Shown here: one piece after another, positions 1-64,000 of the stretch
Numbering within the stretch: the first letter of the stretch is position 1
Layout: the number at the start of each line of letters is the position of its first letter
Assembly (NCBI RefSeq): GCF_014637725.1
Contig: NZ_BMFC01000003.1
Coordinates: 1-64,000 of the forward strand
Direction: 5' to 3'
Source of the DNA: Marivita lacus
Lineage (GTDB): Bacteria > Pseudomonadota > Alphaproteobacteria > Rhodobacterales > Rhodobacteraceae
DNA: 64,000 nt
The notes under the pieces: generated by a model
The model's database searches: none
Seen by the model: the letters and a program-made list of their open reading frames with translations, nothing else
Told to the model about the DNA's origin: nothing
Made by a program: the position numbers and the translations under genes

Positions 1-547
1 TGCGGGCCGACAGCGCGTCGGGGGAAAAGCCCGCGAAGACGATGGAGTGGATGGCCCCGATGCGCGCGCAGGCCAGCATGGCATAGGCGGCCTCGGGGAT
101 CATCGGCATGTAGATCACCACGCGGTCGCCGCGCCGCACGCCCAGCGTTTCCAGGATGTTGGCCATCCGGCAGACGCTGCGGTGCAGGTCGCGGTAGGTG
201 ATGTGCTTGGCCGGCTCATCGGGATCGTCCGGCTCGAAGATGATCGCGGTCTGGTCGCCGCGCGTCGCCAGATGCCGGTCGACACAGTTGGCGGCGACGT
301 TCAGCGTGCCATCGGCGTACCAGTTGATCTTGACCCGGCCAAGGGTGAAATCCACGTCCTTGATCTGCGTCGGTGCGGTCATCCAGTCCAGACGCTGCGC
401 CGCCTCCGCCCAGAACCCCTCCGGATCGGACACAGACCGCGCATACATCTCCTCGTACCGCGCCGCGTCGATATGGGCGTTGGCGATCATCTCGGCGGAT
501 GGCGGATGGGCCTCGGTGGTGCCATTGGTGATGGTTTGATCGTTCAT
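1..547 (-). CDS. acs: Acetyl-CoA synthetase, N-terminal part (runs off the window)
   Basis: Acetyl-CoA synthetase activates acetate to acetyl-CoA through an acetyl-adenylate in the cytoplasm. Only about the first 182 codons are present; the AMP-binding core and C-terminal domain lie beyond base 1. The minus-strand frame from the ATG at 547-545 opens [16 protein letters not shown] and carries family N-terminal stretches such as [17 protein letters not shown] and [15 protein letters not shown], which match AcsA rather than other acyl-CoA ligases. The gene is divergent from adenine deaminase across a 471-bp AT-rich gap that should hold its promoter. Product is secure; regulation is not visible. 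Confidence 0.93.
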
Positions 548-1018
548 GCAATAAGTCTCCCCTCGCGTCGTCCGATCCCCCTCGGACGTTCCGGCCTGCG
601 ATCACGGATGCGTTATCGCGGCTTGAGGGGATCATACGGTAAGCTGAAAACAAATAAATAAGCAAATAAATATCAGTAAGTTAGGTGTAAATATTTTTCA
701 AATCGTAAGGAAAATACGTAAATAAATTTACCCGACGCGACGTAACACCCTAATAACCAAGGCAACTTGGCAACACCGGATTTTTGACCGTTTGCGGTAA
801 CCGTGACACGCGGTAGCAGGGCGGTGCGACGCGTTCCGGGTGTGACATATTGAACCGGTATGCCGCTGCATGCCATTTTCCTCTGCCCGAATTTTTGCCA
901 CATGCCGAAATCCGCTCACATTCCGGGCGCTGAGTCGGCGGTGACGCCATGCCGGGCTTTGTCGTGGCGCAGCACTTGGCGTAGACTGGGTGAAACACGT
1001 GAAGGAGCCTTGATCATC
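548..1018. promoter_or_regulatory. Divergent promoter region, acs / adenine deaminase
   Basis: This 471-bp gap separates two divergent genes and holds no convincing coding frame. Bases 640-735 are strikingly AT-rich against a high-GC background, as expected for promoters. On the minus strand TTGAAA (701-696) followed after 17 bases by TACTGA is a weak sigma-70-like pair that could serve acs. The adenine deaminase ribosome-binding site GAAGGAG is at 1001-1007. I see no purine riboswitch fold here. Confidence 0.5.
718..731. promoter_or_regulatory. Perfect 14-bp palindrome GTAAATAAATTTAC
   Basis: GTAAAT and ATTTAC flank two bases, giving a perfect inverted repeat in the AT-rich part of the acs/ade divergent region. 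Position and symmetry suggest an operator, but no binding protein can be assigned. The same half-sites GTAAAT/ATTTAC recur with a 5-base spacer at 52670-52686, upstream of the cyanate genes. Confidence 0.35.
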
Positions 1019-2722
1019 ATGCCAGACCTTACCCCGTTGGAACGCCGGATCGCCGTCGGACGCGGCGAAACCCCCGCTGATCTGGTCCTGCGCGGCGCGA
1101 GGACGCTCGATTTGGTGACCGGCGATCTTCTCGAGGGAGACATCGCGATTGTCGACGGCATGATCGCGGGCACCTGCGGGCAGTATGAGGCGGCCGAGAT
1201 CCGCGACATGGCCGGCCTGATCCTCGTGCCCGGGTTCATCGACACGCATCTGCACATCGAAAGCTCGCTGGTGACGCCGTTCGAGTTTGACCGCTGCGTG
1301 GCCCCGCACGGCGTCACCACCGCGATCTGCGACCCGCACGAGATCGCCAACGTGATCGGTGCGGACGGCATCCGGTATTTTCAGGAGGCGAGCGCGCACA
1401 CGCTGATGGACATCCGTGTGCAACTGTCGTCCTGCGTGCCCTCGACCCATATGGAGACCGCCGGGGCCGAACTTCTGGCGGCCGATCTGGCCCCGCTGCG
1501 CGGCCATCCCTCGGGCATTGGCCTGGCGGAATTCATGAATTATCCCGGTGTGATCCACCGCGATCCTCGGGTGATGGAAAAACTTCACCTGTTCGAGGGC
1601 GGCCATATCGACGGCCATTGTCCGCAGCTGCGCGGCATGGACCTCAACGCCTATATCGCTGCCGGGATTTCGACGGAACACGAGGCGACGACAGCGGAAG
1701 AGGCGCGCGAGAAGCTGCAAAAGGGCATGCGCGTGCTGATCCGCGAAGGATCGGTGTCAAAGGATTTGCAGGCGCTGCAACCGCTGTTGAGCGAACGCAC
1801 CGCGCCCTACATGTGCCTGTGCACCGACGATCGGAACCCCTTGGACATCGCCGAGGAGGGGCATCTGGACCACATGATCCGCACGCTGATCGCGCTCGGG
1901 ACGCCCCCGCTGGCCGCCTATCGCGCGGCATCCCTGTCTGGGGCCGAGGCGTTCGGGCTCAAGGACCGGGGCCTGATCGCACCTGGCAAGCGCGCGGATA
2001 TCGTGGCGGTCGGGTCTTTGGAGGATTGTGACGTGCAGACCGTGTTCTGTGCCGGTGTCGAGGCGACGGCCGAGAATTTTACCAAACGGTCAACGATCGC
2101 CCCGGTCGGTCGCGGCTCCGTCCATGCGCCGCATCTTGAGCCTGAGGATTTCCGCGCCAAGGCGAACCGGGGCGAGACCGACGTGATCGGCATTGTCGAG
2201 GGCAAGATCATCACCGAACATCTGCATGAGGTGATCGCGGTCGAGGATGGCGACAAGCATCCCGATCCCGCGCGCGATCTGATCCGCATCGCGGTGGTCG
2301 AACGGCATGGGCGCAACGGGAACATCGCCACGGGGTTCGTGCGCGGCTTTGGCCTGCAGCGTGGGGCCATCGCCTCGACCGTGTGCCACGACCACCACAA
2401 CATTGCCTGCGTGGGGGTGGATTACGCCGATATGGCGCTGGCGGCAAACCGGCTGACCGAGATCGAGGGCGGGTTCGTCGTGGCCGCCGGGGGCGAGGTG
2501 CTGGCCGAACTGGCGCTGCCCTTGGCAGGATTGATGAGCCTTGAGCCCTTTGAAGAGGTGCATGACCGGTTGGTCGACCTGCGCCGCGCCGCGAAGGGTC
2601 TGGGCGTCACGCTGAACGAGCCGTTCCTGCAACTCGCGTTCCTTGCGCTGCCGGTCATTCCGGCGCTCAAGATCACCGACCGGGGCATGGTTGATGTCAC
2701 GAAGTTCGAGATCATCGCCTAG
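1019..2722 (+). CDS. ade: Adenine deaminase
   Basis: Adenine deaminase hydrolyses adenine to hypoxanthine and ammonia in purine salvage. The 567-residue protein has the usual length and the amidohydrolase metal motif [13 protein letters not shown] near residue 70, followed by [28 protein letters not shown] and [15 protein letters not shown], the ordered blocks of the Ade family. The C-terminal part has [16 protein letters not shown] and [10 protein letters not shown] chose the ATG at 1019 because GAAGGAG lies at 1001-1007 and the protein then opens [10 protein letters not shown]; the frame extends upstream to 860 but that extension looks non-coding. Its stop codon overlaps that of the convergent LysR gene by 4 bp. 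It is not obviously in an operon. Confidence 0.95.
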
Positions 2723-3594
2723 CGCACGGCTTTTGCGAACAGTTCTGCAAGAAGCGGGTTCGGATAACGCCGGTCCAACGTGACCGCGTAGAAGATTTCA
2801 TGCAGGTCCAGCATCGCCGCCTGCACCAGATCGCCGCGCGCGAGTTCATCCTGCACGACAATGGGCGGCACGACGGCAAGCCCGGTGCCGCGCATGGCCA
2901 GAAGGCGGATCATCGCCATGTCATCCACCTCCGCCGCGATCGTGGGCTTGGCGCGCACGCGGGACAGCAGAGTGTCGAAGGCGTTTCGGATCTGGGTGTC
3001 GCGGGTGGGCAGGATCAGGGGGTGATCGGCCACCAGGTCTTCGAACGGGCGGTTGCCCTGCACCCGGTCGGGCGTGCCGAACAGGCCCACGGTCTGATCC
3101 GCCAGCTTTTGCGTGAGATACGGGCTGATCGCGTCCCGGGCGGGGGGCGTGTTGGTCAGAACCACGTCAAGGTTGAGCGCGTCGAGGGCGGCGTAGAGTT
3201 CAGCAGCACTCCCGGAGCGCAGGATCACTTCGACATCCGCGCGGCCAAGGACAGGCTCGAGGAACGTGATCTGGAAGTTGCGCGACAGGGTCGACAGCGC
3301 GCCGACCCGCAGTGCACGGGCCGGGCGGGCGGTTTCGCGCAGCGTGTCGAGCAGTTCTTCGCCAGCGGCAAAGATCGTGTCGGCGTGATCCAGTGCGATG
3401 CGTCCCGCCTCGGTCAGGTGCAGTGCGCGACCCCGCCGTTCGAACAGGGTCTGGCCGATCCGTTCCTCCAACTGCTTGATTTGTGACGACAAGGCCGATT
3501 GCGACAGGTTCAGCCGTTCGGCTGTCCGGGTCAGGTTGCCGTCATGGGCGACGGCCCAGAAGTAGCGCAGGTGGTGATAGTTCAGATCCGACAT
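2719..3594 (-). CDS. LysR-family regulator (NhaR-like), divergent from dabBA
   Basis: A LysR-type regulator of 291 residues. The N-terminal winged helix-turn-helix covers about residues 1-65 ([19 protein letters not shown], then [18 protein letters not shown]) and a two-lobe effector domain covers about 90-290. The HYFW-like opening resembles NhaR, the LysR protein that responds to sodium in enterics; that comparison is from memory. It is transcribed away from dabB, and a perfect TTC-N9-GAA inverted repeat sits directly in front of its start codon, so autoregulation and control of dabBA are likely. LysR genes are common neighbours of dab loci. The effector is unknown. Confidence 0.9.
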
Positions 3595-3615
3595 TCGTTC
3601 TGTTTAAGTGAACGA
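3595..3615. promoter_or_regulatory. Candidate LysR operator, TCGTTC-N9-GAACGA
   Basis: Six-base arms TCGTTC (3595-3600) and GAACGA (3610-3615) form a perfect inverted repeat with a 9-base spacer, so it contains the T-N11-A core typical of LysR sites. It abuts the LysR start codon and lies 86 bp before dabB, the standard place for an autoregulatory and activating site. A second palindrome, TTCATGAA, follows at 3619-3626. Confidence 0.55.
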
Positions 3616-3700
3616 TAATTCATGAACAATGTATTTTTATTCATCAAAGCGCCGCGATACCTCCCCCGGCAGGATCACGACCTCAAAAGGAGACCGTATC

Positions 3701-5254
3701 ATGACCCCTGCCTTGCCCCTTCTGGCCCCGGCCTTTTTCGCCCTTGTCGGCATCTTCTACATGAACCGCGACCTGCCGCGCGGATCGGCACTGTTGCGCC
3801 TTGGCGAATATGCAGGCTTGGCCGCGATGGTCGTGTCGCTGGCGGCGCTGGGTCTGCTGATCCGGGACGGGTCGGCGACAAGCGCGCTGCTGGGTGCGGC
3901 GAACATGGGCTTCTCGGCGCGGATCGACGCGGTGAGCGTCACGATGCTGATGCTGGTGAGCTTTGTCGGCTGGGTCGTCATGCGGTTCGCGGCGACCTAC
4001 ACGGACGGTGAAAAGACCCAGACGCAGTTTCTGGGCTGGCTCAGCCTTGGGCTTGCGTCGGTTCTGTTGCTGGTCACGGCAGGCAACCTGATCCAGCTGA
4101 TCGTCGGCTGGGGCGCGGTCGGGCTCTGCGTGAACCGTCTGCTCCTGACCTACCCCGAGCGGGCGGCGGCGCAGCGGGCGGCGCGGAAAAAGGCCCTGTG
4201 CTCGGCGGCGTCCGACACCGGCCTGATCCTTGGTGCCTTCGCGCTGGCAGCGGCTTATGGCACGGCGGATATCGCCACCATCATCGAGGCGGCCCGGGCA
4301 GGCGAAGGTGGTGGAGCGGCGATCCTCGCGGCGGGTCTTCTGGCGATCTCGGCGCTGTTCAAATCGGCGCAGGTGCCGACCCATGGCTGGCTGACCGAAG
4401 TGATGGAAGCCCCGACGCCGGTTTCGGCGCTGCTGCACGCGGGCGTGGTGAACGCGGGGGGCTTCCTGCTCATCCGGTTCGCGGACGTGATGCTGCTGGC
4501 ACCCGGTGTGCTGTCGGTGCTGGTCATGGTCGGCGGCTTCTCGGCGATCTTCGGCGGCCTCGTGATGCTGACGCAACCGTCGGTCAAGACCTCGCTTGCG
4601 TGGTCCACCGTGGCGCAGATGGGCTTCATGATCCTGCAATGTGGTCTGGCGCTCTTCCCGCTGGCGCTGCTGCACATCGTGGCGCATTCGCTTTACAAGG
4701 CGCATGCCTTCCTGGCCTCGGGTGGTGCGGTGCAACAGGTGGCGTCGATCCGGCGGCCCGGTCCGGTGGCGATACCCAACAGCAAGGCAGTGCTCAAGGC
4801 GTTCGCGATCGCACTGGCGATCTACGGTACGCTGGGCCTGCTTCTGGGTATCGACGGCAAGTCGGCGCAGGCCATCGCACTGGGGGCTGTGCTGGTGATG
4901 GGCGTGGCCTACCTGCTGGCACAGGGTCTGGCGGATCACGCACCAGAGGTGCTGACGCGGCGCATGGCGGCCTATTCGGTGGCGACCACGCTCAGCTATT
5001 TTGCGCTGCAATCCATCGCGATCTGGCTGACCACGGGCGCGCTGCCCGCAACCCCGGCGCCCGGACCGTTGCAATGGGCGCTGATGGTGCTGACGATCAT
5101 CAGCTTCGGTACCGTGGCCTGGGCGCAGGCGACCTTCCCGAACTGGGCCAGCCATCCGGCGGCGCAGGGCCTGCGGGTGCATCTTTCGAACGGCTTTTAC
5201 CTCAACGCGGTGTTTGACCGGCTGACCGGCGGCTGGGCCGCGCGGGACCGGTGA
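3701..5254 (+). CDS. dabB: DabB, membrane subunit of the DAB inorganic-carbon pump
   Basis: DabB is the cation-conducting membrane partner of DabA, homologous to the NuoL/MrpA antiporter family. Together they are thought to energise one-way hydration of CO2 to bicarbonate in the cytoplasm. The 517-residue protein is almost all hydrophobic helices and has the antiporter block FKSAQVPTHGW (Lys221) followed by MEAPTPVSALLHAG, the signature shared with complex I subunits. Bona fide nuoL sits among other nuo genes, whereas here the only partner is a DUF2309 protein, which makes this DabB. The ATG at 3701 has AAAAGGAG just upstream; a longer frame from 3629 lacks a ribosome-binding site. The gap to the dabA start is 23 bp. 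Confidence 0.92.
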   Translation: MTPALPLLAPAFFALVGIFYMNRDLPRGSALLRLGEYAGLAAMVVSLAALGLLIRDGSATSALLGAANMGFSARIDAVSVTMLMLVSFVGWVVMRFAATYTDGEKTQTQFLGWLSLGLASVLLLVTAGNLIQLIVGWGAVGLCVNRLLLTYPERAAAQRAARKKALCSAASDTGLILGAFALAAAYGTADIATIIEAARAGEGGGAAILAAGLLAISALFKSAQVPTHGWLTEVMEAPTPVSALLHAGVVNAGGFLLIRFADVMLLAPGVLSVLVMVGGFSAIFGGLVMLTQPSVKTSLAWSTVAQMGFMILQCGLALFPLALLHIVAHSLYKAHAFLASGGAVQQVASIRRPGPVAIPNSKAVLKAFAIALAIYGTLGLLLGIDGKSAQAIALGAVLVMGVAYLLAQGLADHAPEVLTRRMAAYSVATTLSYFALQSIAIWLTTGALPATPAPGPLQWALMVLTIISFGTVAWAQATFPNWASHPAAQGLRVHLSNGFYLNAVFDRLTGGWAARDR

Positions 5255-5277
5255 TGGACAGGACAGGAGATCAAGAC

Positions 5278-7677
5278 ATGCTGACAATGGTTGAACGGTT
5301 CTCGGGTCCGGCCCTTGAGATCATGGCAGGCGCGCGCAATGCCGCCGCCCATATCCCGCCGCTCTGGTCGCTCGAGGCGACGGTTGCGGTGAACCCCTAC
5401 GTAGGGCAGGCCGGCGAGCCCTTGCAGATGGCCGCCGCCCGTCTGGCGCGGGTGGCCGGTGTGCGGACGGTGCCCGAGCGGGCGCATTTCAAGGCGAAGT
5501 TCGCCGCAAATGGCCTGACACGGGCCGATCTGGAGGCCGGTCTGGCCGAGGTGCCGGAGCTTGGCATTTCGGTCGAGGAATTGATCGCTGCAATGGACAA
5601 GCCCGGGCGCGTGCCGGAAACCCTGCCGACACTGGCCGATCTGGCCGAGGAAGTGTCTGACATCAACTGGCCCGACTTCGTGGCCGAACGCATCGGCCAT
5701 TGGGCGGGTGGGCATTACGACACCGGACAAGCGCTCTGGCCTGCGCCCAAGACGCGGGCGTGGCTGTCGTGGCGGTCCTTCGCGCAGCGCGATCTCACGC
5801 CCGAGATTTTCGGCCTGGCCGGGTTTGCCGGCCGCGTTGCATCGATGTCGATGTCGGCGCGGGGGGCCCTGACCAAATGCGCCGAGGAGATGGGGATTAC
5901 GTCGGCGGCCTGCGAGAGCTATTTCCACACGCTGCTGATGCGGCTCGGTGGCTGGGCGCAGCTTGCCTCTGGCGAGGCGTTCCGCGCCAACCTCAAGGGT
6001 GAGGGCAACAACGACATCACCGATCTTTTGACCGCCAAGCTGGTCTTCGAGGCAGCACTTCTGGCGCGTTACAGGGACAAGATCGGGGATCGGTGGAAAC
6101 AGGTGCTTGCGGCCCATGCGCAACCCATCGAGCCGTCGCAGGACGATCTGATCGACGCGGCGCTTCAGGCGGCGGCGGATCACGGGGCAGCACGGGCGCT
6201 GGACGAGACTTTGGCCCTGCCGGGCTCGGCCACGATTGAGGCGCCCAACGTGCAGGCAGCGTTCTGCATCGACGTGCGCTCCGAAGTGTTCCGGCGTGCG
6301 CTGGAGGCGTCGGGCGACCGGATCGAGACCATCGGCTTTGCGGGCTTCTTCGGAATCGCAGCCTCGCACCGCGGCTTTGCCTCGGACGTTCTGGAAACGC
6401 GCGGTCCGGTGCTGATCAACACCGGTGCGACCTCGGCGGCGACCGATCCGCGGGACAGCGACATGCTGACCCGCGTGGCGAAACGGGTGACCCGGGCCTG
6501 GGGCCGGTTCCGGCTGGCGGCGGTTTCGAGCTTTGCCTTCGTGGAGGCGACGGGGCCATTGTACCTCGGCAAGCTGGTGCGGGATTCGCTGGCGCAGAAA
6601 CACCCGAGCCTTGGCGCGGGTCCGGCACCTGCGCTGTCGGACAGCGTCACGCTGGAGGACCGGATCGGCATGGCGGCGGCGATCCTGTCGGCCATGTCGA
6701 TGACATCGGGCTTTGGCAAGGTGATCCTGCTTGCGGGGCACGGGGCCGGGGTGGTCAACAACCCCCATGCCAGCGCTCTGCAATGCGGGGCCTGCGGGGG
6801 CCATGCGGGCGACGTGAACGCACGGCTTGTGGCGATCCTGCTGAACGAGCCCGAGGTGCGCGCCGGACTGGTGGCCAAAGGCATCGAGGTGCCTGCCGAT
6901 ACGGTATTCCTTGCCGGTCTGCATGACACGGTGACGGATGAGGTGCGGCTTTACGAGGACGATCTGCCTGCCGGGCATGCGCAGTCGGCGGTGATCGCCG
7001 GGTTGAAGCAGGCGCTGAAGAGTGCGGCCAACATCACGCGGACAGAGCGGTCCGCGCGGCTGCCGCGCGCGACGGATGCGGCGGCGGTCATGGAGCGGGC
7101 AAAGGATTGGTCGGAAACCCGGCCCGAATGGGGTCTTGCGGGCTGTGCGGCCTTTATCGCGGCACCCCGGTCACGGACGGCGGGGCGGAACCTTGACGGG
7201 CGGTCCTTCCTGCACAGCTATGACTGGCGGCAGGACAAGGGGTTCGGCGTGCTCGAACTGATCCTGACTGCGCCTGTCGTGGTGGCAAGCTGGATCAGCC
7301 TGCAATATTACGGATCGTCCGTGGCACCGGATGCGTTCGGCGCGGGCAACAAGCTGCTGCACAATGTGACCGGCGGGATCGGTGTGGTCGAGGGCAATGG
7401 CGGCGTGCTGCGCGGCGGCTTGCCGTGGCAATCGGTGCATGATGGCGAGCGGTTCATGCATGATCCGTTGCGGCTGTCGGTGGCGATCGAGGCACCGCGC
7501 GAGGCCATCACCGATATCCTCAAGAGGCATGAGGGCGTTGCGGCGCTGTTCGACAATGGCTGGCTGCGGCTCTTTGCGATGGACGATCAGGGCCGGCTGG
7601 GCTGGCGCTATACCGGCAAGGGCCAGTGGGTGTCGGTGCAGGGGGACAAGGCTGCGGCAAGCATCGCTGCCGAGTGA
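5278..7677 (+). CDS. dabA: DabA, DUF2309 carbonic-anhydrase-like subunit of the DAB pump
   Basis: DabA (DUF2309/UPF0753) is the peripheral zinc protein of the DAB system. It resembles a beta-carbonic anhydrase and is believed to hydrate CO2 vectorially when coupled to DabB. The predicted zinc ligands are all present: Cys330 and Asp332 in FCIDVRSE, His488 in LAGHGAG and Cys503 in LQCGACGG. The 15-residue His-Cys spacing equals the one I recall for the Halothiobacillus protein. Length is 799 residues. I prefer the ATG at 5278 because AGGAGA lies at 5265-5270; in-frame starts at 5251 (GTG) and 5254 (ATG) would overlap the dabB stop. It is clearly co-transcribed with dabB. Confidence 0.93.
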   Translation: MLTMVERFSGPALEIMAGARNAAAHIPPLWSLEATVAVNPYVGQAGEPLQMAAARLARVAGVRTVPERAHFKAKFAANGLTRADLEAGLAEVPELGISVEELIAAMDKPGRVPETLPTLADLAEEVSDINWPDFVAERIGHWAGGHYDTGQALWPAPKTRAWLSWRSFAQRDLTPEIFGLAGFAGRVASMSMSARGALTKCAEEMGITSAACESYFHTLLMRLGGWAQLASGEAFRANLKGEGNNDITDLLTAKLVFEAALLARYRDKIGDRWKQVLAAHAQPIEPSQDDLIDAALQAAADHGAARALDETLALPGSATIEAPNVQAAFCIDVRSEVFRRALEASGDRIETIGFAGFFGIAASHRGFASDVLETRGPVLINTGATSAATDPRDSDMLTRVAKRVTRAWGRFRLAAVSSFAFVEATGPLYLGKLVRDSLAQKHPSLGAGPAPALSDSVTLEDRIGMAAAILSAMSMTSGFGKVILLAGHGAGVVNNPHASALQCGACGGHAGDVNARLVAILLNEPEVRAGLVAKGIEVPADTVFLAGLHDTVTDEVRLYEDDLPAGHAQSAVIAGLKQALKSAANITRTERSARLPRATDAAAVMERAKDWSETRPEWGLAGCAAFIAAPRSRTAGRNLDGRSFLHSYDWRQDKGFGVLELILTAPVVVASWISLQYYGSSVAPDAFGAGNKLLHNVTGGIGVVEGNGGVLRGGLPWQSVHDGERFMHDPLRLSVAIEAPREAITDILKRHEGVAALFDNGWLRLFAMDDQGRLGWRYTGKGQWVSVQGDKAAASIAAE

Positions 7678-7683
7678 TGCAGA

Positions 7684-8952
7684 TTAGGGCTGGGTGATGT
7701 TCACCTCGACACCCAGCCCGCGCAGCACCTCCCAGTAGTCGGGGAAGGTCTTGGACACGCAGTCCGGGTCTTCGATGGTGACACCGGGCAGGTGCAGCGC
7801 GGCAAGGGCAAAGCTCATGGCGATGCGGTGGTCGGCGTGGCTGTCGATCAGGCTGATGCTGTTGCGCGCCTGTCCGGCCAGTGCGAGGGAACCGTTGACG
7901 ATCAGGTCATCACCTTCGACCGTTGCGAGACCCTCGTGGATCGCGGTGAGGCCTTTGTGTACCGCGTCAATCCGGTCGCATTCCTTGACGCGCAGGTTCT
8001 CGATCCCGGTAAAGCGCACGGGTGTGTGGTTGAACGCGGCCAGCACGGCGAGTGTCGGTATGGCGTCCTGCATCTGTGATCCGTCGATCTCCGCAGGCAT
8101 CTGCGGGAAGGCTGCAATGATGTCATAGGCCTTGGCGTCGGGCTGGTTCATGTCTTCGGGGGCCACACCGATGTCGATGCGCCCGCCTGTCAGCTTTTCC
8201 GCAGCCCAAAGGTAGGTGGCGGCGCTGGCATCGGGTTCGACATGGTAATCGGTCGCGGTGTAGCCGCCGGGCGCGACGATGATTTCACTGTCGGAGGGAA
8301 ACTCCACCGTCGCACCAAAGGCGCGCATGACGGCGGCGGTGATGTGCAGGTAGCCCACCGCGCCGATCTGGCCGCCGGTGATGGTGATGCGGGTCTCGCC
8401 GTCGCCCATCGCCGCCAGCATCATGATGGCCGAGATATACTGGCTGGACAGCTTGCCGCTGACCTCGATCTCGCCGCTTTGGAAGGTGCCGGTGCCCCTG
8501 ACCGTGACGGGCGGGCAGCCGGTGTCGGAACTGGCATCGACGCCCATCGCCTGCAGCGTGTCGAGCAGCGGTGCGATGGGGCGCTTTTGCATGTGCTCAT
8601 CGCCGGAGACGATGGTGGTGCCATCGACCAGGGCCACGGCGGCCGTCAGAAAGCGGGTCGCGGTGCCCGCATTTCCGAGGAACAGCGGTTCCTCTGCTGC
8701 GTGCAGAGTGCCGGTGCCCGTGACCTCGACCGTGGTTTCGTCGAGTTCGGTGATCCCGACCCCCATCGCGCGCAGGGCCGTCATCATGTAATGCGTGTCG
8801 TCGCTGCGCAGGATGCCCGTCAGGCGGCTTGTGCCGCGCGCCATACCGGCCACAAGAAGCGCGCGGTTGGTCACGGATTTGGAGCCGGGCAGGGTGACGC
8901 GGCCCACAAGCGGCTGGGTCACAGGGGTGATGCGGGCAACGGGCAAGGACAT
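7684..8952 (-). CDS. aroA: 3-Phosphoshikimate 1-carboxyvinyltransferase (EPSP synthase)
   Basis: EPSP synthase joins phosphoenolpyruvate to shikimate-3-phosphate, the sixth step of the shikimate pathway. The 422-residue protein has the N-terminal block LPGSKSVTNRALL (about residues 21-33), LFLGNAGTATRFL (about 91-103), and the late block DSHADHRIAMSFALA. The start at 8952 has CGGAGA upstream on its strand. It is a single-gene unit, convergent with dabA (6 bp apart) and divergent from the alcohol dehydrogenase. From memory, the housekeeping alphaproteobacterial enzyme carries a GDKSISHR block instead, so this may be a second copy; see findings. Confidence 0.93.
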   Translation of the reverse strand: MSLPVARITPVTQPLVGRVTLPGSKSVTNRALLVAGMARGTSRLTGILRSDDTHYMMTALRAMGVGITELDETTVEVTGTGTLHAAEEPLFLGNAGTATRFLTAAVALVDGTTIVSGDEHMQKRPIAPLLDTLQAMGVDASSDTGCPPVTVRGTGTFQSGEIEVSGKLSSQYISAIMMLAAMGDGETRITITGGQIGAVGYLHITAAVMRAFGATVEFPSDSEIIVAPGGYTATDYHVEPDASAATYLWAAEKLTGGRIDIGVAPEDMNQPDAKAYDIIAAFPQMPAEIDGSQMQDAIPTLAVLAAFNHTPVRFTGIENLRVKECDRIDAVHKGLTAIHEGLATVEGDDLIVNGSLALAGQARNSISLIDSHADHRIAMSFALAALHLPGVTIEDPDCVSKTFPDYWEVLRGLGVEVNITQP

Positions 8953-9142
8953 GGCAGGTCTCCGGTCGGGCTGACAGAAGCGGGTTTAAGCGATTTGCCG
9001 CGCGTCGCAATCCGAAAGTCCACCTGCGTGCTGGAGTGTCGGACAGTTCCACGCTGCCGGTGACTGCTGTGCAGGCGCAACCCTCGACATGAGCGGCAAA
9101 GACGGGCACATCTTCGGGCAATCCCGGATCACAGGAGCGTCC

Positions 9143-10285
9143 ATGACCCTTTTTGCCTTTGCCACAGTCGACATGATCCGATTTGGACGCGGTGCAGCGG
9201 TGCAGGCGGTTCCTGCGCTGGCCGCGTTGGGCGCGCGCGTCTTGCTGGTGACCGGCGCGACCCCGGCGCGGGCGGAGTGGTTGAAGGACGCGCTCGAGTC
9301 GGAGGGTGTGGTGGTGACCGTGTTTTCCGTCGCCAAGGAACCGGATGTTGCGCTGATCGAGGCGGGTGTCGCTTTGGCGCGCGAGGCGCAGGTGGCGGCT
9401 GTGATCGCGATTGGCGGCGGTGCTGTGCTCGATGCGGGCAAGGCGATTGCCGCGCTTGCCCCAGCGACGCGCCCGATGCTGGATCACCTTGAGGTGGTGG
9501 GCAAAGGGCTGCCACTGGACGCGGACCCGCTGCCCTTTGCGGCCCTGCCGACGACCGCCGGAACCGGCGCGGAAGTGACGCGCAACGCGGTGATCGCGGT
9601 GCCCGACGCGCAGCGCAAGGTGAGCCTGCGCGATCCGCGCATGTTGCCGGTGCTGGCGATTGTGGACCCGGCCTTGACCGACAATTGCCCGCGCGGGGTG
9701 ACGCTGGCATCCGGGCTGGATGCGGTCACGCAGGTGATCGAACCCTACCTGTCGTCGCGGGCAAACCTGCTGACCGATGCGCTCTGCCGCGAGGCGATCC
9801 CCAAGGGATTGGTGGCGATCCGGCAGATCATGGACGGTGAAGACCCGGACGCGCGGGATGCGCTGGCCTGGGTCAGCCTGTGTGGCGGGCTGGCGCTGGC
9901 CAATGCGGGTTTGGGTGTCGTGCACGGTTTGGCCGGGCCGCTGGGCGGGTTGTCGAACGCGGCGCATGGGGCCATTTGCGGCGCGCTCTTGCCGCACGGT
10001 TTGCGGGCCAATGCAGGGGCCAGCGATGATCCCGTGCTGGCGGCGCGGATTGCAGAGGTGCAGCGCTGGATCGCGCTTGCGCTGGGCGGTGGGCCTGAAA
10101 TGGCATTCGACACGCTGCACGGCTGGTCGCGCGCGGCGGGTCTGCCGGGGCTGGATGCTCAGGGGATCAGCGATGCGGCGCGGGCCAAGGCGGCGCAGGA
10201 CGCGGTGAATTCATCTTCGATGAAGGCGAATCCCGTGGCGCTGAGCGAGGCGCAACTTTTGGACCTGATGGAGCAGGCGCGATGA
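9143..10285 (+). CDS. Iron-containing alcohol dehydrogenase / maleylacetate reductase family
   Basis: A group III, metal-dependent NAD(P)-linked oxidoreductase of 380 residues. The Rossmann-like N-terminal half has GGGAVLDAGKAIAAL and TTAGTGAEVTRNAVI. The C-terminal metal-binding half has the Asp in GLDAVTQVIEPYLS and the His in AAHGAICGALLPHGLR. The family oxidises short alcohols or reduces aldehydes and maleylacetate; the substrate cannot be read from sequence. I chose the ATG at 9143 because CAGGAG precedes it; the frame extends to 9089 without ribosome-binding support. Its last four bases ATGA are the start of the aminotransferase gene, so the two are translationally coupled and probably act on linked substrates. 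Confidence 0.88.
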   Translation: MTLFAFATVDMIRFGRGAAVQAVPALAALGARVLLVTGATPARAEWLKDALESEGVVVTVFSVAKEPDVALIEAGVALAREAQVAAVIAIGGGAVLDAGKAIAALAPATRPMLDHLEVVGKGLPLDADPLPFAALPTTAGTGAEVTRNAVIAVPDAQRKVSLRDPRMLPVLAIVDPALTDNCPRGVTLASGLDAVTQVIEPYLSSRANLLTDALCREAIPKGLVAIRQIMDGEDPDARDALAWVSLCGGLALANAGLGVVHGLAGPLGGLSNAAHGAICGALLPHGLRANAGASDDPVLAARIAEVQRWIALALGGGPEMAFDTLHGWSRAAGLPGLDAQGISDAARAKAAQDAVNSSSMKANPVALSEAQLLDLMEQAR

Positions 10286-11211
10286 CCGAGCACACCACCA
10301 CCCATGATGCCGAGGAAGACGCGCGCAACCGCGATATCCTCATCTACATCAACGGGGAACTGTACCCGCGCGACGAGGCCAAGGTGTCGGTCTACGATTC
10401 AGGCTTCCTGCTGGGCGATGGCATGTGGGAGGGGATGCGGCTTCATGATGGGCATTGGGCGTTTTTCGACGATCACATGGACCGGTTTTTCGACAGCTGC
10501 TACGCGGTGGGACTTGATGTGGGCATGGACCGCGCCGGGATCGCCGACGCGCTGCGCCTGACGGCCGAGGCGAATGGCATGACCAGCGATGTGCATTGCC
10601 GCCTGATGCTGACGCGCGGCACCAAGGTGAAGCCGTTCCAGCATCCGAGCCTGTCGCGCTCGGGGCCGACTCTGGTGATCATCATGGAGCATTCCAAACC
10701 CGCCGAGGCGCTGCAGGCGCAGGGCATCCGCCTTGCCTCGGTGCCGCAGGTGCGCGGCTTGCCGCACAGCCAGGACGCCAAGTTCAACAGCCATTCCAAG
10801 CTGAACTGTGTGATCGCCTGTCTTCAGGCCGAGGCGGCGGGGGCGGACGAAGCGCTGATGCTCGATCCGCACGGGTTTGTGAACACCACAAATGCCTGCA
10901 ACTTCTTCATCATCCGCAAGGGCGAGGTTTGGACCTCGACCGGGGATTACTGCATGAACGGGGTGACGCGGGCCAAGGTGATCGAGCTGTGTCGGGACAA
11001 CGGGATTCCGGTGTTCGAAAAGAACTATTCGCTTTACGAGGCCTATTCCGCGGATGAGGCGTTCCTGACCGGCACGTTCGGGGCGCAGACACCGGTGGCG
11101 TCGATCGACGGCAAGGCGATCGGGACGGGCGACAGGCTGCTGACCCAGCACATCCGCGCGCTTTACAAACAGGCGATTGCCAGGGACATCGCGGTGCGAC
11201 AGGCCGGTTAG
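10282..11211 (+). CDS. Class IV PLP aminotransferase (BCAT / D-amino acid transaminase fold)
   Basis: A fold-type IV pyridoxal-phosphate enzyme of 309 residues. The opening has the family pattern INGELYPRDEAKVSVYDSGF then GDGMWEGMRLHDG, where arginine/substrate contacts usually lie. The PLP lysine is most likely in FNSHSKLNCVIA. The block that normally reads E-G-x-x-x-N-x-F is GFVNTTNACNFFI here, so the glutamate that usually protonates the PLP ring nitrogen appears replaced by asparagine. Branched-chain, D-amino acid and amine substrates are all possible. Overlap with the alcohol dehydrogenase gene suggests a joint alcohol-aldehyde-amine or oxo-acid role. Confidence 0.85.
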   Translation: MTEHTTTHDAEEDARNRDILIYINGELYPRDEAKVSVYDSGFLLGDGMWEGMRLHDGHWAFFDDHMDRFFDSCYAVGLDVGMDRAGIADALRLTAEANGMTSDVHCRLMLTRGTKVKPFQHPSLSRSGPTLVIIMEHSKPAEALQAQGIRLASVPQVRGLPHSQDAKFNSHSKLNCVIACLQAEAAGADEALMLDPHGFVNTTNACNFFIIRKGEVWTSTGDYCMNGVTRAKVIELCRDNGIPVFEKNYSLYEAYSADEAFLTGTFGAQTPVASIDGKAIGTGDRLLTQHIRALYKQAIARDIAVRQAG

Positions 11212-11217
11212 GTGGCC

Positions 11218-11682
11218 CTAGCCGATGGCGTAGAGATCGACCTGAACGCTGGCTTGATTGCGCGCGCCGACACCCACGAACAGCGTCCGGTTGACCCAGT
11301 CATAGCGCCCATCGCCGGTTTCCAGCCGCGCATGGGTGCGCATGTAATAGGACGCGGGATCAACCGTTTCGCCGCGTGCGACGGCCTCCAGCACCTCTTT
11401 CGGGCCATGCCGGTAGCCGTAGTTGACGATCTCGATGGTCGCGCCATCGTCGGTTTCCATGGCATAGCGGGTGTCGAGTTCGGCCAGCCCGTCGGCAAAG
11501 ATCGTCTGCCAGTCGGCCCCGACATTCAGGATGCGACCGCTCAGGCGGGGGCCGGTGACGGTGCCGCCGACAATGGGTATGATGCGCCGTGCGCCTGCGC
11601 GCCCCGACCCCATCTCGCGGATCGGGTCGAGCGTCACGGTCAGGGTGCAGACATGGTCGAGGTCTGGCCGGGGGAGTCTCAT
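11218..11682 (-). CDS. DUF3237 (UPF0311) protein
   Basis: A 154-residue protein of the DUF3237 family, a small beta-barrel of unproven function. Recognisable parts are the opening LDHVCTLTVTLDP, the block RIIPIVGGTVTGPRLSGRIL near residue 35, and YMRTHARLETGDGRYDWVNR near the C-terminus. It starts at the ATG at 11682 with GAAAGGA upstream; longer frames through this region run into the MarR gene and are not credible. It is divergent from the MarR gene of the hydroxycinnamate module. From memory, a UPF0311 gene also lies beside the p-coumarate genes of Rhodopseudomonas palustris, which supports a link to that pathway, but no reaction is known. Confidence 0.85.
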   Translation of the reverse strand: MRLPRPDLDHVCTLTVTLDPIREMGSGRAGARRIIPIVGGTVTGPRLSGRILNVGADWQTIFADGLAELDTRYAMETDDGATIEIVNYGYRHGPKEVLEAVARGETVDPASYYMRTHARLETGDGRYDWVNRTLFVGVGARNQASVQVDLYAIG

Positions 11683-11705
11683 GACGATCCTTTCAGGGAT
11701 AAACT

Positions 11706-11722
11706 GTTTACTAGAATAACAA
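11706..11722 (+). promoter_or_regulatory. Candidate MarR operator, GTT-N9-AAC type
   Basis: GTTTACTAGAATAACAA lies 38 bp before the MarR gene in the 78-bp divergent gap. It matches, at 11 of 17 positions, the minus-strand sequence at 20549-20533 between the crotonase and amidohydrolase genes of the same module; both contain GTT-N9-AAC. A MarR autoregulatory site in this place is expected. The evidence is the shared motif only. Confidence 0.4.
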
Positions 11723-11760
11723 TATGGGATAACGCTCTCATGGACAACAGGAGATGACGC

Positions 11761-12237
11761 ATGGCATCGCTGCGCAACACAGAACGGCAGACCGATGATG
11801 AGACCCTTGTGGAAACACCGGATCTCGAAGAGTTCATCGGCTACAATCTCAAACGCGCATATGTGATCGTTCAGGCTGATTTCCGGCGGGCGCTGGGTGA
11901 AGACGGGTTCGCGCCGCGGGTGTTTTCCGCATTGTCGCTGGTCGTGCAATACCCCAACGTGACGCAAAGCGGGCTGGCCCGGATGTTGGGCATCGAACGC
12001 TCGGGGCTGGTGGCGATTGTCGACGAATTGGAAAGGCGGGGGCTGCTCAAGCGGACCCATGTGCCGGGTGATCGCCGTGTGCAGGCGCTGGTGCCGACCG
12101 ACAAGGGTGCCAAGGCCTATGCCGAGGCGCGCGCTGCGGTGCGGGCGCATGAGGACGCGCTATTTGCAGACCTGAGCGGCGACGAAAAGGCGACCCTGAT
12201 CGGGTTGCTGGCCAAGATACGCGCGCACGAGGGCTGA
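11761..12237 (+). CDS. MarR-family regulator of the hydroxycinnamate module
   Basis: A 158-residue MarR protein, a dimeric winged-helix repressor. The recognition region is VTQSGLARMLGIERSGLVAIVDELERRGLLKR (about residues 68-99) with the wing following at VPGDRRVQALVPTDKG. MarR proteins that repress hydroxycinnamate genes (CouR, HcaR, FerR) are released by the corresponding acyl-CoA thioester; that is family knowledge. Here the gene leads an operon with an SDR (2-bp gap) and feruloyl-CoA synthase, whose product would be such a thioester. I infer that it is the repressor of this module. Confidence 0.88.
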   Translation: MASLRNTERQTDDETLVETPDLEEFIGYNLKRAYVIVQADFRRALGEDGFAPRVFSALSLVVQYPNVTQSGLARMLGIERSGLVAIVDELERRGLLKRTHVPGDRRVQALVPTDKGAKAYAEARAAVRAHEDALFADLSGDEKATLIGLLAKIRAHEG

Positions 12238-12239
12238 TC

Positions 12240-13007
12240 ATGCAGACCTGGGCCGGATGCGGAGCGATTGTCACGGGTGGCGCATCCGGTCTGGGGGCTG
12301 CCACGGCGCGGCGTCTGGCGGATGACGGGCTGAAGGTCACGCTGTTCGACATGAATGCCGATCTGGGGGCGTCACATGCTGCCGCTATCGGCGGGACGTT
12401 TGCGCATGTCGATGTGGGCGACCCGGCCTCGGTTGCTGCCGGGCTCGAGGTGGCGGTTGCCGCGCATGGAACACCGCGCGTGCTGGTGAACTGCGCAGGG
12501 ATAGGCGGTGCGGCCAAGACCGTGTCGCGGGGGCAGGCGCATGATCCGGCACTGTTCGAGCGCACGATCCGCGTGAACCTCATGGGCAGCTTCAACTGCG
12601 CCAGCCAGGTGGCGGCGCTGATGGTGGCGGCGGACCCTGTGGATAGGGATGGCGCGCGCGGCGTGATCGTCAACACCGCCTCTGTCGCGGCCTTTGACGG
12701 GCAGGTGGGGCAATTGGCCTATGCGGCGTCGAAAGGCGGCATCGTGGCGATGACCCTGCCGATGGCGCGCGATCTGGCCGACAAGGGCGTGCGGGTCTGC
12801 ACCGTGGCACCGGGCCTGTTCCTGACTCCGTTGCTGCACGAATTGCCAGACGAGGTACAGGCGTCGCTGGGCGCACAGGTGCCGTTTCCGTCGCGGCTGG
12901 GCGATCCGGCGGAATATGCAGCACTGGTGTCGCATGTCACGCAGAACGCGATGCTGAACGGCGAAGTGATCCGACTTGACGGCGCGATCCGCATGGCTCC
13001 GCGCTGA
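12240..13007 (+). CDS. SDR dehydrogenase, 3-hydroxyacyl-CoA dehydrogenase type II-like
   Basis: A 255-residue classical short-chain dehydrogenase. The NAD-binding motif is TGGASGLGAATARRLA near residue 12, NCAGIGGA follows near residue 85, and the catalytic YAASKGG stands after the serine in VNTASVAAF. The closest familiar type is 3-hydroxyacyl-CoA dehydrogenase type II (HSD10-like). Between the MarR and feruloyl-CoA synthase genes it most likely oxidises the 3-hydroxy-3-arylpropanoyl-CoA formed by hydration of coumaroyl- or feruloyl-CoA to the 3-keto thioester. The gap to the regulator is 2 bp and to the synthase 22 bp, so one transcript is likely. Confidence 0.87.
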   Translation: MQTWAGCGAIVTGGASGLGAATARRLADDGLKVTLFDMNADLGASHAAAIGGTFAHVDVGDPASVAAGLEVAVAAHGTPRVLVNCAGIGGAAKTVSRGQAHDPALFERTIRVNLMGSFNCASQVAALMVAADPVDRDGARGVIVNTASVAAFDGQVGQLAYAASKGGIVAMTLPMARDLADKGVRVCTVAPGLFLTPLLHELPDEVQASLGAQVPFPSRLGDPAEYAALVSHVTQNAMLNGEVIRLDGAIRMAPR

Positions 13008-13029
13008 CGGTTTCCAGGGGGAGGGGACC

Positions 13030-14817
13030 ATGAACATCACCACAGATTTGACCGAGGCCGATTTCTGGCAACCGGAATTCGACATCGAGACCCGTGCCGA
13101 CGGCACCATCCTCATGCGGCAGAAAGGCGATCTGACCGGTTATCTGCCGACGCTTGCCGATTATCTCGACAAATGGGCCGACCAGACGCCGGACCAGCCT
13201 TGGATCGCGCGGCGTGGAGCGGACGGGGAGTGGGTCAGGGTCACCTATGGCGCGGCCCGCGATCAGGCGCGGTGCATCGGCGGCGCGCTTCTGGCGCTGG
13301 GTCTGGGGCCGGATCGGCCACTGTTGATCCTCTCCGAGAACAGTCTGGAACATGCGCTGCTGGGCGCTGCCTGTTTCTATGTCGGCATTCCCTATGCGCC
13401 GGTGTCCCCGGCCTATTCGCTTGTCTCGCAAGACCACGGCAAGCTGCGCGACATCGCGGCGAACCTGAACCCCGGCGCGGTGTTCGCGGATCGCGGAACG
13501 CCTTTTGCAGCGGCTTTCGATGCCATCGCCGCCGAGGAGCGGCACGTGCTGACTCTGCGCGATCCAGTGGCGGGGTCCATTGCCTTTGAGGATCTGCTGC
13601 AAGGCGATCCTCTGGTGGCAGACACCGCGCGGCTGGACGTGGACGAGGACACGGTGGTGAAATACCTGTTCACCTCCGGATCGACCGGGTCGCCCAAGGC
13701 GGTGATCAACACCAACGGCATGATCTGCGCGATGGAGGCGATGGTGCGCGATTGCTACCGCTTCGTCGCCAGAACGCCGCCCGTGGTGCTGGACTGGGCG
13801 CCGTGGAACCACACGGCGGCGGGCAACAAGGTGTCCTATCTCGTGCTGACCAATGGCGGCACCTATTACATCGACGATGGCAAACCCGCGCCGGGCAAGT
13901 TCGACGAGACACTGCGCAACCTGCGCGACATCTCGTGTACCTGGTATTTCAACGTGCCGATCGGCTGGGACATGCTGGTGGAAAAGCTTGAGCAGGACGC
14001 GGAACTGGCCCAGGTTTTCTTCAAGGATCTCAAGATGATGTTCTATGCCGGGGCAGGCATGGCGCAACACACGTGGGACCGTTTGCGCGCCATCGGGCGC
14101 AAGACGACAGGGCGCGAGGTGCTGCTGTCCACATCGCTTGGCGCAACCGAGACCGCGCCCTTTGCGCTGTCCTGCACCGAAGTTCAGGAAAAGTCGGGCA
14201 ACGTGGGTGTGCCGGCCAAAGGGTTGTCGATGAAGCTGGTGCCCAATGGCGGCAAGTTGGAGTTGCGTCTGAAGGGGCCGACCATAACGCCGGGGTACTA
14301 CGGTGATCCTGAGAAGACCCGGCAGGCCTTCGACGAGGATGGCTATTACTGCATGGGCGACGCGCTGCGCCCTGCCGATCCAGACGATCTTGCGCGGGGG
14401 TTCTTCTTTGACGGGCGCGTGGCCGAGAACTTCAAACTGAACACCGGGACATGGGTTGCCGTCGGATCGGTCCGCGCGGCGCTGGTCGATGCGATGGACG
14501 GGGTGATCCGCGACGCTGTGATTACTGGCGAGAACGAAGCCCAGTTGGGCGCGCTGGTGATCCTGTCGGATCGGGCAGCCGGACTGACGCCCGAGGATCT
14601 GAACGCGGTCCTGACCGAAAAGCTGACGCTTGCGGCCAAGGCGGCAACGGGGTCGGCGAGCCGTGTCCGGCGCATCCTCGTGCTGACCGAGCCGCCCAGT
14701 TTTGATCGTGGCGAGATCACCGAGAAGGGGTCGCTGAACCAGCGGGCGATGCGCGCCAACAATGCAGAAGCCGTGCGCCTCTTGCATGAAGGTGGTCCCG
14801 GAGTGATCGCGGTCTGA
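13030..14817 (+). CDS. ferA: Feruloyl-CoA synthase (hydroxycinnamate-CoA ligase)
   Basis: An ANL-superfamily acyl-CoA ligase of 595 residues that activates hydroxycinnamates (ferulate, p-coumarate, caffeate) to CoA thioesters. The ATP-binding P-loop is YLFTSGSTGSPKAV near residue 215; the adenylate block is LSTSLGATETAPF and the hinge region is FFFDGRVAENFKLNTG. The overall form, including the N-terminal YLPTLADYLDKWADQTPD, matches feruloyl-CoA synthases rather than acetyl-CoA synthetases. The ATG at 13030 follows an unusually strong purine tract, AGGGGGAGGGG; the frame extends into the SDR gene without support. The range of aromatic acids accepted cannot be read. Confidence 0.88.
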   Translation: MNITTDLTEADFWQPEFDIETRADGTILMRQKGDLTGYLPTLADYLDKWADQTPDQPWIARRGADGEWVRVTYGAARDQARCIGGALLALGLGPDRPLLILSENSLEHALLGAACFYVGIPYAPVSPAYSLVSQDHGKLRDIAANLNPGAVFADRGTPFAAAFDAIAAEERHVLTLRDPVAGSIAFEDLLQGDPLVADTARLDVDEDTVVKYLFTSGSTGSPKAVINTNGMICAMEAMVRDCYRFVARTPPVVLDWAPWNHTAAGNKVSYLVLTNGGTYYIDDGKPAPGKFDETLRNLRDISCTWYFNVPIGWDMLVEKLEQDAELAQVFFKDLKMMFYAGAGMAQHTWDRLRAIGRKTTGREVLLSTSLGATETAPFALSCTEVQEKSGNVGVPAKGLSMKLVPNGGKLELRLKGPTITPGYYGDPEKTRQAFDEDGYYCMGDALRPADPDDLARGFFFDGRVAENFKLNTGTWVAVGSVRAALVDAMDGVIRDAVITGENEAQLGALVILSDRAAGLTPEDLNAVLTEKLTLAAKAATGSASRVRRILVLTEPPSFDRGEITEKGSLNQRAMRANNAEAVRLLHEGGPGVIAV

Positions 14818-14826
14818 GCGCCGCCG

Positions 14827-16476
14827 TCAGTCCGGGCGTCCCGCGGGTGTGAGGCTGTCGAAACGGGTGCCGGTGGCGGCTTCGTAGTCCGCCTCGTCCC
14901 AGAAGCCGATGAGGATGCCCACCTCGGCAGCGATCTTCTGACCGGCCAGAACCTGCGGTGTTGCGGTGATGCGGGTGTGATGCCGCGTCGCCCAGTCGAG
15001 CAGGGCGGCCTCCATCCGGCGTCGGACCGCCTCGTGTTCCGGCAGATTTGAGGCACCAAGATCGGTCAGTTCCTGCGGGTCGGTGTCCAGATCGAACAGG
15101 ATCGGCCGGAAGGTTTCGCACCGGATATATTTCCAGCGCCCGTCAAAGATCATCGTGGTATGCGCGTCTTCCTGCGGGACACCCAGCGCCTGCGCCATTT
15201 CCGACCAGTGGTAATCATGTTCGCTGATCGTGTAGCGGCGGGCGAATCCGTTGGTGCCATGCAGGATCGGCGTCAGGTCGCGCCCTTCGAGGATATGGGG
15301 TTTCGGTGGCGCACCGATAGCTGACAGGAAGGTCGGTGCAAGGTCGATCATCTCGACCAGCGCATCGGAGACCATGCCGCGCGTGCTGTCGGCTTCGGGG
15401 CGGGGATCGTGCAGGATCAGCGGCACCTTGACCGCAACCTCGTGGTAGAAATCCTTGTCGCCCATCCAGTGATCGCCCATGTAATCGCCGTGATCCGACG
15501 TGAAGGCGACGAGGGTGGTCTGGCTAAGCCCGGTGTCGTCCATCCATTTGAACAGACGACCCAGATTGTCGTCCAGCTGCTTGATCAGCCCCATATAGGC
15601 CGGGATCACGTGTTGGCGGACATGGTCGCGCGAAAAGCTGCGGCACACGCGGGCATCAAGATAGGCGCTCATCAAAGGGTGATCCGTGGCGCGTTCGGCA
15701 TCAGAGCGGATCGGGTCGACGATGTGCCGTTCGTCATACATGTCGTGATAGGGGGTGGGCACGATATAGGGCCAATGCGGCTTGATATAGCTGAGGTGAC
15801 AGACCCAGGGCCGGCCATCCGCCTGCGCCTCCTGCATGAAATCCATTGCGCGGTTGGTCATGTAGGCGGTTTCGGAATGTTCCTCGGGTACGTTGGCGGC
15901 AAGGCGCGAGTTCTTCAGCAGCCAAGCCGAAAGCAGCTCTCCGTTCGGGTCAAGGCCGGAATTGGCGAAATCCTCCCACGGGTTGTCGGAGGAGAAGCCA
16001 TGCGCGACGAGGTAATCGTCATAGGCTGACCAGTTCTGTCGGGCGCTATCGGGGTGCAGGCCGTCATCGCGCTCAAAAGCCTCGAACCCGCATTCGGCGC
16101 GGCGCACGCCGATCTCGCTTTTGGGGTCGATTCCCAGCCATGCCATGCCTTCGGCGTCGGCCACCATGTGGGTCTTGCCGACAAGCACGGCGCGGGCTCC
16201 GATGTCGCGCAGGTGATCGCCCAGCGTGGGCTCCCCGATCCGCAGCGGCATGCCGTTCCAGGTCGATCCGTGGCTGCGCACATAGCGCCCGGTATAGGCC
16301 GACATGCGCGACGGGCCGCAAACCGGTGATTGCGCATAGGCGTTGGTAAAGCGCACCCCGCGCTGGGCGAGGGCGTCGATATGCGGCGTGTGCAGATGCG
16401 GATGGCCATAGCAGCTCAGGTAATCAAAGCGCAGCTGGTCGGCCATGATCCACAGGATATTGGGACGGTCGGACAT
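14827..16476 (-). CDS. Sulfatase-family hydrolase (formylglycine enzyme)
   Basis: A 549-residue alkaline-phosphatase-superfamily hydrolase. It has the formylglycine maturation motif C53-G-P-S-R in QSPVCGPSRMSAYTGR, an N-terminal metal motif PNILWIMADQLRFD, and a later metal block FTSDHGDYMGDHWMG. This subgroup includes arylsulfatases and phosphonate/sulfate monoester hydrolases; the specificity is open. There is no signal peptide, so it acts in the cytoplasm. It is the last gene of the TRAP transporter operon and faces feruloyl-CoA synthase tail to tail. I infer that it cleaves an imported sulfated (or phosphonated) aromatic. A sulfatase-maturating enzyme is not in the window. Confidence 0.85.
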   Translation of the reverse strand: MSDRPNILWIMADQLRFDYLSCYGHPHLHTPHIDALAQRGVRFTNAYAQSPVCGPSRMSAYTGRYVRSHGSTWNGMPLRIGEPTLGDHLRDIGARAVLVGKTHMVADAEGMAWLGIDPKSEIGVRRAECGFEAFERDDGLHPDSARQNWSAYDDYLVAHGFSSDNPWEDFANSGLDPNGELLSAWLLKNSRLAANVPEEHSETAYMTNRAMDFMQEAQADGRPWVCHLSYIKPHWPYIVPTPYHDMYDERHIVDPIRSDAERATDHPLMSAYLDARVCRSFSRDHVRQHVIPAYMGLIKQLDDNLGRLFKWMDDTGLSQTTLVAFTSDHGDYMGDHWMGDKDFYHEVAVKVPLILHDPRPEADSTRGMVSDALVEMIDLAPTFLSAIGAPPKPHILEGRDLTPILHGTNGFARRYTISEHDYHWSEMAQALGVPQEDAHTTMIFDGRWKYIRCETFRPILFDLDTDPQELTDLGASNLPEHEAVRRRMEAALLDWATRHHTRITATPQVLAGQKIAAEVGILIGFWDEADYEAATGTRFDSLTPAGRPD

Positions 16477-16587
16477 GGGCTGGGCCTCCTGAGGGCTGAT
16501 GTTGCCAAAGGTGTGCCGCAGCGCGCCGAGCCTGTCCAGAGTTCGGGGCTTTCCCGCGCCGTCACGACAGCGCGGAGCAGGGGCGCA

Positions 16588-17916
16588 TCACAGCGCGTCG
16601 ATCACCCAGACCAGCCAGAGCGTGATCGGCGGGAAGGCGGCAAGGATCACCACGCGCACTATGTCGGTCAGCACGAAGGGCAGCGCCCCCTTGTAGGTCT
16701 GGCCGATGGGCGTGTCCTTGTCCATCGAGTTGATGATGAACAGGTTCATCCCCACAGGTGGCGTGATCAGGCCGACCTCCACGACGATCAGGATGAGGAT
16801 GCCGAACCACAGGCCGAAATCATTTGGGCTCATGCCGAAATCGAGCACCGACATGATCGGGAAGATGATCGGTACGGTCAGCAGGACCATCGACAGGCTG
16901 TCCATCACGCAGCCGAAGAGCAGGTACATCAGCAGCACCAGCGTCAGCACGAACCACGGCGAGAAGCCCTGATCTCCGACCCAGACCGAGGCGGTCTGCG
17001 GTAATTGTGTGAGTGACAGGAAGTTGTTGTAGATGCCAGCGCCAAGGATGATGAGAAAGATCATCGCCGATGAGGCTGCTGTCGACAGGATCGCCTGATT
17101 GAGCTTGCCCCAAGTCATCTGCCCAGATGCAAACGCGACCAGCCCGGTGCCTGCGGCGCCGACGGCTGCGGCTTCGGTCGGGGTGAAGATGCCCGCGTAG
17201 ATGCCTCCCACGACCGTGACGAAGATCCCGATCACCGGCCAGACCTGACCCAGCGCGGTCATCCGCTGGCCCCACGGCACCCGGTCCTTGACGGCGGCGC
17301 TGTTGGGCGACCAGTGGACCCAGACGGAAATGGCGATCATGTAGCCGATGGCAGCAAGGATGCCGGGGATCAGGGCGGCGACAAACAGCTTTTCGATATT
17401 CTGCTCGGCAAGGATCGCATAAATCACGAGGATCACCGAAGGCGGGATCAGGATGCCAAGCGTGCCGCCGGCGGCCAGCGCGCCGGTTGCCAGCGATCCG
17501 GGATAGCCATAGCGGCGCAGTTCCGGCAACGCGACCTGTCCCATCGTGGCGGCGGTCGCCAGCGACGATCCGCAGATCGCGCCGAACCCGGCACAAGCCC
17601 CCACGGCGGACATGGCGACACCGCCCTTGCGATGACCAAGGAAGCTTTCGGCGGCACGGAACAACGCGGCGGACATGCCCGACAGCGTGGCGAACTGGCC
17701 CATCAGCAGGAAGAGCGGGATGATGGAAAACGAATAGTTCGAGAACGTGCCATAGGTCAGCGTCTTGAGCTGGTTCATCGTCATCATCGACGTGCCGATC
17801 ACCAGATACGTGCCCGCGACGCCGATCCCGATCATCGCCAAAGCGATGGGGGCGCGCAGAAACACGAGCACCAGCAGGACCGGGAAGGACCACAGGGCGA
17901 GTTCGATGTTGGTCAT
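16588..17916 (-). CDS. dctM: TRAP transporter large permease
   Basis: The 442-residue large membrane subunit of a tripartite ATP-independent periplasmic transporter, which carries the sodium-coupled transport path. It is a string of about a dozen hydrophobic segments and has family blocks such as AVGACAGFGAICGSSLATAAT, here shortened, and GILIPPSVILVIYAILAEQ. The start at 17916 lies 12 bp after the dctQ stop. It belongs to the dctP-dctQ-dctM-sulfatase transcription unit. The substrate is set by DctP, not by this subunit. Confidence 0.93.
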   Translation of the reverse strand: MTNIELALWSFPVLLVLVFLRAPIALAMIGIGVAGTYLVIGTSMMTMNQLKTLTYGTFSNYSFSIIPLFLLMGQFATLSGMSAALFRAAESFLGHRKGGVAMSAVGACAGFGAICGSSLATAATMGQVALPELRRYGYPGSLATGALAAGGTLGILIPPSVILVIYAILAEQNIEKLFVAALIPGILAAIGYMIAISVWVHWSPNSAAVKDRVPWGQRMTALGQVWPVIGIFVTVVGGIYAGIFTPTEAAAVGAAGTGLVAFASGQMTWGKLNQAILSTAASSAMIFLIILGAGIYNNFLSLTQLPQTASVWVGDQGFSPWFVLTLVLLMYLLFGCVMDSLSMVLLTVPIIFPIMSVLDFGMSPNDFGLWFGILILIVVEVGLITPPVGMNLFIINSMDKDTPIGQTYKGALPFVLTDIVRVVILAAFPPITLWLVWVIDAL

Positions 17917-17928
17917 GTTATTCGGTTC

Positions 17929-18441
17929 CTAGTCCGGGAGCCCGGCAATGCGCCGGCCCGACCGCAGCACGCAGAACGCGGCCACGAGAATGAAGCCCGC
18001 CGCGCCCACAAGGCTGGCGGCATAGCCCTGCCAGACGGGGATCTGCGCGATCAGGGTGGTTTCGCCAAAGGACAGCTTGTCCTGCATGCCGAGATACAGC
18101 CGCCATGTCCCGACAGCGGCCACGACCAGCATCGCCAGGTTGAACAGCAGGTCCAGAACGCGGTCCATGGTTCTTGGCATCATGGGCTGGAACAGGTCCA
18201 CCCGCGCATGGGCCTCGGTGAACTGCGCCCAGGGCAGGAAGGCAAAGATCGCGGCGGCCATGCCGATTTCGGTCATGTCGTAGATGCCACGGATCGGGCC
18301 GATACCAAGATCGAAGGTCACCAGCGCGCGCCCGGCGATCGACACGCAGGTGAGCACGATGATGCACAGCAGCACGGCACCGCCCACGATGGCAAGCACC
18401 CGCGCAACAAGCTCGACGAGGATCTGTAAACGCCTGTACAT
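17929..18441 (-). CDS. dctQ: TRAP transporter small permease
   Basis: A 170-residue four-helix membrane protein of the DctQ family, which docks with DctM and helps receive the binding protein. Helices are visible near residues 15-37 (LAIVGGAVLLCIIVLTCV), 55-75, 95-115 and 135-155, with the typical AHARVDLF between helices two and three. GACAGGAGG precedes the ATG at 18441. It is separated from dctP by a 64-bp gap that contains a GC-rich hairpin, a common arrangement where the binding protein is made in excess. Confidence 0.88.
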   Translation of the reverse strand: MYRRLQILVELVARVLAIVGGAVLLCIIVLTCVSIAGRALVTFDLGIGPIRGIYDMTEIGMAAAIFAFLPWAQFTEAHARVDLFQPMMPRTMDRVLDLLFNLAMLVVAAVGTWRLYLGMQDKLSFGETTLIAQIPVWQGYAASLVGAAGFILVAAFCVLRSGRRIAGLPD

Positions 18442-18461
18442 TCCGACCTCCTGTCAAACGG

Positions 18462-18480
18462 GGGCCGCGTTGGGCGGCCC
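18462..18480 (-). terminator. Intergenic hairpin between dctP and dctQ
   Basis: GGGCCGC (18462-18468) and GCGGCCC (18474-18480) form a perfect 7-bp GC stem with a 5-base loop. It lies after dctP and before dctQM on the transcribed strand and is not followed by a T-run, so it is more likely an attenuator or mRNA 3'-end stabiliser that raises DctP over the permeases than a full terminator. Confidence 0.5.
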
Positions 18481-18505
18481 GCCGTTGTCAGCTTTTTTGC
18501 CTGAA

Positions 18506-19543
18506 TTAGCCGCCGTGCTTGGCGATCAGCGACTTGGCTTCTTCGATCAGCGCCGCGCCGTCGATTCCCTTGGAATCCATGTCGGCGATCCAGCGGTCGA
18601 TGACGGGCTGCGACGCCGCTTTCCAGCGGGCGACCTCGGCTTCGTCAAGCTGGGTGATCGTGTTGCCCGCGTTCACCGCGATCTCGCGGGCGGGGGCGTC
18701 CATGTCCCACATGACCTGGGTGGCGAAGGCCGACAGCTTGGCGCCCGATTCCGCGTCGATGATCGCGCGCAGATCGTCCGGCAGGGCCTCGTACTTGGCC
18801 TTGTTCATCACCAGAACGATTGCGGCGGTATAGAGCGATTCGTTGCCCGAGAATTCGGTGTGGTTGCTGACCAGTTCCGACAGGCGGATGGACGATGTCA
18901 CTTCCCACGGGATCACCGTGGCCTTGACGACGCCCTTGGACAGCGCCTCGGGGATCGCCGGGAGCGGCATGCCAACGGGTTCTGCGCCCAGTTCGGACAG
19001 CAGGTCGTTGATGATGCGGGTCGGACCGCGCAGCGTCAGGCCCTTCATGTCCTCGAGGCTGGTCACGCCATCCGCCGAGTGGATCAGGCCGGGGCCGTGT
19101 ACCCATGCGCCCAGAACCTTCACATCGCTGTATTCGTTGCTCTGGAAATCGGCTTCGACCATTTCCCAATAGGCTTTGGCGGTCGCGACCGGGTTGGTCA
19201 TCATGAAGGGCAGCTCGAACACCTCTGTGCGCGGGAAGCGGCCGGGTGTGTAGCCGACGACTGTCATGGACAGATCGACCACGCCATCGCGCGCCTGGTC
19301 GAACAGTTCGGGTGGGCGTCCGCCCAGCGACATTGCGTCGAAATGTTCGATCTTGATGCGCCCGCCGGAGGCTTCCTCGACCTGAGTGGCCCAGGGCTTC
19401 AGGATCATCGCCGGAACCGGTGCGGGCGGCGGCAGGAACTGGTGCAGGCGCAGTGTGACGTCCTGCGCATAGGCTGCGCTGGACACGGCCATGGCTGTTG
19501 CGGCACCAATCAGGGCACCTTTCACAAAACTTCTTCTTTTCAT
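18506..19543 (-). CDS. dctP: TRAP transporter solute-binding protein
   Basis: A 345-residue periplasmic DctP-family receptor that captures the substrate and delivers it to DctQM. The N-terminus MKRRSFVKGALIGAATAMA with AYAQ is a signal peptide with a twin arginine and a typical signal-peptidase I site. Family features include LAPWATQ-like spacing after the signal, LTLRGPTRIINDLLSELGAEPVG near residues 170-190 (the arginine that usually binds a carboxylate is in this block), and VIPWEVTSSIRL. I chose the ATG at 19543 because GGGAGG precedes it. Placement within the hydroxycinnamate module suggests an aromatic carboxylate ligand; this is inference. Confidence 0.92.
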   Translation of the reverse strand: MKRRSFVKGALIGAATAMAVSSAAYAQDVTLRLHQFLPPPAPVPAMILKPWATQVEEASGGRIKIEHFDAMSLGGRPPELFDQARDGVVDLSMTVVGYTPGRFPRTEVFELPFMMTNPVATAKAYWEMVEADFQSNEYSDVKVLGAWVHGPGLIHSADGVTSLEDMKGLTLRGPTRIINDLLSELGAEPVGMPLPAIPEALSKGVVKATVIPWEVTSSIRLSELVSNHTEFSGNESLYTAAIVLVMNKAKYEALPDDLRAIIDAESGAKLSAFATQVMWDMDAPAREIAVNAGNTITQLDEAEVARWKAASQPVIDRWIADMDSKGIDGAALIEEAKSLIAKHGG

Positions 19544-19716
19544 TGGTAATCCTCCCAGATTTTTCATGTTTGACCGTCTAGCGTTCAGAACATCCCGCAC
19601 ATCTGATATGTTCGTGCAGGGAACGGAATGTCTCCACTGGTCAGGTGGTGGTAAGAAACGTGCATTTCAGATGTCTGTCCTCTGCATGTCTCGATTTTCG
19701 AAAAGCTTCCTTGCGC

Positions 19717-20505
19717 TCACTTTCTGAAGTTGGGTTCGCGTTTTTCCAGAAAGGCGCGCAGGCCTTCCCTGGCACCTTCGGATGTCTGGCACATGGCGGC
19801 GGCAAGGCTTTCGGTAAACAGGCCATCCGACCGCGACATGTCCCCGATCCGGGCCAGCGCGTTGATCATCAGGTAATTCGAGAACGGCGCATTGTCGGCG
19901 ATCTTGCGCGCCAGGTCATGTGCCATTGGCAGGCCCTCGCCTTCGGCCACCGAATAATGCGCAAGGCCGAGCGACAGCGCGTCGTCCGCACCGTAATTGC
20001 GCCCGGTCAGCATCATCTCGCGCATGCGGTCCGGCCCGATGATGCGGCCTACGCGCACGGTTGCGCCGCCACCCACAAAGATGCCGCGCCGCCCCTCGGG
20101 CAGTTGGAACCGGGCGCTGGGTTCGGCGATCCGCACATGGGTCGCGGCTGCGATCTCAAGCCCGCCGCCGATCACCGCGCCGGTCAGCACGGAAATCACC
20201 GGCAGCCCGCCGAATTCGATCAGTTCGGACACGCGGTGCCAGTTGCGGGAATGGTATACGCCTTCGACAGGGGCGCGATGTTCGTGTTCCGCCAGATCGA
20301 GACCGGAGCAGAAATGCCCACCTTCGCCGCGCAGGATCACCGCGCTTACGCCTTCGGGCGGATGGGAAAAGAACTGGTCCAGATCGTCGATCAGCGCATC
20401 ATTCATCGCGTTGCGCTTTTCGGGGCGGTCAAAGATCAGCGTGGCGATATCGCCGTCGATCTCGACGCGTGTGACGGCACCTGGACGTGTCGCTCCATCG
20501 TGCAT
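19717..20505 (-). CDS. Enoyl-CoA hydratase / crotonase-family protein
   Basis: A 262-residue crotonase-fold enzyme. Oxyanion-hole blocks are GHFCSGLDLAEH near residue 65 and VIGGGLEIAAATH near residue 113; the active-site region LPEGRRGIFVGGGA follows near residue 138. In this neighbourhood it most likely hydrates coumaroyl- or feruloyl-CoA to the 3-hydroxy thioester. A hydratase-lyase (Ech/FcaA type, giving an aldehyde directly) is the alternative, but a dehydrogenase for such an aldehyde is not seen nearby, while an SDR and a candidate thioester hydrolase are. It is divergent from the amidohydrolase gene across 101 bp. Confidence 0.85.
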   Translation of the reverse strand: MHDGATRPGAVTRVEIDGDIATLIFDRPEKRNAMNDALIDDLDQFFSHPPEGVSAVILRGEGGHFCSGLDLAEHEHRAPVEGVYHSRNWHRVSELIEFGGLPVISVLTGAVIGGGLEIAAATHVRIAEPSARFQLPEGRRGIFVGGGATVRVGRIIGPDRMREMMLTGRNYGADDALSLGLAHYSVAEGEGLPMAHDLARKIADNAPFSNYLMINALARIGDMSRSDGLFTESLAAAMCQTSEGAREGLRAFLEKREPNFRK

Positions 20506-20532
20506 GGTGTTCTCCCCCGGCCTTCAATGTGT

Positions 20533-20549
20533 TTGTTGTATATATAAAC
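20533..20549 (-). promoter_or_regulatory. Candidate MarR operator in the crotonase/amidohydrolase divergent promoter
   Basis: On the minus strand this reads GTTTATATATACAACAA and shares GTTTA-N5-A-N-AACAA with 11706-11722 upstream of the MarR gene. It lies in a 101-bp divergent gap next to a plausible plus-strand promoter (TTGTAT 20536-20541, TATAGC 20560-20565, 18-base spacer). Binding here would silence both flanking genes. Confidence 0.4.
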
Positions 20550-20606
20550 GGTTTTGCTGTATAGCGTTTTTTGACGACACGGGTTTCATGCAGGGGGAGG
20601 GCGGTC

Positions 20607-21503
20607 ATGGTCGATTTTTCAAAGGTGCAAGCCATTGATTTTCATACACATGCAGAGGAGCCGTGCAACCATTGCCGGGACGACGGTTACAACGAGTTCC
20701 AGTCCGGCATGGCGGCCTATTTCAGGAATCCCGCCGGGTCCGAAGGCATGTTGCCCACGGTCCAGGACACCGCGAACTATTACCGCGAGCGCAATATCGC
20801 GGCGGTGATCTTTCCGGTCGATGCCGAACGGGAAACCGGGTTCCGGCGCTATTCGAACGAAGAGGTGGCGCAGCTTTGTGCCGCGAATGACGACATCCTC
20901 ATCCCCTTTGCCTCGGTCGATCCGCACAAGGGCAAGGCGGGGGCCCGCGAGGTGCGGCGGCTGGTGCGCGATTTCGGCGTGCGCGGGTTCAAGTTCCACC
21001 CGACGATGCAGGGGTTTTTCCCCAATGACCGCGAGGCCTGTTACACCGTGCTCGAAGCCTGTGCCGAAGAGGGGGTCATCACGCTGTTCCATACCGGGCA
21101 GACCGGTGTCGGGTCGGGGATGCGCGGGGGCATGGGGATGCGGCTCAAGTATTCCAACCCGATGCACCTTGATGATGTTGCGGTCGATTTCCCCGACATG
21201 CCGATCATCCTTGCGCATCCCAGCTTTCCCTGGACCGAGGAAGGGCTGGCGGTCGCGCAGCACAAGCCGAATGTCTATTTCGACATGTCGGGCTGGTCGC
21301 CGAAATACTTCCCCGAGATCTTCATCAAATACGCCAATTCGATCCTGAAGAAGAAGATGCTGTTCGGGTCCGACTGGCCCGCCATCACGCCGGATCGCTG
21401 GCTCAAGGATTTCGCGGATGCGCCCTTCAAGGACGAGGTGCGTCCGCTGATCCTCAAGGAAAACGCGATGCGGCTTTTGGGTGTGTCGGACAAGGCCGTC
21501 TGA
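20607..21503 (+). CDS. Amidohydrolase-2 family hydrolase, probable arylketo-CoA/side-chain hydrolase
   Basis: A 298-residue TIM-barrel metalloenzyme of the ACMSD/amidohydrolase-2 group. It has the N-terminal metal motif IDFHTHAEEP, FKFHPTMQGF in the middle, LAHPSFPW, and the C-terminal Asp in MLFGSDWPAI. I chose the ATG at 20607 because GGGGGAGGG precedes it. Known members decarboxylate or hydrolyse aromatic or pyrone carboxylates. In the beta-oxidative ferulate route described for Agrobacterium fabrum, an enzyme of this fold is, as I recall, the keto-thioester hydrolase that yields the aromatic acid. The same role is inferred here. The acyl-CoA dehydrogenase gene follows after 3 bp. Confidence 0.82.
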   Translation: MVDFSKVQAIDFHTHAEEPCNHCRDDGYNEFQSGMAAYFRNPAGSEGMLPTVQDTANYYRERNIAAVIFPVDAERETGFRRYSNEEVAQLCAANDDILIPFASVDPHKGKAGAREVRRLVRDFGVRGFKFHPTMQGFFPNDREACYTVLEACAEEGVITLFHTGQTGVGSGMRGGMGMRLKYSNPMHLDDVAVDFPDMPIILAHPSFPWTEEGLAVAQHKPNVYFDMSGWSPKYFPEIFIKYANSILKKKMLFGSDWPAITPDRWLKDFADAPFKDEVRPLILKENAMRLLGVSDKAV

Positions 21504-21506
21504 TCC

Positions 21507-23036
21507 ATGACCGATTTCGCCGCGCCGACCGACGATATCCTGTTCTCGCTGCGGCATGTGGCCGAAGCGCATCGCCTGGCAGAGTGGGACGACGATCTGG
21601 CCACCGACATCCTTGGACATTTCGCACAATTCGCGGAAGGCGTGCTGGCACCTCTGAATGCGGTGGGTGATGCGCAGGGGGCACAGCTTGAAAACGGGCG
21701 CGTGCGGATGCCCGACGGGTTTGCCGACGCCTATGCCCAACTGGCAGAGGGTGGCTGGCAAGGGCTGCGCGCACCCGAACGCTTTGGCGGGATGGCGCAA
21801 CCGGCGCTGGTCGCGGCAGGTGTCTCCGAGATCTTCACCGGGGCGAACCACGCGATGCAGATGGTGTGCGGACTGGTGCCGGGCGCAATTGACACACTGT
21901 TGCATTTCGGCACCTCCGCACAGCAGGGTCACTGGATTCCGCGGCTTGCCTCGGGAGAGGTCCTGTCGACCATGTGCCTGACCGAAGCGGGGGCCGGGTC
22001 TGACCTGTCGGGCATTCGGTGCAAGGCCGTGCGGGACGGTAAAGACTGGCGGCTTGAGGGCGAGAAGATCTTCATCTCGGGCGGCGATCAGGACATGTCC
22101 GCCGGTATCCTGCATCTTGTCCTCGCACGCAGCGGGACAGTCGAGGATGGGCTGAAAGGGCTGTCGCTTTACCTGTGCCCCGCGGCTGCGGGGGTGACCG
22201 TCACACGGATCGAGGACAAGCTGGGGCTGCATGCCTCGCCCACCTGTCAAATGGCGTTTGCCAGCGCGAGCGCCGAGTTGGTCGGGACTGAAGGCGACGG
22301 GCTGCGGGCGATGTTCACCGTAATGAACCACGCGCGTCTGGACGTGTCCCTGCAAGGCGTGGCCCACGCGGCCCGTGCGGCGCAGATCGCCCGGGCCTAT
22401 GCCGATGAGCGTGTGCAGGGGCGGCGCAGTGATGGCACCCCGGCGCTTTTGTCGGATCATGCCGATGTGCAACGAATGCTGGACGAACAGGCGTCGCTTG
22501 CCATCGGTGCGCGGGCCATGTGCCATATCGCTTTTGTCGAAATGGAACGGGCAGAGCGGCCCGATCTTGTGGCGTTCCTGACGCCGCTTTGCAAGGTGTT
22601 CTGTTCAGAGGCAGGCATCCGGGCCGCCGATCTGGGGATTCAGATCCTTGGTGGTTATGGGTATCTGAACGAATACCAGTTGGGTCAGGTCTGGCGCGAT
22701 GCGCGGATCACGTCGATCTATGAAGGCGCCAACGGCATCCATGAACGCAGCCTGGCCACGCGCGGCCTCAAGGGGGCAGGCGCCGACCAGTTTGAAGACC
22801 TGATCCGCGCCTTGGGCGATCGCTCGGACCGGATGATGGCGGATCTCGCGGATTGGGCGGGCTGGTGCAACCGGATGCGCGAGTCCGACGCGCCCGAGCG
22901 GGACGCGCATGCGTTCGTTCAGGCCACCGCGCGGCTGTTTTTCAAGGCCTGCTGGGTCAGATGCGCGTCCGTCGCGGACCATCACCCGCAGCCTGACCGC
23001 ATCATTGCCCTTTCGGAGCGCGTTCTCAGTTCGTGA
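21507..23036 (+). CDS. Acyl-CoA dehydrogenase
   Basis: A 509-residue FAD-dependent acyl-CoA dehydrogenase. Visible blocks are MCLTEAGAGSDLSGIR near residue 155, the substrate-side KIFISGGDQDM, ILGGYGYLNEYQ near residue 385, and YEGANGIHERSL near residue 408, whose glutamate is the usual catalytic base. It is longer than the 380-residue short-chain type and resembles the AcdA/phenylacyl type with an extra C-terminal region. In this operon it could desaturate dihydro-hydroxycinnamoyl-CoA (for example phloretoyl-CoA) and feed those acids into the route. Its 3' end overlaps the convergent pobR by 11 bp. Confidence 0.87.
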   Translation: MTDFAAPTDDILFSLRHVAEAHRLAEWDDDLATDILGHFAQFAEGVLAPLNAVGDAQGAQLENGRVRMPDGFADAYAQLAEGGWQGLRAPERFGGMAQPALVAAGVSEIFTGANHAMQMVCGLVPGAIDTLLHFGTSAQQGHWIPRLASGEVLSTMCLTEAGAGSDLSGIRCKAVRDGKDWRLEGEKIFISGGDQDMSAGILHLVLARSGTVEDGLKGLSLYLCPAAAGVTVTRIEDKLGLHASPTCQMAFASASAELVGTEGDGLRAMFTVMNHARLDVSLQGVAHAARAAQIARAYADERVQGRRSDGTPALLSDHADVQRMLDEQASLAIGARAMCHIAFVEMERAERPDLVAFLTPLCKVFCSEAGIRAADLGIQILGGYGYLNEYQLGQVWRDARITSIYEGANGIHERSLATRGLKGAGADQFEDLIRALGDRSDRMMADLADWAGWCNRMRESDAPERDAHAFVQATARLFFKACWVRCASVADHHPQPDRIIALSERVLSS

Positions 23037-23877
23037 AAAGCGCCCGGTAGTCGGTGGGAGTCTGGCCCCGCGCGACGCGGAACCGTTTTGAGAAATAGGA
23101 CGGGTCGACGAAGCCCAGCCGGTAGCCGATTTCCGACACCGGCAATTGCGTGAAGGCCAGCAGGCGGCATGCCTCCTGCATCTGGTGCTGCTCGATATAG
23201 GCCGTCGCGCCAAGGCCGGTCGCAGCGCGGCACAGGCGGCTCAGGTGGCCGGTGCTCATCGACAGGGCGTTTGCGAAATCCGAGGCGGTCCAACCGTCCG
23301 CCATGTGTTTCGAGATCAGGCCATCCAACGCAAACAGGCGCGCATGTTTGGTCTTCTGGTCCGAGGCCCGTTCGGCAAGCCGCGTTTCGGCAAGGTTGGC
23401 GAGCACGGAATGTGCCAATCCCACAACCTGCTGCGCTCGGAAGAGGCTGGCGTCTTCCATCGTGTCACGCAGCAGCCGGGTCACCCGTTCGAGCGGTTTG
23501 GAGATGGGTCCGACAAAGGGGTCCGACAGGGCAGTCAGGATCTGATCCGTCGCGGGTGACATTGTGCGCACGATGCTGACGGGAAACGAGAAGACCCTGC
23601 CTTCGGAACCGGGCTCAAAAGTGAATTCGTGAACGCAATGCTCTGGAACATATAGAAATCCCGTCTTGCGGACCGTGTGTCTGTCACCATCGACAATCGC
23701 GTCGATCCAGCCCTGTTCCACCATGAAAAGCTGCGACATCTGACTGTGCCGGTGCGGCAGAATCCGCCAGTCGTGGATCGGCGCACGAACCGAGAACGTC
23801 TCGGAATGGATCACGTCCGGGAACTGGCCCTGTTCGCCGTAAAGCCCGAAGGCGGGAATGATGTTTTGCACACTCAT
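23026..23877 (-). CDS. pobR: AraC-family regulator, probable PobR
   Basis: A 283-residue AraC/XylS regulator. The N-terminal half is a cupin-like effector domain (DWRILPHRHSQMSQLF, FLYVPEHCVHEF) and the C-terminal half carries two helix-turn-helix units (DFANALSMSTGHLSRLCR and VSEIGYRLGFVDPSYFSKRF). It lies head to head with pobA across 91 bp, the usual place for the activator that turns on pobA in response to 4-hydroxybenzoate. I chose the ATG at 23877 because it gives the typical PobR-like opening MSVQNIIPAFGLYGE; the ORF extends 12 codons further. No PcaQ-type LysR gene is present near the pca genes. Confidence 0.85.
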   Translation of the reverse strand: MSVQNIIPAFGLYGEQGQFPDVIHSETFSVRAPIHDWRILPHRHSQMSQLFMVEQGWIDAIVDGDRHTVRKTGFLYVPEHCVHEFTFEPGSEGRVFSFPVSIVRTMSPATDQILTALSDPFVGPISKPLERVTRLLRDTMEDASLFRAQQVVGLAHSVLANLAETRLAERASDQKTKHARLFALDGLISKHMADGWTASDFANALSMSTGHLSRLCRAATGLGATAYIEQHQMQEACRLLAFTQLPVSEIGYRLGFVDPSYFSKRFRVARGQTPTDYRALFTN

Positions 23878-23931
23878 GTTCGAATAATACCATGCCCCGC
23901 TCTTTGGTGCCATTACCTGATGTGCGCGCTG

Positions 23932-23945
23932 TGCCTATCAAGGCA
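23932..23945. promoter_or_regulatory. Inverted repeat TGCCT-N4-AGGCA in the pobR/pobA gap
   Basis: Perfect 5-bp arms in the short divergent region, 23 bp before the pobA start codon. The location suits a PobR or repressor site, but AraC proteins usually prefer direct repeats, so this assignment is weak. Confidence 0.25.
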
Positions 23946-23968
23946 GGCAGTGTTGGAGGAGTGCTGTC

Positions 23969-25138
23969 ATGAAAACCGACGTTGCGATCATTGGAGGTGG
24001 GCCGTCAGGGCTACTTTTGTCACAATTGCTCAACAAGGCGGGTGTGGCGACGGTTGTGCTTGAACGCGCCACGCGGGACCGCGTGTTGTCGCGCATCCGG
24101 GCGGGGGTGCTCGAGGCGGGAACCGTGCAGATGCTGCGCGAGGCGGGGGTTGGCGACCGGCTTGATCGCGAAGGTCATCCGCATGAAGGCTGCTTTCTGA
24201 CCGATGATGATCTGATGGTGCGGATCAACTTCAAGGAACTGACCGGCACATCCGTGATGGTCTATGGCCAAACCGAAGTGACCACCGATCTTTATGCTGC
24301 ACAGGATGCGATGGGGGCCACGATCCTGCACGGGGTCGAGGACGTCGTGATCCAAGACGCCGACAGCACCGCGCCTTACGTCGAATACACGCTGGACGGA
24401 GTGCGCACGCGGTTGGATTGCGCCTATGTGGCGGGCTGTGACGGCTTTCACGGTGTCAGCCGCAAGACCATCCCCGAGGACAAGCGCCGCGAATTCGAAC
24501 GGGTCTATCCCTTTGGCTGGCTTGGGGTCTTGTCGCGCACCAAGCCAGCCCATGAAGAGTTGATCTATGCAAATTCGTCGAACGGGTTTGCACTGGCGTC
24601 GATGCGCAGCGACACGCTCAGCCGGTATTACGTGCAAGTGCCGTTGACCGACAAGCTCGAAGAGTGGAGCGATGAGCGCTTCTGGACCATGCTGAAAACC
24701 TGCCTGCCGTCCGATGTGGGGGGCAACATGGAAACCGGCCCGTCGATCGAGAAATCCATCGCGCCTCTGCGGTCCTTCGTGAGCGAGCCACTGCGCTGGG
24801 GGCGGTTGTTCCTGGTGGGCGATTCCGCGCATATCGTGCCGCCGACCGGGGCCAAGGGACTGAACCTGGCCGTGTCGGACGTGCACTACCTCTATCAGGC
24901 GCTGATCGACGCGGTGAAAAAGGGCGATACGGCGGGGATCGACACCTATTCGGACCGTGCGCTCATGCGGATCTGGAAAGCGATGCGCTTCAGCTGGCAG
25001 ATGACGACGATGCTGCACCGGTTCGACGGCGAAGACAGCTTTGCCTCTCAGATGCGAAAATCCACTCTGCGCCACCTGTCGCAATCGGAAACCGCGCGGC
25101 GCGATCTGGCCGAGAACTATATCGGTCTGCCGTTCTAG
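23969..25138 (+). CDS. pobA: 4-Hydroxybenzoate 3-monooxygenase
   Basis: PobA is the FAD- and NADPH-dependent hydroxylase that converts 4-hydroxybenzoate to protocatechuate. The 389-residue protein has the FAD motif VAIIGGGPSGLLLSQLL at residues 5-21, the RIRAGVLEAGTV block, VAGCDGFHGVSRKTIP near 155-170, and LVGDSAHIVPPTGAKGLN near 283-300. Length and blocks match the well-studied Pseudomonas enzyme (394 residues). GGAGGAG precedes the ATG. It supplies the substrate for the downstream pca genes and would receive 4-hydroxybenzoate from the hydroxycinnamate module. The following 166-bp gap to pcaD must hold the pca promoter. Confidence 0.96.
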   Translation: MKTDVAIIGGGPSGLLLSQLLNKAGVATVVLERATRDRVLSRIRAGVLEAGTVQMLREAGVGDRLDREGHPHEGCFLTDDDLMVRINFKELTGTSVMVYGQTEVTTDLYAAQDAMGATILHGVEDVVIQDADSTAPYVEYTLDGVRTRLDCAYVAGCDGFHGVSRKTIPEDKRREFERVYPFGWLGVLSRTKPAHEELIYANSSNGFALASMRSDTLSRYYVQVPLTDKLEEWSDERFWTMLKTCLPSDVGGNMETGPSIEKSIAPLRSFVSEPLRWGRLFLVGDSAHIVPPTGAKGLNLAVSDVHYLYQALIDAVKKGDTAGIDTYSDRALMRIWKAMRFSWQMTTMLHRFDGEDSFASQMRKSTLRHLSQSETARRDLAENYIGLPF

Positions 25139-25304
25139 CCGTGTGTTTGGCCGATCGGCAGAGTCCGGAGGTCTTTCAGCGCAACGTCACAGGCAGACGC
25201 GGTCGTCGGGCATGTACGGCCCACGAGTTGAGGCAATGGCGTGAGATTGTAATTTCAAGCGTCGGAAAGACATGCGAAACAGAGCGGGGAGGAGATTTGA
25301 CCAT

Positions 25305-26093
25305 ATGAAAACTGTCACGTCGAACGGCGTTACCCTGCATGTGCAGGTGCAGGGGCCAGAGACTGGCCCGGTGGTGTTGTTCGCCAATTCGCTGGGCACC
25401 GATCTGCGGGTCTGGGATCTGCTGCTGCCCTATTTGCCAGACGGCTTGCGGATCGTGCGCTATGACAAGGGGGGGCACGGGCTGTCCGACTGTCCGGCAG
25501 CGCCCTATGACATGGACACGCTTGTCACCGATGCCGAGGCTATCGCCGTGGGGCTGGGCTTGAAGGAGATCGTCTTTGTCGGCTTGTCCATAGGCGGCCT
25601 AATCGGGCAGGGCCTCGCCGCGCGGCGGCCGGATCTTTTCCGTGGTCTGGTGCTGATGGATACGGCGGCAAGGATCGGATCGCCCGAGATGTGGCAGGAC
25701 CGGATCGACGCCCTGCGGACAGGTGGGATCGCGTCCATGGCCGACGCCATTCTGGACCGCTGGTTCGCGCCCGAGATGCGCAATGATGCGACGCGCCTTG
25801 CACCCTGGCGCCATATGCTGACCCGCACGCCGGTCGAGGGATATATCGGCTGCTGCGCGGCAATCGCCGGTGCGGATTTCACCGAAACCACCCGTGCGCT
25901 GACGCAGCCCGTGATGGCCATGGCCGGGTCCGAGGACGGATCGACCACGCCCGATCTGGTGCGGACCACGGCGGAACTGTGCAACGCCGCCTTCCATGTT
26001 ATCGAAGGCGCGGGCCATTTGCCTTGTGTCGAAGCCCCCGACACCGTGGGCGCGTTGATATCCGATTTCCTCAAGGAGACAGGCCATGTCTGA
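25305..26093 (+). CDS. pcaD: 3-Oxoadipate enol-lactonase
   Basis: An alpha/beta-hydrolase of 262 residues that opens beta-ketoadipate enol-lactone to beta-ketoadipate. The nucleophile elbow is GLSIGGLIGQ (Ser near residue 98), the oxyanion region is FANSLGTDLRVWD, and the terminal histidine is in GAGHLPCVEAPD. I chose the ATG at 25305 because GGGGAGGAG lies 10 bases upstream. It leads the pcaDCHGB operon; its last 8 bp overlap pcaC. Confidence 0.93.
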   Translation: MKTVTSNGVTLHVQVQGPETGPVVLFANSLGTDLRVWDLLLPYLPDGLRIVRYDKGGHGLSDCPAAPYDMDTLVTDAEAIAVGLGLKEIVFVGLSIGGLIGQGLAARRPDLFRGLVLMDTAARIGSPEMWQDRIDALRTGGIASMADAILDRWFAPEMRNDATRLAPWRHMLTRTPVEGYIGCCAAIAGADFTETTRALTQPVMAMAGSEDGSTTPDLVRTTAELCNAAFHVIEGAGHLPCVEAPDTVGALISDFLKETGHV

Positions 26094-26469
26094 CCGGTTC
26101 GACGAGGGCATGAAAACGCGGCGCGAGGTCTTGGGCGATGCTCATGTCGACCGCGCCGAGGCGGCCAAGACAGAGTTCGACCTGCCGTTCCAGACGCTGA
26201 TCACCGAAGGCGCGTGGGGCACCGTCTGGTCGTCCGACGCGATCAGCCGCCGGGAACGGTCCATGCTGACGCTGGCTTTGCTTGCCGCGACCGGCAATTT
26301 CGAGGAAATCCCGATGCACATTCGCGCCACGGCGCGCACCGGTGCCAGCAAGCAGGACGTGATGGAAGCGTTCCAGCATGTCGCGATCTATGCCGGTGTG
26401 CCAAAGGCGAACCACGCCATCAAACTTGCCAAACAGACCTTTGCCGAAATGGAGGCCTCCGATGACTGA
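26086..26469 (+). CDS. pcaC: 4-Carboxymuconolactone decarboxylase
   Basis: PcaC decarboxylates 4-carboxymuconolactone to beta-ketoadipate enol-lactone. The 127-residue protein is the usual single AhpD-like helical domain: MKTRREVLGDAHVDRAE near the start, TEGAWGTVW, RERSMLTLALLAATG and HIRATARTGASKQDVMEAFQ, here quoted only in part. It overlaps pcaD by 8 bp and pcaH by 8 bp, so the chain is translationally coupled. It is a separate gene, not fused to PcaD as in some actinobacteria. Confidence 0.94.
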   Translation: MSDRFDEGMKTRREVLGDAHVDRAEAAKTEFDLPFQTLITEGAWGTVWSSDAISRRERSMLTLALLAATGNFEEIPMHIRATARTGASKQDVMEAFQHVAIYAGVPKANHAIKLAKQTFAEMEASDD

Positions 26470-27190
26470 AACCGCTGCGCTCATGCCCCGGCGCCGAGAG
26501 GTGCATCCGGACCCGTATTACCCGGATTACAAGACGTCGCTCACGCGGTCGCCGTCGCTGCCACTTTTGTCGATGGAGTCGACGCCGAGCGAGGAAACCG
26601 GCCCGCGCTTTGGGCACAACATGCTGGGGGCGCTGGATAACAACCTGATCAGCAACTACACGCAGGGCAAGGCGCTGGCAGTGGGCGAACGCATCCGTGT
26701 GCATGGTCGGGTGCTGGACGAGACCGGTCGCGCGGTGCCGCACACGCTGGTCGAGGTCTGGCAGGCCAATGCGGGTGGGCGCTATCGGCATATCAAGGAC
26801 ACGTATTTCGCCCCGCTCGACCCGAATTTCGGCGGATGCGGGCGCACGATCACGGATGATAACGGCTATTACGAGTTCATGACAATCCGTCCGGGGGCCT
26901 ATCCCTGGCCCAACCGGGCGAATGACTGGCGGCCGATGCACATCCACTTTTCGATCTTCGGCCATGCCTTTGGCCAGCGGCTCATCAGCCAGATGTATTT
27001 CCAGGGTGATCCGCTGATCGATCTGTGCCCCATCGCCGCCACCGTGCGCGACCGCAGCCAGCTGGACCGGCTGGTGGCACCGCTCGACATGCAGAACTCG
27101 CGCGGCATGGATTACCTTGCCTACAAGTTCGACATCGTGCTGCGCGGCCGCCGACAGACGATGTTCGAGAACAAGCCGGAAGGAATGTAA
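26462..27190 (+). CDS. pcaH: Protocatechuate 3,4-dioxygenase, beta subunit
   Basis: PcaH carries the non-haem Fe(III) centre of the enzyme that opens protocatechuate between its hydroxyl groups to 3-carboxy-cis,cis-muconate. All four iron ligands are present at the numbers used for the Pseudomonas enzyme: Tyr108 (RYRHIKD), Tyr147 (GAYPWPN), His160 and His162 (RPMHIHF). The protein has 242 residues. The ATG at 26462 overlaps the pcaC stop; the longer frame from 26378 lies inside pcaC. It functions with PcaG, encoded 3 bp downstream. Confidence 0.97.
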   Translation: MTETAALMPRRREVHPDPYYPDYKTSLTRSPSLPLLSMESTPSEETGPRFGHNMLGALDNNLISNYTQGKALAVGERIRVHGRVLDETGRAVPHTLVEVWQANAGGRYRHIKDTYFAPLDPNFGGCGRTITDDNGYYEFMTIRPGAYPWPNRANDWRPMHIHFSIFGHAFGQRLISQMYFQGDPLIDLCPIAATVRDRSQLDRLVAPLDMQNSRGMDYLAYKFDIVLRGRRQTMFENKPEGM

Positions 27191-27193
27191 GCC

Positions 27194-27793
27194 ATGACGC
27201 AACCGCTTGATATTCTGGTGGAAACCGCCAGCCAGACTGCTGGGCCTTACGTGCATATCGGCTGCATCCCGACATTTGCCGGGGTCGAGGGGGTCTACCC
27301 CGAAGACCTTGGCCTCAGTCCGATCGAAGACGGTGCCAAGGGTGAGGTGATCACCATCGTCGGCTCGATCTATGACGGCACCGGCTGGGCGATGCGCGAC
27401 GCGATGTTCGAAAGCTGGCAGGCCGATGCGGCTGGTGTCTATCCGGGGCAGGACGGGGCCGACCCCAAGGTGTCGGGCTTCTGCCGCTTTGCCGCCGACA
27501 AGGACACGGGCGAATATACGCTGCGCACCATCAAGCCGGGGCCGGTCAAAGGCCGGAACGGTCAGGTCTTCGCGCCGCATGTTTCGATCTGGATCGTGGC
27601 GCGGGGCATCAACATTGGCCTCAACACGCGCATCTATTTCGACGATGAGGACAACAGCGGTGACCCGCTTCTGGCCCGCATCGAACAGCGTCCGCGCGTG
27701 GATACGCTCATCGCCAAGAAAACGGGCGACGGCACCTATCGGTTCGACATCCGGCTTCAAGGCGAGGGCGAAACGGTGTTTCTTGACCTGTGA
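27194..27793 (+). CDS. pcaG: Protocatechuate 3,4-dioxygenase, alpha subunit
   Basis: The 199-residue alpha subunit shares the intradiol dioxygenase fold with PcaH but lacks the iron ligands; it shapes the active-site mouth. Typical blocks are ETASQTAGPYVHIG near the start, WQADAAGVYPG in the middle, and FAPHVSIWIVARGINIGL with RIYFDDED. It overlaps the pcaB start in a TGATG arrangement. Assembly is expected as an alpha-beta heterooligomer. Confidence 0.96.
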   Translation: MTQPLDILVETASQTAGPYVHIGCIPTFAGVEGVYPEDLGLSPIEDGAKGEVITIVGSIYDGTGWAMRDAMFESWQADAAGVYPGQDGADPKVSGFCRFAADKDTGEYTLRTIKPGPVKGRNGQVFAPHVSIWIVARGINIGLNTRIYFDDEDNSGDPLLARIEQRPRVDTLIAKKTGDGTYRFDIRLQGEGETVFLDL

Positions 27794-28848
27794 TGACGGG
27801 CGTCTTTGACCATCCGTGGTTGTCGGGCCTTTTTGCCGACGGCGAAATCGCGGCGCTTTGGTCCGCCGAGGCGCAGCTTGCGCATATGGTCGCCTTCGAG
27901 GCGGCATGGTCGCGGCACGGTCATCTCGCGGGGCTTTGGTCCAGGGCGGAAGGTGCCTCGGCGGCGACAGCGATCGAAGCAGTGAGCCTTGCGCCCGAAG
28001 ATTTGCGCGACGGTACGGCGCAGGACGGCGTTTGCGTGCCTGCCTTGGTGCGTCTGCTGAAAGACCGGACCAGGGAATCGGCGATCCACACAGGGACCAC
28101 GTCACAGGATGTGATCGACACGGCGACGGTGCTGTCTCTGGTGCCGAGCCTCCAAGTGATCGAGCAGCGGCTTGTGACTTTGGACGACGCGCTGCGTGAC
28201 CTGGAAACCCGCTTCGGGGACATCCCCATGATGGGCCGCACCCGAATGCAGGCGGCGTTGCCGATCACCGTGTCGGACCGGGTGCAGACATGGCGATTGC
28301 CGCTGGAAACCCACCGCGACCGGCTGGCGCAACTGCGACCCCGTGTGGCGCTGGTGCAGATCGGTGGCGCTGCGGGTGACCGTGCCGCCCTTGGGGACGG
28401 GGCGGATGCAATGTGCACCGCCATCGCACAGGAGCTTGGGCTTGGCACCTCGCCGCGCGCGTGGCACGCAATGCGCGACGGGTTGGCCGAGGCAGCCTCC
28501 ACCCTGTCGCTGATCACCGGTACGCTGGGCAAGATGGGACAGGATATCTGCCTGATGGCGCAGCAGGGCATCGACGAGATCACGCTTGCCGGTGGCGGTG
28601 GGTCGTCGGCCATGCCGCACAAGCAGAACCCGGTGCAGGCTGAATTGCTGGTCACATTGGCCCGCTTCAATGCCGTGCAGCTGTCTGGCCTGCATCAGGC
28701 GTTGATCCACGAACAGGAACGGTCGGGTGCGGCATGGGCGCTGGAATGGATGCTGTTGCCACAGATGGTGCAGGCCACCGGGCGCGCCCTGACCGGGGCG
28801 GTTGACCTTGCAGGGCAGATTGTCGATATCGGCGGGACCAAAAACTGA
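27793..28848 (+). CDS. pcaB: 3-Carboxy-cis,cis-muconate cycloisomerase (short form)
   Basis: PcaB lactonises 3-carboxy-cis,cis-muconate to 4-carboxymuconolactone. It belongs to the fumarase/aspartase superfamily; the signature GGGGSSAMPHKQNPVQ is near residue 275, and the earlier blocks TTSQDVIDTATVL and MGRTRMQAALP are present. At 351 residues it is about 100 shorter than the Pseudomonas enzyme, ending soon after the signature and lacking the C-terminal domain. No frameshift is apparent, so this is a short family variant rather than a broken gene. The ATG at 27793 overlaps the pcaG stop. Confidence 0.92.
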   Translation: MTGVFDHPWLSGLFADGEIAALWSAEAQLAHMVAFEAAWSRHGHLAGLWSRAEGASAATAIEAVSLAPEDLRDGTAQDGVCVPALVRLLKDRTRESAIHTGTTSQDVIDTATVLSLVPSLQVIEQRLVTLDDALRDLETRFGDIPMMGRTRMQAALPITVSDRVQTWRLPLETHRDRLAQLRPRVALVQIGGAAGDRAALGDGADAMCTAIAQELGLGTSPRAWHAMRDGLAEAASTLSLITGTLGKMGQDICLMAQQGIDEITLAGGGGSSAMPHKQNPVQAELLVTLARFNAVQLSGLHQALIHEQERSGAAWALEWMLLPQMVQATGRALTGAVDLAGQIVDIGGTKN

Positions 28849-28886
28849 CCGGCTCCGCGCAGGGCAAAACCAGCAGGACACACCTC

Positions 28887-30164
28887 ATGAACGAAAACAG
28901 GGTCATCATCGCCGGCGGCGGTATCGCGGGATTGGCGCTTGGCCTGACGCTGCACCAGATCGGGGTGCCGTTCACCGTGTTCGAATCCGCCAAGGAGATG
29001 CGGCCTCTGGGTGTCGGTATCAATCTGCAACCCAACGCTGTGCGCGAACTCTTCGATCTTGGGATCACCGCCGACGCACTGGATCGGGCCGGTGTGCCCG
29101 CTCGGGAATGGGCGCTGGTTGGATTGAACGGGCGCGAGGTCTATTCCGAACCACGCGGGCTGGGTGCAGGGTACAACTGGCCACAATACGCCATGCATCG
29201 CGGGCAATTGCACATGCTGCTTTATGAAACACTGGTCGATCGCGCCGGTCCCGAGGCGGTGCAGCTGGGCGCGAAGGTGGTGTCTTTCGCCAAGGACGGC
29301 ACAGGCGTGGCGGCCGAACTGCAGGTCGATGGCGCAACGCGGTACGAACGCGGGCGCCTGCTGGTGGCTGCCGATGGCATCCATTCCGCGATCCGTGCGC
29401 AGATGTATCCCGATCAGCCGCCGATCCATTGGGGCGGTGCCGTCATGTGGCGCGGCACCGTGCGGGCAAAGCCGTTGCGCACGCAATCGTCTTTCGTGGG
29501 GTTGGGTACGCATCGGCACCGCATGGTGATCTACCCGATCTCGCAACCGGATGAGACCGGCACCGCGCTTATCAACTGGATCGCCGAGGTCACGATGGAC
29601 GAGACGGGCGGCTGGCAGCAGGATGGCTGGTTCAGGCAGGTCGAGATCGACGATTTCATCCATCATTTCGAGGGCTTCCGCTATGACTGGCTGGATGTTC
29701 CCGCGATGCTGCGCGATGCCGATTGCGCCTATGTGAACCCGATGATCGATCGCGATCCGGTGACCAGCTGGGTGGATGGCCCGGTCGCCCTCATGGGGGA
29801 CGCGGCTCATGCGATGTACCCCACCGGGTCGAACGGGGCGAGCCAAGCAATCGTGGATGCGCGGGTGATCGGGGCCAAGTTTCTGGAATACGGTGTGACC
29901 GAGGCCGCGCTCTCTGCCTATGACGCGCAACTGTGTGGCCCGGTGTCGGAACTGGTGCTGCGCAATCGCGGGGCGGGGCCGTTCGGTTTGCTCAACCTGC
30001 TGGACGAACGCTGCGGCGGTGTGTTCGATGACATCGACGACGTGATCCCTGCCGAAGAACGCGCTGAATTCATGGGCCGGTACAAGGCTGCCGCAGGCTT
30101 TGCCATCGAGACGCTGAATGCCGCCGACATGACCATTCCGGCAGGTGCGCGTCTGAACGGGTGA
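28887..30164 (+). CDS. FAD-dependent aromatic monooxygenase of unknown substrate
   Basis: A group A flavoprotein monooxygenase of 425 residues. The FAD motif is VIIAGGGIAGLALGLTL at residues 6-22, the DG motif is LLVAADGIHSAIRAQM near 160-175, and the second FAD block is VALMGDAAHAMYPTGSNGAS near 297-316. The opening GVGINLQPNAVREL is typical of the salicylate hydroxylase / PhzS-like branch. It follows pcaB by 38 bp and precedes pcaF, so it is probably co-transcribed with the beta-ketoadipate genes, but no step of that pathway needs it. It may feed another hydroxybenzoate into protocatechuate; the substrate is unknown. Confidence 0.88.
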   Translation: MNENRVIIAGGGIAGLALGLTLHQIGVPFTVFESAKEMRPLGVGINLQPNAVRELFDLGITADALDRAGVPAREWALVGLNGREVYSEPRGLGAGYNWPQYAMHRGQLHMLLYETLVDRAGPEAVQLGAKVVSFAKDGTGVAAELQVDGATRYERGRLLVAADGIHSAIRAQMYPDQPPIHWGGAVMWRGTVRAKPLRTQSSFVGLGTHRHRMVIYPISQPDETGTALINWIAEVTMDETGGWQQDGWFRQVEIDDFIHHFEGFRYDWLDVPAMLRDADCAYVNPMIDRDPVTSWVDGPVALMGDAAHAMYPTGSNGASQAIVDARVIGAKFLEYGVTEAALSAYDAQLCGPVSELVLRNRGAGPFGLLNLLDERCGGVFDDIDDVIPAEERAEFMGRYKAAAGFAIETLNAADMTIPAGARLNG

Positions 30165-30232
30165 CTTGCAATCGGGTCCGGTTCCAAGGCCTTATGCGGT
30201 GACATTCACCCCGCCACGCCGGAGCGCCCCCG

Positions 30233-31435
<1,203 letters not shown>

Positions 31436-31447
31436 ACCCGCCAAGCC

Positions 31448-32329
31448 TCAGATCAGCATGTTGCGCGGATCACCGATCAGCCGCGCGTAATGCGACAGGA
31501 ACCGCGCCGCGTCGGCCCCGTTGATCACCCGGTGATCATAGGACAGGTCGAGCGGCACCATCGGCACTGGGCGGGGGATATCGCCGTTCCAGACCGTGAT
31601 GGTCTCGGTCCGCGTGATACCAAGGATCGCCACTTCGGGCGGGTTGACGATCGGGGTAAAGGCCGTGCCGCCGATGCCGCCCAGATTGGTGATCGTCATG
31701 GACGCGCCGCCCATTTCGTCCGGTCCCACCTTGCGCGCCTGCGCGCGGCCGGCAAGATCGCCGATTTCGGCCGCGATCTGCCACAGTCCCTTGCGGTCGG
31801 CGTTGCGGATGACCGGCACCATCAGCCCATGCGCCGTGTCAACAGCGATGCCGACATGCACGTACTCCTTGAGGAAAAGCGTCTCTCCATCCGCCGACAG
31901 CGAAGCGTTGAACCGGGGAAAGGCGCGCAGGCTTCGGGCAAGGGCAGCCACGTGAAACGCCAGCGCCGTGAGCTTGACGCCGCGCGTTTGCGCCTCGGCT
32001 TTCAGGCTTTGACGGAACGCCTCGATGGCGCTGACATCGGCGCGGTCATGATGCGTGACCGCCGGGATCAGCGATTGCGCGGCCGCCAGATTGCGCGCGG
32101 CAACCCTGGCAAAGCGGCTCATCGGTTCTTCGGTCACCGGGCCGTATTGGCTATGATCGACCTGCCAGAAGGACGTGTCGCCGGAGGGTGCCGAAGCGGG
32201 TGCTGTGCCGCCGTCCAGATCCTCGGGGCCGATGGTCTTGCGCCCGAGCTTTTTGGCCAAGGCTTCGATCTCGACGCCTTTCTCGCGGGCAAGGCGGCGG
32301 GTGGCGGGGCTTGCGATGTACTCTGCCAT
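31448..32329 (-). CDS. 2-Oxoacid dehydrogenase E2 acyltransferase, catalytic part without lipoyl domain
   Basis: A 293-residue E2 protein containing a peripheral-subunit-binding domain (residues about 3-38, IASPATRRLAREKGVEI) and the CAT-like catalytic domain (about 60-293). The acyl-transfer histidine is His266 in YDHRVINGADAARF; the Asn in place of the usual Asp also occurs, as I recall, in Azotobacter E2p, so it should be active. There is no lipoyl domain: the start at 32329, with AAGGAG upstream, begins directly at the binding domain. The missing lipoyl domains are in the gene at 33782-35077, which has a degenerate catalytic domain. The two together probably form the E2 core. Confidence 0.85.
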   Translation of the reverse strand: MAEYIASPATRRLAREKGVEIEALAKKLGRKTIGPEDLDGGTAPASAPSGDTSFWQVDHSQYGPVTEEPMSRFARVAARNLAAAQSLIPAVTHHDRADVSAIEAFRQSLKAEAQTRGVKLTALAFHVAALARSLRAFPRFNASLSADGETLFLKEYVHVGIAVDTAHGLMVPVIRNADRKGLWQIAAEIGDLAGRAQARKVGPDEMGGASMTITNLGGIGGTAFTPIVNPPEVAILGITRTETITVWNGDIPRPVPMVPLDLSYDHRVINGADAARFLSHYARLIGDPRNMLI

Positions 32330-32339
32330 GTCTGCTCCT

Positions 32340-33764
32340 TTACCAGCTTGCCGAGATGTATTGCGTTTCCATGAATTCGAGCATGCCTTCATGCCCGCCT
32401 TCGCGGCCCAGCCCGGATTGCTTGGTGCCGCCAAAGGGCGCTGCCGGGTCGCTGACCAGACCCCGGTTCAGTCCAACCATGCCGTAATCCAGCCGTTCGC
32501 AGACCTGCAACGCGCGTTTGAAATCGCCGGAAAATACATAGGCGACAAGCCCGTATTCGGTGTTGTTCGCGCGATGGATGACCTCTTCCTGATCGCGGAA
32601 GGTCTGGATCGCGGCAACGGGTCCAAATATCTCGTCCTGCACGCAATCGGCATCCTCGGACACGTTCGACAGCACCGTCGGCGGATAGTAGAACCCCTTG
32701 CCCTCGGGCACGGTGCCGCCGCATTCGATCCTGGCACCCTTGGCCACCGCATCGGCGACGAACGCCGCCACCTTGTCGCGCGTGTCTGCATTGACCAGCG
32801 GGCCGACATCGACGGACGGGTCGGAGCCATCGCCGACCTTGAGCGCCGACATGCGCTCCGTCAGGCGTCTGGTGAACGCCTCTGCGATATTTTCATGCAC
32901 GTATATGCGGTTTGCCGCCGTGCAGGCCTCGCCCAGATTGCGCATCTTGGCCAGCATGGTGCCTTCGATGGCGGTGTCCATGTCGGCGTCTTCGAGCACC
33001 ACCACGGGCGCGTTGCCGCCCAGCTCCATCGCGGGCTTCAGAACCTGATCGGCAGCGGACTTCAACAGCTTGCGACCCACACCTGTGGACCCGGTGAAAC
33101 TGACCACGCGCACGCGCGGATCGTGCAGCATGTGATCCACCAGCGCGCCGGTCTTGCGCGAGGGCAGCACGTTGACGAGGCCCGGCGGAACGCCTGCCTC
33201 TTCCAGAAGCGGCATCAGCGCCAGCATGGTCAGCGGCGTTTCGGACGCGGGTTTGATGATGACGGCGCAGCCTGCGGCGAGCGCGGGCGCGATCTTGCGG
33301 GTGCCCATTGCAGCGGGGTAGTTCCAGGGCGTGATCAGCACCGCAAGTCCCGCCGGTTTGTGCTGTACGAGGATACGCGCGCCCGAGGCCGGGGCATGGG
33401 TGATCATCCCGTCCGCGCGCACGGCCTCTTCGGCGAACCAGCGGAAGAACTCGGCGGCATAGGTGGCCTCGCCCTTGGCATCCGTCCCCGCCTTGCCGTT
33501 CTCCAGCGTGATGAGATGGGCAAAATGATCCAGCCGCGCGGTCATCAATTCCCATGCGCGGCGCAGCACTTCAGACCTTTGACGTGGCGTGCGCGCCGCC
33601 CAGTCGGCCATCGCCTTTTCGGCCGCGTCCAGAGCCCTGTCGGCGTCCGCGATGTCAGCGGAGGCGACCGAGGCGATCACCTCTTCAGTGGCGGGGTTGA
33701 TGACGTCGAAACGCTCGGCGGTCTTGTGCCACGCGCCGTCGATATAAAGATCGGTATAGTCCAT
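32340..33764 (-). CDS. NAD(P)-dependent aldehyde dehydrogenase (succinate-semialdehyde type)
   Basis: A 474-residue aldehyde dehydrogenase. It has the cofactor block ITPWNYPAAMGTRKIAPAL near residue 145, FTGSTGVGRKLL near 225, the glutamate in MELGGNAPVV near 250 and the catalytic cysteine in NLGEACTAANRIYV near 284. The nearest familiar group is GabD (succinate-semialdehyde dehydrogenase), but small aldehydes in general are possible. It lies between the two E2 genes with gaps of 10 and 17 bp, so it is part of the dehydrogenase-complex operon and may oxidise the aldehyde that an acetoin-type complex releases. Confidence 0.9.
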   Translation of the reverse strand: MDYTDLYIDGAWHKTAERFDVINPATEEVIASVASADIADADRALDAAEKAMADWAARTPRQRSEVLRRAWELMTARLDHFAHLITLENGKAGTDAKGEATYAAEFFRWFAEEAVRADGMITHAPASGARILVQHKPAGLAVLITPWNYPAAMGTRKIAPALAAGCAVIIKPASETPLTMLALMPLLEEAGVPPGLVNVLPSRKTGALVDHMLHDPRVRVVSFTGSTGVGRKLLKSAADQVLKPAMELGGNAPVVVLEDADMDTAIEGTMLAKMRNLGEACTAANRIYVHENIAEAFTRRLTERMSALKVGDGSDPSVDVGPLVNADTRDKVAAFVADAVAKGARIECGGTVPEGKGFYYPPTVLSNVSEDADCVQDEIFGPVAAIQTFRDQEEVIHRANNTEYGLVAYVFSGDFKRALQVCERLDYGMVGLNRGLVSDPAAPFGGTKQSGLGREGGHEGMLEFMETQYISASW

Positions 33765-33781
33765 GTCGGTCCCCCGGAAGG

Positions 33782-35077
33782 TCAGAGCAGGTGGCGGAGC
33801 GGTTGCTCCACCCGGCCTGCGAAATCGGTCAGAAGCTGGATTGCGGCTTGCGCGTCCAACTGGTCAGCGGCGCAATCAAGCGTGATCCGCAGACCCTTGC
33901 GCCGCAGTGTGATCGTGAGAACCGGCACGGTGTCCGCGCCCATATCGGCGCTGCGGATCGTCGTGCCGCGAAGATCGCGCAAGATCAGGTCGGGTGCCGC
34001 GTCGGTTTTCGTGACGCCCGAAAGCGTGCGGCTGTCGGGCATGGCGTAGGTCTGCGAGGTGCCGAAACGATCGACAGCAATGTTGGCGGCGTTGGGCAGG
34101 GACGCACCGGCAAGAGCTGCAAGGATCGCGTCCGGATCGGTAAGGCCGTGGGTTTCCCCGGCCCATGTGGCGAAAGCGGGAAGGGCATCGCCTGTAACCT
34201 TGGCCACAAGGTGATGCATGGCGGCGGCGGCAGCAGCTGTCGGTTGAGCCGATTTCCGAGGTAGCGCCTTGAGCACGTCGAGATCGCGGACATGGAAGGG
34301 TTGCGGATGCCCGGCCTCGACCAGCAGGGACAGGTCCAGCCCCTGTTCCAGCGCGAGCCTGCGCAGCTTGGGCGAGGCAAGGATACGGCCATGCGTCGGT
34401 TGAGGCGTGGGTGTTGCAGGGGCAGGCCGCTCCTTGGCCCTTTCGGGCTTCGTCGCTTCGGCAACGGCGGGCGTTTCGTGGTCAGACGGCGGCGGGGACT
34501 TGGCGCTGCGCGCTAGCGGTGCATCCGGTTTCTCGGCACTGATGATCGCGACCGCTTGCCCCACGGGAACATTCTCTCCGGCCTCGGCCAGAGTGGCGGC
34601 AAGATAGCCGTCAGTTCCCGCCTCGACTTCCATCGTGCTCTTGTCGGTCTCCACTTCGAAGAGCACATCGTCGGCCTTGACCGCATCGCCGGGAGATTTC
34701 TGCCAGCTGACCAAAAGGCCACTGTCCTGCGCCATGCCCAGTTGCGGCATGGTCACAGACTTACCTTCGGGCAGTGCGTTGGATGTCTCGACCGGCACGG
34801 CGGTGGCGGGTGCCTCGGGCGCGGGGCCTTCGTCATCGGCACTGTCCGAAATGCGCGCGATTACAGCTCCGACTTTGACGTCTTCACCCTCGGCCGCCGA
34901 CACGCCGGTCAGAAAGCCGCTGGCCTGCGCCTCGACCTCCATCGTGGCCTTGTCGGTTTCCACCTCGAACAGGGCGTCACCCTTGGTCACCGGATCGCCG
35001 GGGGCCTTGAGCCATGACACGATCTTGCCCGCATCCTGCGCCATGCCCAGTTGAGGCATTGTCACATCATGCCGCAT
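33782..35077 (-). CDS. Di-lipoyl E2 protein with degenerate catalytic domain
   Basis: A 431-residue E2-like protein. Two lipoyl domains lie at about 4-77 and 107-178, with lipoylation sites Lys43 and Lys146, each in VETDK-[AS]-TMEVE. A peripheral-subunit-binding domain follows at about 228-262 (ILASPKLRRLALEQGLDL). The C-terminal 170 residues align with the E2 acyltransferase fold, but where the active E2 has YDHRVINGADAARF this one has LDCAADQLDAQAAIQ, so the catalytic histidine is gone. It probably serves as swinging-arm carrier for the catalytic E2 at 31448-32329. It overlaps E1-beta by 11 bp. Confidence 0.85.
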   Translation of the reverse strand: MRHDVTMPQLGMAQDAGKIVSWLKAPGDPVTKGDALFEVETDKATMEVEAQASGFLTGVSAAEGEDVKVGAVIARISDSADDEGPAPEAPATAVPVETSNALPEGKSVTMPQLGMAQDSGLLVSWQKSPGDAVKADDVLFEVETDKSTMEVEAGTDGYLAATLAEAGENVPVGQAVAIISAEKPDAPLARSAKSPPPSDHETPAVAEATKPERAKERPAPATPTPQPTHGRILASPKLRRLALEQGLDLSLLVEAGHPQPFHVRDLDVLKALPRKSAQPTAAAAAAMHHLVAKVTGDALPAFATWAGETHGLTDPDAILAALAGASLPNAANIAVDRFGTSQTYAMPDSRTLSGVTKTDAAPDLILRDLRGTTIRSADMGADTVPVLTITLRRKGLRITLDCAADQLDAQAAIQLLTDFAGRVEQPLRHLL

Positions 35078-36062
35078 GAATCATCTCCCCGGAGCAGAGC
35101 TTGCACGCCATCTCGATCACGCGGTCGGGTGTCGGGACGGTGATGTCTTCCAGCGCCGGGCTGAAGGGGATCGGCACGTCCATCGCGCCCATGCGCACCA
35201 CGGGTGTGTCGAGGTGGTAGAACGCCTTTTCGTTCAGGCGCGACGCGATTTCCGACGTGATGCCATAGCTTTGGTGGCCTTCGTCGATCACGATGGCGCG
35301 GCTGGTTTTCTTGACGCTTTGGATCAGGGTCGCCTCGTCCAGCGGAACGATGGTGCGCGGGTCGATCACCTCGGCCTCGATTCCTTCTTTCGACAGGATC
35401 GCGGCGGCCTTCTCGGCCACCTGCACCATCGAGGACGTGGCGATCAGGGTGATATCGCTGCCTTCGCGCTTGATATGCGCCTCGCCGAAGGGGATCAGGT
35501 ATTCCTCCTCCGGAACCGGGGCCTTGTCCTGGTACATCAGCTTGTCTTCGAAGATCACAACCGGGTTGTTGTCGCGGATCGCGGTCTTCATCAGGCCCTT
35601 TGCCTCGTAGGCTGAAGACGGCATCGCCACCTTGAGCCCCGGAATATGCGCCACCAGCGCCTGCAGGGATTGCGAGTGCTGCGCGGCCGAGCGACGGGTC
35701 GCGCCCATGTTGGTGCGCAGGACCAGCGGCACGTTCAGCTTGCCGCCCGACATGTAGTGGATCTTGGCCGCCTGGTTGCAGAGCTGGTCCATGATCAGGA
35801 AGATGAAATCGCCGAACATCAAGTCGACGATGGGGCGCGCGCCGGTCATGGCGGCACCAACTGCGATGCCCATAAAGCCGGGTTCGGCGATGGGCGTGTC
35901 GATGACACGCTCGGTGCCGAATTCCTCGACCAGACCGGACAGCACCTTGAACGGCGTTCCGGCCTCGGCCACATCTTCGCCCAGCAGGAACACTGTGGGA
36001 TCGCGGCGCATTTCCTCGGCGATGGCCTCGTTCACGGCCTGGGACAGGGTGATCTCTCTCAT
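35067..36062 (-). CDS. 2-Oxoacid/acetoin dehydrogenase E1, beta subunit
   Basis: The 331-residue beta subunit of a thiamine-diphosphate E1. It has the opening REITLSQAVNEAIAEEM, GEDVAEAGTPFKVLSGL near residue 28, the glutamate block DTPIAEPGFMGIAVGAAM near 60 that activates ThDP, and VPLVLRTNMGATRR. It pairs with E1-alpha encoded 12 bp upstream. Sequence alone does not separate pyruvate, branched-chain or acetoin dehydrogenase; the aldehyde dehydrogenase in the operon favours an acetoin-like cleavage reaction. Confidence 0.9.
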   Translation of the reverse strand: MREITLSQAVNEAIAEEMRRDPTVFLLGEDVAEAGTPFKVLSGLVEEFGTERVIDTPIAEPGFMGIAVGAAMTGARPIVDLMFGDFIFLIMDQLCNQAAKIHYMSGGKLNVPLVLRTNMGATRRSAAQHSQSLQALVAHIPGLKVAMPSSAYEAKGLMKTAIRDNNPVVIFEDKLMYQDKAPVPEEEYLIPFGEAHIKREGSDITLIATSSMVQVAEKAAAILSKEGIEAEVIDPRTIVPLDEATLIQSVKKTSRAIVIDEGHQSYGITSEIASRLNEKAFYHLDTPVVRMGAMDVPIPFSPALEDITVPTPDRVIEMACKLCSGEMIHAA

Positions 36063-36074
36063 GTCGGTCTCTCC

Positions 36075-37052
36075 TCAGTCCGCGTAGACATGCATGTCCA
36101 CTTCGGACACATCGGGGTATTTGGCCGCCTCGGCATAGGCGACGGCCTCGGAGGCATCCTTTTCGATCTCGGCATTCATCGCCTCGATCTCGTCTTCGGT
36201 CGCGATGCCTTCACTCACAAGGTAGCCGCGGAAGCGGATGATCGGATCGCGGTTTTCCTTCCAGTCCTTCTCTTCGTCCTTGGAGCGGTAATATTCGCGG
36301 TTGATGTCGCCCACGTGGTGACCGTGGTAGCGGTAGGTCTCCAGTTCGATGAAGAACGGGCCTTCACCCTTCCGGCAGCGCGCGACCAGCTTTTGCGTCA
36401 ATTCGTTGACTGCCAGCACATCCTGACCATCGACCTTGAACGCCTCGATCCCGAAGGCCTCGGCGCGCGCGGTGATGGAGCCGGCGGCGATCTCCTCGGT
36501 CTTGGTGTATTCGGAATAGCCGTTGTTTTCGCAGGCATAGATGACCGGCAGGTTCCACAGCGCCGCCATGTTCATGACCTCGTAAAGCAGCCCCTGCGCG
36601 GTCGCGCCGTCGCCGAAGAAACAGACGGTCACGTCGTCCTGACCCAGGAGCTTGGCGCGCAGCGCCGATCCGGTGGCGATGCCCATTGAGCCGCCGACGA
36701 TGGCGTTGGCGCCAAGGTTGCCGTGGCTCTGGTCGGCGATGTGCATCGACCCACCCTTGCCGCGGCAATAGCCTTCTTCCTTGCCCAGCAGTTCGCAGAA
36801 CATTTCCTTGAAATTCGCGCCCTTGGCGACGCAGTGCCCGTGGCCCCGGTGGGTCGAGGTGATGCGGTCGTCGTCGGTCAGTGCCTCGCAGATGCCCACG
36901 GCCACGGCCTCTTCGCCGGAATACATATGCGTGAGGCCCGGCATCTTGGCCGAGAGGTACAGCTGGTTGGCGGTGTCCTCGAAGGTGCGGATGCGCATCA
37001 TCTGGCGATACATGCGCAGATAGTCTTCGGTGTTTGTCTTGGTCTTGGCCAT
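36075..37052 (-). CDS. 2-Oxoacid/acetoin dehydrogenase E1, alpha subunit
   Basis: The 325-residue alpha subunit of the same E1. The ThDP-magnesium motif starts at CFFGDGATAQG near residue 145 and ends at CENNGYSEY about 28 residues later, the usual GDG-N26-NN form. RGHGHCVAKGANFKEM and GKGGSMHIADQ are typical E1-alpha blocks. GGGAGGG precedes the ATG at 37052. A terminator lies between this gene and the M24 gene upstream, so E1-alpha is probably the first gene of its own transcription unit E1a-E1b-lipoyl E2-ALDH-E2. No E3 gene is present; the housekeeping lipoamide dehydrogenase presumably serves. Confidence 0.9.
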   Translation of the reverse strand: MAKTKTNTEDYLRMYRQMMRIRTFEDTANQLYLSAKMPGLTHMYSGEEAVAVGICEALTDDDRITSTHRGHGHCVAKGANFKEMFCELLGKEEGYCRGKGGSMHIADQSHGNLGANAIVGGSMGIATGSALRAKLLGQDDVTVCFFGDGATAQGLLYEVMNMAALWNLPVIYACENNGYSEYTKTEEIAAGSITARAEAFGIEAFKVDGQDVLAVNELTQKLVARCRKGEGPFFIELETYRYHGHHVGDINREYYRSKDEEKDWKENRDPIIRFRGYLVSEGIATEDEIEAMNAEIEKDASEAVAYAEAAKYPDVSEVDMHVYAD

Positions 37053-37103
37053 TGGTTCCCTCCCAAAGGGGGCAAGGGCGCATGGCCCCTGCTTCTTCTT
37101 GGC

Positions 37104-37138
37104 AAAAATACTCCCGCCGGAGGCGTCCCCCGGCGGAG
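37104..37138 (-). terminator. Rho-independent terminator between the M24 and E1-alpha genes
   Basis: On the minus strand CTCCGCCGG (37138-37130) pairs with CCGGCGGGAG (37120-37111) with one bulged G and a loop of about nine bases, and is followed by TATTTTTG. It ends the regulator-SDR-M24 transcript and separates it from the E1/E2 operon. The stem plus GTATTTTTGCCAAGAAGAAG tail resembles an intergenic element I recall as frequent in Rhodobacteraceae. Confidence 0.75.
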
Positions 37139-37142
37139 ATGC

Positions 37143-38441
37143 TCAATACCGGTTGGCGATGGGCAGCTCTTCGGCGGGGAAGAGGCTGATCACCTCGCAG
37201 CCGTTTTCCGTCACCACGACCTCTTCCTCGATCCGTGCGGCGGAATAGCCGTCGGTGGCTGGACAGTAGGTCTCCAGCGCGAACACCATGCCGGTCTGGA
37301 TCTCCATCGGGTGATCGAGACTGACCGCGCGGCTGATAATGGGTCGTTCATGCAGGGCAAGGCCCAGACCGTGACCGAATTGCAGACCAAATGCGGCGTC
37401 TTCGTTCGGGAAACCCAGCGATTCAGCCGTTGGCCAGACCTCTGCCACCTTGTCGGTGGTGACCCCCGGCTTGATCACCGCGATGGACGCGTCGATCCAT
37501 TCGCGCGCTTTCACATAAGCGTCGTTCTGCGACGGCGTTGCGCGGCCCACGTTGAAGGTGCGGTAGTAGCAGGTCCGGTAGCCCTGATAGCTTTGCAGGA
37601 TGTCGAAGAACGCCTGATCGCCTGGGCGGATCAGCCGGTCGGTAAAGTTGTGCGGATGCGGGTTGCAGCGTTCGCCGGAGATGGCGTTGATCGCCTCCAC
37701 GTCGTCCGAGCCCATCTCGTAGAGCAGCTTGTTGGACATGGCGACGATGTCATTCTCGCGCACACCCGGTTTCAGCTCTTCGTAGATCATGTGGTAGACG
37801 CCATCGACCATCGCGGCGGCCTGGGTGAGCAGCTGGATCTCGTCCCAGTTCTTGATCTCGCGGGCGGCCAGCATGATCTGCTGACCATCGACCACGTTGA
37901 TGCCTTCTTCCTTCAGAGCGTGGAACATGGCGGTTTCGGCGTAATCCACACCGACCGGCATGTCGGCCATGCCTGCATCCTTGATCAGCTGGGCGATCAT
38001 CTTGGCATATTTCTGCATCAGGCCAAACTCGGGCGGGATCGTGCCCCGCATGCCCACAACGCCTGCAAGGCAATGATCGGGCTCCAGCCAGTCGGAATGG
38101 CGCTTGTGATGTATAGCGGCAGAGCCGAAGTCCCAGACGTAGGGAGAATCGTCGCCCGTCAGCAGGCAGAATCGGCACATCTTGTCCCGTTCCCATTCGC
38201 CGATCTTGGTGGCTGTGACATAGCGGATGTTGTTCACGTCGAACAGCAGCAGCGACCCGGCCTGCGAGTTCTGCAAGGACTGCCTTGTGCGGGCCAGACG
38301 GTAGCGGCGCAGGCGGTCGTGATCGATTCGGCGTTCGAAATCGACCGAGGTGTGGCCCCAGGCGGGCAGGCGTTCCCGCCATTCCCAGTTGGGTTCGAGG
38401 TCCTGCGGGGTGAGCAGGTTGGGCATGAGTGCGCGAGACAT
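37143..38441 (-). CDS. M24-family 'pita-bread' hydrolase with an incomplete metal site
   Basis: A 432-residue protein of the M24 family (creatinase, prolidase, ectoine hydrolase, DMSP lyase DddP). The N-terminal domain has LLLFDVNNIRYVTATKIGEW, reminiscent of DddP and DoeA, and the C-terminal pita-bread domain spans about 200-420. Of the five metal ligands, Asp280, His357 (FGHGLG), Glu390 and Glu405 are visible, but the second aspartate (the D of SD-x-TRT) is Cys291 in GYRTCYYRTF. This points away from a standard dinuclear aminopeptidase. I chose the ATG at 38441 because ACGGAG precedes it. Function is unknown; a C-N, ester or lyase activity on the imported compound is possible. Confidence 0.8.
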   Translation of the reverse strand: MSRALMPNLLTPQDLEPNWEWRERLPAWGHTSVDFERRIDHDRLRRYRLARTRQSLQNSQAGSLLLFDVNNIRYVTATKIGEWERDKMCRFCLLTGDDSPYVWDFGSAAIHHKRHSDWLEPDHCLAGVVGMRGTIPPEFGLMQKYAKMIAQLIKDAGMADMPVGVDYAETAMFHALKEEGINVVDGQQIMLAAREIKNWDEIQLLTQAAAMVDGVYHMIYEELKPGVRENDIVAMSNKLLYEMGSDDVEAINAISGERCNPHPHNFTDRLIRPGDQAFFDILQSYQGYRTCYYRTFNVGRATPSQNDAYVKAREWIDASIAVIKPGVTTDKVAEVWPTAESLGFPNEDAAFGLQFGHGLGLALHERPIISRAVSLDHPMEIQTGMVFALETYCPATDGYSAARIEEEVVVTENGCEVISLFPAEELPIANRY

Positions 38442-38456
38442 GGGGTTACTCCGTTG

Positions 38457-38476
38457 GGTGCGTGCTGGCACGCACC
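38457..38476. repeat. Short palindromic repeat GGTGCGTGC-TG-GCACGCACC
   Basis: A perfect 9-bp inverted repeat with a 2-base loop, upstream of the M24 gene. A near copy follows at 38501-38520, 24 bases on. GGTGCGTG/CACGCACC palindromes are, as I recall, scattered between genes in Roseobacter genomes. It may stabilise or modulate the SDR-M24 message. Confidence 0.6.
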
Positions 38477-38500
38477 GCTTGTTTGAAAATTTCTAGGAAT

Positions 38501-38520
38501 GGTGCGTGAGATCACGCACC
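38501..38520. repeat. Short palindromic repeat GGTGCGTGA-GA-TCACGCACC
   Basis: Second copy of the palindrome at 38457-38476, with perfect 9-bp arms and a 2-base loop. It ends exactly at the SDR stop codon. There is no T-run on either side, so it is not a classic terminator. Confidence 0.6.
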
Positions 38521-39330
38521 CTACTGGATGCACCAGCCGCCATCGATGTGGATCATCTGGCCGGTCATGTAATCGCTGTCGTCGCTGACAAGGAACGAAG
38601 CGGTGCCGACGATATCCTTGGGATAGGACACGCGCTTGATCTGCAGAGCGTCGCGGACGATGTCCTCGTAGGCTTGGCCCTCGCGATCCTTGAAGCCGAT
38701 ATCCACGAGGTCCTTGTCGAGCTGTTCCCAGAGCGGTGTCACCACCACGCCCGGCGCATAGCCGTTGACGGTGATGTTGTGCTCGGCAAGGCCAATTGCG
38801 CCGCAATGGGTCAGCGCCAGGCAGCCGTATTTCGAGGTGCAGTAGACCGTCACATCGACCAGCGGCTTGCGCGACGCGATGGAGCCCACGTTGATCAGCT
38901 TGTAGGGGTGATCTTCCATCGGGCCCTGGGCGATCATCTGGCGGGCGGTTTCCTGCATGCCCAGCCACATCGCCTTGGTGTTGACGTTCATGATCATGTC
39001 CCAGTTGTCTTCGTCGATATCCATGAAGAACCGGGGCTTGTTCAGGCCCGCATTGAACAGACCCACATTGATCGACCCGAACGCCTCGACCGTGGCGGCG
39101 ACGGCGGCGGCGTTGTCTTCGCGCTTGGTCACGTCCATTCTGACGGCGATGGCCTTGCCGTTGCCGGCCGCGTTGATCTGGTCAGCGACAGCCTTGGCTT
39201 CGCCTTCATCCAGATCCCCGATACAGACATTGGCCCCTTGTGCGGCGAAGGATTCGGCATTGGCAGCACCCATGCCACGGGCAGCGCCTGTGATCAGGAT
39301 GTTCTTACCTTTGAGGCGATTGGGGTCCAT
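38521..39330 (-). CDS. SDR dehydrogenase (polyol/sugar type) of the regulator operon
   Basis: A 269-residue classical short-chain dehydrogenase. It has TGAARGMGAANAESFA near residue 14, NAGLNKPRFF near 93, the serine in NVGSIASRKP and the catalytic Tyr in YCTSKYGCLALT. The C-terminal APGVVVTPLWEQLDKD is close to the paralogue at 42417-43214 and to sorbitol/mannitol dehydrogenases. It follows the fusion regulator by 10 bp and starts after GGAGGAAACC. I infer NAD-dependent oxidation of an alcohol group of the substrate imported by the ABC system at 41377-46732. Confidence 0.88.
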   Translation of the reverse strand: MDPNRLKGKNILITGAARGMGAANAESFAAQGANVCIGDLDEGEAKAVADQINAAGNGKAIAVRMDVTKREDNAAAVAATVEAFGSINVGLFNAGLNKPRFFMDIDEDNWDMIMNVNTKAMWLGMQETARQMIAQGPMEDHPYKLINVGSIASRKPLVDVTVYCTSKYGCLALTHCGAIGLAEHNITVNGYAPGVVVTPLWEQLDKDLVDIGFKDREGQAYEDIVRDALQIKRVSYPKDIVGTASFLVSDDSDYMTGQMIHIDGGWCIQ

Positions 39331-39340
39331 GGTTTCCTCC

Positions 39341-41167
39341 CTAAGTGACCTGTTGTCTCATGATGTCTTCGGCACCCGCCTGAGCCCGGTCGAGCGCCTC
39401 GCGCGGGGAGACGATCCCGCGCAGCATGTCGTGAAGTTCGTGGCCGCAGATACGGATGATGTCCGAGATCTCGGGGATCGGCGGGCGCGGCCAGAATTGC
39501 AGCTCGTCGCGCCAGGACATCTGGTCGACCAGCTCAAAAATCGGCGACAGACGCCGCACTTCGGGGTCTGCCCCGACCGAATAGCGCGGCGCGGTGCGGC
39601 TGCCGCTTTGGGCGTACAGCTTTTGCGCCCCGGGCGATGTGAAGGCGACAAGCGCTTCGATCGTGTCGTCGATCCGGTCTTCGGCCAGATTCGACGGGAT
39701 ACAGAACACGTAGCCCCCCACCGGCGCGATGGGTGCACCTTCCGGACCGTGCGGATGCGGCAGGTAGCCGGTGTTGCTATGCGCGGCACAGCTGTCATCG
39801 AGTTCGAAATACGGGGCGAGCAGAGTGTAGCCATAGGCCATCGCCACCTTGCCCGACGCATAGGGCCGGACCCGTTCGTACCACGACATCGACAGGATAT
39901 CGGGCGGCGAAAACGCCAGCAGTTGCATCAGGTAATCGGCGGCATCCATCGCCCGGTCGGTGTTGAGCATGGGGTGAAACGTACGGTGGCCCAAGTGGTC
40001 GGCGTCATAGCCGCCCGCGATTTCCGGCAGGTCGATGATCGGCTGACCGAACGCGGCGCAGGTCATCATGAACGTATGCCCCAGTGCCGTGCCCCGTGCC
40101 GCGTTCCATGCCACGCCGTAGCGCCCGTGCCGGGGATCGTGGAAATGCCGCGCGGCGTCGATCACGGCGTCGGTTGTGACCGGTGGCTCCAGCCCTTCGG
40201 AGGCGAACCAGTCCTTGCGGTAGAACATCAGTTCCGGCGTGGTCTGGCTGGGAACGCCATACGGGCAGCCATCCCAATGCGCCGCACGCCAGCCTGCGGT
40301 GTGGAAATCAGCCGGATCGAGCCGCGACACATCCATCACCTCGGTCAGCGGGCGAATCACGCCCTTCTTCACGAATTCCCCCAGCCACGGCAGGTCGATC
40401 GCGATCAGGTCATAGCGGCTCTTGCTGCGTTCGCTGTTGCGCAGCGCCTCTTCGCGCAGGCGGTCGATGGAAAACGCGCGCTGGTGGATGTCGGTGCCGA
40501 CAAGCTGTTCGAATTGCCGCTTGAGGTTCTCCATCACCATGAAGGTTGGATCGCCATGTACCAGGATACGCAATCCGCCCGGCAGCTTGAGCGGTTGGGG
40601 CAGGACGACGGGCGGCACAATCGTGGCGCGGGTGGCCTGATAGGAGCCGCCGTAATAGTAGTTCTCGCCCGCGTCGGTTTCCGGGGACCCGCCGAATGAC
40701 AGCCGTGCCATGCGGTCGATGCGGTCGGCCAATTGGCTGAACTGTTCCAGCAAGGCCGCGCTGGGGTGCAGCGAAAAGCTCTTGCCGCTCTTGGTGCGGG
40801 GGCGCTGTTCCAACAGACCCGACTCCTTGAGCTCGCCCAGCTTGCGCGTGGCGGTGGCATAGGGCACCCCGGCAGCGGCCACGATGGAGGAGGGCGATAC
40901 AAGACGCCCTTCGGAATGGCTTTGCAGCACGTGCAGGATCATGTTCAGATGCGGGTTGGGCGTATTCGGCTCGATGGAGGTGTCCAGTTCGACCGTCAGC
41001 GACTTCAGGAACGTGACCACCCGCTCCCATTCCGGACCCGTCACCGCGACATGCGGCACGGTCGGCCGCTGAACGGATCGCTGTCCAAATTGGATATCTG
41101 ATGAGGGGTTTGCGTTCATGGTCTCGGTTTCAGGTCTCGCGGACGGTGTTTTGCGTGAGTCGGGCAT
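39341..41167 (-). CDS. Fusion regulator: winged HTH joined to an extracellular-solute-binding-protein fold
   Basis: A 608-residue protein with no signal peptide or membrane segment. Residues about 70-140 form a MarR/IclR-like winged helix (LVSPSSIVAAAGVPYATATRK then KLGELKESGLLEQ, quoted in part). From about 195 to 590 it matches family 1 solute-binding proteins (MalE-like): ILVHGDPTFMVMENLKRQFE, YDLIAIDLPWLGEFVKKGVI, ELMFYRKDWFASEGLEPP, and FCIPSNLAEDRIDDTIEALV in part. So a periplasmic-type sugar sensor has become the cytoplasmic ligand domain of a repressor or activator. It is divergent from the ABC importer and leads the SDR-M24 operon. The ATG at 41167 has GGGGAAG upstream; Met17 at 41119 is an alternative without one. 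Confidence 0.85.
   Translation of the reverse strand: MPDSRKTPSARPETETMNANPSSDIQFGQRSVQRPTVPHVAVTGPEWERVVTFLKSLTVELDTSIEPNTPNPHLNMILHVLQSHSEGRLVSPSSIVAAAGVPYATATRKLGELKESGLLEQRPRTKSGKSFSLHPSAALLEQFSQLADRIDRMARLSFGGSPETDAGENYYYGGSYQATRATIVPPVVLPQPLKLPGGLRILVHGDPTFMVMENLKRQFEQLVGTDIHQRAFSIDRLREEALRNSERSKSRYDLIAIDLPWLGEFVKKGVIRPLTEVMDVSRLDPADFHTAGWRAAHWDGCPYGVPSQTTPELMFYRKDWFASEGLEPPVTTDAVIDAARHFHDPRHGRYGVAWNAARGTALGHTFMMTCAAFGQPIIDLPEIAGGYDADHLGHRTFHPMLNTDRAMDAADYLMQLLAFSPPDILSMSWYERVRPYASGKVAMAYGYTLLAPYFELDDSCAAHSNTGYLPHPHGPEGAPIAPVGGYVFCIPSNLAEDRIDDTIEALVAFTSPGAQKLYAQSGSRTAPRYSVGADPEVRRLSPIFELVDQMSWRDELQFWPRPPIPEISDIIRICGHELHDMLRGIVSPREALDRAQAGAEDIMRQQVT
41083..41095. promoter_or_regulatory. 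Candidate operator copy 1, GTCCAAATTGGAT
   Basis: Arms TCCA and TGGA around three bases, inside the first codons of the fusion regulator gene. It matches copies 2 and 3 in the divergent gap at 11 or more of 13 positions. A site here could block transcription of the regulator itself. Confidence 0.5.
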
Positions 41168-41220
41168 CGTGCTTCCCCATGAAAATGTTCAAACTGACGG
41201 TTTCTGGATATCGAGTATAA

Positions 41221-41233
41221 GTCCAAAATGGAC
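41221..41233. promoter_or_regulatory. Candidate operator copy 2, GTCCAAAATGGAC
   Basis: A 13-bp palindrome with perfect 5-bp arms GTCCA/TGGAC and spacer AAA, in the 209-bp divergent gap. Its centre is exactly 21 bp from that of copy 3, so two dimers would bind on the same face of the helix. Confidence 0.65.
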
Positions 41234-41241
41234 GAAAAAAT

Positions 41242-41254
41242 ATCCAAAGTGGAT
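41242..41254. promoter_or_regulatory. Candidate operator copy 3, ATCCAAAGTGGAT
   Basis: A 13-bp palindrome with perfect 5-bp arms ATCCA/TGGAT and spacer AAG, 123 bp before the binding-protein start. With copy 2 it forms a tandem site between the two diverging operons, the expected target of the fusion regulator. Confidence 0.65.
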
Positions 41255-41376
41255 AAAACAGCGCGTTTGTCGGAGGGGGAAATATCGCTGGATAGGGTCA
41301 GGTTGCTTCGGGTCAGAGCCCGGCTGGGAGGACAGCGGCAATCGTGAGAACAACACCCCTAGGGAGGAAGATGAAC

Positions 41377-42336
41377 ATGAAGATGACATTCACCGCCGCA
41401 CTGGTTGCTTCGACAGCCATGACCGGTGCCGCGATGGCCGGATCGCACAGCGAAACGATGACCATCGGGATCACGCAGAACAATGTGGGCGTCGACAGCT
41501 ATCAGACGACCTACGAAAAGGCGTTTATCGAGGCCGCCGAGGCCAATGACATGGTCGAAGCCGTGGTGCTGGATGCGGGCGGCGATGTGGCGCGTCAGAT
41601 CGCGCAAATGGAAGACCTGATCCAGCAGGAGGTCGATGCCATCATCATCTGGCCGACCAATGGCGAAGCGGTGATCCCGGCAGTGCGCAAGGCGCACAGT
41701 GCAGGTATCTCGGTCATCGTGACCAATTCCAACATCGCCGAGCAGGGCTTTGATTTCGTGGCAAGCTTCTCTGGCCCCGACAACATCACCCAAGGCTCGC
41801 GCTCGGCCGAGATCATGTGTGACAAGTTCAAGGACATGGGCATCGCGGACGAAGCCCGCGTCGTGCAGATTTCCGGCCAGCCCGGCTACACCACCGCCAT
41901 CGAACGGGCCAAGGGTTTTGAGGACCGTCTGCCCGAGGTTTGCCCGAACGTGACGCTGGTCGAAACGCAACCCGGCGACTGGAACCGCGAAAAGTCACAG
42001 CAGGTGATGGAAGCGTTCCTGGTCAAGTATGACGACATCGACGGTGTCTATGCCGGGGATGACAACATGGGCGTCGGCGCCCTCAACGCGGCCAAGGCAG
42101 CCGGGCGCGAAGGCATCATCTTTGTTGGCGCGACCAATTTTTCGGTCGGTTACGATGCAATGGCGGATGGCGACTATTGGGGCTCGATCTACCAGTCTCC
42201 GGTGGATGACGCCGAAGCGGCGTTGAAGACCGCGATCGACGTGCTGAACGGTGAGGACGTGCCGTTCCTCAACTATTTCGACACGCCCAAGATCACCCAG
42301 GACAACATGGACGAGTTCACCAAACCCGTCTTCTGA
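41377..42336 (+). CDS. Sugar ABC transporter substrate-binding protein (RbsB-like)
   Basis: A 319-residue periplasmic binding protein of the ribose/galactose family. The N-terminus MKMTFTAALVASTAMTGAAMAG is a signal peptide. Mature blocks include IGITQNNVGVDSYQTTYEKA, VDAIIIWPTNGEAVIPAV, ISGQPGYTTAIERAKGFED and VYAGDDNMGVGAL, which line the hinge and sugar pocket in this family. Three in-frame ATGs follow the GGGAGG at 41362-41367; I chose 41377 (9-base spacing). It is the first gene of the importer operon, so expression should respond to the operators just upstream. The ligand is not predictable. Confidence 0.9.
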   Translation: MKMTFTAALVASTAMTGAAMAGSHSETMTIGITQNNVGVDSYQTTYEKAFIEAAEANDMVEAVVLDAGGDVARQIAQMEDLIQQEVDAIIIWPTNGEAVIPAVRKAHSAGISVIVTNSNIAEQGFDFVASFSGPDNITQGSRSAEIMCDKFKDMGIADEARVVQISGQPGYTTAIERAKGFEDRLPEVCPNVTLVETQPGDWNREKSQQVMEAFLVKYDDIDGVYAGDDNMGVGALNAAKAAGREGIIFVGATNFSVGYDAMADGDYWGSIYQSPVDDAEAALKTAIDVLNGEDVPFLNYFDTPKITQDNMDEFTKPVF

Positions 42337-42416
42337 TCTCCTCCCCGGACGCGCGGGGTGGCTTCGGCTGCCTCGCGTGTTTGGCTTCTTTTCAAGGTAA
42401 AATATGGGTGAGCGGG

Positions 42417-43214
42417 ATGGCAGGAGTCTCGGGACGGTCATGCATCGTGACCGGTGCGGCGCAAGGTATTGGCCGCGCAATAGGTGAGGCGCTTTTGGCC
42501 GAGGGCGCGAATGTCTGCTTTGCGGACATCAATGCGGCCAAGGTGGCTGAAGTCGCCGACGCGAACGCGGACCGCGCAGGAGAGGCCGGGTGCAAGGTCA
42601 CCCATGCGTCTGTGGATGTGACGGACCGTGCGCAGGTCAAGGCGATGATCGCGCATGCGGTCGACCGGTTCGGTCGGCTGGACGTCAAGTTCAACAATGC
42701 AGGCGTCAACAAGCCGATGAATTTCCTCGACGTGACCGAGGAAAACTGGAACTTCATCATGGGCATCAATGGTCTGGGCTGCATGATCGGCATGCAGGAA
42801 GCAGCTCGCCAGATGATTTCCCAAGGCGGCGGCGGCAAGATCATCAACACCGCGAGCATCGCCAGCAGGCAGGGGTTCGACAACGTCGCCCCCTACTGCG
42901 CGAGCAAATGGGCCGTGGTGTCGCTGACGCAATCCGGCGCGCGCGATCTGGCAAAACATGATATAACGGTTACCGGGTTCGCCCCCGGTGTGGTGGCGAC
43001 CGAGATGTGGGAACAGGTTGATCAGGATCTGATGGCCATCGGGGCGGCAGAGCGTCCCGGTCAGGCGATGGAGGAGTTTTCGTCAGAGATCCTGCGCGGC
43101 CGGGTCGCCCGCCCCGAGGACATCACCGGGACGACAACGTTCCTGGCCTCCTCGGCCAGCGACTACATGACCGGACAGATCGTGATGATCGACGGCGGCA
43201 TGACTTTGGTGTGA
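42417..43214 (+). CDS. SDR dehydrogenase (polyol/sugar type) of the importer operon
   Basis: A 265-residue classical short-chain dehydrogenase and paralogue of the SDR at 38521-39330; both share NAG-x-NKP, the W-N-IM block and the APGVV-[AV]-T-x-[ML]-WEQ-[VL]-D-[QK]-D motif. The cofactor motif is TGAAQGIGRAIGEALL, with NTASIASRQGF and YCASKWAVVSLTQ as catalytic blocks. It sits between the binding protein and permease genes, so it is co-expressed with uptake. The start is uncertain: ATG 42417 gives the normal family length, while GTG 42408 has a slightly better-placed AAGG. Confidence 0.87.
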   Translation: MAGVSGRSCIVTGAAQGIGRAIGEALLAEGANVCFADINAAKVAEVADANADRAGEAGCKVTHASVDVTDRAQVKAMIAHAVDRFGRLDVKFNNAGVNKPMNFLDVTEENWNFIMGINGLGCMIGMQEAARQMISQGGGGKIINTASIASRQGFDNVAPYCASKWAVVSLTQSGARDLAKHDITVTGFAPGVVATEMWEQVDQDLMAIGAAERPGQAMEEFSSEILRGRVARPEDITGTTTFLASSASDYMTGQIVMIDGGMTLV

Positions 43215-43245
43215 CGGCACGGTCCGGCACCTAGGGGGAGGGAAA

Positions 43246-44220
43246 ATGGCAGAATTGACGAAACGGGGCATCGGAGAAGTCCTCGCCAAGCAGGGCATCC
43301 TGATCGCCTTCGTGGTTTTCATGATCGTGTTTGCGCTGGCAAATCAACGCTTTATCGCAATCGACAATATCTCGGGCGTGATCCGGTCCTCGGCCATTCT
43401 GGGCGTGATGGCGCTGGGTGTCACCTTCGTGGTGATCGGCGGCAATCTTGACCTGTCCGTCGGGTCGATGATGTCCTTCTCGACCATCGTGGTGCTGGAC
43501 CTGCACGACAAGATCGGACCGACGCTGGCCATTCCGGCGATGTTCGGCCTGACGATGGCGCTGGGCGCGTTCATCGGGTTCCTGGTCGGCTATCTCAAGC
43601 TCAATTCCCTGATCGTCACCCTGGGCATGTTGTCGGCCATCCACGGGCTGACGCTGACATGGTCCGGGGGCCAGAACATGGACATCGCCGACAAGGCCGG
43701 AACGTGGTTCTCGGTCTTCGGGCAAGGCCGCGTGGCGGGTGTGCCGGTGCCGATCCTGATCTTTGCCGGGCTCGCCATCGTCCTCAGTCTTGTGTTGTCT
43801 AAGACGCCATTCGGCCGCAAGGTCTATGCCGTTGGCGGCAACGGCAAGGCGGCGACCTTTTCCGGCATCCCGCGTGCCCGCATCGTGTTCATGACCTATC
43901 TGATCTCGTCCTTCTGCGTCGCCTGTGCCGGGCTCTTGCAGGCCAGCCGCAGTCTGGGCAGCCAGAACACGGTCGGGCAGGGGATGGAGCTAGAGGTGCT
44001 GGCCGCTGTGATCCTTGGCGGCGCGTCGCTTTTGGGCGGCTCTGGCACCATCTTCAAGACCGTGATCGGCGTTCTGATCCTTGGCTTTATCCAGAATGGA
44101 CTTCTGCTTATGGGGCTCGCGTTCTACGTCCAGTACGTCGTCACCTGGCTGATCATCATCCTGGCTGTCTGGCTGGATATCGCGGCCAAACGGGGCCGGT
44201 TCTGGTCGCAGATTGCTTGA
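43246..44220 (+). CDS. Sugar ABC transporter permease 1 (RbsC-like)
   Basis: A 324-residue membrane protein of the ribose/xylose permease family with about eight to ten helices. Family blocks are LGVTFVVIGGNLDLSVGSMM near residue 63, NSLIVTLGMLSAIHGLTL near 117, and the cytoplasmic coupling region VGGNGKAATFSGIPRAR near 200, plus ILGGASLLGGSGT near 260. AGGGGGAGGG precedes the ATG. The second permease starts 11 bp after its stop, suggesting a heterodimeric channel. Confidence 0.92.
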   Translation: MAELTKRGIGEVLAKQGILIAFVVFMIVFALANQRFIAIDNISGVIRSSAILGVMALGVTFVVIGGNLDLSVGSMMSFSTIVVLDLHDKIGPTLAIPAMFGLTMALGAFIGFLVGYLKLNSLIVTLGMLSAIHGLTLTWSGGQNMDIADKAGTWFSVFGQGRVAGVPVPILIFAGLAIVLSLVLSKTPFGRKVYAVGGNGKAATFSGIPRARIVFMTYLISSFCVACAGLLQASRSLGSQNTVGQGMELEVLAAVILGGASLLGGSGTIFKTVIGVLILGFIQNGLLLMGLAFYVQYVVTWLIIILAVWLDIAAKRGRFWSQIA

Positions 44221-44231
44221 GGAGCAGAGTG

Positions 44232-45224
44232 ATGAGCAAGGAAACCCTTTTCAAGCAAGGCGCCATCTGGGCCTTCATCGTGGTCGAGTTGATCTTCTTC
44301 TCGGTTGCAGGCTCTTACCTGTCTGTCTCGGACAGCGCCTTCATGGATTTCGACAACATGCTGCTTTTGCTCAAGCAATCGGCCCCGATCGGGATCATCG
44401 CGCTGGGCATGACGATCATCATGATCAATGGAAATATCGACCTGTCGGTGGGGGCCACCTATGCGCTCGCGGCGATTGTGCTGCTGGACAGCATGACATG
44501 GCCCTTCATGCAGGCGATGGGCGATTGGGCGATCCCGCTGGCCTGGTTCTTTGCGCTGCTGACCGGAACCGTTCTGGGGGCGATCAATGGTCTGATCGTG
44601 TGGAAAACCGGCGTCGATGCGTTCATCGTCACGCTGGGGTCCATGCTCGGCTACCGGGGGCTGGTCTTCATGTATAATGGTGAACAACCCACCAGCCATC
44701 TGAACTGGACGCTGGTGGATTTCGCCGAGGCGCAGTTTCTGGGCCTTCACACCGCGACATGGTTCCTGCTGGTCGCTGCCCTCATCCTGTGGCTTGTGAT
44801 GACCAAGACCGTGCATGGCCGCAACGCCTATGCCATCGGCAACAACCGCGAGGCGGCAGTGAATGCCGGGATCCGCGTCGGACCGCATTTCCTGTGGAAC
44901 TTCATGCTGATCGGCTTTCTGGCGGCGCTGTCTGCGGTGGTGTTCTACTCGGAATCCGGGTCGGTCAATCCCAATGACGGGATGCTCTACGAACTCTGGG
45001 CGATCACGGCGGTGGTGCTGGGCGGAACCAAGCTGAGCGGTGGCTATGGCTCGATCATCTCGACCCTTGGCGGTGTCATCGCGATCCAGCTTCTGCGCAA
45101 GGGTCTGGGCCATATCGGCGCGGATACCGAAACGGTGAACCTCGTCATCGGCCTGATCCTGATCGCCGTCCTGTTTCTGGACCGGCAGCTGAACCGCACC
45201 GGCAAAGAGGAGTTGAAGATATGA
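44232..45224 (+). CDS. Sugar ABC transporter permease 2 (RbsC-like)
   Basis: A 330-residue paralogue of permease 1. It shows LGMTIIMINGNIDLSVGATY near residue 60, DAFIVTLGSMLGYRGLV near 130, AIGNNREAAVNAGIRV near 200 and LGGTKLSGGYGSI near 262. The ATG at 44232 has GAGGAGCA upstream; the frame could begin at a TTG at 44217 but this overlaps the preceding gene. Its stop overlaps the ATPase start by 4 bp (ATGA). Confidence 0.92.
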   Translation: MSKETLFKQGAIWAFIVVELIFFSVAGSYLSVSDSAFMDFDNMLLLLKQSAPIGIIALGMTIIMINGNIDLSVGATYALAAIVLLDSMTWPFMQAMGDWAIPLAWFFALLTGTVLGAINGLIVWKTGVDAFIVTLGSMLGYRGLVFMYNGEQPTSHLNWTLVDFAEAQFLGLHTATWFLLVAALILWLVMTKTVHGRNAYAIGNNREAAVNAGIRVGPHFLWNFMLIGFLAALSAVVFYSESGSVNPNDGMLYELWAITAVVLGGTKLSGGYGSIISTLGGVIAIQLLRKGLGHIGADTETVNLVIGLILIAVLFLDRQLNRTGKEELKI

Positions 45225-46732
45225 CCGATCACACCCCGGTTCTCCGGCTTGAGGACATCGTCAAGACATTCCCCGGTGTTCGCGCCCTTGACGGTGTGTC
45301 CTTCAACGTCCTGCCCGGTGAGGTGCACGCGCTGATGGGCGAAAACGGCGCGGGCAAGTCCACCCTGATGAAGGTGCTGGGCGGCATCCTGCAACCCAAC
45401 GAGGGCCGCATCTTCATCGAGGAAGAGCCGACCGTTATGACAACCCCAGTTCAGGCCAAGGCCAAGGGCGTGGTGTTCATTCACCAGGAACTCAGCCTTG
45501 CCGACGAGTTGACCGTGGCCGAGAATATCTTTCTGGGGGAACTGCCTCTGAAATCCTTTGGCCGGGTGGATTGGGGCACGCTCTATGATGACACGAATGC
45601 GATCCTGAAGCAGCTCAATGTCGGTTTCGATGCCAAGACGCGCGTCGGGGACCTGTCCATCGCCAACCAGCAGATGGTCGAGATTGCCCGCGCGCTGACC
45701 GTCGATCCCAAGGCGGTGATCTTTGATGAACCCACCGCCTCGCTGACCGATGCGGAAAAGGTCGTGCTGTTCGACGTGATCTCGGGTCTGCAATCCAAGG
45801 GCGTCGGGATCATCTATATCTCGCACCGGATGGAGGAGATCTTCAAGATCACCGACCGGATCAGCGTGTTGCGCGACGGCCAGTATCGCGGCACGCTCAA
45901 CACCCGCGAAACCAACGAGGAAGAGGTCACCCATCTGATGATCGGGCGAAAGCTCGATCTGTCGCGCAACGAAAGCCATCACGAATTGGGGGATGTGGCG
46001 CTCGAGGTGCGGGGGCTCAGCTGTGGCAAGCTTTTTCAGGATGTGAGCTTCAACGTTCGCAGGGGCGAGGTTCTCGGCTTTTACGGGCTGGTCGGTGCCG
46101 GGCGGACCGAGATCGCCGAAACCCTGTTCGGTCTGCGCGATCCGTCCGCAGGGCAGATCCTGCTGAACGGGCAGGAGGTCCGCATCAAGTCGCCCATTGA
46201 AGCGATCGGGCACGGCATCTCGCTGGTGCCCGAGGATCGCAAGGGGCAGGGGCTGGTGCTGGGCATGAACTGCCGGGACAACATGACCTTGCCGCAGGTG
46301 GATGACCTGACCGCCGGGCCGTTTGTGAGCGATGGTGCTGAAATCGCGATCTTCGACCAGTACCGCGACAAGCTGGATATTCGCACTCCGGGCTGGCGGC
46401 AGACCGTGGGCAACCTGTCAGGCGGCAACCAGCAGAAGATCGTCATCGGCAAATGGCTGTCGATGCGGCCCGAGGTGTTGATCGTTGACGAGCCGACACG
46501 CGGCATCGACGTGGGCTCGAAATCCGAGATCCACAACCTGATCCGCGATCTGGCGGCGCAAGGCTTCGCGGTGATCGTCATCAGTTCGGAGATGCCCGAA
46601 GTGCTGCACGTCTCCGACCGGATCGTGGCGATGTATTCGGGCCGGGTGATGCGCGAATTCACCTCGGACGAGGTGACCGAGGACAGTCTCATTCAGGCAA
46701 TTTCCGGCATCACCGGCGACAAGGTGGCCTGA
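45221..46732 (+). CDS. Sugar ABC transporter ATPase, two-domain (RbsA/MglA-like)
   Basis: A 503-residue protein with two tandem ATP-binding cassettes. The first has Walker A GENGAGKST, a signature-like LSIANQQMVEIARAL and Walker B VIFDEPTASL. The second has the degenerate GLVGAGRTEIAE in place of Walker A, signature LSGGNQQKIVIGKWL and Walker B LIVDEPTRGIDVG. This asymmetry is normal for the ribose-type importer class. It completes a full importer with one binding protein, two permeases and one ATPase. Confidence 0.94.
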   Translation: MTDHTPVLRLEDIVKTFPGVRALDGVSFNVLPGEVHALMGENGAGKSTLMKVLGGILQPNEGRIFIEEEPTVMTTPVQAKAKGVVFIHQELSLADELTVAENIFLGELPLKSFGRVDWGTLYDDTNAILKQLNVGFDAKTRVGDLSIANQQMVEIARALTVDPKAVIFDEPTASLTDAEKVVLFDVISGLQSKGVGIIYISHRMEEIFKITDRISVLRDGQYRGTLNTRETNEEEVTHLMIGRKLDLSRNESHHELGDVALEVRGLSCGKLFQDVSFNVRRGEVLGFYGLVGAGRTEIAETLFGLRDPSAGQILLNGQEVRIKSPIEAIGHGISLVPEDRKGQGLVLGMNCRDNMTLPQVDDLTAGPFVSDGAEIAIFDQYRDKLDIRTPGWRQTVGNLSGGNQQKIVIGKWLSMRPEVLIVDEPTRGIDVGSKSEIHNLIRDLAAQGFAVIVISSEMPEVLHVSDRIVAMYSGRVMREFTSDEVTEDSLIQAISGITGDKVA

Positions 46733-46733
46733 C

Positions 46734-47603
46734 ATGCGCGTGGGGTTCGCAGGGTTGGGCCGCATGGGTGCGCACATGGCCGCGAACCTCGTGGCGGCAG
46801 GGCATCAGGTGACGGTCTGGAACCGCTCTCCCGAGAAGGCACAGGCGCTGGCCGACCAGACCGGCTGCGCGGTGGCGGCGACCCCGGCGGACCTGACCTA
46901 CGCGTCCGAGGTTGTGGTGACCATGCTGGCTGATGATCCGTCCTCCGAGGCGGTGCATCTGGGACCGGATGGCTTGTTCAACGGACAGGGCGCGCGGGTC
47001 TTTGTCGAGATGGGCACGATGTCACCCGATCACATCCGCGTCCTGTCCGATGCAGCACCCGAGGGCTGCACCGTGATCGACGCGCCGGTGTCCGGGGCCA
47101 CGCAGGCGGCGGCGGATGCGCAATTGCTGGTCATGGCAGGCTGTTCGGAGGATGCGCTTGACCCGATACGCCCGGTGCTCGACGCACTGGGTCGCAAGAC
47201 GATCTGTCTGGGTCGCACAGGCGCAGGAGCGGTGATGAAGCTGGCGGTCAATTCGCTGATCCACGGGTTGAACCAGACGCTGGCTGAAGCCCTGACGCTG
47301 GGCGAGGCGGCCGGGATCGCGCCAGAGGCGGCGTTCGAGGTGATCGAGAACAGCGCGGCGGCAGCCCCCATGCTGAGCTACCGCAAGCCGCTCTATCTCG
47401 ACGAGGCCAGCCATGACGTGACCTTCACGGTGGCGCTCGCGCGCAAGGACATGGAGGTCACGGCAGCGCTCGCCGAAACGCTCGGCACGGCGATGCCGCA
47501 AGGCAAGGTGACTCTCGACACGCTGCGCCGCGCGGAACAGGCCGGGTTCGGCGCACGCGACATGGCGGCGATGGTCAATTTCATGCGAAAGGACAAGGAA
47601 TGA
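46734..47603 (+). CDS. NAD(P)-dependent beta-hydroxyacid dehydrogenase (3-hydroxyisobutyrate dehydrogenase-like)
   Basis: A 289-residue member of the beta-hydroxyacid dehydrogenase family. It has the Rossmann motif VGFAGLGRMGAHMAANLV at residues 2-19, the substrate block DAPVSGATQAAAD near 117, and the catalytic lysine in GAGAVMKLAVNSLIHGLNQ near 168 (this type uses MKLxxN). It follows the ATPase stop by 1 bp. Members oxidise 3-hydroxyisobutyrate, tartronate semialdehyde, or reduce glyoxylate; the real substrate here is probably a hydroxy acid or aldehyde made from the imported compound. Confidence 0.88.
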   Translation: MRVGFAGLGRMGAHMAANLVAAGHQVTVWNRSPEKAQALADQTGCAVAATPADLTYASEVVVTMLADDPSSEAVHLGPDGLFNGQGARVFVEMGTMSPDHIRVLSDAAPEGCTVIDAPVSGATQAAADAQLLVMAGCSEDALDPIRPVLDALGRKTICLGRTGAGAVMKLAVNSLIHGLNQTLAEALTLGEAAGIAPEAAFEVIENSAAAAPMLSYRKPLYLDEASHDVTFTVALARKDMEVTAALAETLGTAMPQGKVTLDTLRRAEQAGFGARDMAAMVNFMRKDKE

Positions 47604-48313
47604 AAGCGGCGCTTTTCGTCGGTGGCTGGGAAGGCCACACCCCGACCCATTTCGCGGACTGGTACACCGACCTGTTGCAGGCCAACGGGTTCAAGGTTGA
47701 TGTTTACGAAACGCTGGAACCGCTGGAACGCCCCGAGGATCTGGCCGACCTGGATTTGATCACGCCGATCTGGTCCTCGGCGCGGTCCGGCCATCAGGCG
47801 GAATTCGGCAACATGACCAAGCCGCAGGAAGACGGTTTGCTCAAGCTCATCGGCGATGGCTGCGGGCTGGCCGGGTGGCACGGGCACATGGGCGACGCGT
47901 TCCGCGACCGGCCCACCTATCATTTCCTGATCGGCGGGCAATTCGTGGCGCATCCGCCGGGGTGGCCGGACAACCTTCAGCCCAAGGAAGATTACATCGA
48001 CTATGACGTGACGATCTGCCAGCCGGATCATCCGCTTGTCAAAGGCATCCGCAGTTTCCGCATCCGCTCCGAGCAATATTACATGCTCACCGATCCGTCG
48101 AACAACGTATTGGCGACGACCACCTTTTCCGGCGACCATCTGTGGTGGATCGAAGGCACGGTGATCCCGGTCACATGGACCCGGCGCTGGGACAAGGGGA
48201 GGGTCTTCTATTGCTCGATCGGTCACGAGCTGGACGATCTGAAAGTGCCGCAAGTGACCGAAATGATCCGGCGCGGGGCCATCTGGGCGGCAGAGGGCAA
48301 GGCGGCAACCTGA
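47600..48313 (+). CDS. ThuA-domain protein
   Basis: A 237-residue ThuA-family protein with a class I glutamine-amidotransferase-like fold but no nucleophile triad that I can recognise. Blocks are ALFVGGWEGHTPTHFADWY at the start, GLAGWHGHMGDAFRDRPTY near residue 92 and TWTRRWDKGRVFYCSIGHE near 192. ThuA proteins accompany sugar oxidoreductases (ThuB) in trehalose and glucoside use through 3-keto sugars. Here it overlaps the dehydrogenase gene by 4 bp and ends the importer operon. A role on an oxidised sugar is inferred. Confidence 0.87.
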   Translation: MKAALFVGGWEGHTPTHFADWYTDLLQANGFKVDVYETLEPLERPEDLADLDLITPIWSSARSGHQAEFGNMTKPQEDGLLKLIGDGCGLAGWHGHMGDAFRDRPTYHFLIGGQFVAHPPGWPDNLQPKEDYIDYDVTICQPDHPLVKGIRSFRIRSEQYYMLTDPSNNVLATTTFSGDHLWWIEGTVIPVTWTRRWDKGRVFYCSIGHELDDLKVPQVTEMIRRGAIWAAEGKAAT

Positions 48314-48324
48314 CCTGTAAACGA

Positions 48325-48348
48325 TGCCCGGCCGTTGCCAGCCGGGCA
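48325..48348. terminator. Hairpin between the convergent thuA-like and cynS genes
   Basis: TGCCCGGC (48325-48332) and GCCGGGCA (48341-48348) form a perfect 8-bp stem with an 8-base loop. It lies in the 47-bp gap between two converging operons and could terminate both, although neither side has a strong T-run. Confidence 0.6.
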
Positions 48349-48360
48349 CCACATTCTGAC

Positions 48361-48831
48361 TTACCAGGAATTGTAGCCCAGGTACTTGCCCGACATCTCG
48401 AGCTTGACGCGGTCGCCCTTTTCGTGCGGCACGCGGGTGAGTGTCATGTCAAAGTCGATGGCCGACATGATGCCGGTGCCGAACTTTTCCTCGATCAGCG
48501 CCTTGATGGTCGGCCCGTAGACGCCGACGATTTCATATAGGCGGTAGATGCAGGGGTCCGTGGGCACGGCCTGCGACCAGACCTTGGTGGGCGGCTCTTC
48601 CAGAACGCTGGCCGCTTCCTGCGGCAGGCCCATGACGGACACCAGCGCCTCGGCCTTGTCCTTGGGAAAGGCGTTCATGCCCATGCAGGCGGAATGGGTC
48701 CAGACCGGAGACATGTCGATCTTCTCGGCGATGCCCTCCCATGTCATGCCGGCCTGTTTCTTGGCGGACAGGATCATCATCGTCACGTCTTCCTTGGTCA
48801 TCATGACTGGCACCTCGTAATTGTCTTTCAT
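48361..48831 (-). CDS. cynS: Cyanase (cyanate hydratase)
   Basis: Cyanase converts cyanate and bicarbonate to ammonia and two CO2. The 156-residue protein has the catalytic triad of the family at Arg97, Glu100 and Ser123, in TDPCIYRLYEIVGVYG and GIMSAIDF, offset by one from the E. coli numbers (96, 99, 122). The N-terminal helical domain and C-terminal dimer domain have the usual lengths. I chose the ATG at 48831 because AAGGAGG precedes it. It is the last gene of the cyanate-type importer operon. The reaction consumes bicarbonate, which the DabAB system elsewhere in the window would make. Confidence 0.95.
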   Translation of the reverse strand: MKDNYEVPVMMTKEDVTMMILSAKKQAGMTWEGIAEKIDMSPVWTHSACMGMNAFPKDKAEALVSVMGLPQEAASVLEEPPTKVWSQAVPTDPCIYRLYEIVGVYGPTIKALIEEKFGTGIMSAIDFDMTLTRVPHEKGDRVKLEMSGKYLGYNSW

Positions 48832-48868
48832 TGGTTGTCCTCCTTGGTCGTATTGCAAAGTTTGAGTG

Positions 48869-49348
48869 TTAAAGCCCGAGCTCCGTCAGGCCGGGATGGC
48901 CATCGGGGCGGCGGCCCTGCGGCCAGTGAAACAGGCGGTCGGCATCGGCGATGGGCACGTCGTTGATCGAAGCGTGGCGGACTGCCATGTAACCCGATGC
49001 GTCGAATTCCCAGTTCTCGTTGCCATGCGCGCGGAACCACTGTCCGGTCTCGTCATGCCATTCGTAGCAAAAGCGCACGGCGATCCTGTTGCCGTCATGC
49101 GCCCAGATTTCCTTGATCAGGCGATAGCCGTTTTCCTTGGCCCACTTCTTGGTCAGGAAATCTTCGACCTCGGCCCGACCGTTCAGGAACGTGTCGCGGT
49201 TGCGCCACGCCGTGTCCCGCGTATAGGCAAGCGCGACCTTTGCCGGATCGCGGCTGTTCCACGCGTCCTCTGCCATCCGAACCTTCTGCACAGCGTCCTC
49301 GAACGAGAACGGGGGCAGAGGCGCGCGCGGGGTTTCCTGATATGTCAC
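48869..49348 (-). CDS. DUF1348 (SnoaL/NTF2-like) protein
   Basis: A 159-residue small alpha+beta-barrel protein of the DUF1348 family. Recognisable blocks are [18 protein letters not shown] near residue 25, [17 protein letters not shown], and [17 protein letters not shown] near 108. The NTF2-like fold forms a pocket, but no reaction is established for DUF1348. Its location between the importer ATPase and cyanase (gaps of 17 and 37 bp) suggests a role with the same nitrogen substrate. Function remains unknown. Confidence 0.82.
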
Positions 49349-49365
49349 GCTCGTATCCTGGTGGT

Positions 49366-50271
49366 TCAGTCGTTTACCGCCCGCAAGGGCGGCGGCGCGC
49401 TGGGTTCTTCGTCGACCAGAGCGGTCTTGTCGATCCGCACGGTCTCGGGTCGCTGGTCGTCATCACCGCTTTGCTTGCCCGCCAGTTCCTTTGACCTCTG
49501 GCCAAGGAACTGCACCAGGTGGTTGCGGATCGCATAGTAATTCGGATGCTCCACGATCTGGGTCCGTGTGCGCGGGCGGGGAATGGTGATCTCGACCGAT
49601 TCCGCCACGCGGGCAAACGGCCCGTTGGTCATCAGCAGGATACGGTCCGCGAGCAGGATCGCCTCGTCGATGTCGTGGGTGATCATGAACACGGTCTGAT
49701 CCGTGCCGGCCCAGACCTTGAGCAATTCCTCCTGAATGGTGCCGCGGGTCAGCGCGTCCAAAGCGCCGAACGGTTCATCCAGAAGCAGCAGCTTGGGCTG
49801 GTTGGCAAAGGCGCGGGCAATTGACACGCGCTGCCGCATCCCACCCGACAACTGGCTGGGCTTGCGGTACACCACGTCGCCCTCCAGCCCGACCTTGGCG
49901 AGATAGTCGCGGGCATGTGCCTCGACCTTGTCCGCCGACCAGTCGGGATAGCGGGCCTTGATGCCGAAGGTCACGTTCTTGAGCGCCGACAGCCACGGGA
50001 GCAGCGAATAGTTCTGGAAGACAACGCCCCGGTCCAGCGACGGGCCGGACACTTCGAACCCGTCCATCTTGACCACACCCGATGTGGGCTCGGCCAGTCC
50101 GGCAAGGATGTTCATGATCGTCGATTTGCCGCAACCTGAATGGCCGAGGATGCAGACGAATTCGCCTTTTTCGATCCCGAAGCTGGCGTTTTCAAAGACG
50201 GTCATCGTGCCGCCCTGACCATCCGGGTATCGTTGTGTCATGCGCTCGATGCTGAGAAACGGTTTGGGCAT
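49366..50271 (-). CDS. Cyanate/nitrate-type ABC transporter ATPase
   Basis: A 301-residue ABC ATPase of the NrtD/CynD/TauB/SsuB group. Walker A is GHSGCGKST, the signature is [15 protein letters not shown] and Walker B is [12 protein letters not shown], followed by the H-loop [12 protein letters not shown]-terminal extension of about 50 residues follows the family core. AAGGAGG precedes the ATG at 50271; the frame extends further but enters the permease gene. It energises the permease encoded 10 bp upstream. Confidence 0.92.
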
Positions 50272-50281
50272 GAGAGCCTCC

Positions 50282-51118
50282 TTATTCTGCGTAAGCGACG
50301 GCGCGTTGCAGGACGCCGAAGGCCGAGTCGAGCAACATGCCGACAACGCCAATCATGAGGATGGAGAAGATGACCGAGGTCAGGTCGAGGTTGTTCCACT
50401 CGTTCCAGACGTAGTAGCCAATACCTGTCCCCCCGACGAGCATCTCTGCCGCGACGATCACAAGCCATGCGATGCCGATGGAAATCCGCATCCCCGTCAC
50501 GATGGTGGGGGCGGCGGCGGGCAGGATCACGGTGAACGCGGTCTTGAGCGGACCAAGTTCGTGGGTTCGCGCCACGTTGACCCAATCCTTGCGCACCCCT
50601 GCGACACCGAAGGCGGTGTTGAGCAGCATGGGCCAGATCGAACAGACGAAGATCACGAAAATCGCCGACGCCTCGGAATCCTGGATGATGAACAGCGCAA
50701 GCGGCATCCACGCCAGCGGCGAGATCGGGCGCAGCACCTGGATGAACGGGTTGAACGCCTTGTAGGCGATCTGGCTCATCCCGATGAGGAACCCCAGAGG
50801 AATGGCGACCAGCGCGGCAAGGAAATAGCCCGTCAGGACGCGGTAGATCGAATAGCCGATCTGGATGCCGATGCCCTTGTCGTTGGGACCGGCATCGTAG
50901 AACGGGTTCGACAACTCTTCCCATGCCTTGGCAATCACCTGGCTGGGCGGTGGCACACCGGCCTTTTGGGCTCCGCCACCGGTCAGGCGCTCGTATTCTG
51001 TCAGTTCACCCACTGCCTTTTGCGCCGGAATGGCGGCCTCCCAGATCAGGAGGCCAACCACCAGCATGACGATCGACAGGATCGCGGCGCGCTTGTTGAT
51101 CGAAAGATTGTCCAGCAT
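50282..51118 (-). CDS. Cyanate/nitrate-type ABC transporter permease
   Basis: A 278-residue inner-membrane permease of the BPD_transp_1 type with about six helices. The EAA loop, which contacts the ATPase, is VARTHELGPLKTAFTVILPAAAP near residue 186, shown in part. It begins with MLDNLSINKRAAILSIVMLV and ends with GVLQRAVAYAE. It is encoded 3 bp after the binding-protein gene. It belongs to the nitrate/cyanate/taurine permease group; specificity comes from the binding protein. Confidence 0.92.
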   Translation of the reverse strand: MLDNLSINKRAAILSIVMLVVGLLIWEAAIPAQKAVGELTEYERLTGGGAQKAGVPPPSQVIAKAWEELSNPFYDAGPNDKGIGIQIGYSIYRVLTGYFLAALVAIPLGFLIGMSQIAYKAFNPFIQVLRPISPLAWMPLALFIIQDSEASAIFVIFVCSIWPMLLNTAFGVAGVRKDWVNVARTHELGPLKTAFTVILPAAAPTIVTGMRISIGIAWLVIVAAEMLVGGTGIGYYVWNEWNNLDLTSVIFSILMIGVVGMLLDSAFGVLQRAVAYAE

Positions 51119-51121
51119 GGA

Positions 51122-52516
51122 TCAATTCTTTCCGATCGCGAAGCTGGCGACATAGGCTTCGGGTTCCGCCGGATCAAAGGTCTTGCCCATGATCGTGTGC
51201 GACTTGTAGGTGATATCCGGTGCCTCGTAGCCCAGATCCTCCATCACCTTCTTGGCATCGGCAGCAAGGTAGACCTGCTCGGCCACCGCGCGGTAATCGA
51301 CATCGCCTTCGATATAGCCCCAACGCTTCATCTGGGTCAGGATCCAGACGCCCATCGAATGCCACGGGAACGGGTCGAAATCGATGCGGTCGGGCACTTG
51401 CTGCACATTGCCCAGACCATCGGCAAAGGTTCCGGTCAGCACCTGCTGGATCACCTCCACCGGCTGGTTGAGATAGTTCGTCGGTGCAATTGCTTCGGAA
51501 ATCTCGATCCGGTTTTCCGGGTTCGAGGCGTATTGCGTCGCGTCGATGATCGACTTGAGCAGCGCGCCATAAGTGTTGGGCAGTTCCGTCGCAAAGGATA
51601 GCGGGGCGGCGAAGGCGCAGCACGGGTGACCTTCCCAGATGTCCTTGGTCAGCAGGTGGATGAACCCGATGCCTTCCCAAACCGCGCGCTGGTTGAACGG
51701 GTCGGGCGACAGGTAACCGTCAAGGTTGCCCGCACGCAGGTTCGCGACCATCTCGGGCGGGGGCACCACGCGGATCTGGATATCCACATCCGGGTCCAGA
51801 CCGAATTCCGCCACGTAGTAGCGCAGCAGGAAGTTGTGCATGGAGTATTCGAACGGCACTCCGAAGGTGAAGCCCTTCCACTGGGTCGGGTCGCGCTTGT
51901 CGAGATGTTCGTTCGACAGAACGATGGCCTGACCGTTGATGTTCTCGACGGCGGGCATGATGTAGGGTTCCGCCACGGACCCCGCACCCAGCGTCATCGC
52001 CAGCGGCATCGGTGTCAGCATGTGCGACGCATCGTATTCGCCCGACAGCGACTTGTCGCGGGCCACGGCCCAGCCTGCGGTCTTGATGACCTGCGCGTTC
52101 AGCCCGTAGCGCTCGTAGAACCCCAGCGGCTGCGCCATGATGATGGGCGTCGCGCAGGTGATCGGGACAAAGCCGATGTTCAGATCGATCTTTTCCGGTG
52201 TGCCCAGATTGTCGAGGATCGCCGCCTTGGCTTCGTTCATCGGAAAGACCGAAGCAAGCACCGCCGCAACCGTGCTGCCGCCCATCATGCCCATGAAGGA
52301 CCGGCGGCCAATGTCGCTCTGACCAAAGACCGAGCGTACGATGGCGCTTTCCACTGCGCGTTCCAGCATCTGCTCGGAGGACATGCGTGTCGGATCAAGG
52401 TCTTTGGAGATGTGCGAATGGGTATGTCCCGCAGAGCAGCTGTCGCAGCCGCAATCAGCACCGTGACGCAGATCGGTGTCTGCGGAAAACGGATTTCCTA
52501 GGCTCTTGATTGTCAT
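51122..52516 (-). CDS. NrtA/CmpA/CynA-type substrate-binding protein with Tat signal and Cys/His-rich extension
   Basis: A 464-residue binding protein of the NrtA/CmpA family, which binds nitrate, bicarbonate or cyanate. The binding fold starts near residue 105 (IDLNIGFVPITCATPIIMAQ). A twin-arginine signal, RRSFMGMMGG at 71-80 followed by a hydrophobic stretch and AKA, precedes it. The first 70 residues form an unusual hydrophilic extension with C22-x-C24-x2-C27 and H31-x-H33-x-H35. The ATG at 52516 has GGGGA upstream. With cyanase in the operon the ligand is probably cyanate; nitrate or bicarbonate are alternatives. Confidence 0.9.
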   Translation of the reverse strand: MTIKSLGNPFSADTDLRHGADCGCDSCSAGHTHSHISKDLDPTRMSSEQMLERAVESAIVRSVFGQSDIGRRSFMGMMGGSTVAAVLASVFPMNEAKAAILDNLGTPEKIDLNIGFVPITCATPIIMAQPLGFYERYGLNAQVIKTAGWAVARDKSLSGEYDASHMLTPMPLAMTLGAGSVAEPYIMPAVENINGQAIVLSNEHLDKRDPTQWKGFTFGVPFEYSMHNFLLRYYVAEFGLDPDVDIQIRVVPPPEMVANLRAGNLDGYLSPDPFNQRAVWEGIGFIHLLTKDIWEGHPCCAFAAPLSFATELPNTYGALLKSIIDATQYASNPENRIEISEAIAPTNYLNQPVEVIQQVLTGTFADGLGNVQQVPDRIDFDPFPWHSMGVWILTQMKRWGYIEGDVDYRAVAEQVYLAADAKKVMEDLGYEAPDITYKSHTIMGKTFDPAEPEAYVASFAIGKN

Positions 52517-52579
52517 GTGAAGTCCCCTGTCTGGTGGATGTTCCTTGTGGTTGGACGTATTTTGCCAGCAGGCGGGGGA

Positions 52580-52599
52580 TTGCAAAACTGAGTGCCCAA
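52580..52599 (-). promoter_or_regulatory. Sigma-54-like element with off-consensus spacing
   Basis: On the minus strand TTGGGCACTCAGTTTTGCAA resembles the -24/-12 consensus TGGCAC-N5-TTGC, but GG and GC are 11 bases apart rather than the strict 10. It lies 64-83 bp before the binding-protein start. The element may be a decayed sigma-54 promoter, consistent with the degenerate activator encoded divergently, or chance. Confidence 0.3.
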
Positions 52600-52614
52600 C
52601 ATTTGTTCTTTTTA

Positions 52615-52627
52615 TGATAATTTATCA
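52615..52627. promoter_or_regulatory. Palindrome TGATAA-T-TTATCA in the cyn divergent region
   Basis: A perfect 6-bp inverted repeat around one base, about midway between the two diverging start codons in a 216-bp AT-rich gap. It could be an operator or simply overlap promoter -10 elements. Confidence 0.4.
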
Positions 52628-52668
52628 AAAACAATGACTTACTGGTTTCTGAGGGGAGTTCTGGATTA

Positions 52669-52687
52669 CGTAAATTCGTAATTTACG
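52669..52687. promoter_or_regulatory. Palindrome CGTAAAT-N5-ATTTACG in the cyn divergent region
   Basis: Perfect 7-bp arms with a 5-base spacer, 46 bp before the regulator start and about 150 bp before the binding-protein start. That is the usual distance for an upstream activating site of an NtrC-family protein serving the importer operon and for its own repression. Confidence 0.5.
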
Positions 52688-52732
52688 AAATTTCGTTAGA
52701 CTGTTCTGCGCTGCAGCGGCAATCATGGGAAC

Positions 52733-54598
52733 ATGCGCGACGAACACACCGGTTCTGATTCCCTGCTGGCCGCATTCCCGGATGCGGCGCTGCTGCTGGA
52801 CACGTCTCAAGACGGGGTCGTGGCGCTCAATGCGCCTGCGGCCAAGCTGCTGGGCGTCGATGCCACCTCCGACGAACCTTTGCGGTTTTCCAGCTTCCTT
52901 GGCGCGGCGCTGGCGAAATTCGTGGTCTTTGTCGAAGAGGTCGATCACCGCGGCGAATGCTGGACGCGTGATGTGCCGCTCCGCGCGGCAAACGGCACGC
53001 CCCTGCGCTGCGAGATCCGGGCGCGCGGTGTCCCGGATCAACCGACTTTCCTGTTGCTCAGCCTCACCGATCTCGATGCGTTCGACAAGCGCACCCAGAT
53101 CGCCGAGGCAGCAGAACTGCACCGCGCGGGGCTTCTGGAATGGAAACGCGCCGAGACCTTTTTTGCCGAGCTTGAACGCCAGAACCAGTTGATCCTGAAC
53201 GCGGCGGGTGAAGGGATATATGGCGTGAACGCCGAGGGAAAGACCACCTTTGTCAACCGTGCCGCGCAAGAGATGCTGGGCTGGACGACGCAGGATCTGC
53301 TGGGCAAGGACATCCACTCGATGATCCACCATCACCACCTGAACGGCGAGATTTACCCCTCGCAACATTGCCCGATCTACCGATCCTTCCGGTTTGAACA
53401 GGTCAACCGGATCGAGGACGAGGTGTTCTGGCGCAAGGACGGCAAGCCGATCCGCGTGGAATATGTCTCGACCCCGATCTACGATCAGAAGGTGCTGGCC
53501 GGGGCCGTTGTCATCTTCCGCGACATCACCGAACGCAAGGAGGGCGAACGCAAGCTGCGCGAGGCGCTGGACGAGGTCGCGGCGCTGCGGGACCGGCTGG
53601 AGCAGGAAAACGAATACCTGCAAGAGGCGATCAGTTCGGAACGCGCGCATCACGACATCATCGGCAGCTCGCCCGCCGTGCGCCAGATCGTGACCCGTAT
53701 CGACCTTGTGGCCGGCACCGATGCCACGGTCCTGATCACCGGCGAGGCGGGCACCGGCAAGGCGCTGGTTGCCACCGAGATACACAAGGCCAGCCCCCGG
53801 TCGCGGCGGCCGCTCATTCATTTCAAATGCGGATCCGTCGCCCCCGAGGATGTCGAGGCGGAGCTCTTCGGCCATGTGCGCGGGGCAGGGCCAAATGCGA
53901 CGCGCGACAAGCCGGGCAAGCTTGAACTGGCGCATGGCGGGTCGCTGTTTCTGGACGATGTCGAGGAACTGCCTTTTGAAATTCAGGGCAAGCTTCTGAA
54001 CGCGTTGCAGAAAAGCACCGTCACCCGCGTCGGCGACACACGCGAGAAGCCGCTGGATATCCGCGTGATCGCCGCAACGACGCATGCACCGACAGACACG
54101 CGGTCCGGCAATCGCATCCGCGAAGACCTGTACCTGTTCCTGAACGTGTTTCCGATCTCCTGCATGCCGCTGCGGGACCGGCTTGAGGATATTCCGCTTC
54201 TGGCGGCGCATCTGCTGAAACTGGCCTGTCGTCGGCATGGCCGCCCGGTTCCGGTGCTGACCGAACATGTGGTCAAGCAGATGCAGGCCTATCACTGGCC
54301 CGGCAACGTGCGCGAATTGCACAACGTGATCGAACGCGCCGCCATCGTGTCGCGCGACCGCAAGCTGGTGCTGGAACTGGGCGGGGGCGGGCAGGTGGCT
54401 TCCCCGACCAATGCGACCGTGCGGACCGAGGCCGACATGCAGGAATTGATGCGCCGCAACATCATCGCTGCCCTGCGCGAAACCGGAGGGCGGGTGTCTG
54501 GCCCGACAGGTGCAGCGGCGCTTCTCGATGTGCAGCCGACCACGCTTTATTCGCGGATCAAGGCACTCAACATCGACCGTGCAGCGCTTCAGCTCTGA
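52733..54598 (+). CDS. PAS-PAS-AAA+-HTH regulator of NtrC family lacking GAFTGA
   Basis: A 621-residue regulator. Two PAS-like domains lie at about 10-105 and 150-265 (FVNRAAQEMLGW; RIEDEVFWRKDGKPI), then a coiled coil at about 270-305 (REALDEVAALRDRLEQE). The AAA+ domain spans about 310-535, with Walker A GEAGTGK at 337-343 and Walker B SLFLDDV. The Fis-type HTH is at about 575-615. The sigma-54 contact loop reads GAGPNA at 384-389 instead of GAFTGA, and the arginine-finger block is REDLYLFLN rather than REDLYYRLN. It therefore probably does not activate sigma-54. It is divergent from the cyanate operon, its likely target. Confidence 0.87.
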   Translation: MRDEHTGSDSLLAAFPDAALLLDTSQDGVVALNAPAAKLLGVDATSDEPLRFSSFLGAALAKFVVFVEEVDHRGECWTRDVPLRAANGTPLRCEIRARGVPDQPTFLLLSLTDLDAFDKRTQIAEAAELHRAGLLEWKRAETFFAELERQNQLILNAAGEGIYGVNAEGKTTFVNRAAQEMLGWTTQDLLGKDIHSMIHHHHLNGEIYPSQHCPIYRSFRFEQVNRIEDEVFWRKDGKPIRVEYVSTPIYDQKVLAGAVVIFRDITERKEGERKLREALDEVAALRDRLEQENEYLQEAISSERAHHDIIGSSPAVRQIVTRIDLVAGTDATVLITGEAGTGKALVATEIHKASPRSRRPLIHFKCGSVAPEDVEAELFGHVRGAGPNATRDKPGKLELAHGGSLFLDDVEELPFEIQGKLLNALQKSTVTRVGDTREKPLDIRVIAATTHAPTDTRSGNRIREDLYLFLNVFPISCMPLRDRLEDIPLLAAHLLKLACRRHGRPVPVLTEHVVKQMQAYHWPGNVRELHNVIERAAIVSRDRKLVLELGGGGQVASPTNATVRTEADMQELMRRNIIAALRETGGRVSGPTGAAALLDVQPTTLYSRIKALNIDRAALQL

Positions 54599-54739
54599 CG
54601 GCGTTCCGTGCGCGTCGACGAAATCCCGCCGACCGGGTTGCGCATCGCCGCGCCTTGCGGCCTAACTGACCCGTACGGTTGGGCCCGCCAGCGGTACGGT
54701 CCCAAAGCCACTCCCGCAAACACGCGCAAGGTCGTCACC

Positions 54740-55771
54740 ATGTCTCCTGTCGAAACCCAGATGCGGCGCGAAGTGCTGGAGATCCCGTCAGCGGTGCAGC
54801 GGTTGCTGGACCGGGGCGGCGATGACATCCGGCGCGCTGCAAGCGCGATCCGTGACCGCGATCCCGCCTTCTTTGTCAGTGTCGCGCGGGGGTCGTCCGA
54901 TCACGTGGCCACCTATCTGAAATACGTGGCCGAACTTCTGACCGGCACGCCCATCGCCTCTGTCGGGCCGTCCATCGCGTCGATCTACCAGCGCCAGTTG
55001 CGCCTGTCGGGCAGCGTCTGCCTGTCGGTTTCGCAATCCGGTCAAAGCCCCGACATCGTCGATATGACCGGCATGGCGCGGCAGGGTGGAGCCTTGACGG
55101 TTGCGATGACCAACGATCCGAACAGCCCCTTGGCCGACGTGGCGGATCACACGCTGAACCTGCATGCCGGACCCGAACTGAGCGTCGCGGCGACCAAGAC
55201 TTTCGTCAACTCGGCGGCGGCGGGGGTCTGGCTGCTGGCCGAATGGGCCGATGACGCCGACCTGCGTGCCGCGATCCACGATCTGCCGCGCCGACTACAG
55301 TCGGCCATCGACATGGATTGGACCGCCGTGCAGGCGGCCTTGACGAACCGCAATTCGATCTACTGCCTTGGGCGGGGTCCGGCCTATGCGATCTCGAACG
55401 AGGCGGCGCTCAAGTTCAAGGAAACCTGCCAGATCCACGCCGAGTCCTATTCCTCGGCAGAGGTGCTGCATGGCCCGGTTTCGATCGTGGACCCTGGCTT
55501 TCCGGTGATCGCCTTTGCCGCTGCCGACGAGGCCGAAACCGCGCTTGCTGTCGTGGCGGACGAGATTACCCAGAAGGGCGCGACCGTGTTCGGCACCACG
55601 ACACGGCTCCACCATGCCACATCGCTGCCCACCGAACGCACTGCCCATCCGCTGACCGATCCGATCGCGCTCATCGTCAGTTTCTACGCGATGGTGGAAC
55701 AGGTCGCCACGGCACGCGGGATCGACCCGGACGCGCCGCGCCACCTCAGCAAAGTGACGGAAACCCGATGA
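54740..55771 (+). CDS. SIS-domain glucosamine-6-phosphate deaminase (NagB-II type)
   Basis: A 343-residue protein with two SIS (sugar isomerase) domains, like the isomerase half of GlmS. Phosphosugar-binding blocks are SVARGSSDHVATYLKY near residue 50 and SVSQSGQSPDIVDM near 97, with a second domain at about 200-340 (YCLGRGPAYAISNEAALKFKE, in part). Lacking a glutaminase domain, such proteins deaminate glucosamine-6-phosphate to fructose-6-phosphate. I chose the ATG at 54740, which gives the family opening RREVLEIPSAV; the frame upstream to 54608 looks non-coding. It overlaps nagA by 4 bp, supporting the amino-sugar role. Confidence 0.88.
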   Translation: MSPVETQMRREVLEIPSAVQRLLDRGGDDIRRAASAIRDRDPAFFVSVARGSSDHVATYLKYVAELLTGTPIASVGPSIASIYQRQLRLSGSVCLSVSQSGQSPDIVDMTGMARQGGALTVAMTNDPNSPLADVADHTLNLHAGPELSVAATKTFVNSAAAGVWLLAEWADDADLRAAIHDLPRRLQSAIDMDWTAVQAALTNRNSIYCLGRGPAYAISNEAALKFKETCQIHAESYSSAEVLHGPVSIVDPGFPVIAFAAADEAETALAVVADEITQKGATVFGTTTRLHHATSLPTERTAHPLTDPIALIVSFYAMVEQVATARGIDPDAPRHLSKVTETR

Positions 55772-56919
55772 CATCCCGCATTAAGGCCTATACTGGCGCG
55801 CAAATCCACGATGGCCATGCGCTCCATACCGATCACACGCTGCTGCTGTCCAAGACCCATGGCTGTCGCATCGTGCCGGATCACGAGCTGCCGCAGGAGT
55901 GCGAGGTTGTGACATTGCAAGGGGGGGTCATCACCCCCGGCTTTGTCGATCTGCAGGTCAATGGCGGGGGCGGGGTGTTGTTCAACGACGACCCCACTGT
56001 TGCCACGCTGCGCGTGATCGCCTCGGCGCATGAGGGTCTGGGCACCGCGGCGCTCTTGCCGACGTTGATCACAGACACTCCCGCCAAGACCCGCGCTGCC
56101 ATCGACGCGGTGGCCGATGCGATCGCCGAAGGCGTGCGGGGGATCGTCGGCCTCCACCTTGAAGGACCGCACCTGTCACTGGCCCGCAAGGGTGCGCATG
56201 ACGGCACGCTGATCCGGCCCATGGCTGACGATGATCTGGCACTGTTGATCGCGGCAGCCGAGCGTCTGCCCAACCTGATGGTCACCATTGCCCCAGAAAT
56301 CGTGACGCTTGACCAGATAGAGCGCTTGGCCGAAGCCGGGGTGATCCTGTCGCTGGGCCACAGCGATGCAGATCGCGCCACCTGCCACGCGGCGTTCGAC
56401 GCGGGGGTGCGCTGCGTCACGCATCTGTTCAACGCGATGAGCCAGCTTGGCAGCCGCGAACCGGGGCTTGTCGGTGCAACGCTGGAGCGTGAAGACGTCT
56501 ATGCCGGGCTGATCGCTGACGCCGTGCATGTGCATCCCGCCAGCATGGCGATTGCTCTGGCAGCCAAGCCGCGATCCGACCGCGTGTTTCTGGTCACCGA
56601 CGCGATGGCCCCCGCAGGGTCAGCCATCGACCGCTTTGTCCTCAGTGGGCGCGAGGTGTTCCGCAAGGACGGGCGGCTGACCCTGTCGGATGGCACGCTG
56701 GCTGGCGCGGATCTCGACATGGCCACGGCGCTGGCGGTCATGACGGGGCAGGTGGGAGATCCCGTCGAAAAGGCGATTGCCCGCGCGACCTCGACCCCCG
56801 CCGCTCTCTTGCGCGACACCGGCGGGGTCGGGCGGCTGGATGCGTCTACCCGTTGGGTGAATTACCTGCCGCCCGCCGATGCGGGCCACGCCGTCACGAT
56901 GCGGCTCTGTGCAGACTGA
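55768..56919 (+). CDS. nagA: N-acetylglucosamine-6-phosphate deacetylase
   Basis: NagA removes acetate from N-acetylglucosamine-6-phosphate. The 383-residue amidohydrolase-superfamily protein has TPGFVDLQVNGGGGVLF near residue 55, the metal glutamate in GLHLEGPHLS near 131, histidines in LSLGHSDADR and THLFNAMSQLG, and the catalytic aspartate in FLVTDAMAPAG near 275. It forms a two-gene unit with the SIS deaminase. No kinase, transporter or NagR-type regulator is nearby. Its 3' end overlaps the convergent RTX/Hint gene by 26 bp. Confidence 0.95.
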   Translation: MTSRIKAYTGAQIHDGHALHTDHTLLLSKTHGCRIVPDHELPQECEVVTLQGGVITPGFVDLQVNGGGGVLFNDDPTVATLRVIASAHEGLGTAALLPTLITDTPAKTRAAIDAVADAIAEGVRGIVGLHLEGPHLSLARKGAHDGTLIRPMADDDLALLIAAAERLPNLMVTIAPEIVTLDQIERLAEAGVILSLGHSDADRATCHAAFDAGVRCVTHLFNAMSQLGSREPGLVGATLEREDVYAGLIADAVHVHPASMAIALAAKPRSDRVFLVTDAMAPAGSAIDRFVLSGREVFRKDGRLTLSDGTLAGADLDMATALAVMTGQVGDPVEKAIARATSTPAALLRDTGGVGRLDASTRWVNYLPPADAGHAVTMRLCAD

Positions 56920-59900
56920 CTGTTTGCGCTGTCCTTGCCTGCGCAACGATCCCCGAGCTTGCCACGATCCGCTGATGCGGCCGCGCCTTGAGCGCCTTCA
57001 GATGATCCGGCAGCCGCCCCAGACGCGCAATGTCACGGGCCTGCCGACCATAGGCCGTCTTGGCATCCTGCATGCGCAAATCCGGGAAAAGCGCGAAGAT
57101 CTCGCTGCGCACTTCCGAGTGCAGGGCGGCCATGGCGAAGGCACCGGGAAAGAAGCTTTCGGACGGGGCGCCATTGGCAAAGACGATCTGGTGATCTTCG
57201 AACAACAGGTGGAAATAGGTCACACTGCGGCAGCCGTGCATCACCCGCGCAGCACCCCCCTGCATCCGGGCCAGATGGGTCGCCCGCACCAGCGTTTCCT
57301 CGCCATCAAGGGTGAACAGAACCCCGTGCTGCGGCGACACGATCAGGGGCGCATCGCCCCCGGTCAGCGCCGGTGACAGCTGGATTGGCCGCAGCCTGGG
57401 TGTTCTAGCCAGATCGGCCGCATCCAGCTGGCGTTGCCCGATCCAGCGCAGGGTTTGCACGCCATTGTCGCGGGTCACGATCCGGTCTCCGGCCTGCAGC
57501 ATGTCGATCCGGCGGTCGCCATCGGTGGTCAGGATGCGGGTGCCCGAGGCGAAACAGACCACGCCCGTGTTTTCGACCGTGAAAGAGGTCTTGTTGCCCG
57601 TCGCCCCGAGGATCACCAGACCACCGCTGCCAAAGCTGGCATTGTCGGAATAATCGGCACCGCCCAAACCGTCGTTCGACTGGTTCAGGATGCCGTCATC
57701 GTTGAAGTCGGCGGTCAGTTCCCAGATATCATCGTAGAAGGCCGACAGGTCGAGCCGGTCGTTGTTGGTGATATCCGCGTCGTTCAGCGTTCCGGTATTG
57801 CCGAAGTTGAAATCGGTGATCGTGTCGACGCCGTCACCTGCCACATAGACAAACGTATCTGTGCCGTCGCTGCCGGTCAGCTGGTCATTGCCCAGCCCGC
57901 CGGTGAGCGTGTCATTGCCCGCCCAGCCGTCCAGCGTGTCGTCGCCCGTCCCGCCCTCCAGCAGGTCATTGTCGCCGCCGCCAAAGAGCGAGTCGTTCCC
58001 GTCCCCGCCAATCAGCGTGTCGTTGCCGTCGCCAGCGCTCAGCTCGTCATTGCCCGCGCCGCCGTCAAGTGAATCGGCAGAGGCATCGTTGCCACCCAGC
58101 AGCGTGTCGTTGCCCGCGCCGCCAATCAGCGTGTCCGCACCCTCAGCGCCATCAAGGTAGTCGTTGTCATTGCCACCATCGAGCAGGTCATTGCCCAGAC
58201 CACCTTCAAGCGTGTCGTTGTCGTCCTGACCGTAGATCGAGTCGTTGCCCGCTCCGCCCGTCAGGCTGTCGGCGTTGTTGTCCGGGGCAAGGTCAGTGCC
58301 GTCATTGGGCAGATCGTAGGGAGCAAAGAATGGGTAATCCGGGTTCGTCGGCGCCACGTCGCCATAGATGATGTCGTCGTCATCTCCGGCGTCGATGGTG
58401 TCGTTGCCCTCGTTGCCTTCGAGGAAATCCGTCCCCGCGCCACCGGACACCAAGTCATCGTCGAACCCGGCATCCACCGTGTCGTTGCCTTCGCCACCGA
58501 AAATGATGTCGTTGTCATCCCCGGTCAGGATGCTGTCATTTCCAAGCCCGCCATCGACCGTATCACGGTCGTTGAGGGGGGCCGTGTCACCCGGATAGTA
58601 GAGCGGATCGCCCACCGTTCCGTAGCCTTCGTCAGGCATCCCGGTGCCGGGCGAGGTGCGGGTGTTGATGACATCGTCACCCGCGCCGCCCTCGACGCTG
58701 TCATTGCCTTCAAAGCCGATGATCGTGTCGTTGCCGTCGCCACCAAGGATCGTATCGCCGCCAGCACCGCCATCAAGGAAATCGTTGCCACCTTCGCCAA
58801 AGATCTGGTCGTTGCCCGTGCCGCCCTCGACACTGTCATCATCCGCTCCGGCAAAGATCATGTCGTCATCGGCACCGCCCAGAAGCGTGTCGTTGCCACC
58901 GTCGCCGATGATCGTGTCATTGCCTGCACCGCCGGAAATGGAGTCCATTCCGGCCAGCCCATCATCGCCGTCAAGGGAATCGTCCCCGGCACCGCCGATC
59001 AGCGTGTCGTTGCCATCCTGGCCAAAAAGCGTGTCGTTGTCGTCATCGCCCGACAGGCTGTCATCGCCGGTCCATCCATAGACAAGGTCTTCCCCCAGCC
59101 CCGCGAGAACCGTGTCGTTGCCTGTCCCTGCATCTATGACATCGTCATTGGTGCCTGCGCCATTGTCCAGCGCATCGACCCGGTCGCCCTCGGGATCGCC
59201 GATATAGCCGGTGTCGATCAGGTCCGCGCCTGCCGTGCCTTCGACGATGAAATCGCGCGCATCCGGTATGCCCATCGCCACCAGCGTGTCGATATCCGAC
59301 ACGGACGCCGCCGAGACACCCACAAGCGTGAGGCTTTCTCCGCCCGGGAAGGTCAGGATCGCGTCGCCGCTTCCGTCGCCATTGGTGTCGGTGACCACCA
59401 CGTCGCCCGCATGCACCGGCGTGAAGCCGTCGCTTGTCAGGCCCGAGACATCAAGCTGGTCACGGGTGGAGCCGTCTCCGCTGTCGGTCAGGTCGAAACT
59501 GGTGAGCGTCAGGCTACCCGAGCCCGTCCCCAGCACAAGCGTATCGCGCCCGCCACCCAATGTAACGGCCTCGATCTCGGAGAAACTTGCGGTCGAAGTG
59601 CCATCGGTGATCGTTCCCGCCTCGGTTGCGGACAGGGCGACGGTTGTGTCCGTGGTGACTGCGCTCAGGTCGATGGTGTCGAAATCGGTCCCGGTGCTGA
59701 TCGTCTCGCCGCCGGTGATCGTGTCATTGCCGTATCCATCCGTCAGAACGAAGGTATCGGCATCCGCGCCACCTGTAAGAATGTCTGCGCCAAGACCGCC
59801 ATCCAGCGTATCGTCCCCGTCTCCGCCGTCCAGGGTGTCGGCAAAGGTGCCGCCGAACAGTGAGTCGTCCCCGGTGCCGCCGCTGAGCGTGTCGTTGCCA

Positions 59901-62900
59901 GAGCCGCCCGCGAGCGTGTCATTACCGTCGCCACCGGCAATGGTGTCATTCCCGGCCTCGCCGGTCGCGCTGTCATTCCCGCTGCCGAGAAGGATCGTAT
60001 CGCCTCCATCGCCGCCTGCGACGGTGTCGTTGCCATCCCCCCCCTCGAGCGTGTCGTTGCCTGCACCGCCGACAAGACTGTCATCGCCACCCCAGCCTTT
60101 GATGAGCAGGCCGCTGTCGTCGGCGATGATCGTGTCGTTCGCGACGTTTGATCCGTCGATCTGCTCGATCCCGATCAGAAGGTCCCCCTGCGCGTCGCCG
60201 CCACTTTCGATCAATCCATCGGACAGGTCGACCGTCACCCCGTCGACCGACGTGAAGTAGCTCGCGATATCCCAGTCGCCTGCACTGCCGTCAATCGTAT
60301 CCGCGCCCGCGCCGCCCTCCATCTGGGTGAAGCTGCCGATACCCGTTGCTTTGCCGACAAGGCTGTCATCGCCCGCGCCACCATCGAGATAGTTCTGACC
60401 ATCCCCGCCGATCAGCGTGTCATTGCCCAGCCCACCCACGATTGTGTCGTTGCCCTCCTGGCCGTCGATAAGGTCGGCTCCGCCACCACCCGTAAGGCTG
60501 TCTGCGCCAAGCCCGCCATAGATCGTGTCGGCACCGCTGCCGCCGATGACCGTGTCGTCACCCCAGTTGGAGTAGACTTCAACACCGTCGGTGGTGATGC
60601 TGGCGTCAATGCTGTCGGCTTGATTGGTGCCGTCCATGACCTCGATTTCGGAGAAGGTGGAGACCACCCCCGGCGTGCCGTCGAACTCTACCGTACCAGC
60701 CTCGTTGCCGGTATAGAGAACGGTCGCGCCCTGGCCGGTGCCGTTCTCGTAGATGTCGAGCACGTCGCGGTCAGTGCCATCCGCATCCTCGCCACCCGCG
60801 ATCGTGTCCGCGCCGTGGTTGTCGCCCAGCCCGATCGTGTCGTCACCCGCTCCCGCATTGACCAGATCGTTGCCGGTGCCGCCCGTGATGCTGTCATTCC
60901 CGAACGCGCCGTTGATCGTGTCGTTGCCCGCGTCACCGATCAGGGTGTCGTTGCCCGCATAGGTGTAGAACACCTGCGCCGGATCAAAGGCGGTGCCGTT
61001 GTCGTGGAGGATGTCGAAGGTCTGGCTGTTGCCATTGTCATAGGTGACCGTGACCTGGTGGTGACCCGACGCGATCTGGGTCGTGCTCAGGCTTGCCCAT
61101 TGTTCGGACAGGAAGACATTGTCGGTCCCGTAGGTGAAACCCTGAAGCGTCAGGTTCGCTCCGTCGCCGGTCGAGGTGACGGTGACCAGGTCGAGTTCGA
61201 TGTCGCCATCATTGGCCGTGCCCGAGCCGTCATCGAGAATGATCGTGGCCGAGGTGCCCGGATCGCCGTTAAAAAGAAACGCGTCGAACCCGATGCTGCC
61301 GGTGACCGTGTCGGCATCGTTCACCAGCGTGCCGAAGGGCTGCCGATCATCGATCAGGTCATCGCCGTCGCCACCAAGAATACTGTCATTGCCGACGCCG
61401 CCTTGCAGACTGTCATTGCCCGCGCCACCGTCGATGATGTCATCACCGGACTGGCCGTCGATGGAATCCGCACCAAGCCCGCCGACGAGGCTGTCATTTC
61501 CGGTCCCGCCCCACAGCTCGTCATTGCCGTCGCCGCCGATGAAGGTGTCGTTGCCCTGACCATCGGGACCGAATATCTCGTCGTCGTAGATGTCGTTGCC
61601 GGGGCTGCCTTGGATGAAATCGTCGCCGCCCCGCGTCTGGATATAGGTGGAGCCATTGTCCAGCGTCGCATCGACGGTGTCGTTGCCCTCGGTCAGGATC
61701 AGCTGTTCGATCCCCGAGAAGCTGATCGTGTCGCCGGTCACGCTGTCAGTGATCGTGCCCGCACCCGCGCCGGTGAAGACGACGCTGACCGGATTGCTCA
61801 GCCCGTTCAGGTTGATCGTGTCGTAATTCGCGCCGGTGGTCGCGGTGTCGCCACCACCGATCGTGTCATTGCCGAACCCGTCCGCAAGCAGGAACGTGTC
61901 GGCATCCCCGCCGCCGACCATGACGTCCGCTCCCGCGCCACCGGTCATGGTGTCCGCGCCGTCACCGCCAAGGATCAGGTCGTCGCCGTCACCGCCAAAG
62001 ATCAGGTCGTCGCCTTGCACGCCGTCGATGGTGTCGTTTCCGAGGCCACCCAAGAGCGTGTCGGCGTCGCCGCCACCGCTGATGTTGTCGTCACCCGCAC
62101 CGCCCGAGATCGAGTCGTTGCCGGAACCGCCACTCAGCGTTTCGTTGCCGCTGCCGCCAAAGATCGTGTCATTGCCACCCTGACCGTCGAAGATGTTGTC
62201 ACCCGAGGTCGATCCTGCGCTGAAGAGGTCATCCCCGGCACCTGCGTCGATGTCAAGCGCGGCGGTTTCAGTGCCAGCCTCAACAGTGTCGTTCCCCGAA
62301 CCCAGCCGGACCGCTTCGATCTCCGAATAGGTGATTGTACTCGTGCCGTCGGTGATCGTGCCGGATTCTCCTCCGGTCGTGGTCAAGATCACGTCGACCC
62401 CGGTGCTCGCGTTCAGCGTGTCCGCATCGCTGCCGGTGGTCATCGTCTCGCCACCGGTGACGATGGCGTCACTCATCGTCATGACCGAGATCAGGTCCGC
62501 ATCGGCCCCACCATCCAGCGTGTCGGTGCCACCCCCGAGCGAGAAAATCTCGTCGTTGCCATCGCCGCCGAGCAGCAGGTCGTTGCCGGTGAAAGCGGCG
62601 ACATAGTCGTCACCCGCGCCGCCATCCACCGTGTCGTTGCCGTCGCCGCCGGTCAGGTTGTCATTGCCCGCACCGCCGAGGATGCTGTCATCACCGGTTC
62701 CGGTTGACACCGTGTCATCGCCGCCACCCGCTTCGATCACCTCGTTGCCGCCGCCACCGTTCACGATATCGGCCTGATCGGTGAGGATCAGACGCTCGAT
62801 CTCGGAGAAGGAGATGACGTCCGTGCTGGCGTCATCGTCGATGGTGCCTGCCTCGCCACCCGAGAAATTGACCGTCACAGATGTTGTGACCGCACTCAGG

Positions 62901-64000
62901 TCGATCGTGTCGAAATCCGTGCCGGTGGTGATGGTGTCGCCACCGCTGATCGTGTCGTTGCCGAAAGCGTTTGCCAGAAGGAATGTATCGGAATCCTCGC
63001 CGCCGACCAGACTGTCATCGCCCTCGCCACCGGTGATCGTGTCGTTGCCCATCTCGCCAAGAAGGGTGTCATTCCCGGCCCCGCCACTCAGCGTGTCGGT
63101 CCCGCCGCCTCCCCAGATCCGGTCGTCGCCGTCGTCGCCCGACAGGCTGTCGGCGCCGCCATTTCCGAACAGACTGTCATTGCCTGCGCCGCCGCTGATC
63201 GTGTCGTCGCCGATGTCGCCAGATAGTTCATCTGCGCCGGAACTGCCGATAATGGAATCGTCGCCATCGAGACCGGTCAGCGTGACTCCGACGGTCGAGG
63301 CGGAGGCATCCACCGTGTCGGCCTGATTGGTCAGGATGATCTGCTCGATCTCGGAGAAAGTGAGCGCATTGGTGCCGTCCGTGATCGTCCCGGCCTCGTC
63401 GCCGGTATAGGTGACGGTGACGCCGGTCGCGAGCGCGCTCAGGTCGATGGTGTCGAAGTCCGTGCCGGTGGTGACGGTTTCGCCGCCGATGACGGTATCG
63501 TTGCCGATGCCGTTCAGAACGACATAGGTGTCGCGGTCCGCGCCGCCGCTGAAGGTCTGGTTGGTGCCGCCGCGATCCTCGAACCGGTCGTCGCCCGCAT
63601 CGCCGAAGTACTCGGCGAAGGCATTGCCGGTCCCGGACTGGATCGTGTCATTGCCGTCACCGCCATAAAGCGTGGCTGCCTCGGGCCCCGTGGTGCCGTC
63701 GATCAGCAGGTCGTCGCCGGCCTCGCCATAGGCCAGGTCCGGCCCGAGACCTGTGTCGATGGTGTCGTTGCCATCCCCGCCATAGATCGTATCGGCGGCA
63801 GAGCCGCCAAAGATGCTGTCGTTCCCGGTTCCGCCATAGATCAGGTCGGCGCTGTTCCCGCCATCGATGGTATCGTGGCCGAACTGACCGTAGATCGTGT
63901 CTGAACGATCGCCGCCCTCGATGCTGTCGGCCAGCCCTTCTGCGCCATAATTCACCGTCTGGTTTGCGGCACCTTCGATCAGTTCGAGGAAATAGCCGTC
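56894..64000 (-). CDS. Giant RTX repeat protein with C-terminal Hint domain (5' end outside the window)
   Basis: The frame is open from the window edge to the stop at 56894, giving more than 2,360 residues; the N-terminus is not seen. Most of it is calcium-binding RTX nonapeptides (GGxGxDxLx), rich in Asp, Gly, Asn and Thr, expected to fold as beta-rolls outside the cell. At least six copies of a 70-80 residue module (TGTDFDTIDLSA, then EAGTITDG and FSEIE) interrupt the RTX blocks. The end is a Hint domain: Cys in VVCFASGTRILT (codon 57556-57554), GDRIVTRDNG, VSPQHGVLF and FHLLFEDHQIVFANG, then a 75-residue tail. Such proteins are presumably secreted; ligand or adhesive role is unknown. A GTG at 63955 is not the start, as the frame continues upstream. 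Confidence 0.9.
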   Translation of the reverse strand, partial: DGYFLELIEGAANQTVNYGAEGLADSIEGGDRSDTIYGQFGHDTIDGGNSADLIYGGTGNDSIFGGSAADTIYGGDGNDTIDTGLGPDLAYGEAGDDLLIDGTTGPEAATLYGGDGNDTIQSGTGNAFAEYFGDAGDDRFEDRGGTNQTFSGGADRDTYVVLNGIGNDTVIGGETVTTGTDFDTIDLSALATGVTVTYTGDEAGTITDGTNALTFSEIEQIILTNQADTVDASASTVGVTLTGLDGDDSIIGSSGADELSGDIGDDTISGGAGNDSLFGNGGADSLSGDDGDDRIWGGGGTDTLSGGAGNDTLLGEMGNDTITGGEGDDSLVGGEDSDTFLLANAFGNDTISGGDTITTGTDFDTIDLSAVTTSVTVNFSGGEAGTIDDDASTDVISFSEIERLILTDQADIVNGGGGNEVIEAGGGDDTVSTGTGDDSILGGAGNDNLTGGDGNDTVDGGAGDDYVAAFTGNDLLLGGDGNDEIFSLGGGTDTLDGGADADLISVMTMSDAIVTGGETMTTGSDADTLNASTGVDVILTTTGGESGTITDGTSTITYSEIEAVRLGSGNDTVEAGTETAALDIDAGAGDDLFSAGSTSGDNIFDGQGGNDTIFGGSGNETLSGGSGNDSISGGAGDDNISGGGDADTLLGGLGNDTIDGVQGDDLIFGGDGDDLILGGDGADTMTGGAGADVMVGGGDADTFLLADGFGNDTIGGGDTATTGANYDTINLNGLSNPVSVVFTGAGAGTITDSVTGDTISFSGIEQLILTEGNDTVDATLDNGSTYIQTRGGDDFIQGSPGNDIYDDEIFGPDGQGNDTFIGGDGNDELWGGTGNDSLVGGLGADSIDGQSGDDIIDGGAGNDSLQGGVGNDSILGGDGDDLIDDRQPFGTLVNDADTVTGSIGFDAFLFNGDPGTSATIILDDGSGTANDGDIELDLVTVTSTGDGANLTLQGFTYGTDNVFLSEQWASLSTTQIASGHHQVTVTYDNGNSQTFDILHDNGTAFDPAQVFYTYAGNDTLIGDAGNDTINGAFGNDSITGGTGNDLVNAGAGDDTIGLGDNHGADTIAGGEDADGTDRDVLDIYENGTGQGATVLYTGNEAGTVEFDGTPGVVSTFSEIEVMDGTNQADSIDASITTDGVEVYSNWGDDTVIGGSGADTIYGGLGADSLTGGGGADLIDGQEGNDTIVGGLGNDTLIGGDGQNYLDGGAGDDSLVGKATGIGSFTQMEGGAGADTIDGSAGDWDIASYFTSVDGVTVDLSDGLIESGGDAQGDLLIGIEQIDGSNVANDTIIADDSGLLIKGWGGDDSLVGGAGNDTLEGGDGNDTVAGGDGGDTILLGSGNDSATGEAGNDTIAGGDGNDTLAGGSGNDTLSGGTGDDSLFGGTFADTLDGGDGDDTLDGGLGADILTGGADADTFVLTDGYGNDTITGGETISTGTDFDTIDLSAVTTDTTVALSATEAGTITDGTSTASFSEIEAVTLGGGRDTLVLGTGSGSLTLTSFDLTDSGDGSTRDQLDVSGLTSDGFTPVHAGDVVVTDTNGDGSGDAILTFPGGESLTLVGVSAASVSDIDTLVAMGIPDARDFIVEGTAGADLIDTGYIGDPEGDRVDALDNGAGTNDDVIDAGTGNDTVLAGLGEDLVYGWTGDDSLSGDDDNDTLFGQDGNDTLIGGAGDDSLDGDDGLAGMDSISGGAGNDTIIGDGGNDTLLGGADDDMIFAGADDDSVEGGTGNDQIFGEGGNDFLDGGAGGDTILGGDGNDTIIGFEGNDSVEGGAGDDVINTRTSPGTGMPDEGYGTVGDPLYYPGDTAPLNDRDTVDGGLGNDSILTGDDNDIIFGGEGNDTVDAGFDDDLVSGGAGTDFLEGNEGNDTIDAGDDDDIIYGDVAPTNPDYPFFAPYDLPNDGTDLAPDNNADSLTGGAGNDSIYGQDDNDTLEGGLGNDLLDGGNDNDYLDGAEGADTLIGGAGNDTLLGGNDASADSLDGGAGNDELSAGDGNDTLIGGDGNDSLFGGGDNDLLEGGTGDDTLDGWAGNDTLTGGLGNDQLTGSDGTDTFVYVAGDGVDTITDFNFGNTGTLNDADITNNDRLDLSAFYDDIWELTADFNDDGILNQSNDGLGGADYSDNASFGSGGLVILGATGNKTSFTVENTGVVCFASGTRILTTDGDRRIDMLQAGDRIVTRDNGVQTLRWIGQRQLDAADLARTPRLRPIQLSPALTGGDAPLIVSPQHGVLFTLDGEETLVRATHLARMQGGAARVMHGCRSVTYFHLLFEDHQIVFANGAPSESFFPGAFAMAALHSEVRSEIFALFPDLRMQDAKTAYGRQARDIARLGRLPDHLKALKARPHQRIVASSGIVAQARTAQTVSLHRAAS
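57650..64000 (-). repeat. Tandem RTX-coding repeats interspersed with six composite modules
   Basis: The DNA is a long array of imperfect 27-base units encoding GGxGxDxLx, seen on the plus strand as recurrent variants of GTGTCGTTGCC and CCGCC. The non-RTX modules lie at roughly 63320-63500, 62780-62960, 62310-62480, 61690-61880, 60610-60830 and 59560-59750. The spacing between them varies, which suggests growth by unequal recombination. Long opposite-strand open frames through this stretch are by-products of the repeat composition. Confidence 0.85.

Follow-up and report, generated by a model that had tools for sequence, protein, structure and literature searches.

Why does Marivita lacus encode a MalE-type solute-binding domain joined to a winged helix, in a gene that lies divergent from a sugar importer whose own binding protein belongs to another family? 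The gene was singled out in a reading of a 64,000-nucleotide stretch of the genome (the window), in which it was predicted to be a one-component regulator and probably the sugar sensor of the system. Here we follow the architecture of the protein, its gene neighbourhood, the operator-like sites around its start, the mechanism that these suggest, and the spread and origin of the fusion. Coordinates refer to the window unless they follow an L number, which denotes one of our comparison loci; G numbers denote genomes.

Architecture of the regulator

39341..41167, minus strand: regulator gene, 608 aa, open for 608 codons with no internal stop
40694..41035, minus strand: DNA coding for the MarR-like winged helix (residues 45-158), from models and Foldseek
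39356..40573, minus strand: DNA coding for the MalE-type solute-binding domain (residues 199-604), from Pfam, phmmer, model and Foldseek

The protein comprises a winged helix (residues ~45-158), a flexible linker (~159-198) and a family-1 solute-binding fold (199-604). This architecture had been proposed from the sequence alone, with profile searches and structure prediction named as checks, and it is borne out by Pfam, an AlphaFold2 model and Foldseek. SBP_bac_1 (PF01547) matches residues 250-515 with an E-value of 1.5e-17 and 65 bits against a gathering cut-off of 26, SBP_bac_8 is matched as well (E 4e-14), and all 23 members of the alignment set built around the regulator match SBP_bac_1. 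The profile check succeeded for this domain but not for the helix-turn-helix: MarR_2 (19.7 bits, cut-off 27) and HTH_IclR (18.4 bits, cut-off 22) both align with residues 77-124 at scores below their gathering cut-offs, so that Pfam makes no helix-turn-helix call in the window protein. HTH_IclR does exceed its cut-off in the Paraburkholderia relative at L106 (31 bits against 22), and MarR_2 matches 8 of the 23 members at E 0.01. Down to E 0.1, Pfam finds no LacI HTH and no Peripla_BP_1/3/4 domain in the regulator, and neither the SgrR N-terminal domain nor SBP_bac_5.

Among solved structures, 5iai is the closest in sequence; phmmer aligns it with residues 199-600 at E 3.2e-23. The AlphaFold2 model, computed from the 23-row alignment with a mean pLDDT of 80.6, has the binding-protein fold at residues 199-604, preceded by a low-confidence linker at 160-180, and a Foldseek search of the PDB with this domain again returns 5iai as best match (E 1.7e-27, TM 0.92 by target length), in agreement with the original prediction. 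The modelled winged helix consists of helices at residues 45-62, 72-86, 92-98 and 103-115, a two-stranded wing at 119-135 and a long helix at 137-158. Modelled alone it reaches a pLDDT of 89.5, and MarR-type structures make up most of the 50 Foldseek matches listed for it, the best at E 1.4e-4 with a TM of ~0.5.

The original prediction of a missing signal peptide also held. The highest 15-residue mean hydropathy in the N-terminus is 1.27, with no hydrophobic stretch, against values of 1.41-2.67 ahead of the binding domain in 15 canonical relatives; by this hydropathy scan the regulator has neither the signal peptide nor the lipoprotein anchor of an extracellular importer binding protein. Two fusion rows, L112 (2.5) and L111 (1.5), exceed 1.41, in parts of stop-to-stop ORFs that lie upstream of the homologous region. 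Judged by sequence and model, the regulator would be of the cytosolic one-component type, with DNA-binding and sensor domains in one soluble protein.

Gene neighbourhood

41344..42336, plus strand: importer binding protein, RbsB-type (Peripla_BP_4), divergent from the regulator; likely true start ATG 41371 or 41377
42381..43214, plus strand: short-chain dehydrogenase SDR2
43246..46732, plus strand: importer permeases (43246-44220 and 44217-45224) and double ATPase (45221-46732)
46734..48313, plus strand: 3-hydroxyisobutyrate-dehydrogenase-like gene and ThuA-domain gene
38521..39330, minus strand: short-chain dehydrogenase SDR1, 10 bases past the regulator stop codon
37143..38471, minus strand: M24-family protein
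31448..37052, minus strand: five ORFs read, by gene order beside the annotated operon in L103, as 2-oxo-acid-dehydrogenase-like and aldehyde dehydrogenase genes

The regulator had been placed divergent from a complete sugar importer and at the head of an operon, and the annotated window agrees on both points. RbsB, two permeases of the BPD_transp_2 (Rbs) type in Pfam and a double ATPase lie on the plus strand, and the regulator is the first gene in a minus-strand row that continues with SDR1, the M24 protein and the five ORFs. We take these five to encode E1 alpha, E1 beta, a lipoyl protein, an aldehyde dehydrogenase and an E2 catalytic protein, a naming that leans on their order beside the annotated operon of L103 (Phaeobacter inhibens plasmid pP74_e). 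An ORF at 48361-48858 on the minus strand, adjoining the importer operon, is presumably cyanase-like.

This arrangement is widely conserved. In a scan of genome contigs, 80 of 163 loci were kept, all from other genome records and all encoding a relative of the regulator with the same divergent RbsACB-type importer; the first listed is Marivita cryptomonadis (86% identity), and by their names we take most of the 80 to be Rhodobacterales, with some Stappia and Martelella. Counting only loci whose contig leaves room, RbsB is divergent in 78/78 and is followed by RbsC1, RbsC2 and RbsA in 78/78, with SDR2 present in 68/78. Downstream of the regulator lie SDR1 (77/77), M24 (70/71), E1 alpha (64/70) and E1 beta (63/69). 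Upstream of the importer gene, at 41309-41322 on the plus strand, there is also a short GC-rich inverted repeat, CGGG...CCCG, which by eye seems to recur at about the same position in several relatives.

The surroundings of 14 further members (L097, L099, L103-L108, two in L128, L129 and L166-L168) were compared, the gene names for L097, L099, L128 and L129 being our reading of unannotated ORFs. In each of the 14, a gene for a sugar-type importer or for a dehydrogenase of the Gfo/Idh/MocA or a similar kind lies no more than a few genes away. Four members (L105, L107, L108, L167) have intradiol dioxygenase genes nearby, and two (L105, L107) maleylacetate reductase. More broadly, L105, L107, L108, L166, L167 and L168 adjoin genes for intradiol ring-cleavage dioxygenase, maleylacetate reductase or YciI-type proteins together with sugar-type dehydrogenases, neighbours that hint at a route from cyclitols to aromatic intermediates.

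Two of these neighbourhoods are worth recording separately. In L128 (G581), with ORFs named by eye, paralogous fusions at 6949-8784 (plus) and 14659-16416 (minus) flank one RbsACB/GMC/Gfo-Idh cluster, and a third fusion regulator is encoded elsewhere in that genome. In L097, from a 1.4-Mb genome, an ORF at 16710-17999 appears by eye to be a close homologue of the window M24 protein, near a regulator of 31-33% identity; the pathway linkage may therefore predate what regulator similarity suggests.

Predicted operators

41243..41253, minus strand: predicted operator O1, TCCACTTTGGA, conserved in relatives
41222..41232, minus strand: predicted operator O2, TCCATTTTGGA, 21 bp from O1
41188..41198, no strand assigned: weaker palindrome O3, TTCAAACTGAC as read on the plus strand, 34 bp from O2, in conserved alignment columns 56-67
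41084..41094, minus strand: predicted operator O4, TCCAATTTGGA, lying in codons 25-28 of the regulator ORF, 138 bp from O2

Exact copies of the 11-mer TCCA-N-TTTGGA stand at 41243-41253, 41222-41232 and 41084-41094, and the 64 kb contain no other; with up to one mismatch there are 7 matches in the window, a count reached by 1 of 100 shuffles. Between regulator and importer, 72 of the 80 loci carry two TCCA-N3-TGGA palindromes whose starts are exactly 21 bp apart, with up to two mismatches allowed per palindrome. In 100 mononucleotide shuffles no spacing reached a count above 4, and 21 was not one of the five spacings seen most often in a control stretch of the regulator gene; the remaining 867,004 bases of the 80 loci hold 55 pairs by the same pattern, or 0.02 per control window. 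At no more than one mismatch in each palindrome the pair is still found in 48/80 loci. Of the eight loci without a pair at the threshold used, inspection by eye showed a 22-bp pair in L066 and 21-bp pairs with three mismatches in one half in L041 and L088, the rest being worse. Aligned on the pair, the 68 non-redundant of the 72 sequences give an extended consensus, TATCCA-N3-TGGATA, twice, followed after 34 bp by the weaker O3 palindrome. A search for plasmid DNA similar to the intergenic region returned no match.

In its own genome the double-site pattern with up to one mismatch is confined to the divergent promoter, and with up to three mismatches it has 22 matches on both strands, compared with 5 for a control pattern. 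A three-mismatch double operator at G000:C4:74943-74976 (L101) lies just upstream of a TRAP-type-like binding-protein ORF and may be due to chance. The location of the predicted operator between the two divergent operons supports a DNA-binding regulator of both, a role that we assign to the protein with high confidence.

The site O4 is of a different kind, since it lies within the sequence coding for the disordered N-terminal tail of the regulator. The pair is present in 73 sequences, those of the 72 loci and of the window. In 35 of them an O4-type site with up to one mismatch lies 135-139 bp beyond O2, a distance close to 13 helix turns, and in the other 38 such a site is missing from the interval of 130-145 bp; between 60 and 260 bp beyond O2, the remaining 16-bp bins contain 0-6 sites each. 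Pairwise identity is 64% in the 19 bp around O4, compared with 38% in the 60 bp on either side. At O4 the glycine is written as GGA in 40 of 53 rows picked up by a loose motif, whereas in the rest of the gene 261 of 3348 glycines use this otherwise avoided codon; Fisher's test gives p 1.9e-32, a value that is overstated because related rows were counted as independent. The loose motif also admits other glycines, which account for some of the 13 non-GGA rows and probably for three of the 40 GGA rows (L015, L056, L079). The local identity and the codon usage together imply that selection acts on the DNA, with the peptide at most a second target, making O4 a clean case of DNA-level selection acting on a disordered protein tail. 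Its fixed phase downstream of the regulator start suggests a repression loop.

Operator-like sites also accompany some of the more distant members. A 21-bp pair is present at the start of the fusion gene in G412, a genome outside the class of M. lacus. In G581 the minus-strand paralogue has an exact palindrome and the plus-strand paralogue two-mismatch copies, and in Skermanella (L108) exact palindromes occur at a spacing other than 21 bp. Two relatives of 31-33% identity, both of one genus, are preceded by TATTCA-N3-TGAATA (core TTCA-N3-TGAA). L099 and L106 have only two-mismatch sites near the gene start, and no convincing operator-like site was seen ahead of the gene in L104, L105 or L107.

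Proposed mechanism and alternatives

Taken as a whole, these features make it probable that the protein is a cytosolic, autoregulating one-component regulator that acts as a ligand-relieved repressor. Its MarR-like winged helix would bind the TCCA-N3-TGGA palindromes, which are known to us as conserved sequence, and its solute-binding domain would sense a sugar or polyol brought in by the importer, or something made from it. In the absence of ligand, O1 and O2, which are two helical turns apart, would each carry a dimer, and further dimers would sit at O3 and, some 13 turns away inside the gene, at O4; jointly they would hold the divergent promoters down, probably by way of a DNA loop. Ligand binding would close the binding domain, change the dimer and release the promoters. 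Because the regulator gene heads the downstream operon, its product would control its own operon as well as the importer. The parts of this scheme carry different weight. From the fold and the neighbouring genes, the ligand is quite likely to be a sugar, polyol or cyclitol, or a derivative of one; repression is somewhat favoured over activation; and for DNA looping the chances seem to us even.

No sigma-70 consensus promoter was found at 41080-41400, so that the sign of regulation has to be read from operator placement alone. We favour a ligand-relieved repressor in view of O2, which closely precedes the regulator start, O3, which lies at it, and O4, which lies beyond it. The main rival is an SgrR-like activator with negative autoregulation, in which the ligand-bound protein on O1/O2 would recruit polymerase to the importer promoter while repressing its own. 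The narrow distance from the pair to the nominal RbsB start (quartiles 86 and 96 bp, range 71-131, n=71) would suit such an activator, as would the promoter itself, a lack of consensus -35 and -10 elements being common where promoters depend on activation. There are precedents in two reports: SgrR activates sgrS (PMC4021124) and represses itself, and deletion of a putative DsvR box abolished zapC promoter activity (PMC13060122). Against it stands O4, a fixed site inside the regulator ORF that fits looping repression better than activation, and we regard the activator as a serious but less probable reading.

A second alternative concerns what the domain senses. The importer binding protein belongs to Peripla_BP_4 and the sensor to SBP_bac_1, so that the two recognise their ligands independently and what the regulator senses may differ from the molecule imported. 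It could instead read an intermediate of the pathway (keto sugar or sugar acid) that SDR1/SDR2 form, and the relatives are consistent with this in that they adjoin importers of differing kinds (RbsACB and MalEFGK types) yet repeatedly adjoin dehydrogenases. We hold this version to be possible, but less likely than not. That the domain has lost its ligand binding, and acts solely in dimerisation or in contacting another protein, is improbable, given the residues that are invariant or nearly so over 23 relatives down to 31% identity (for example D258, P260, W261, R317, D319, W559 and R561), which suggest a maintained pocket. Misassembly or chance fusion of two ORFs is ruled out for practical purposes by the 80 loci in other genome records that encode the fusion and by the 34 of 672 matching plasmid records, Paraburkholderia included, that align over at least 80% of the protein.

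Relation to known systems

LacI-family proteins regulate sugar operons through a sensor related to periplasmic binding proteins, and use palindromic and auxiliary operators and looping; they combine the ribose-type fold with a LacI HTH. The regulator resembles them in its binding-protein-related sensor, its predicted palindromic and auxiliary operators and its putative loop, but neither a LacI nor a Peripla_BP model is among its Pfam matches. MarR proteins sense within a small winged-helix dimer. With these the regulator shares the winged-helix fold found by Foldseek and palindromic sites near a divergent promoter, whereas it adds a 400-residue sensor and scores below the MarR_2 cut-off. Its sensor agrees in fold and sequence with MalE-type binding proteins (5iai, 1eu8, 4qrz), from which the regulator differs in having no signal peptide, in its fusion to a DNA-binding domain and in its place beside Rbs-type permeases.

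A further parallel is with SgrR and DsvR of the Gammaproteobacteria, which likewise join an N-terminal HTH to a C-terminal solute-binding fold and are tied to sugar metabolism; PMC13060122 describes DsvR as an SgrR homologue with an HTH and SBP_bac_5 by predicted structure, and SgrR as negatively autoregulated. Their binding domain is SBP_bac_5, however, whereas that of the regulator is SBP_bac_1, encoded divergently from an importer. A survey of solute-binding protein families notes, in its accessible part, that the Pfam models for these families also pick up the sensor domains found in kinases and transcriptional regulators, and that part names no SBP_bac_1 regulator of the HTH-fusion kind (PMC9602780). 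Among the titles and beginnings of abstracts listed by our full-text literature search, mostly of papers outside subscription, none concerned an HTH fused to SBP_bac_1. Within the literature searched, the regulator is of a known kind, and its sensor family, operator and in-gene site appear undescribed, so that within that scope the original prediction of a little-described protein stands.

Distribution and naming

Is the fusion rare, as had also been claimed? The search for its phylogenetic spread shows that it recurs in family, class and phylum genomes and on plasmids, and that it is sparse outside its own family but not within it. In the family, 50 of 295 genomes (one per genus, counting that of M. 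lacus) match at E 1e-60, and some of these carry three copies; among the matches listed, one (G668) is a secreted protein, one (G781) lies at a contig end and three have an in-frame stop. In the class, 7 of 289 genomes match, one of them (G065) only through a binding protein with a hydrophobic N-terminus. Across the phylum the profile matches 16 of 398 genomes, 6 with the full fusion, G412 among them, and 10 with the binding domain only. The plasmid records that align over most of the protein extend down to 26% identity in Paraburkholderia. The fusion occurs in Alphaproteobacteria, in a Betaproteobacterium and in one genome from outside its own class, adjoining sugar or cyclitol genes.

These proteins would be hidden by their names. 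The 34 long plasmid matches are annotated as 'extracellular solute-binding protein' in 26 cases, as 'ABC-type sugar transport system, periplasmic component' in one and as hypothetical in one, and 6 have no annotation. A set of proteins now named as extracellular importer subunits would, on our reading, be regulators.

Origin of the fusion

In a tree of binding domains, 16 fusions fall on one side of a branch with support 100/100, and 12 canonical proteins on the other; this tree left out L008 and L009 (duplicates of L097 and L098) and L120, L003 and L004 (partial or weak). The secreted protein of G668 (L155 4743-6092) has 449 aa and a secretion-signal-like N-terminus and lies, by eye, beside two permease and two ATPase ORFs. 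It is 41% identical to the window sensor domain and 28-42% identical to the other fusions compared. When it is added, in a second tree of 20 fusions and 9 canonical proteins (seven earlier canonical rows kept, L155 and L165 added, L002, L118, L119, L121 and L124 left out), support falls to 70/65, and a single origin of the fusion in one lineage is therefore graded as likely only. Since the G668 protein branches at the base of the fusions, the sensor domain very probably descends from a MalE-type importer binding protein of its kind, and the G668 protein is a candidate for that ancestral protein. A return of the G668 protein to secretion is a possible alternative to a single fusion. Recent capture of the binding protein of a neighbouring importer was rejected: in L104 and L107, which have MalEFGK-type importers, the neighbour gives no match under E 0.27 to either fusion.

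We lean towards the view that these proteins form an undescribed regulator family, present in at least two classes of Proteobacteria, which arose, probably once, when a secreted MalE-type protein shed its signal and acquired a MarR-like winged helix, and which has stayed hidden as 'extracellular solute-binding protein'. Its members would control sugar, polyol or cyclitol catabolism through TCCA-N3-TGGA operators, set in tandem 21 bp apart in the lineage of the window and often joined by a phase-locked operator in the sequence coding for their own disordered N-terminus. If this is true, a fold that does much of the work of sugar import, the MalE type, now serves in the cytosol as a switch for genes, as related folds do in LacI and in SgrR-type regulators. 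The predicted operator would make the regulon readable in genomes with close fusion relatives, and the family would offer ready-made sensors for sugars or cyclitols, with importer and enzymes adjoining.

Finally, the winged helix is not a domain unique to the fusions, as we had considered: its profile matches 22 of 289 class genomes and also proteins outside the fusions. The seven at E 4.4e-40 or better all belong to fusions, and the other 18 are weaker. By eye, three of the four weaker-match ORFs inspected (L136, L138 and L141) look like receiver-domain proteins with a related winged helix at the C-terminus.
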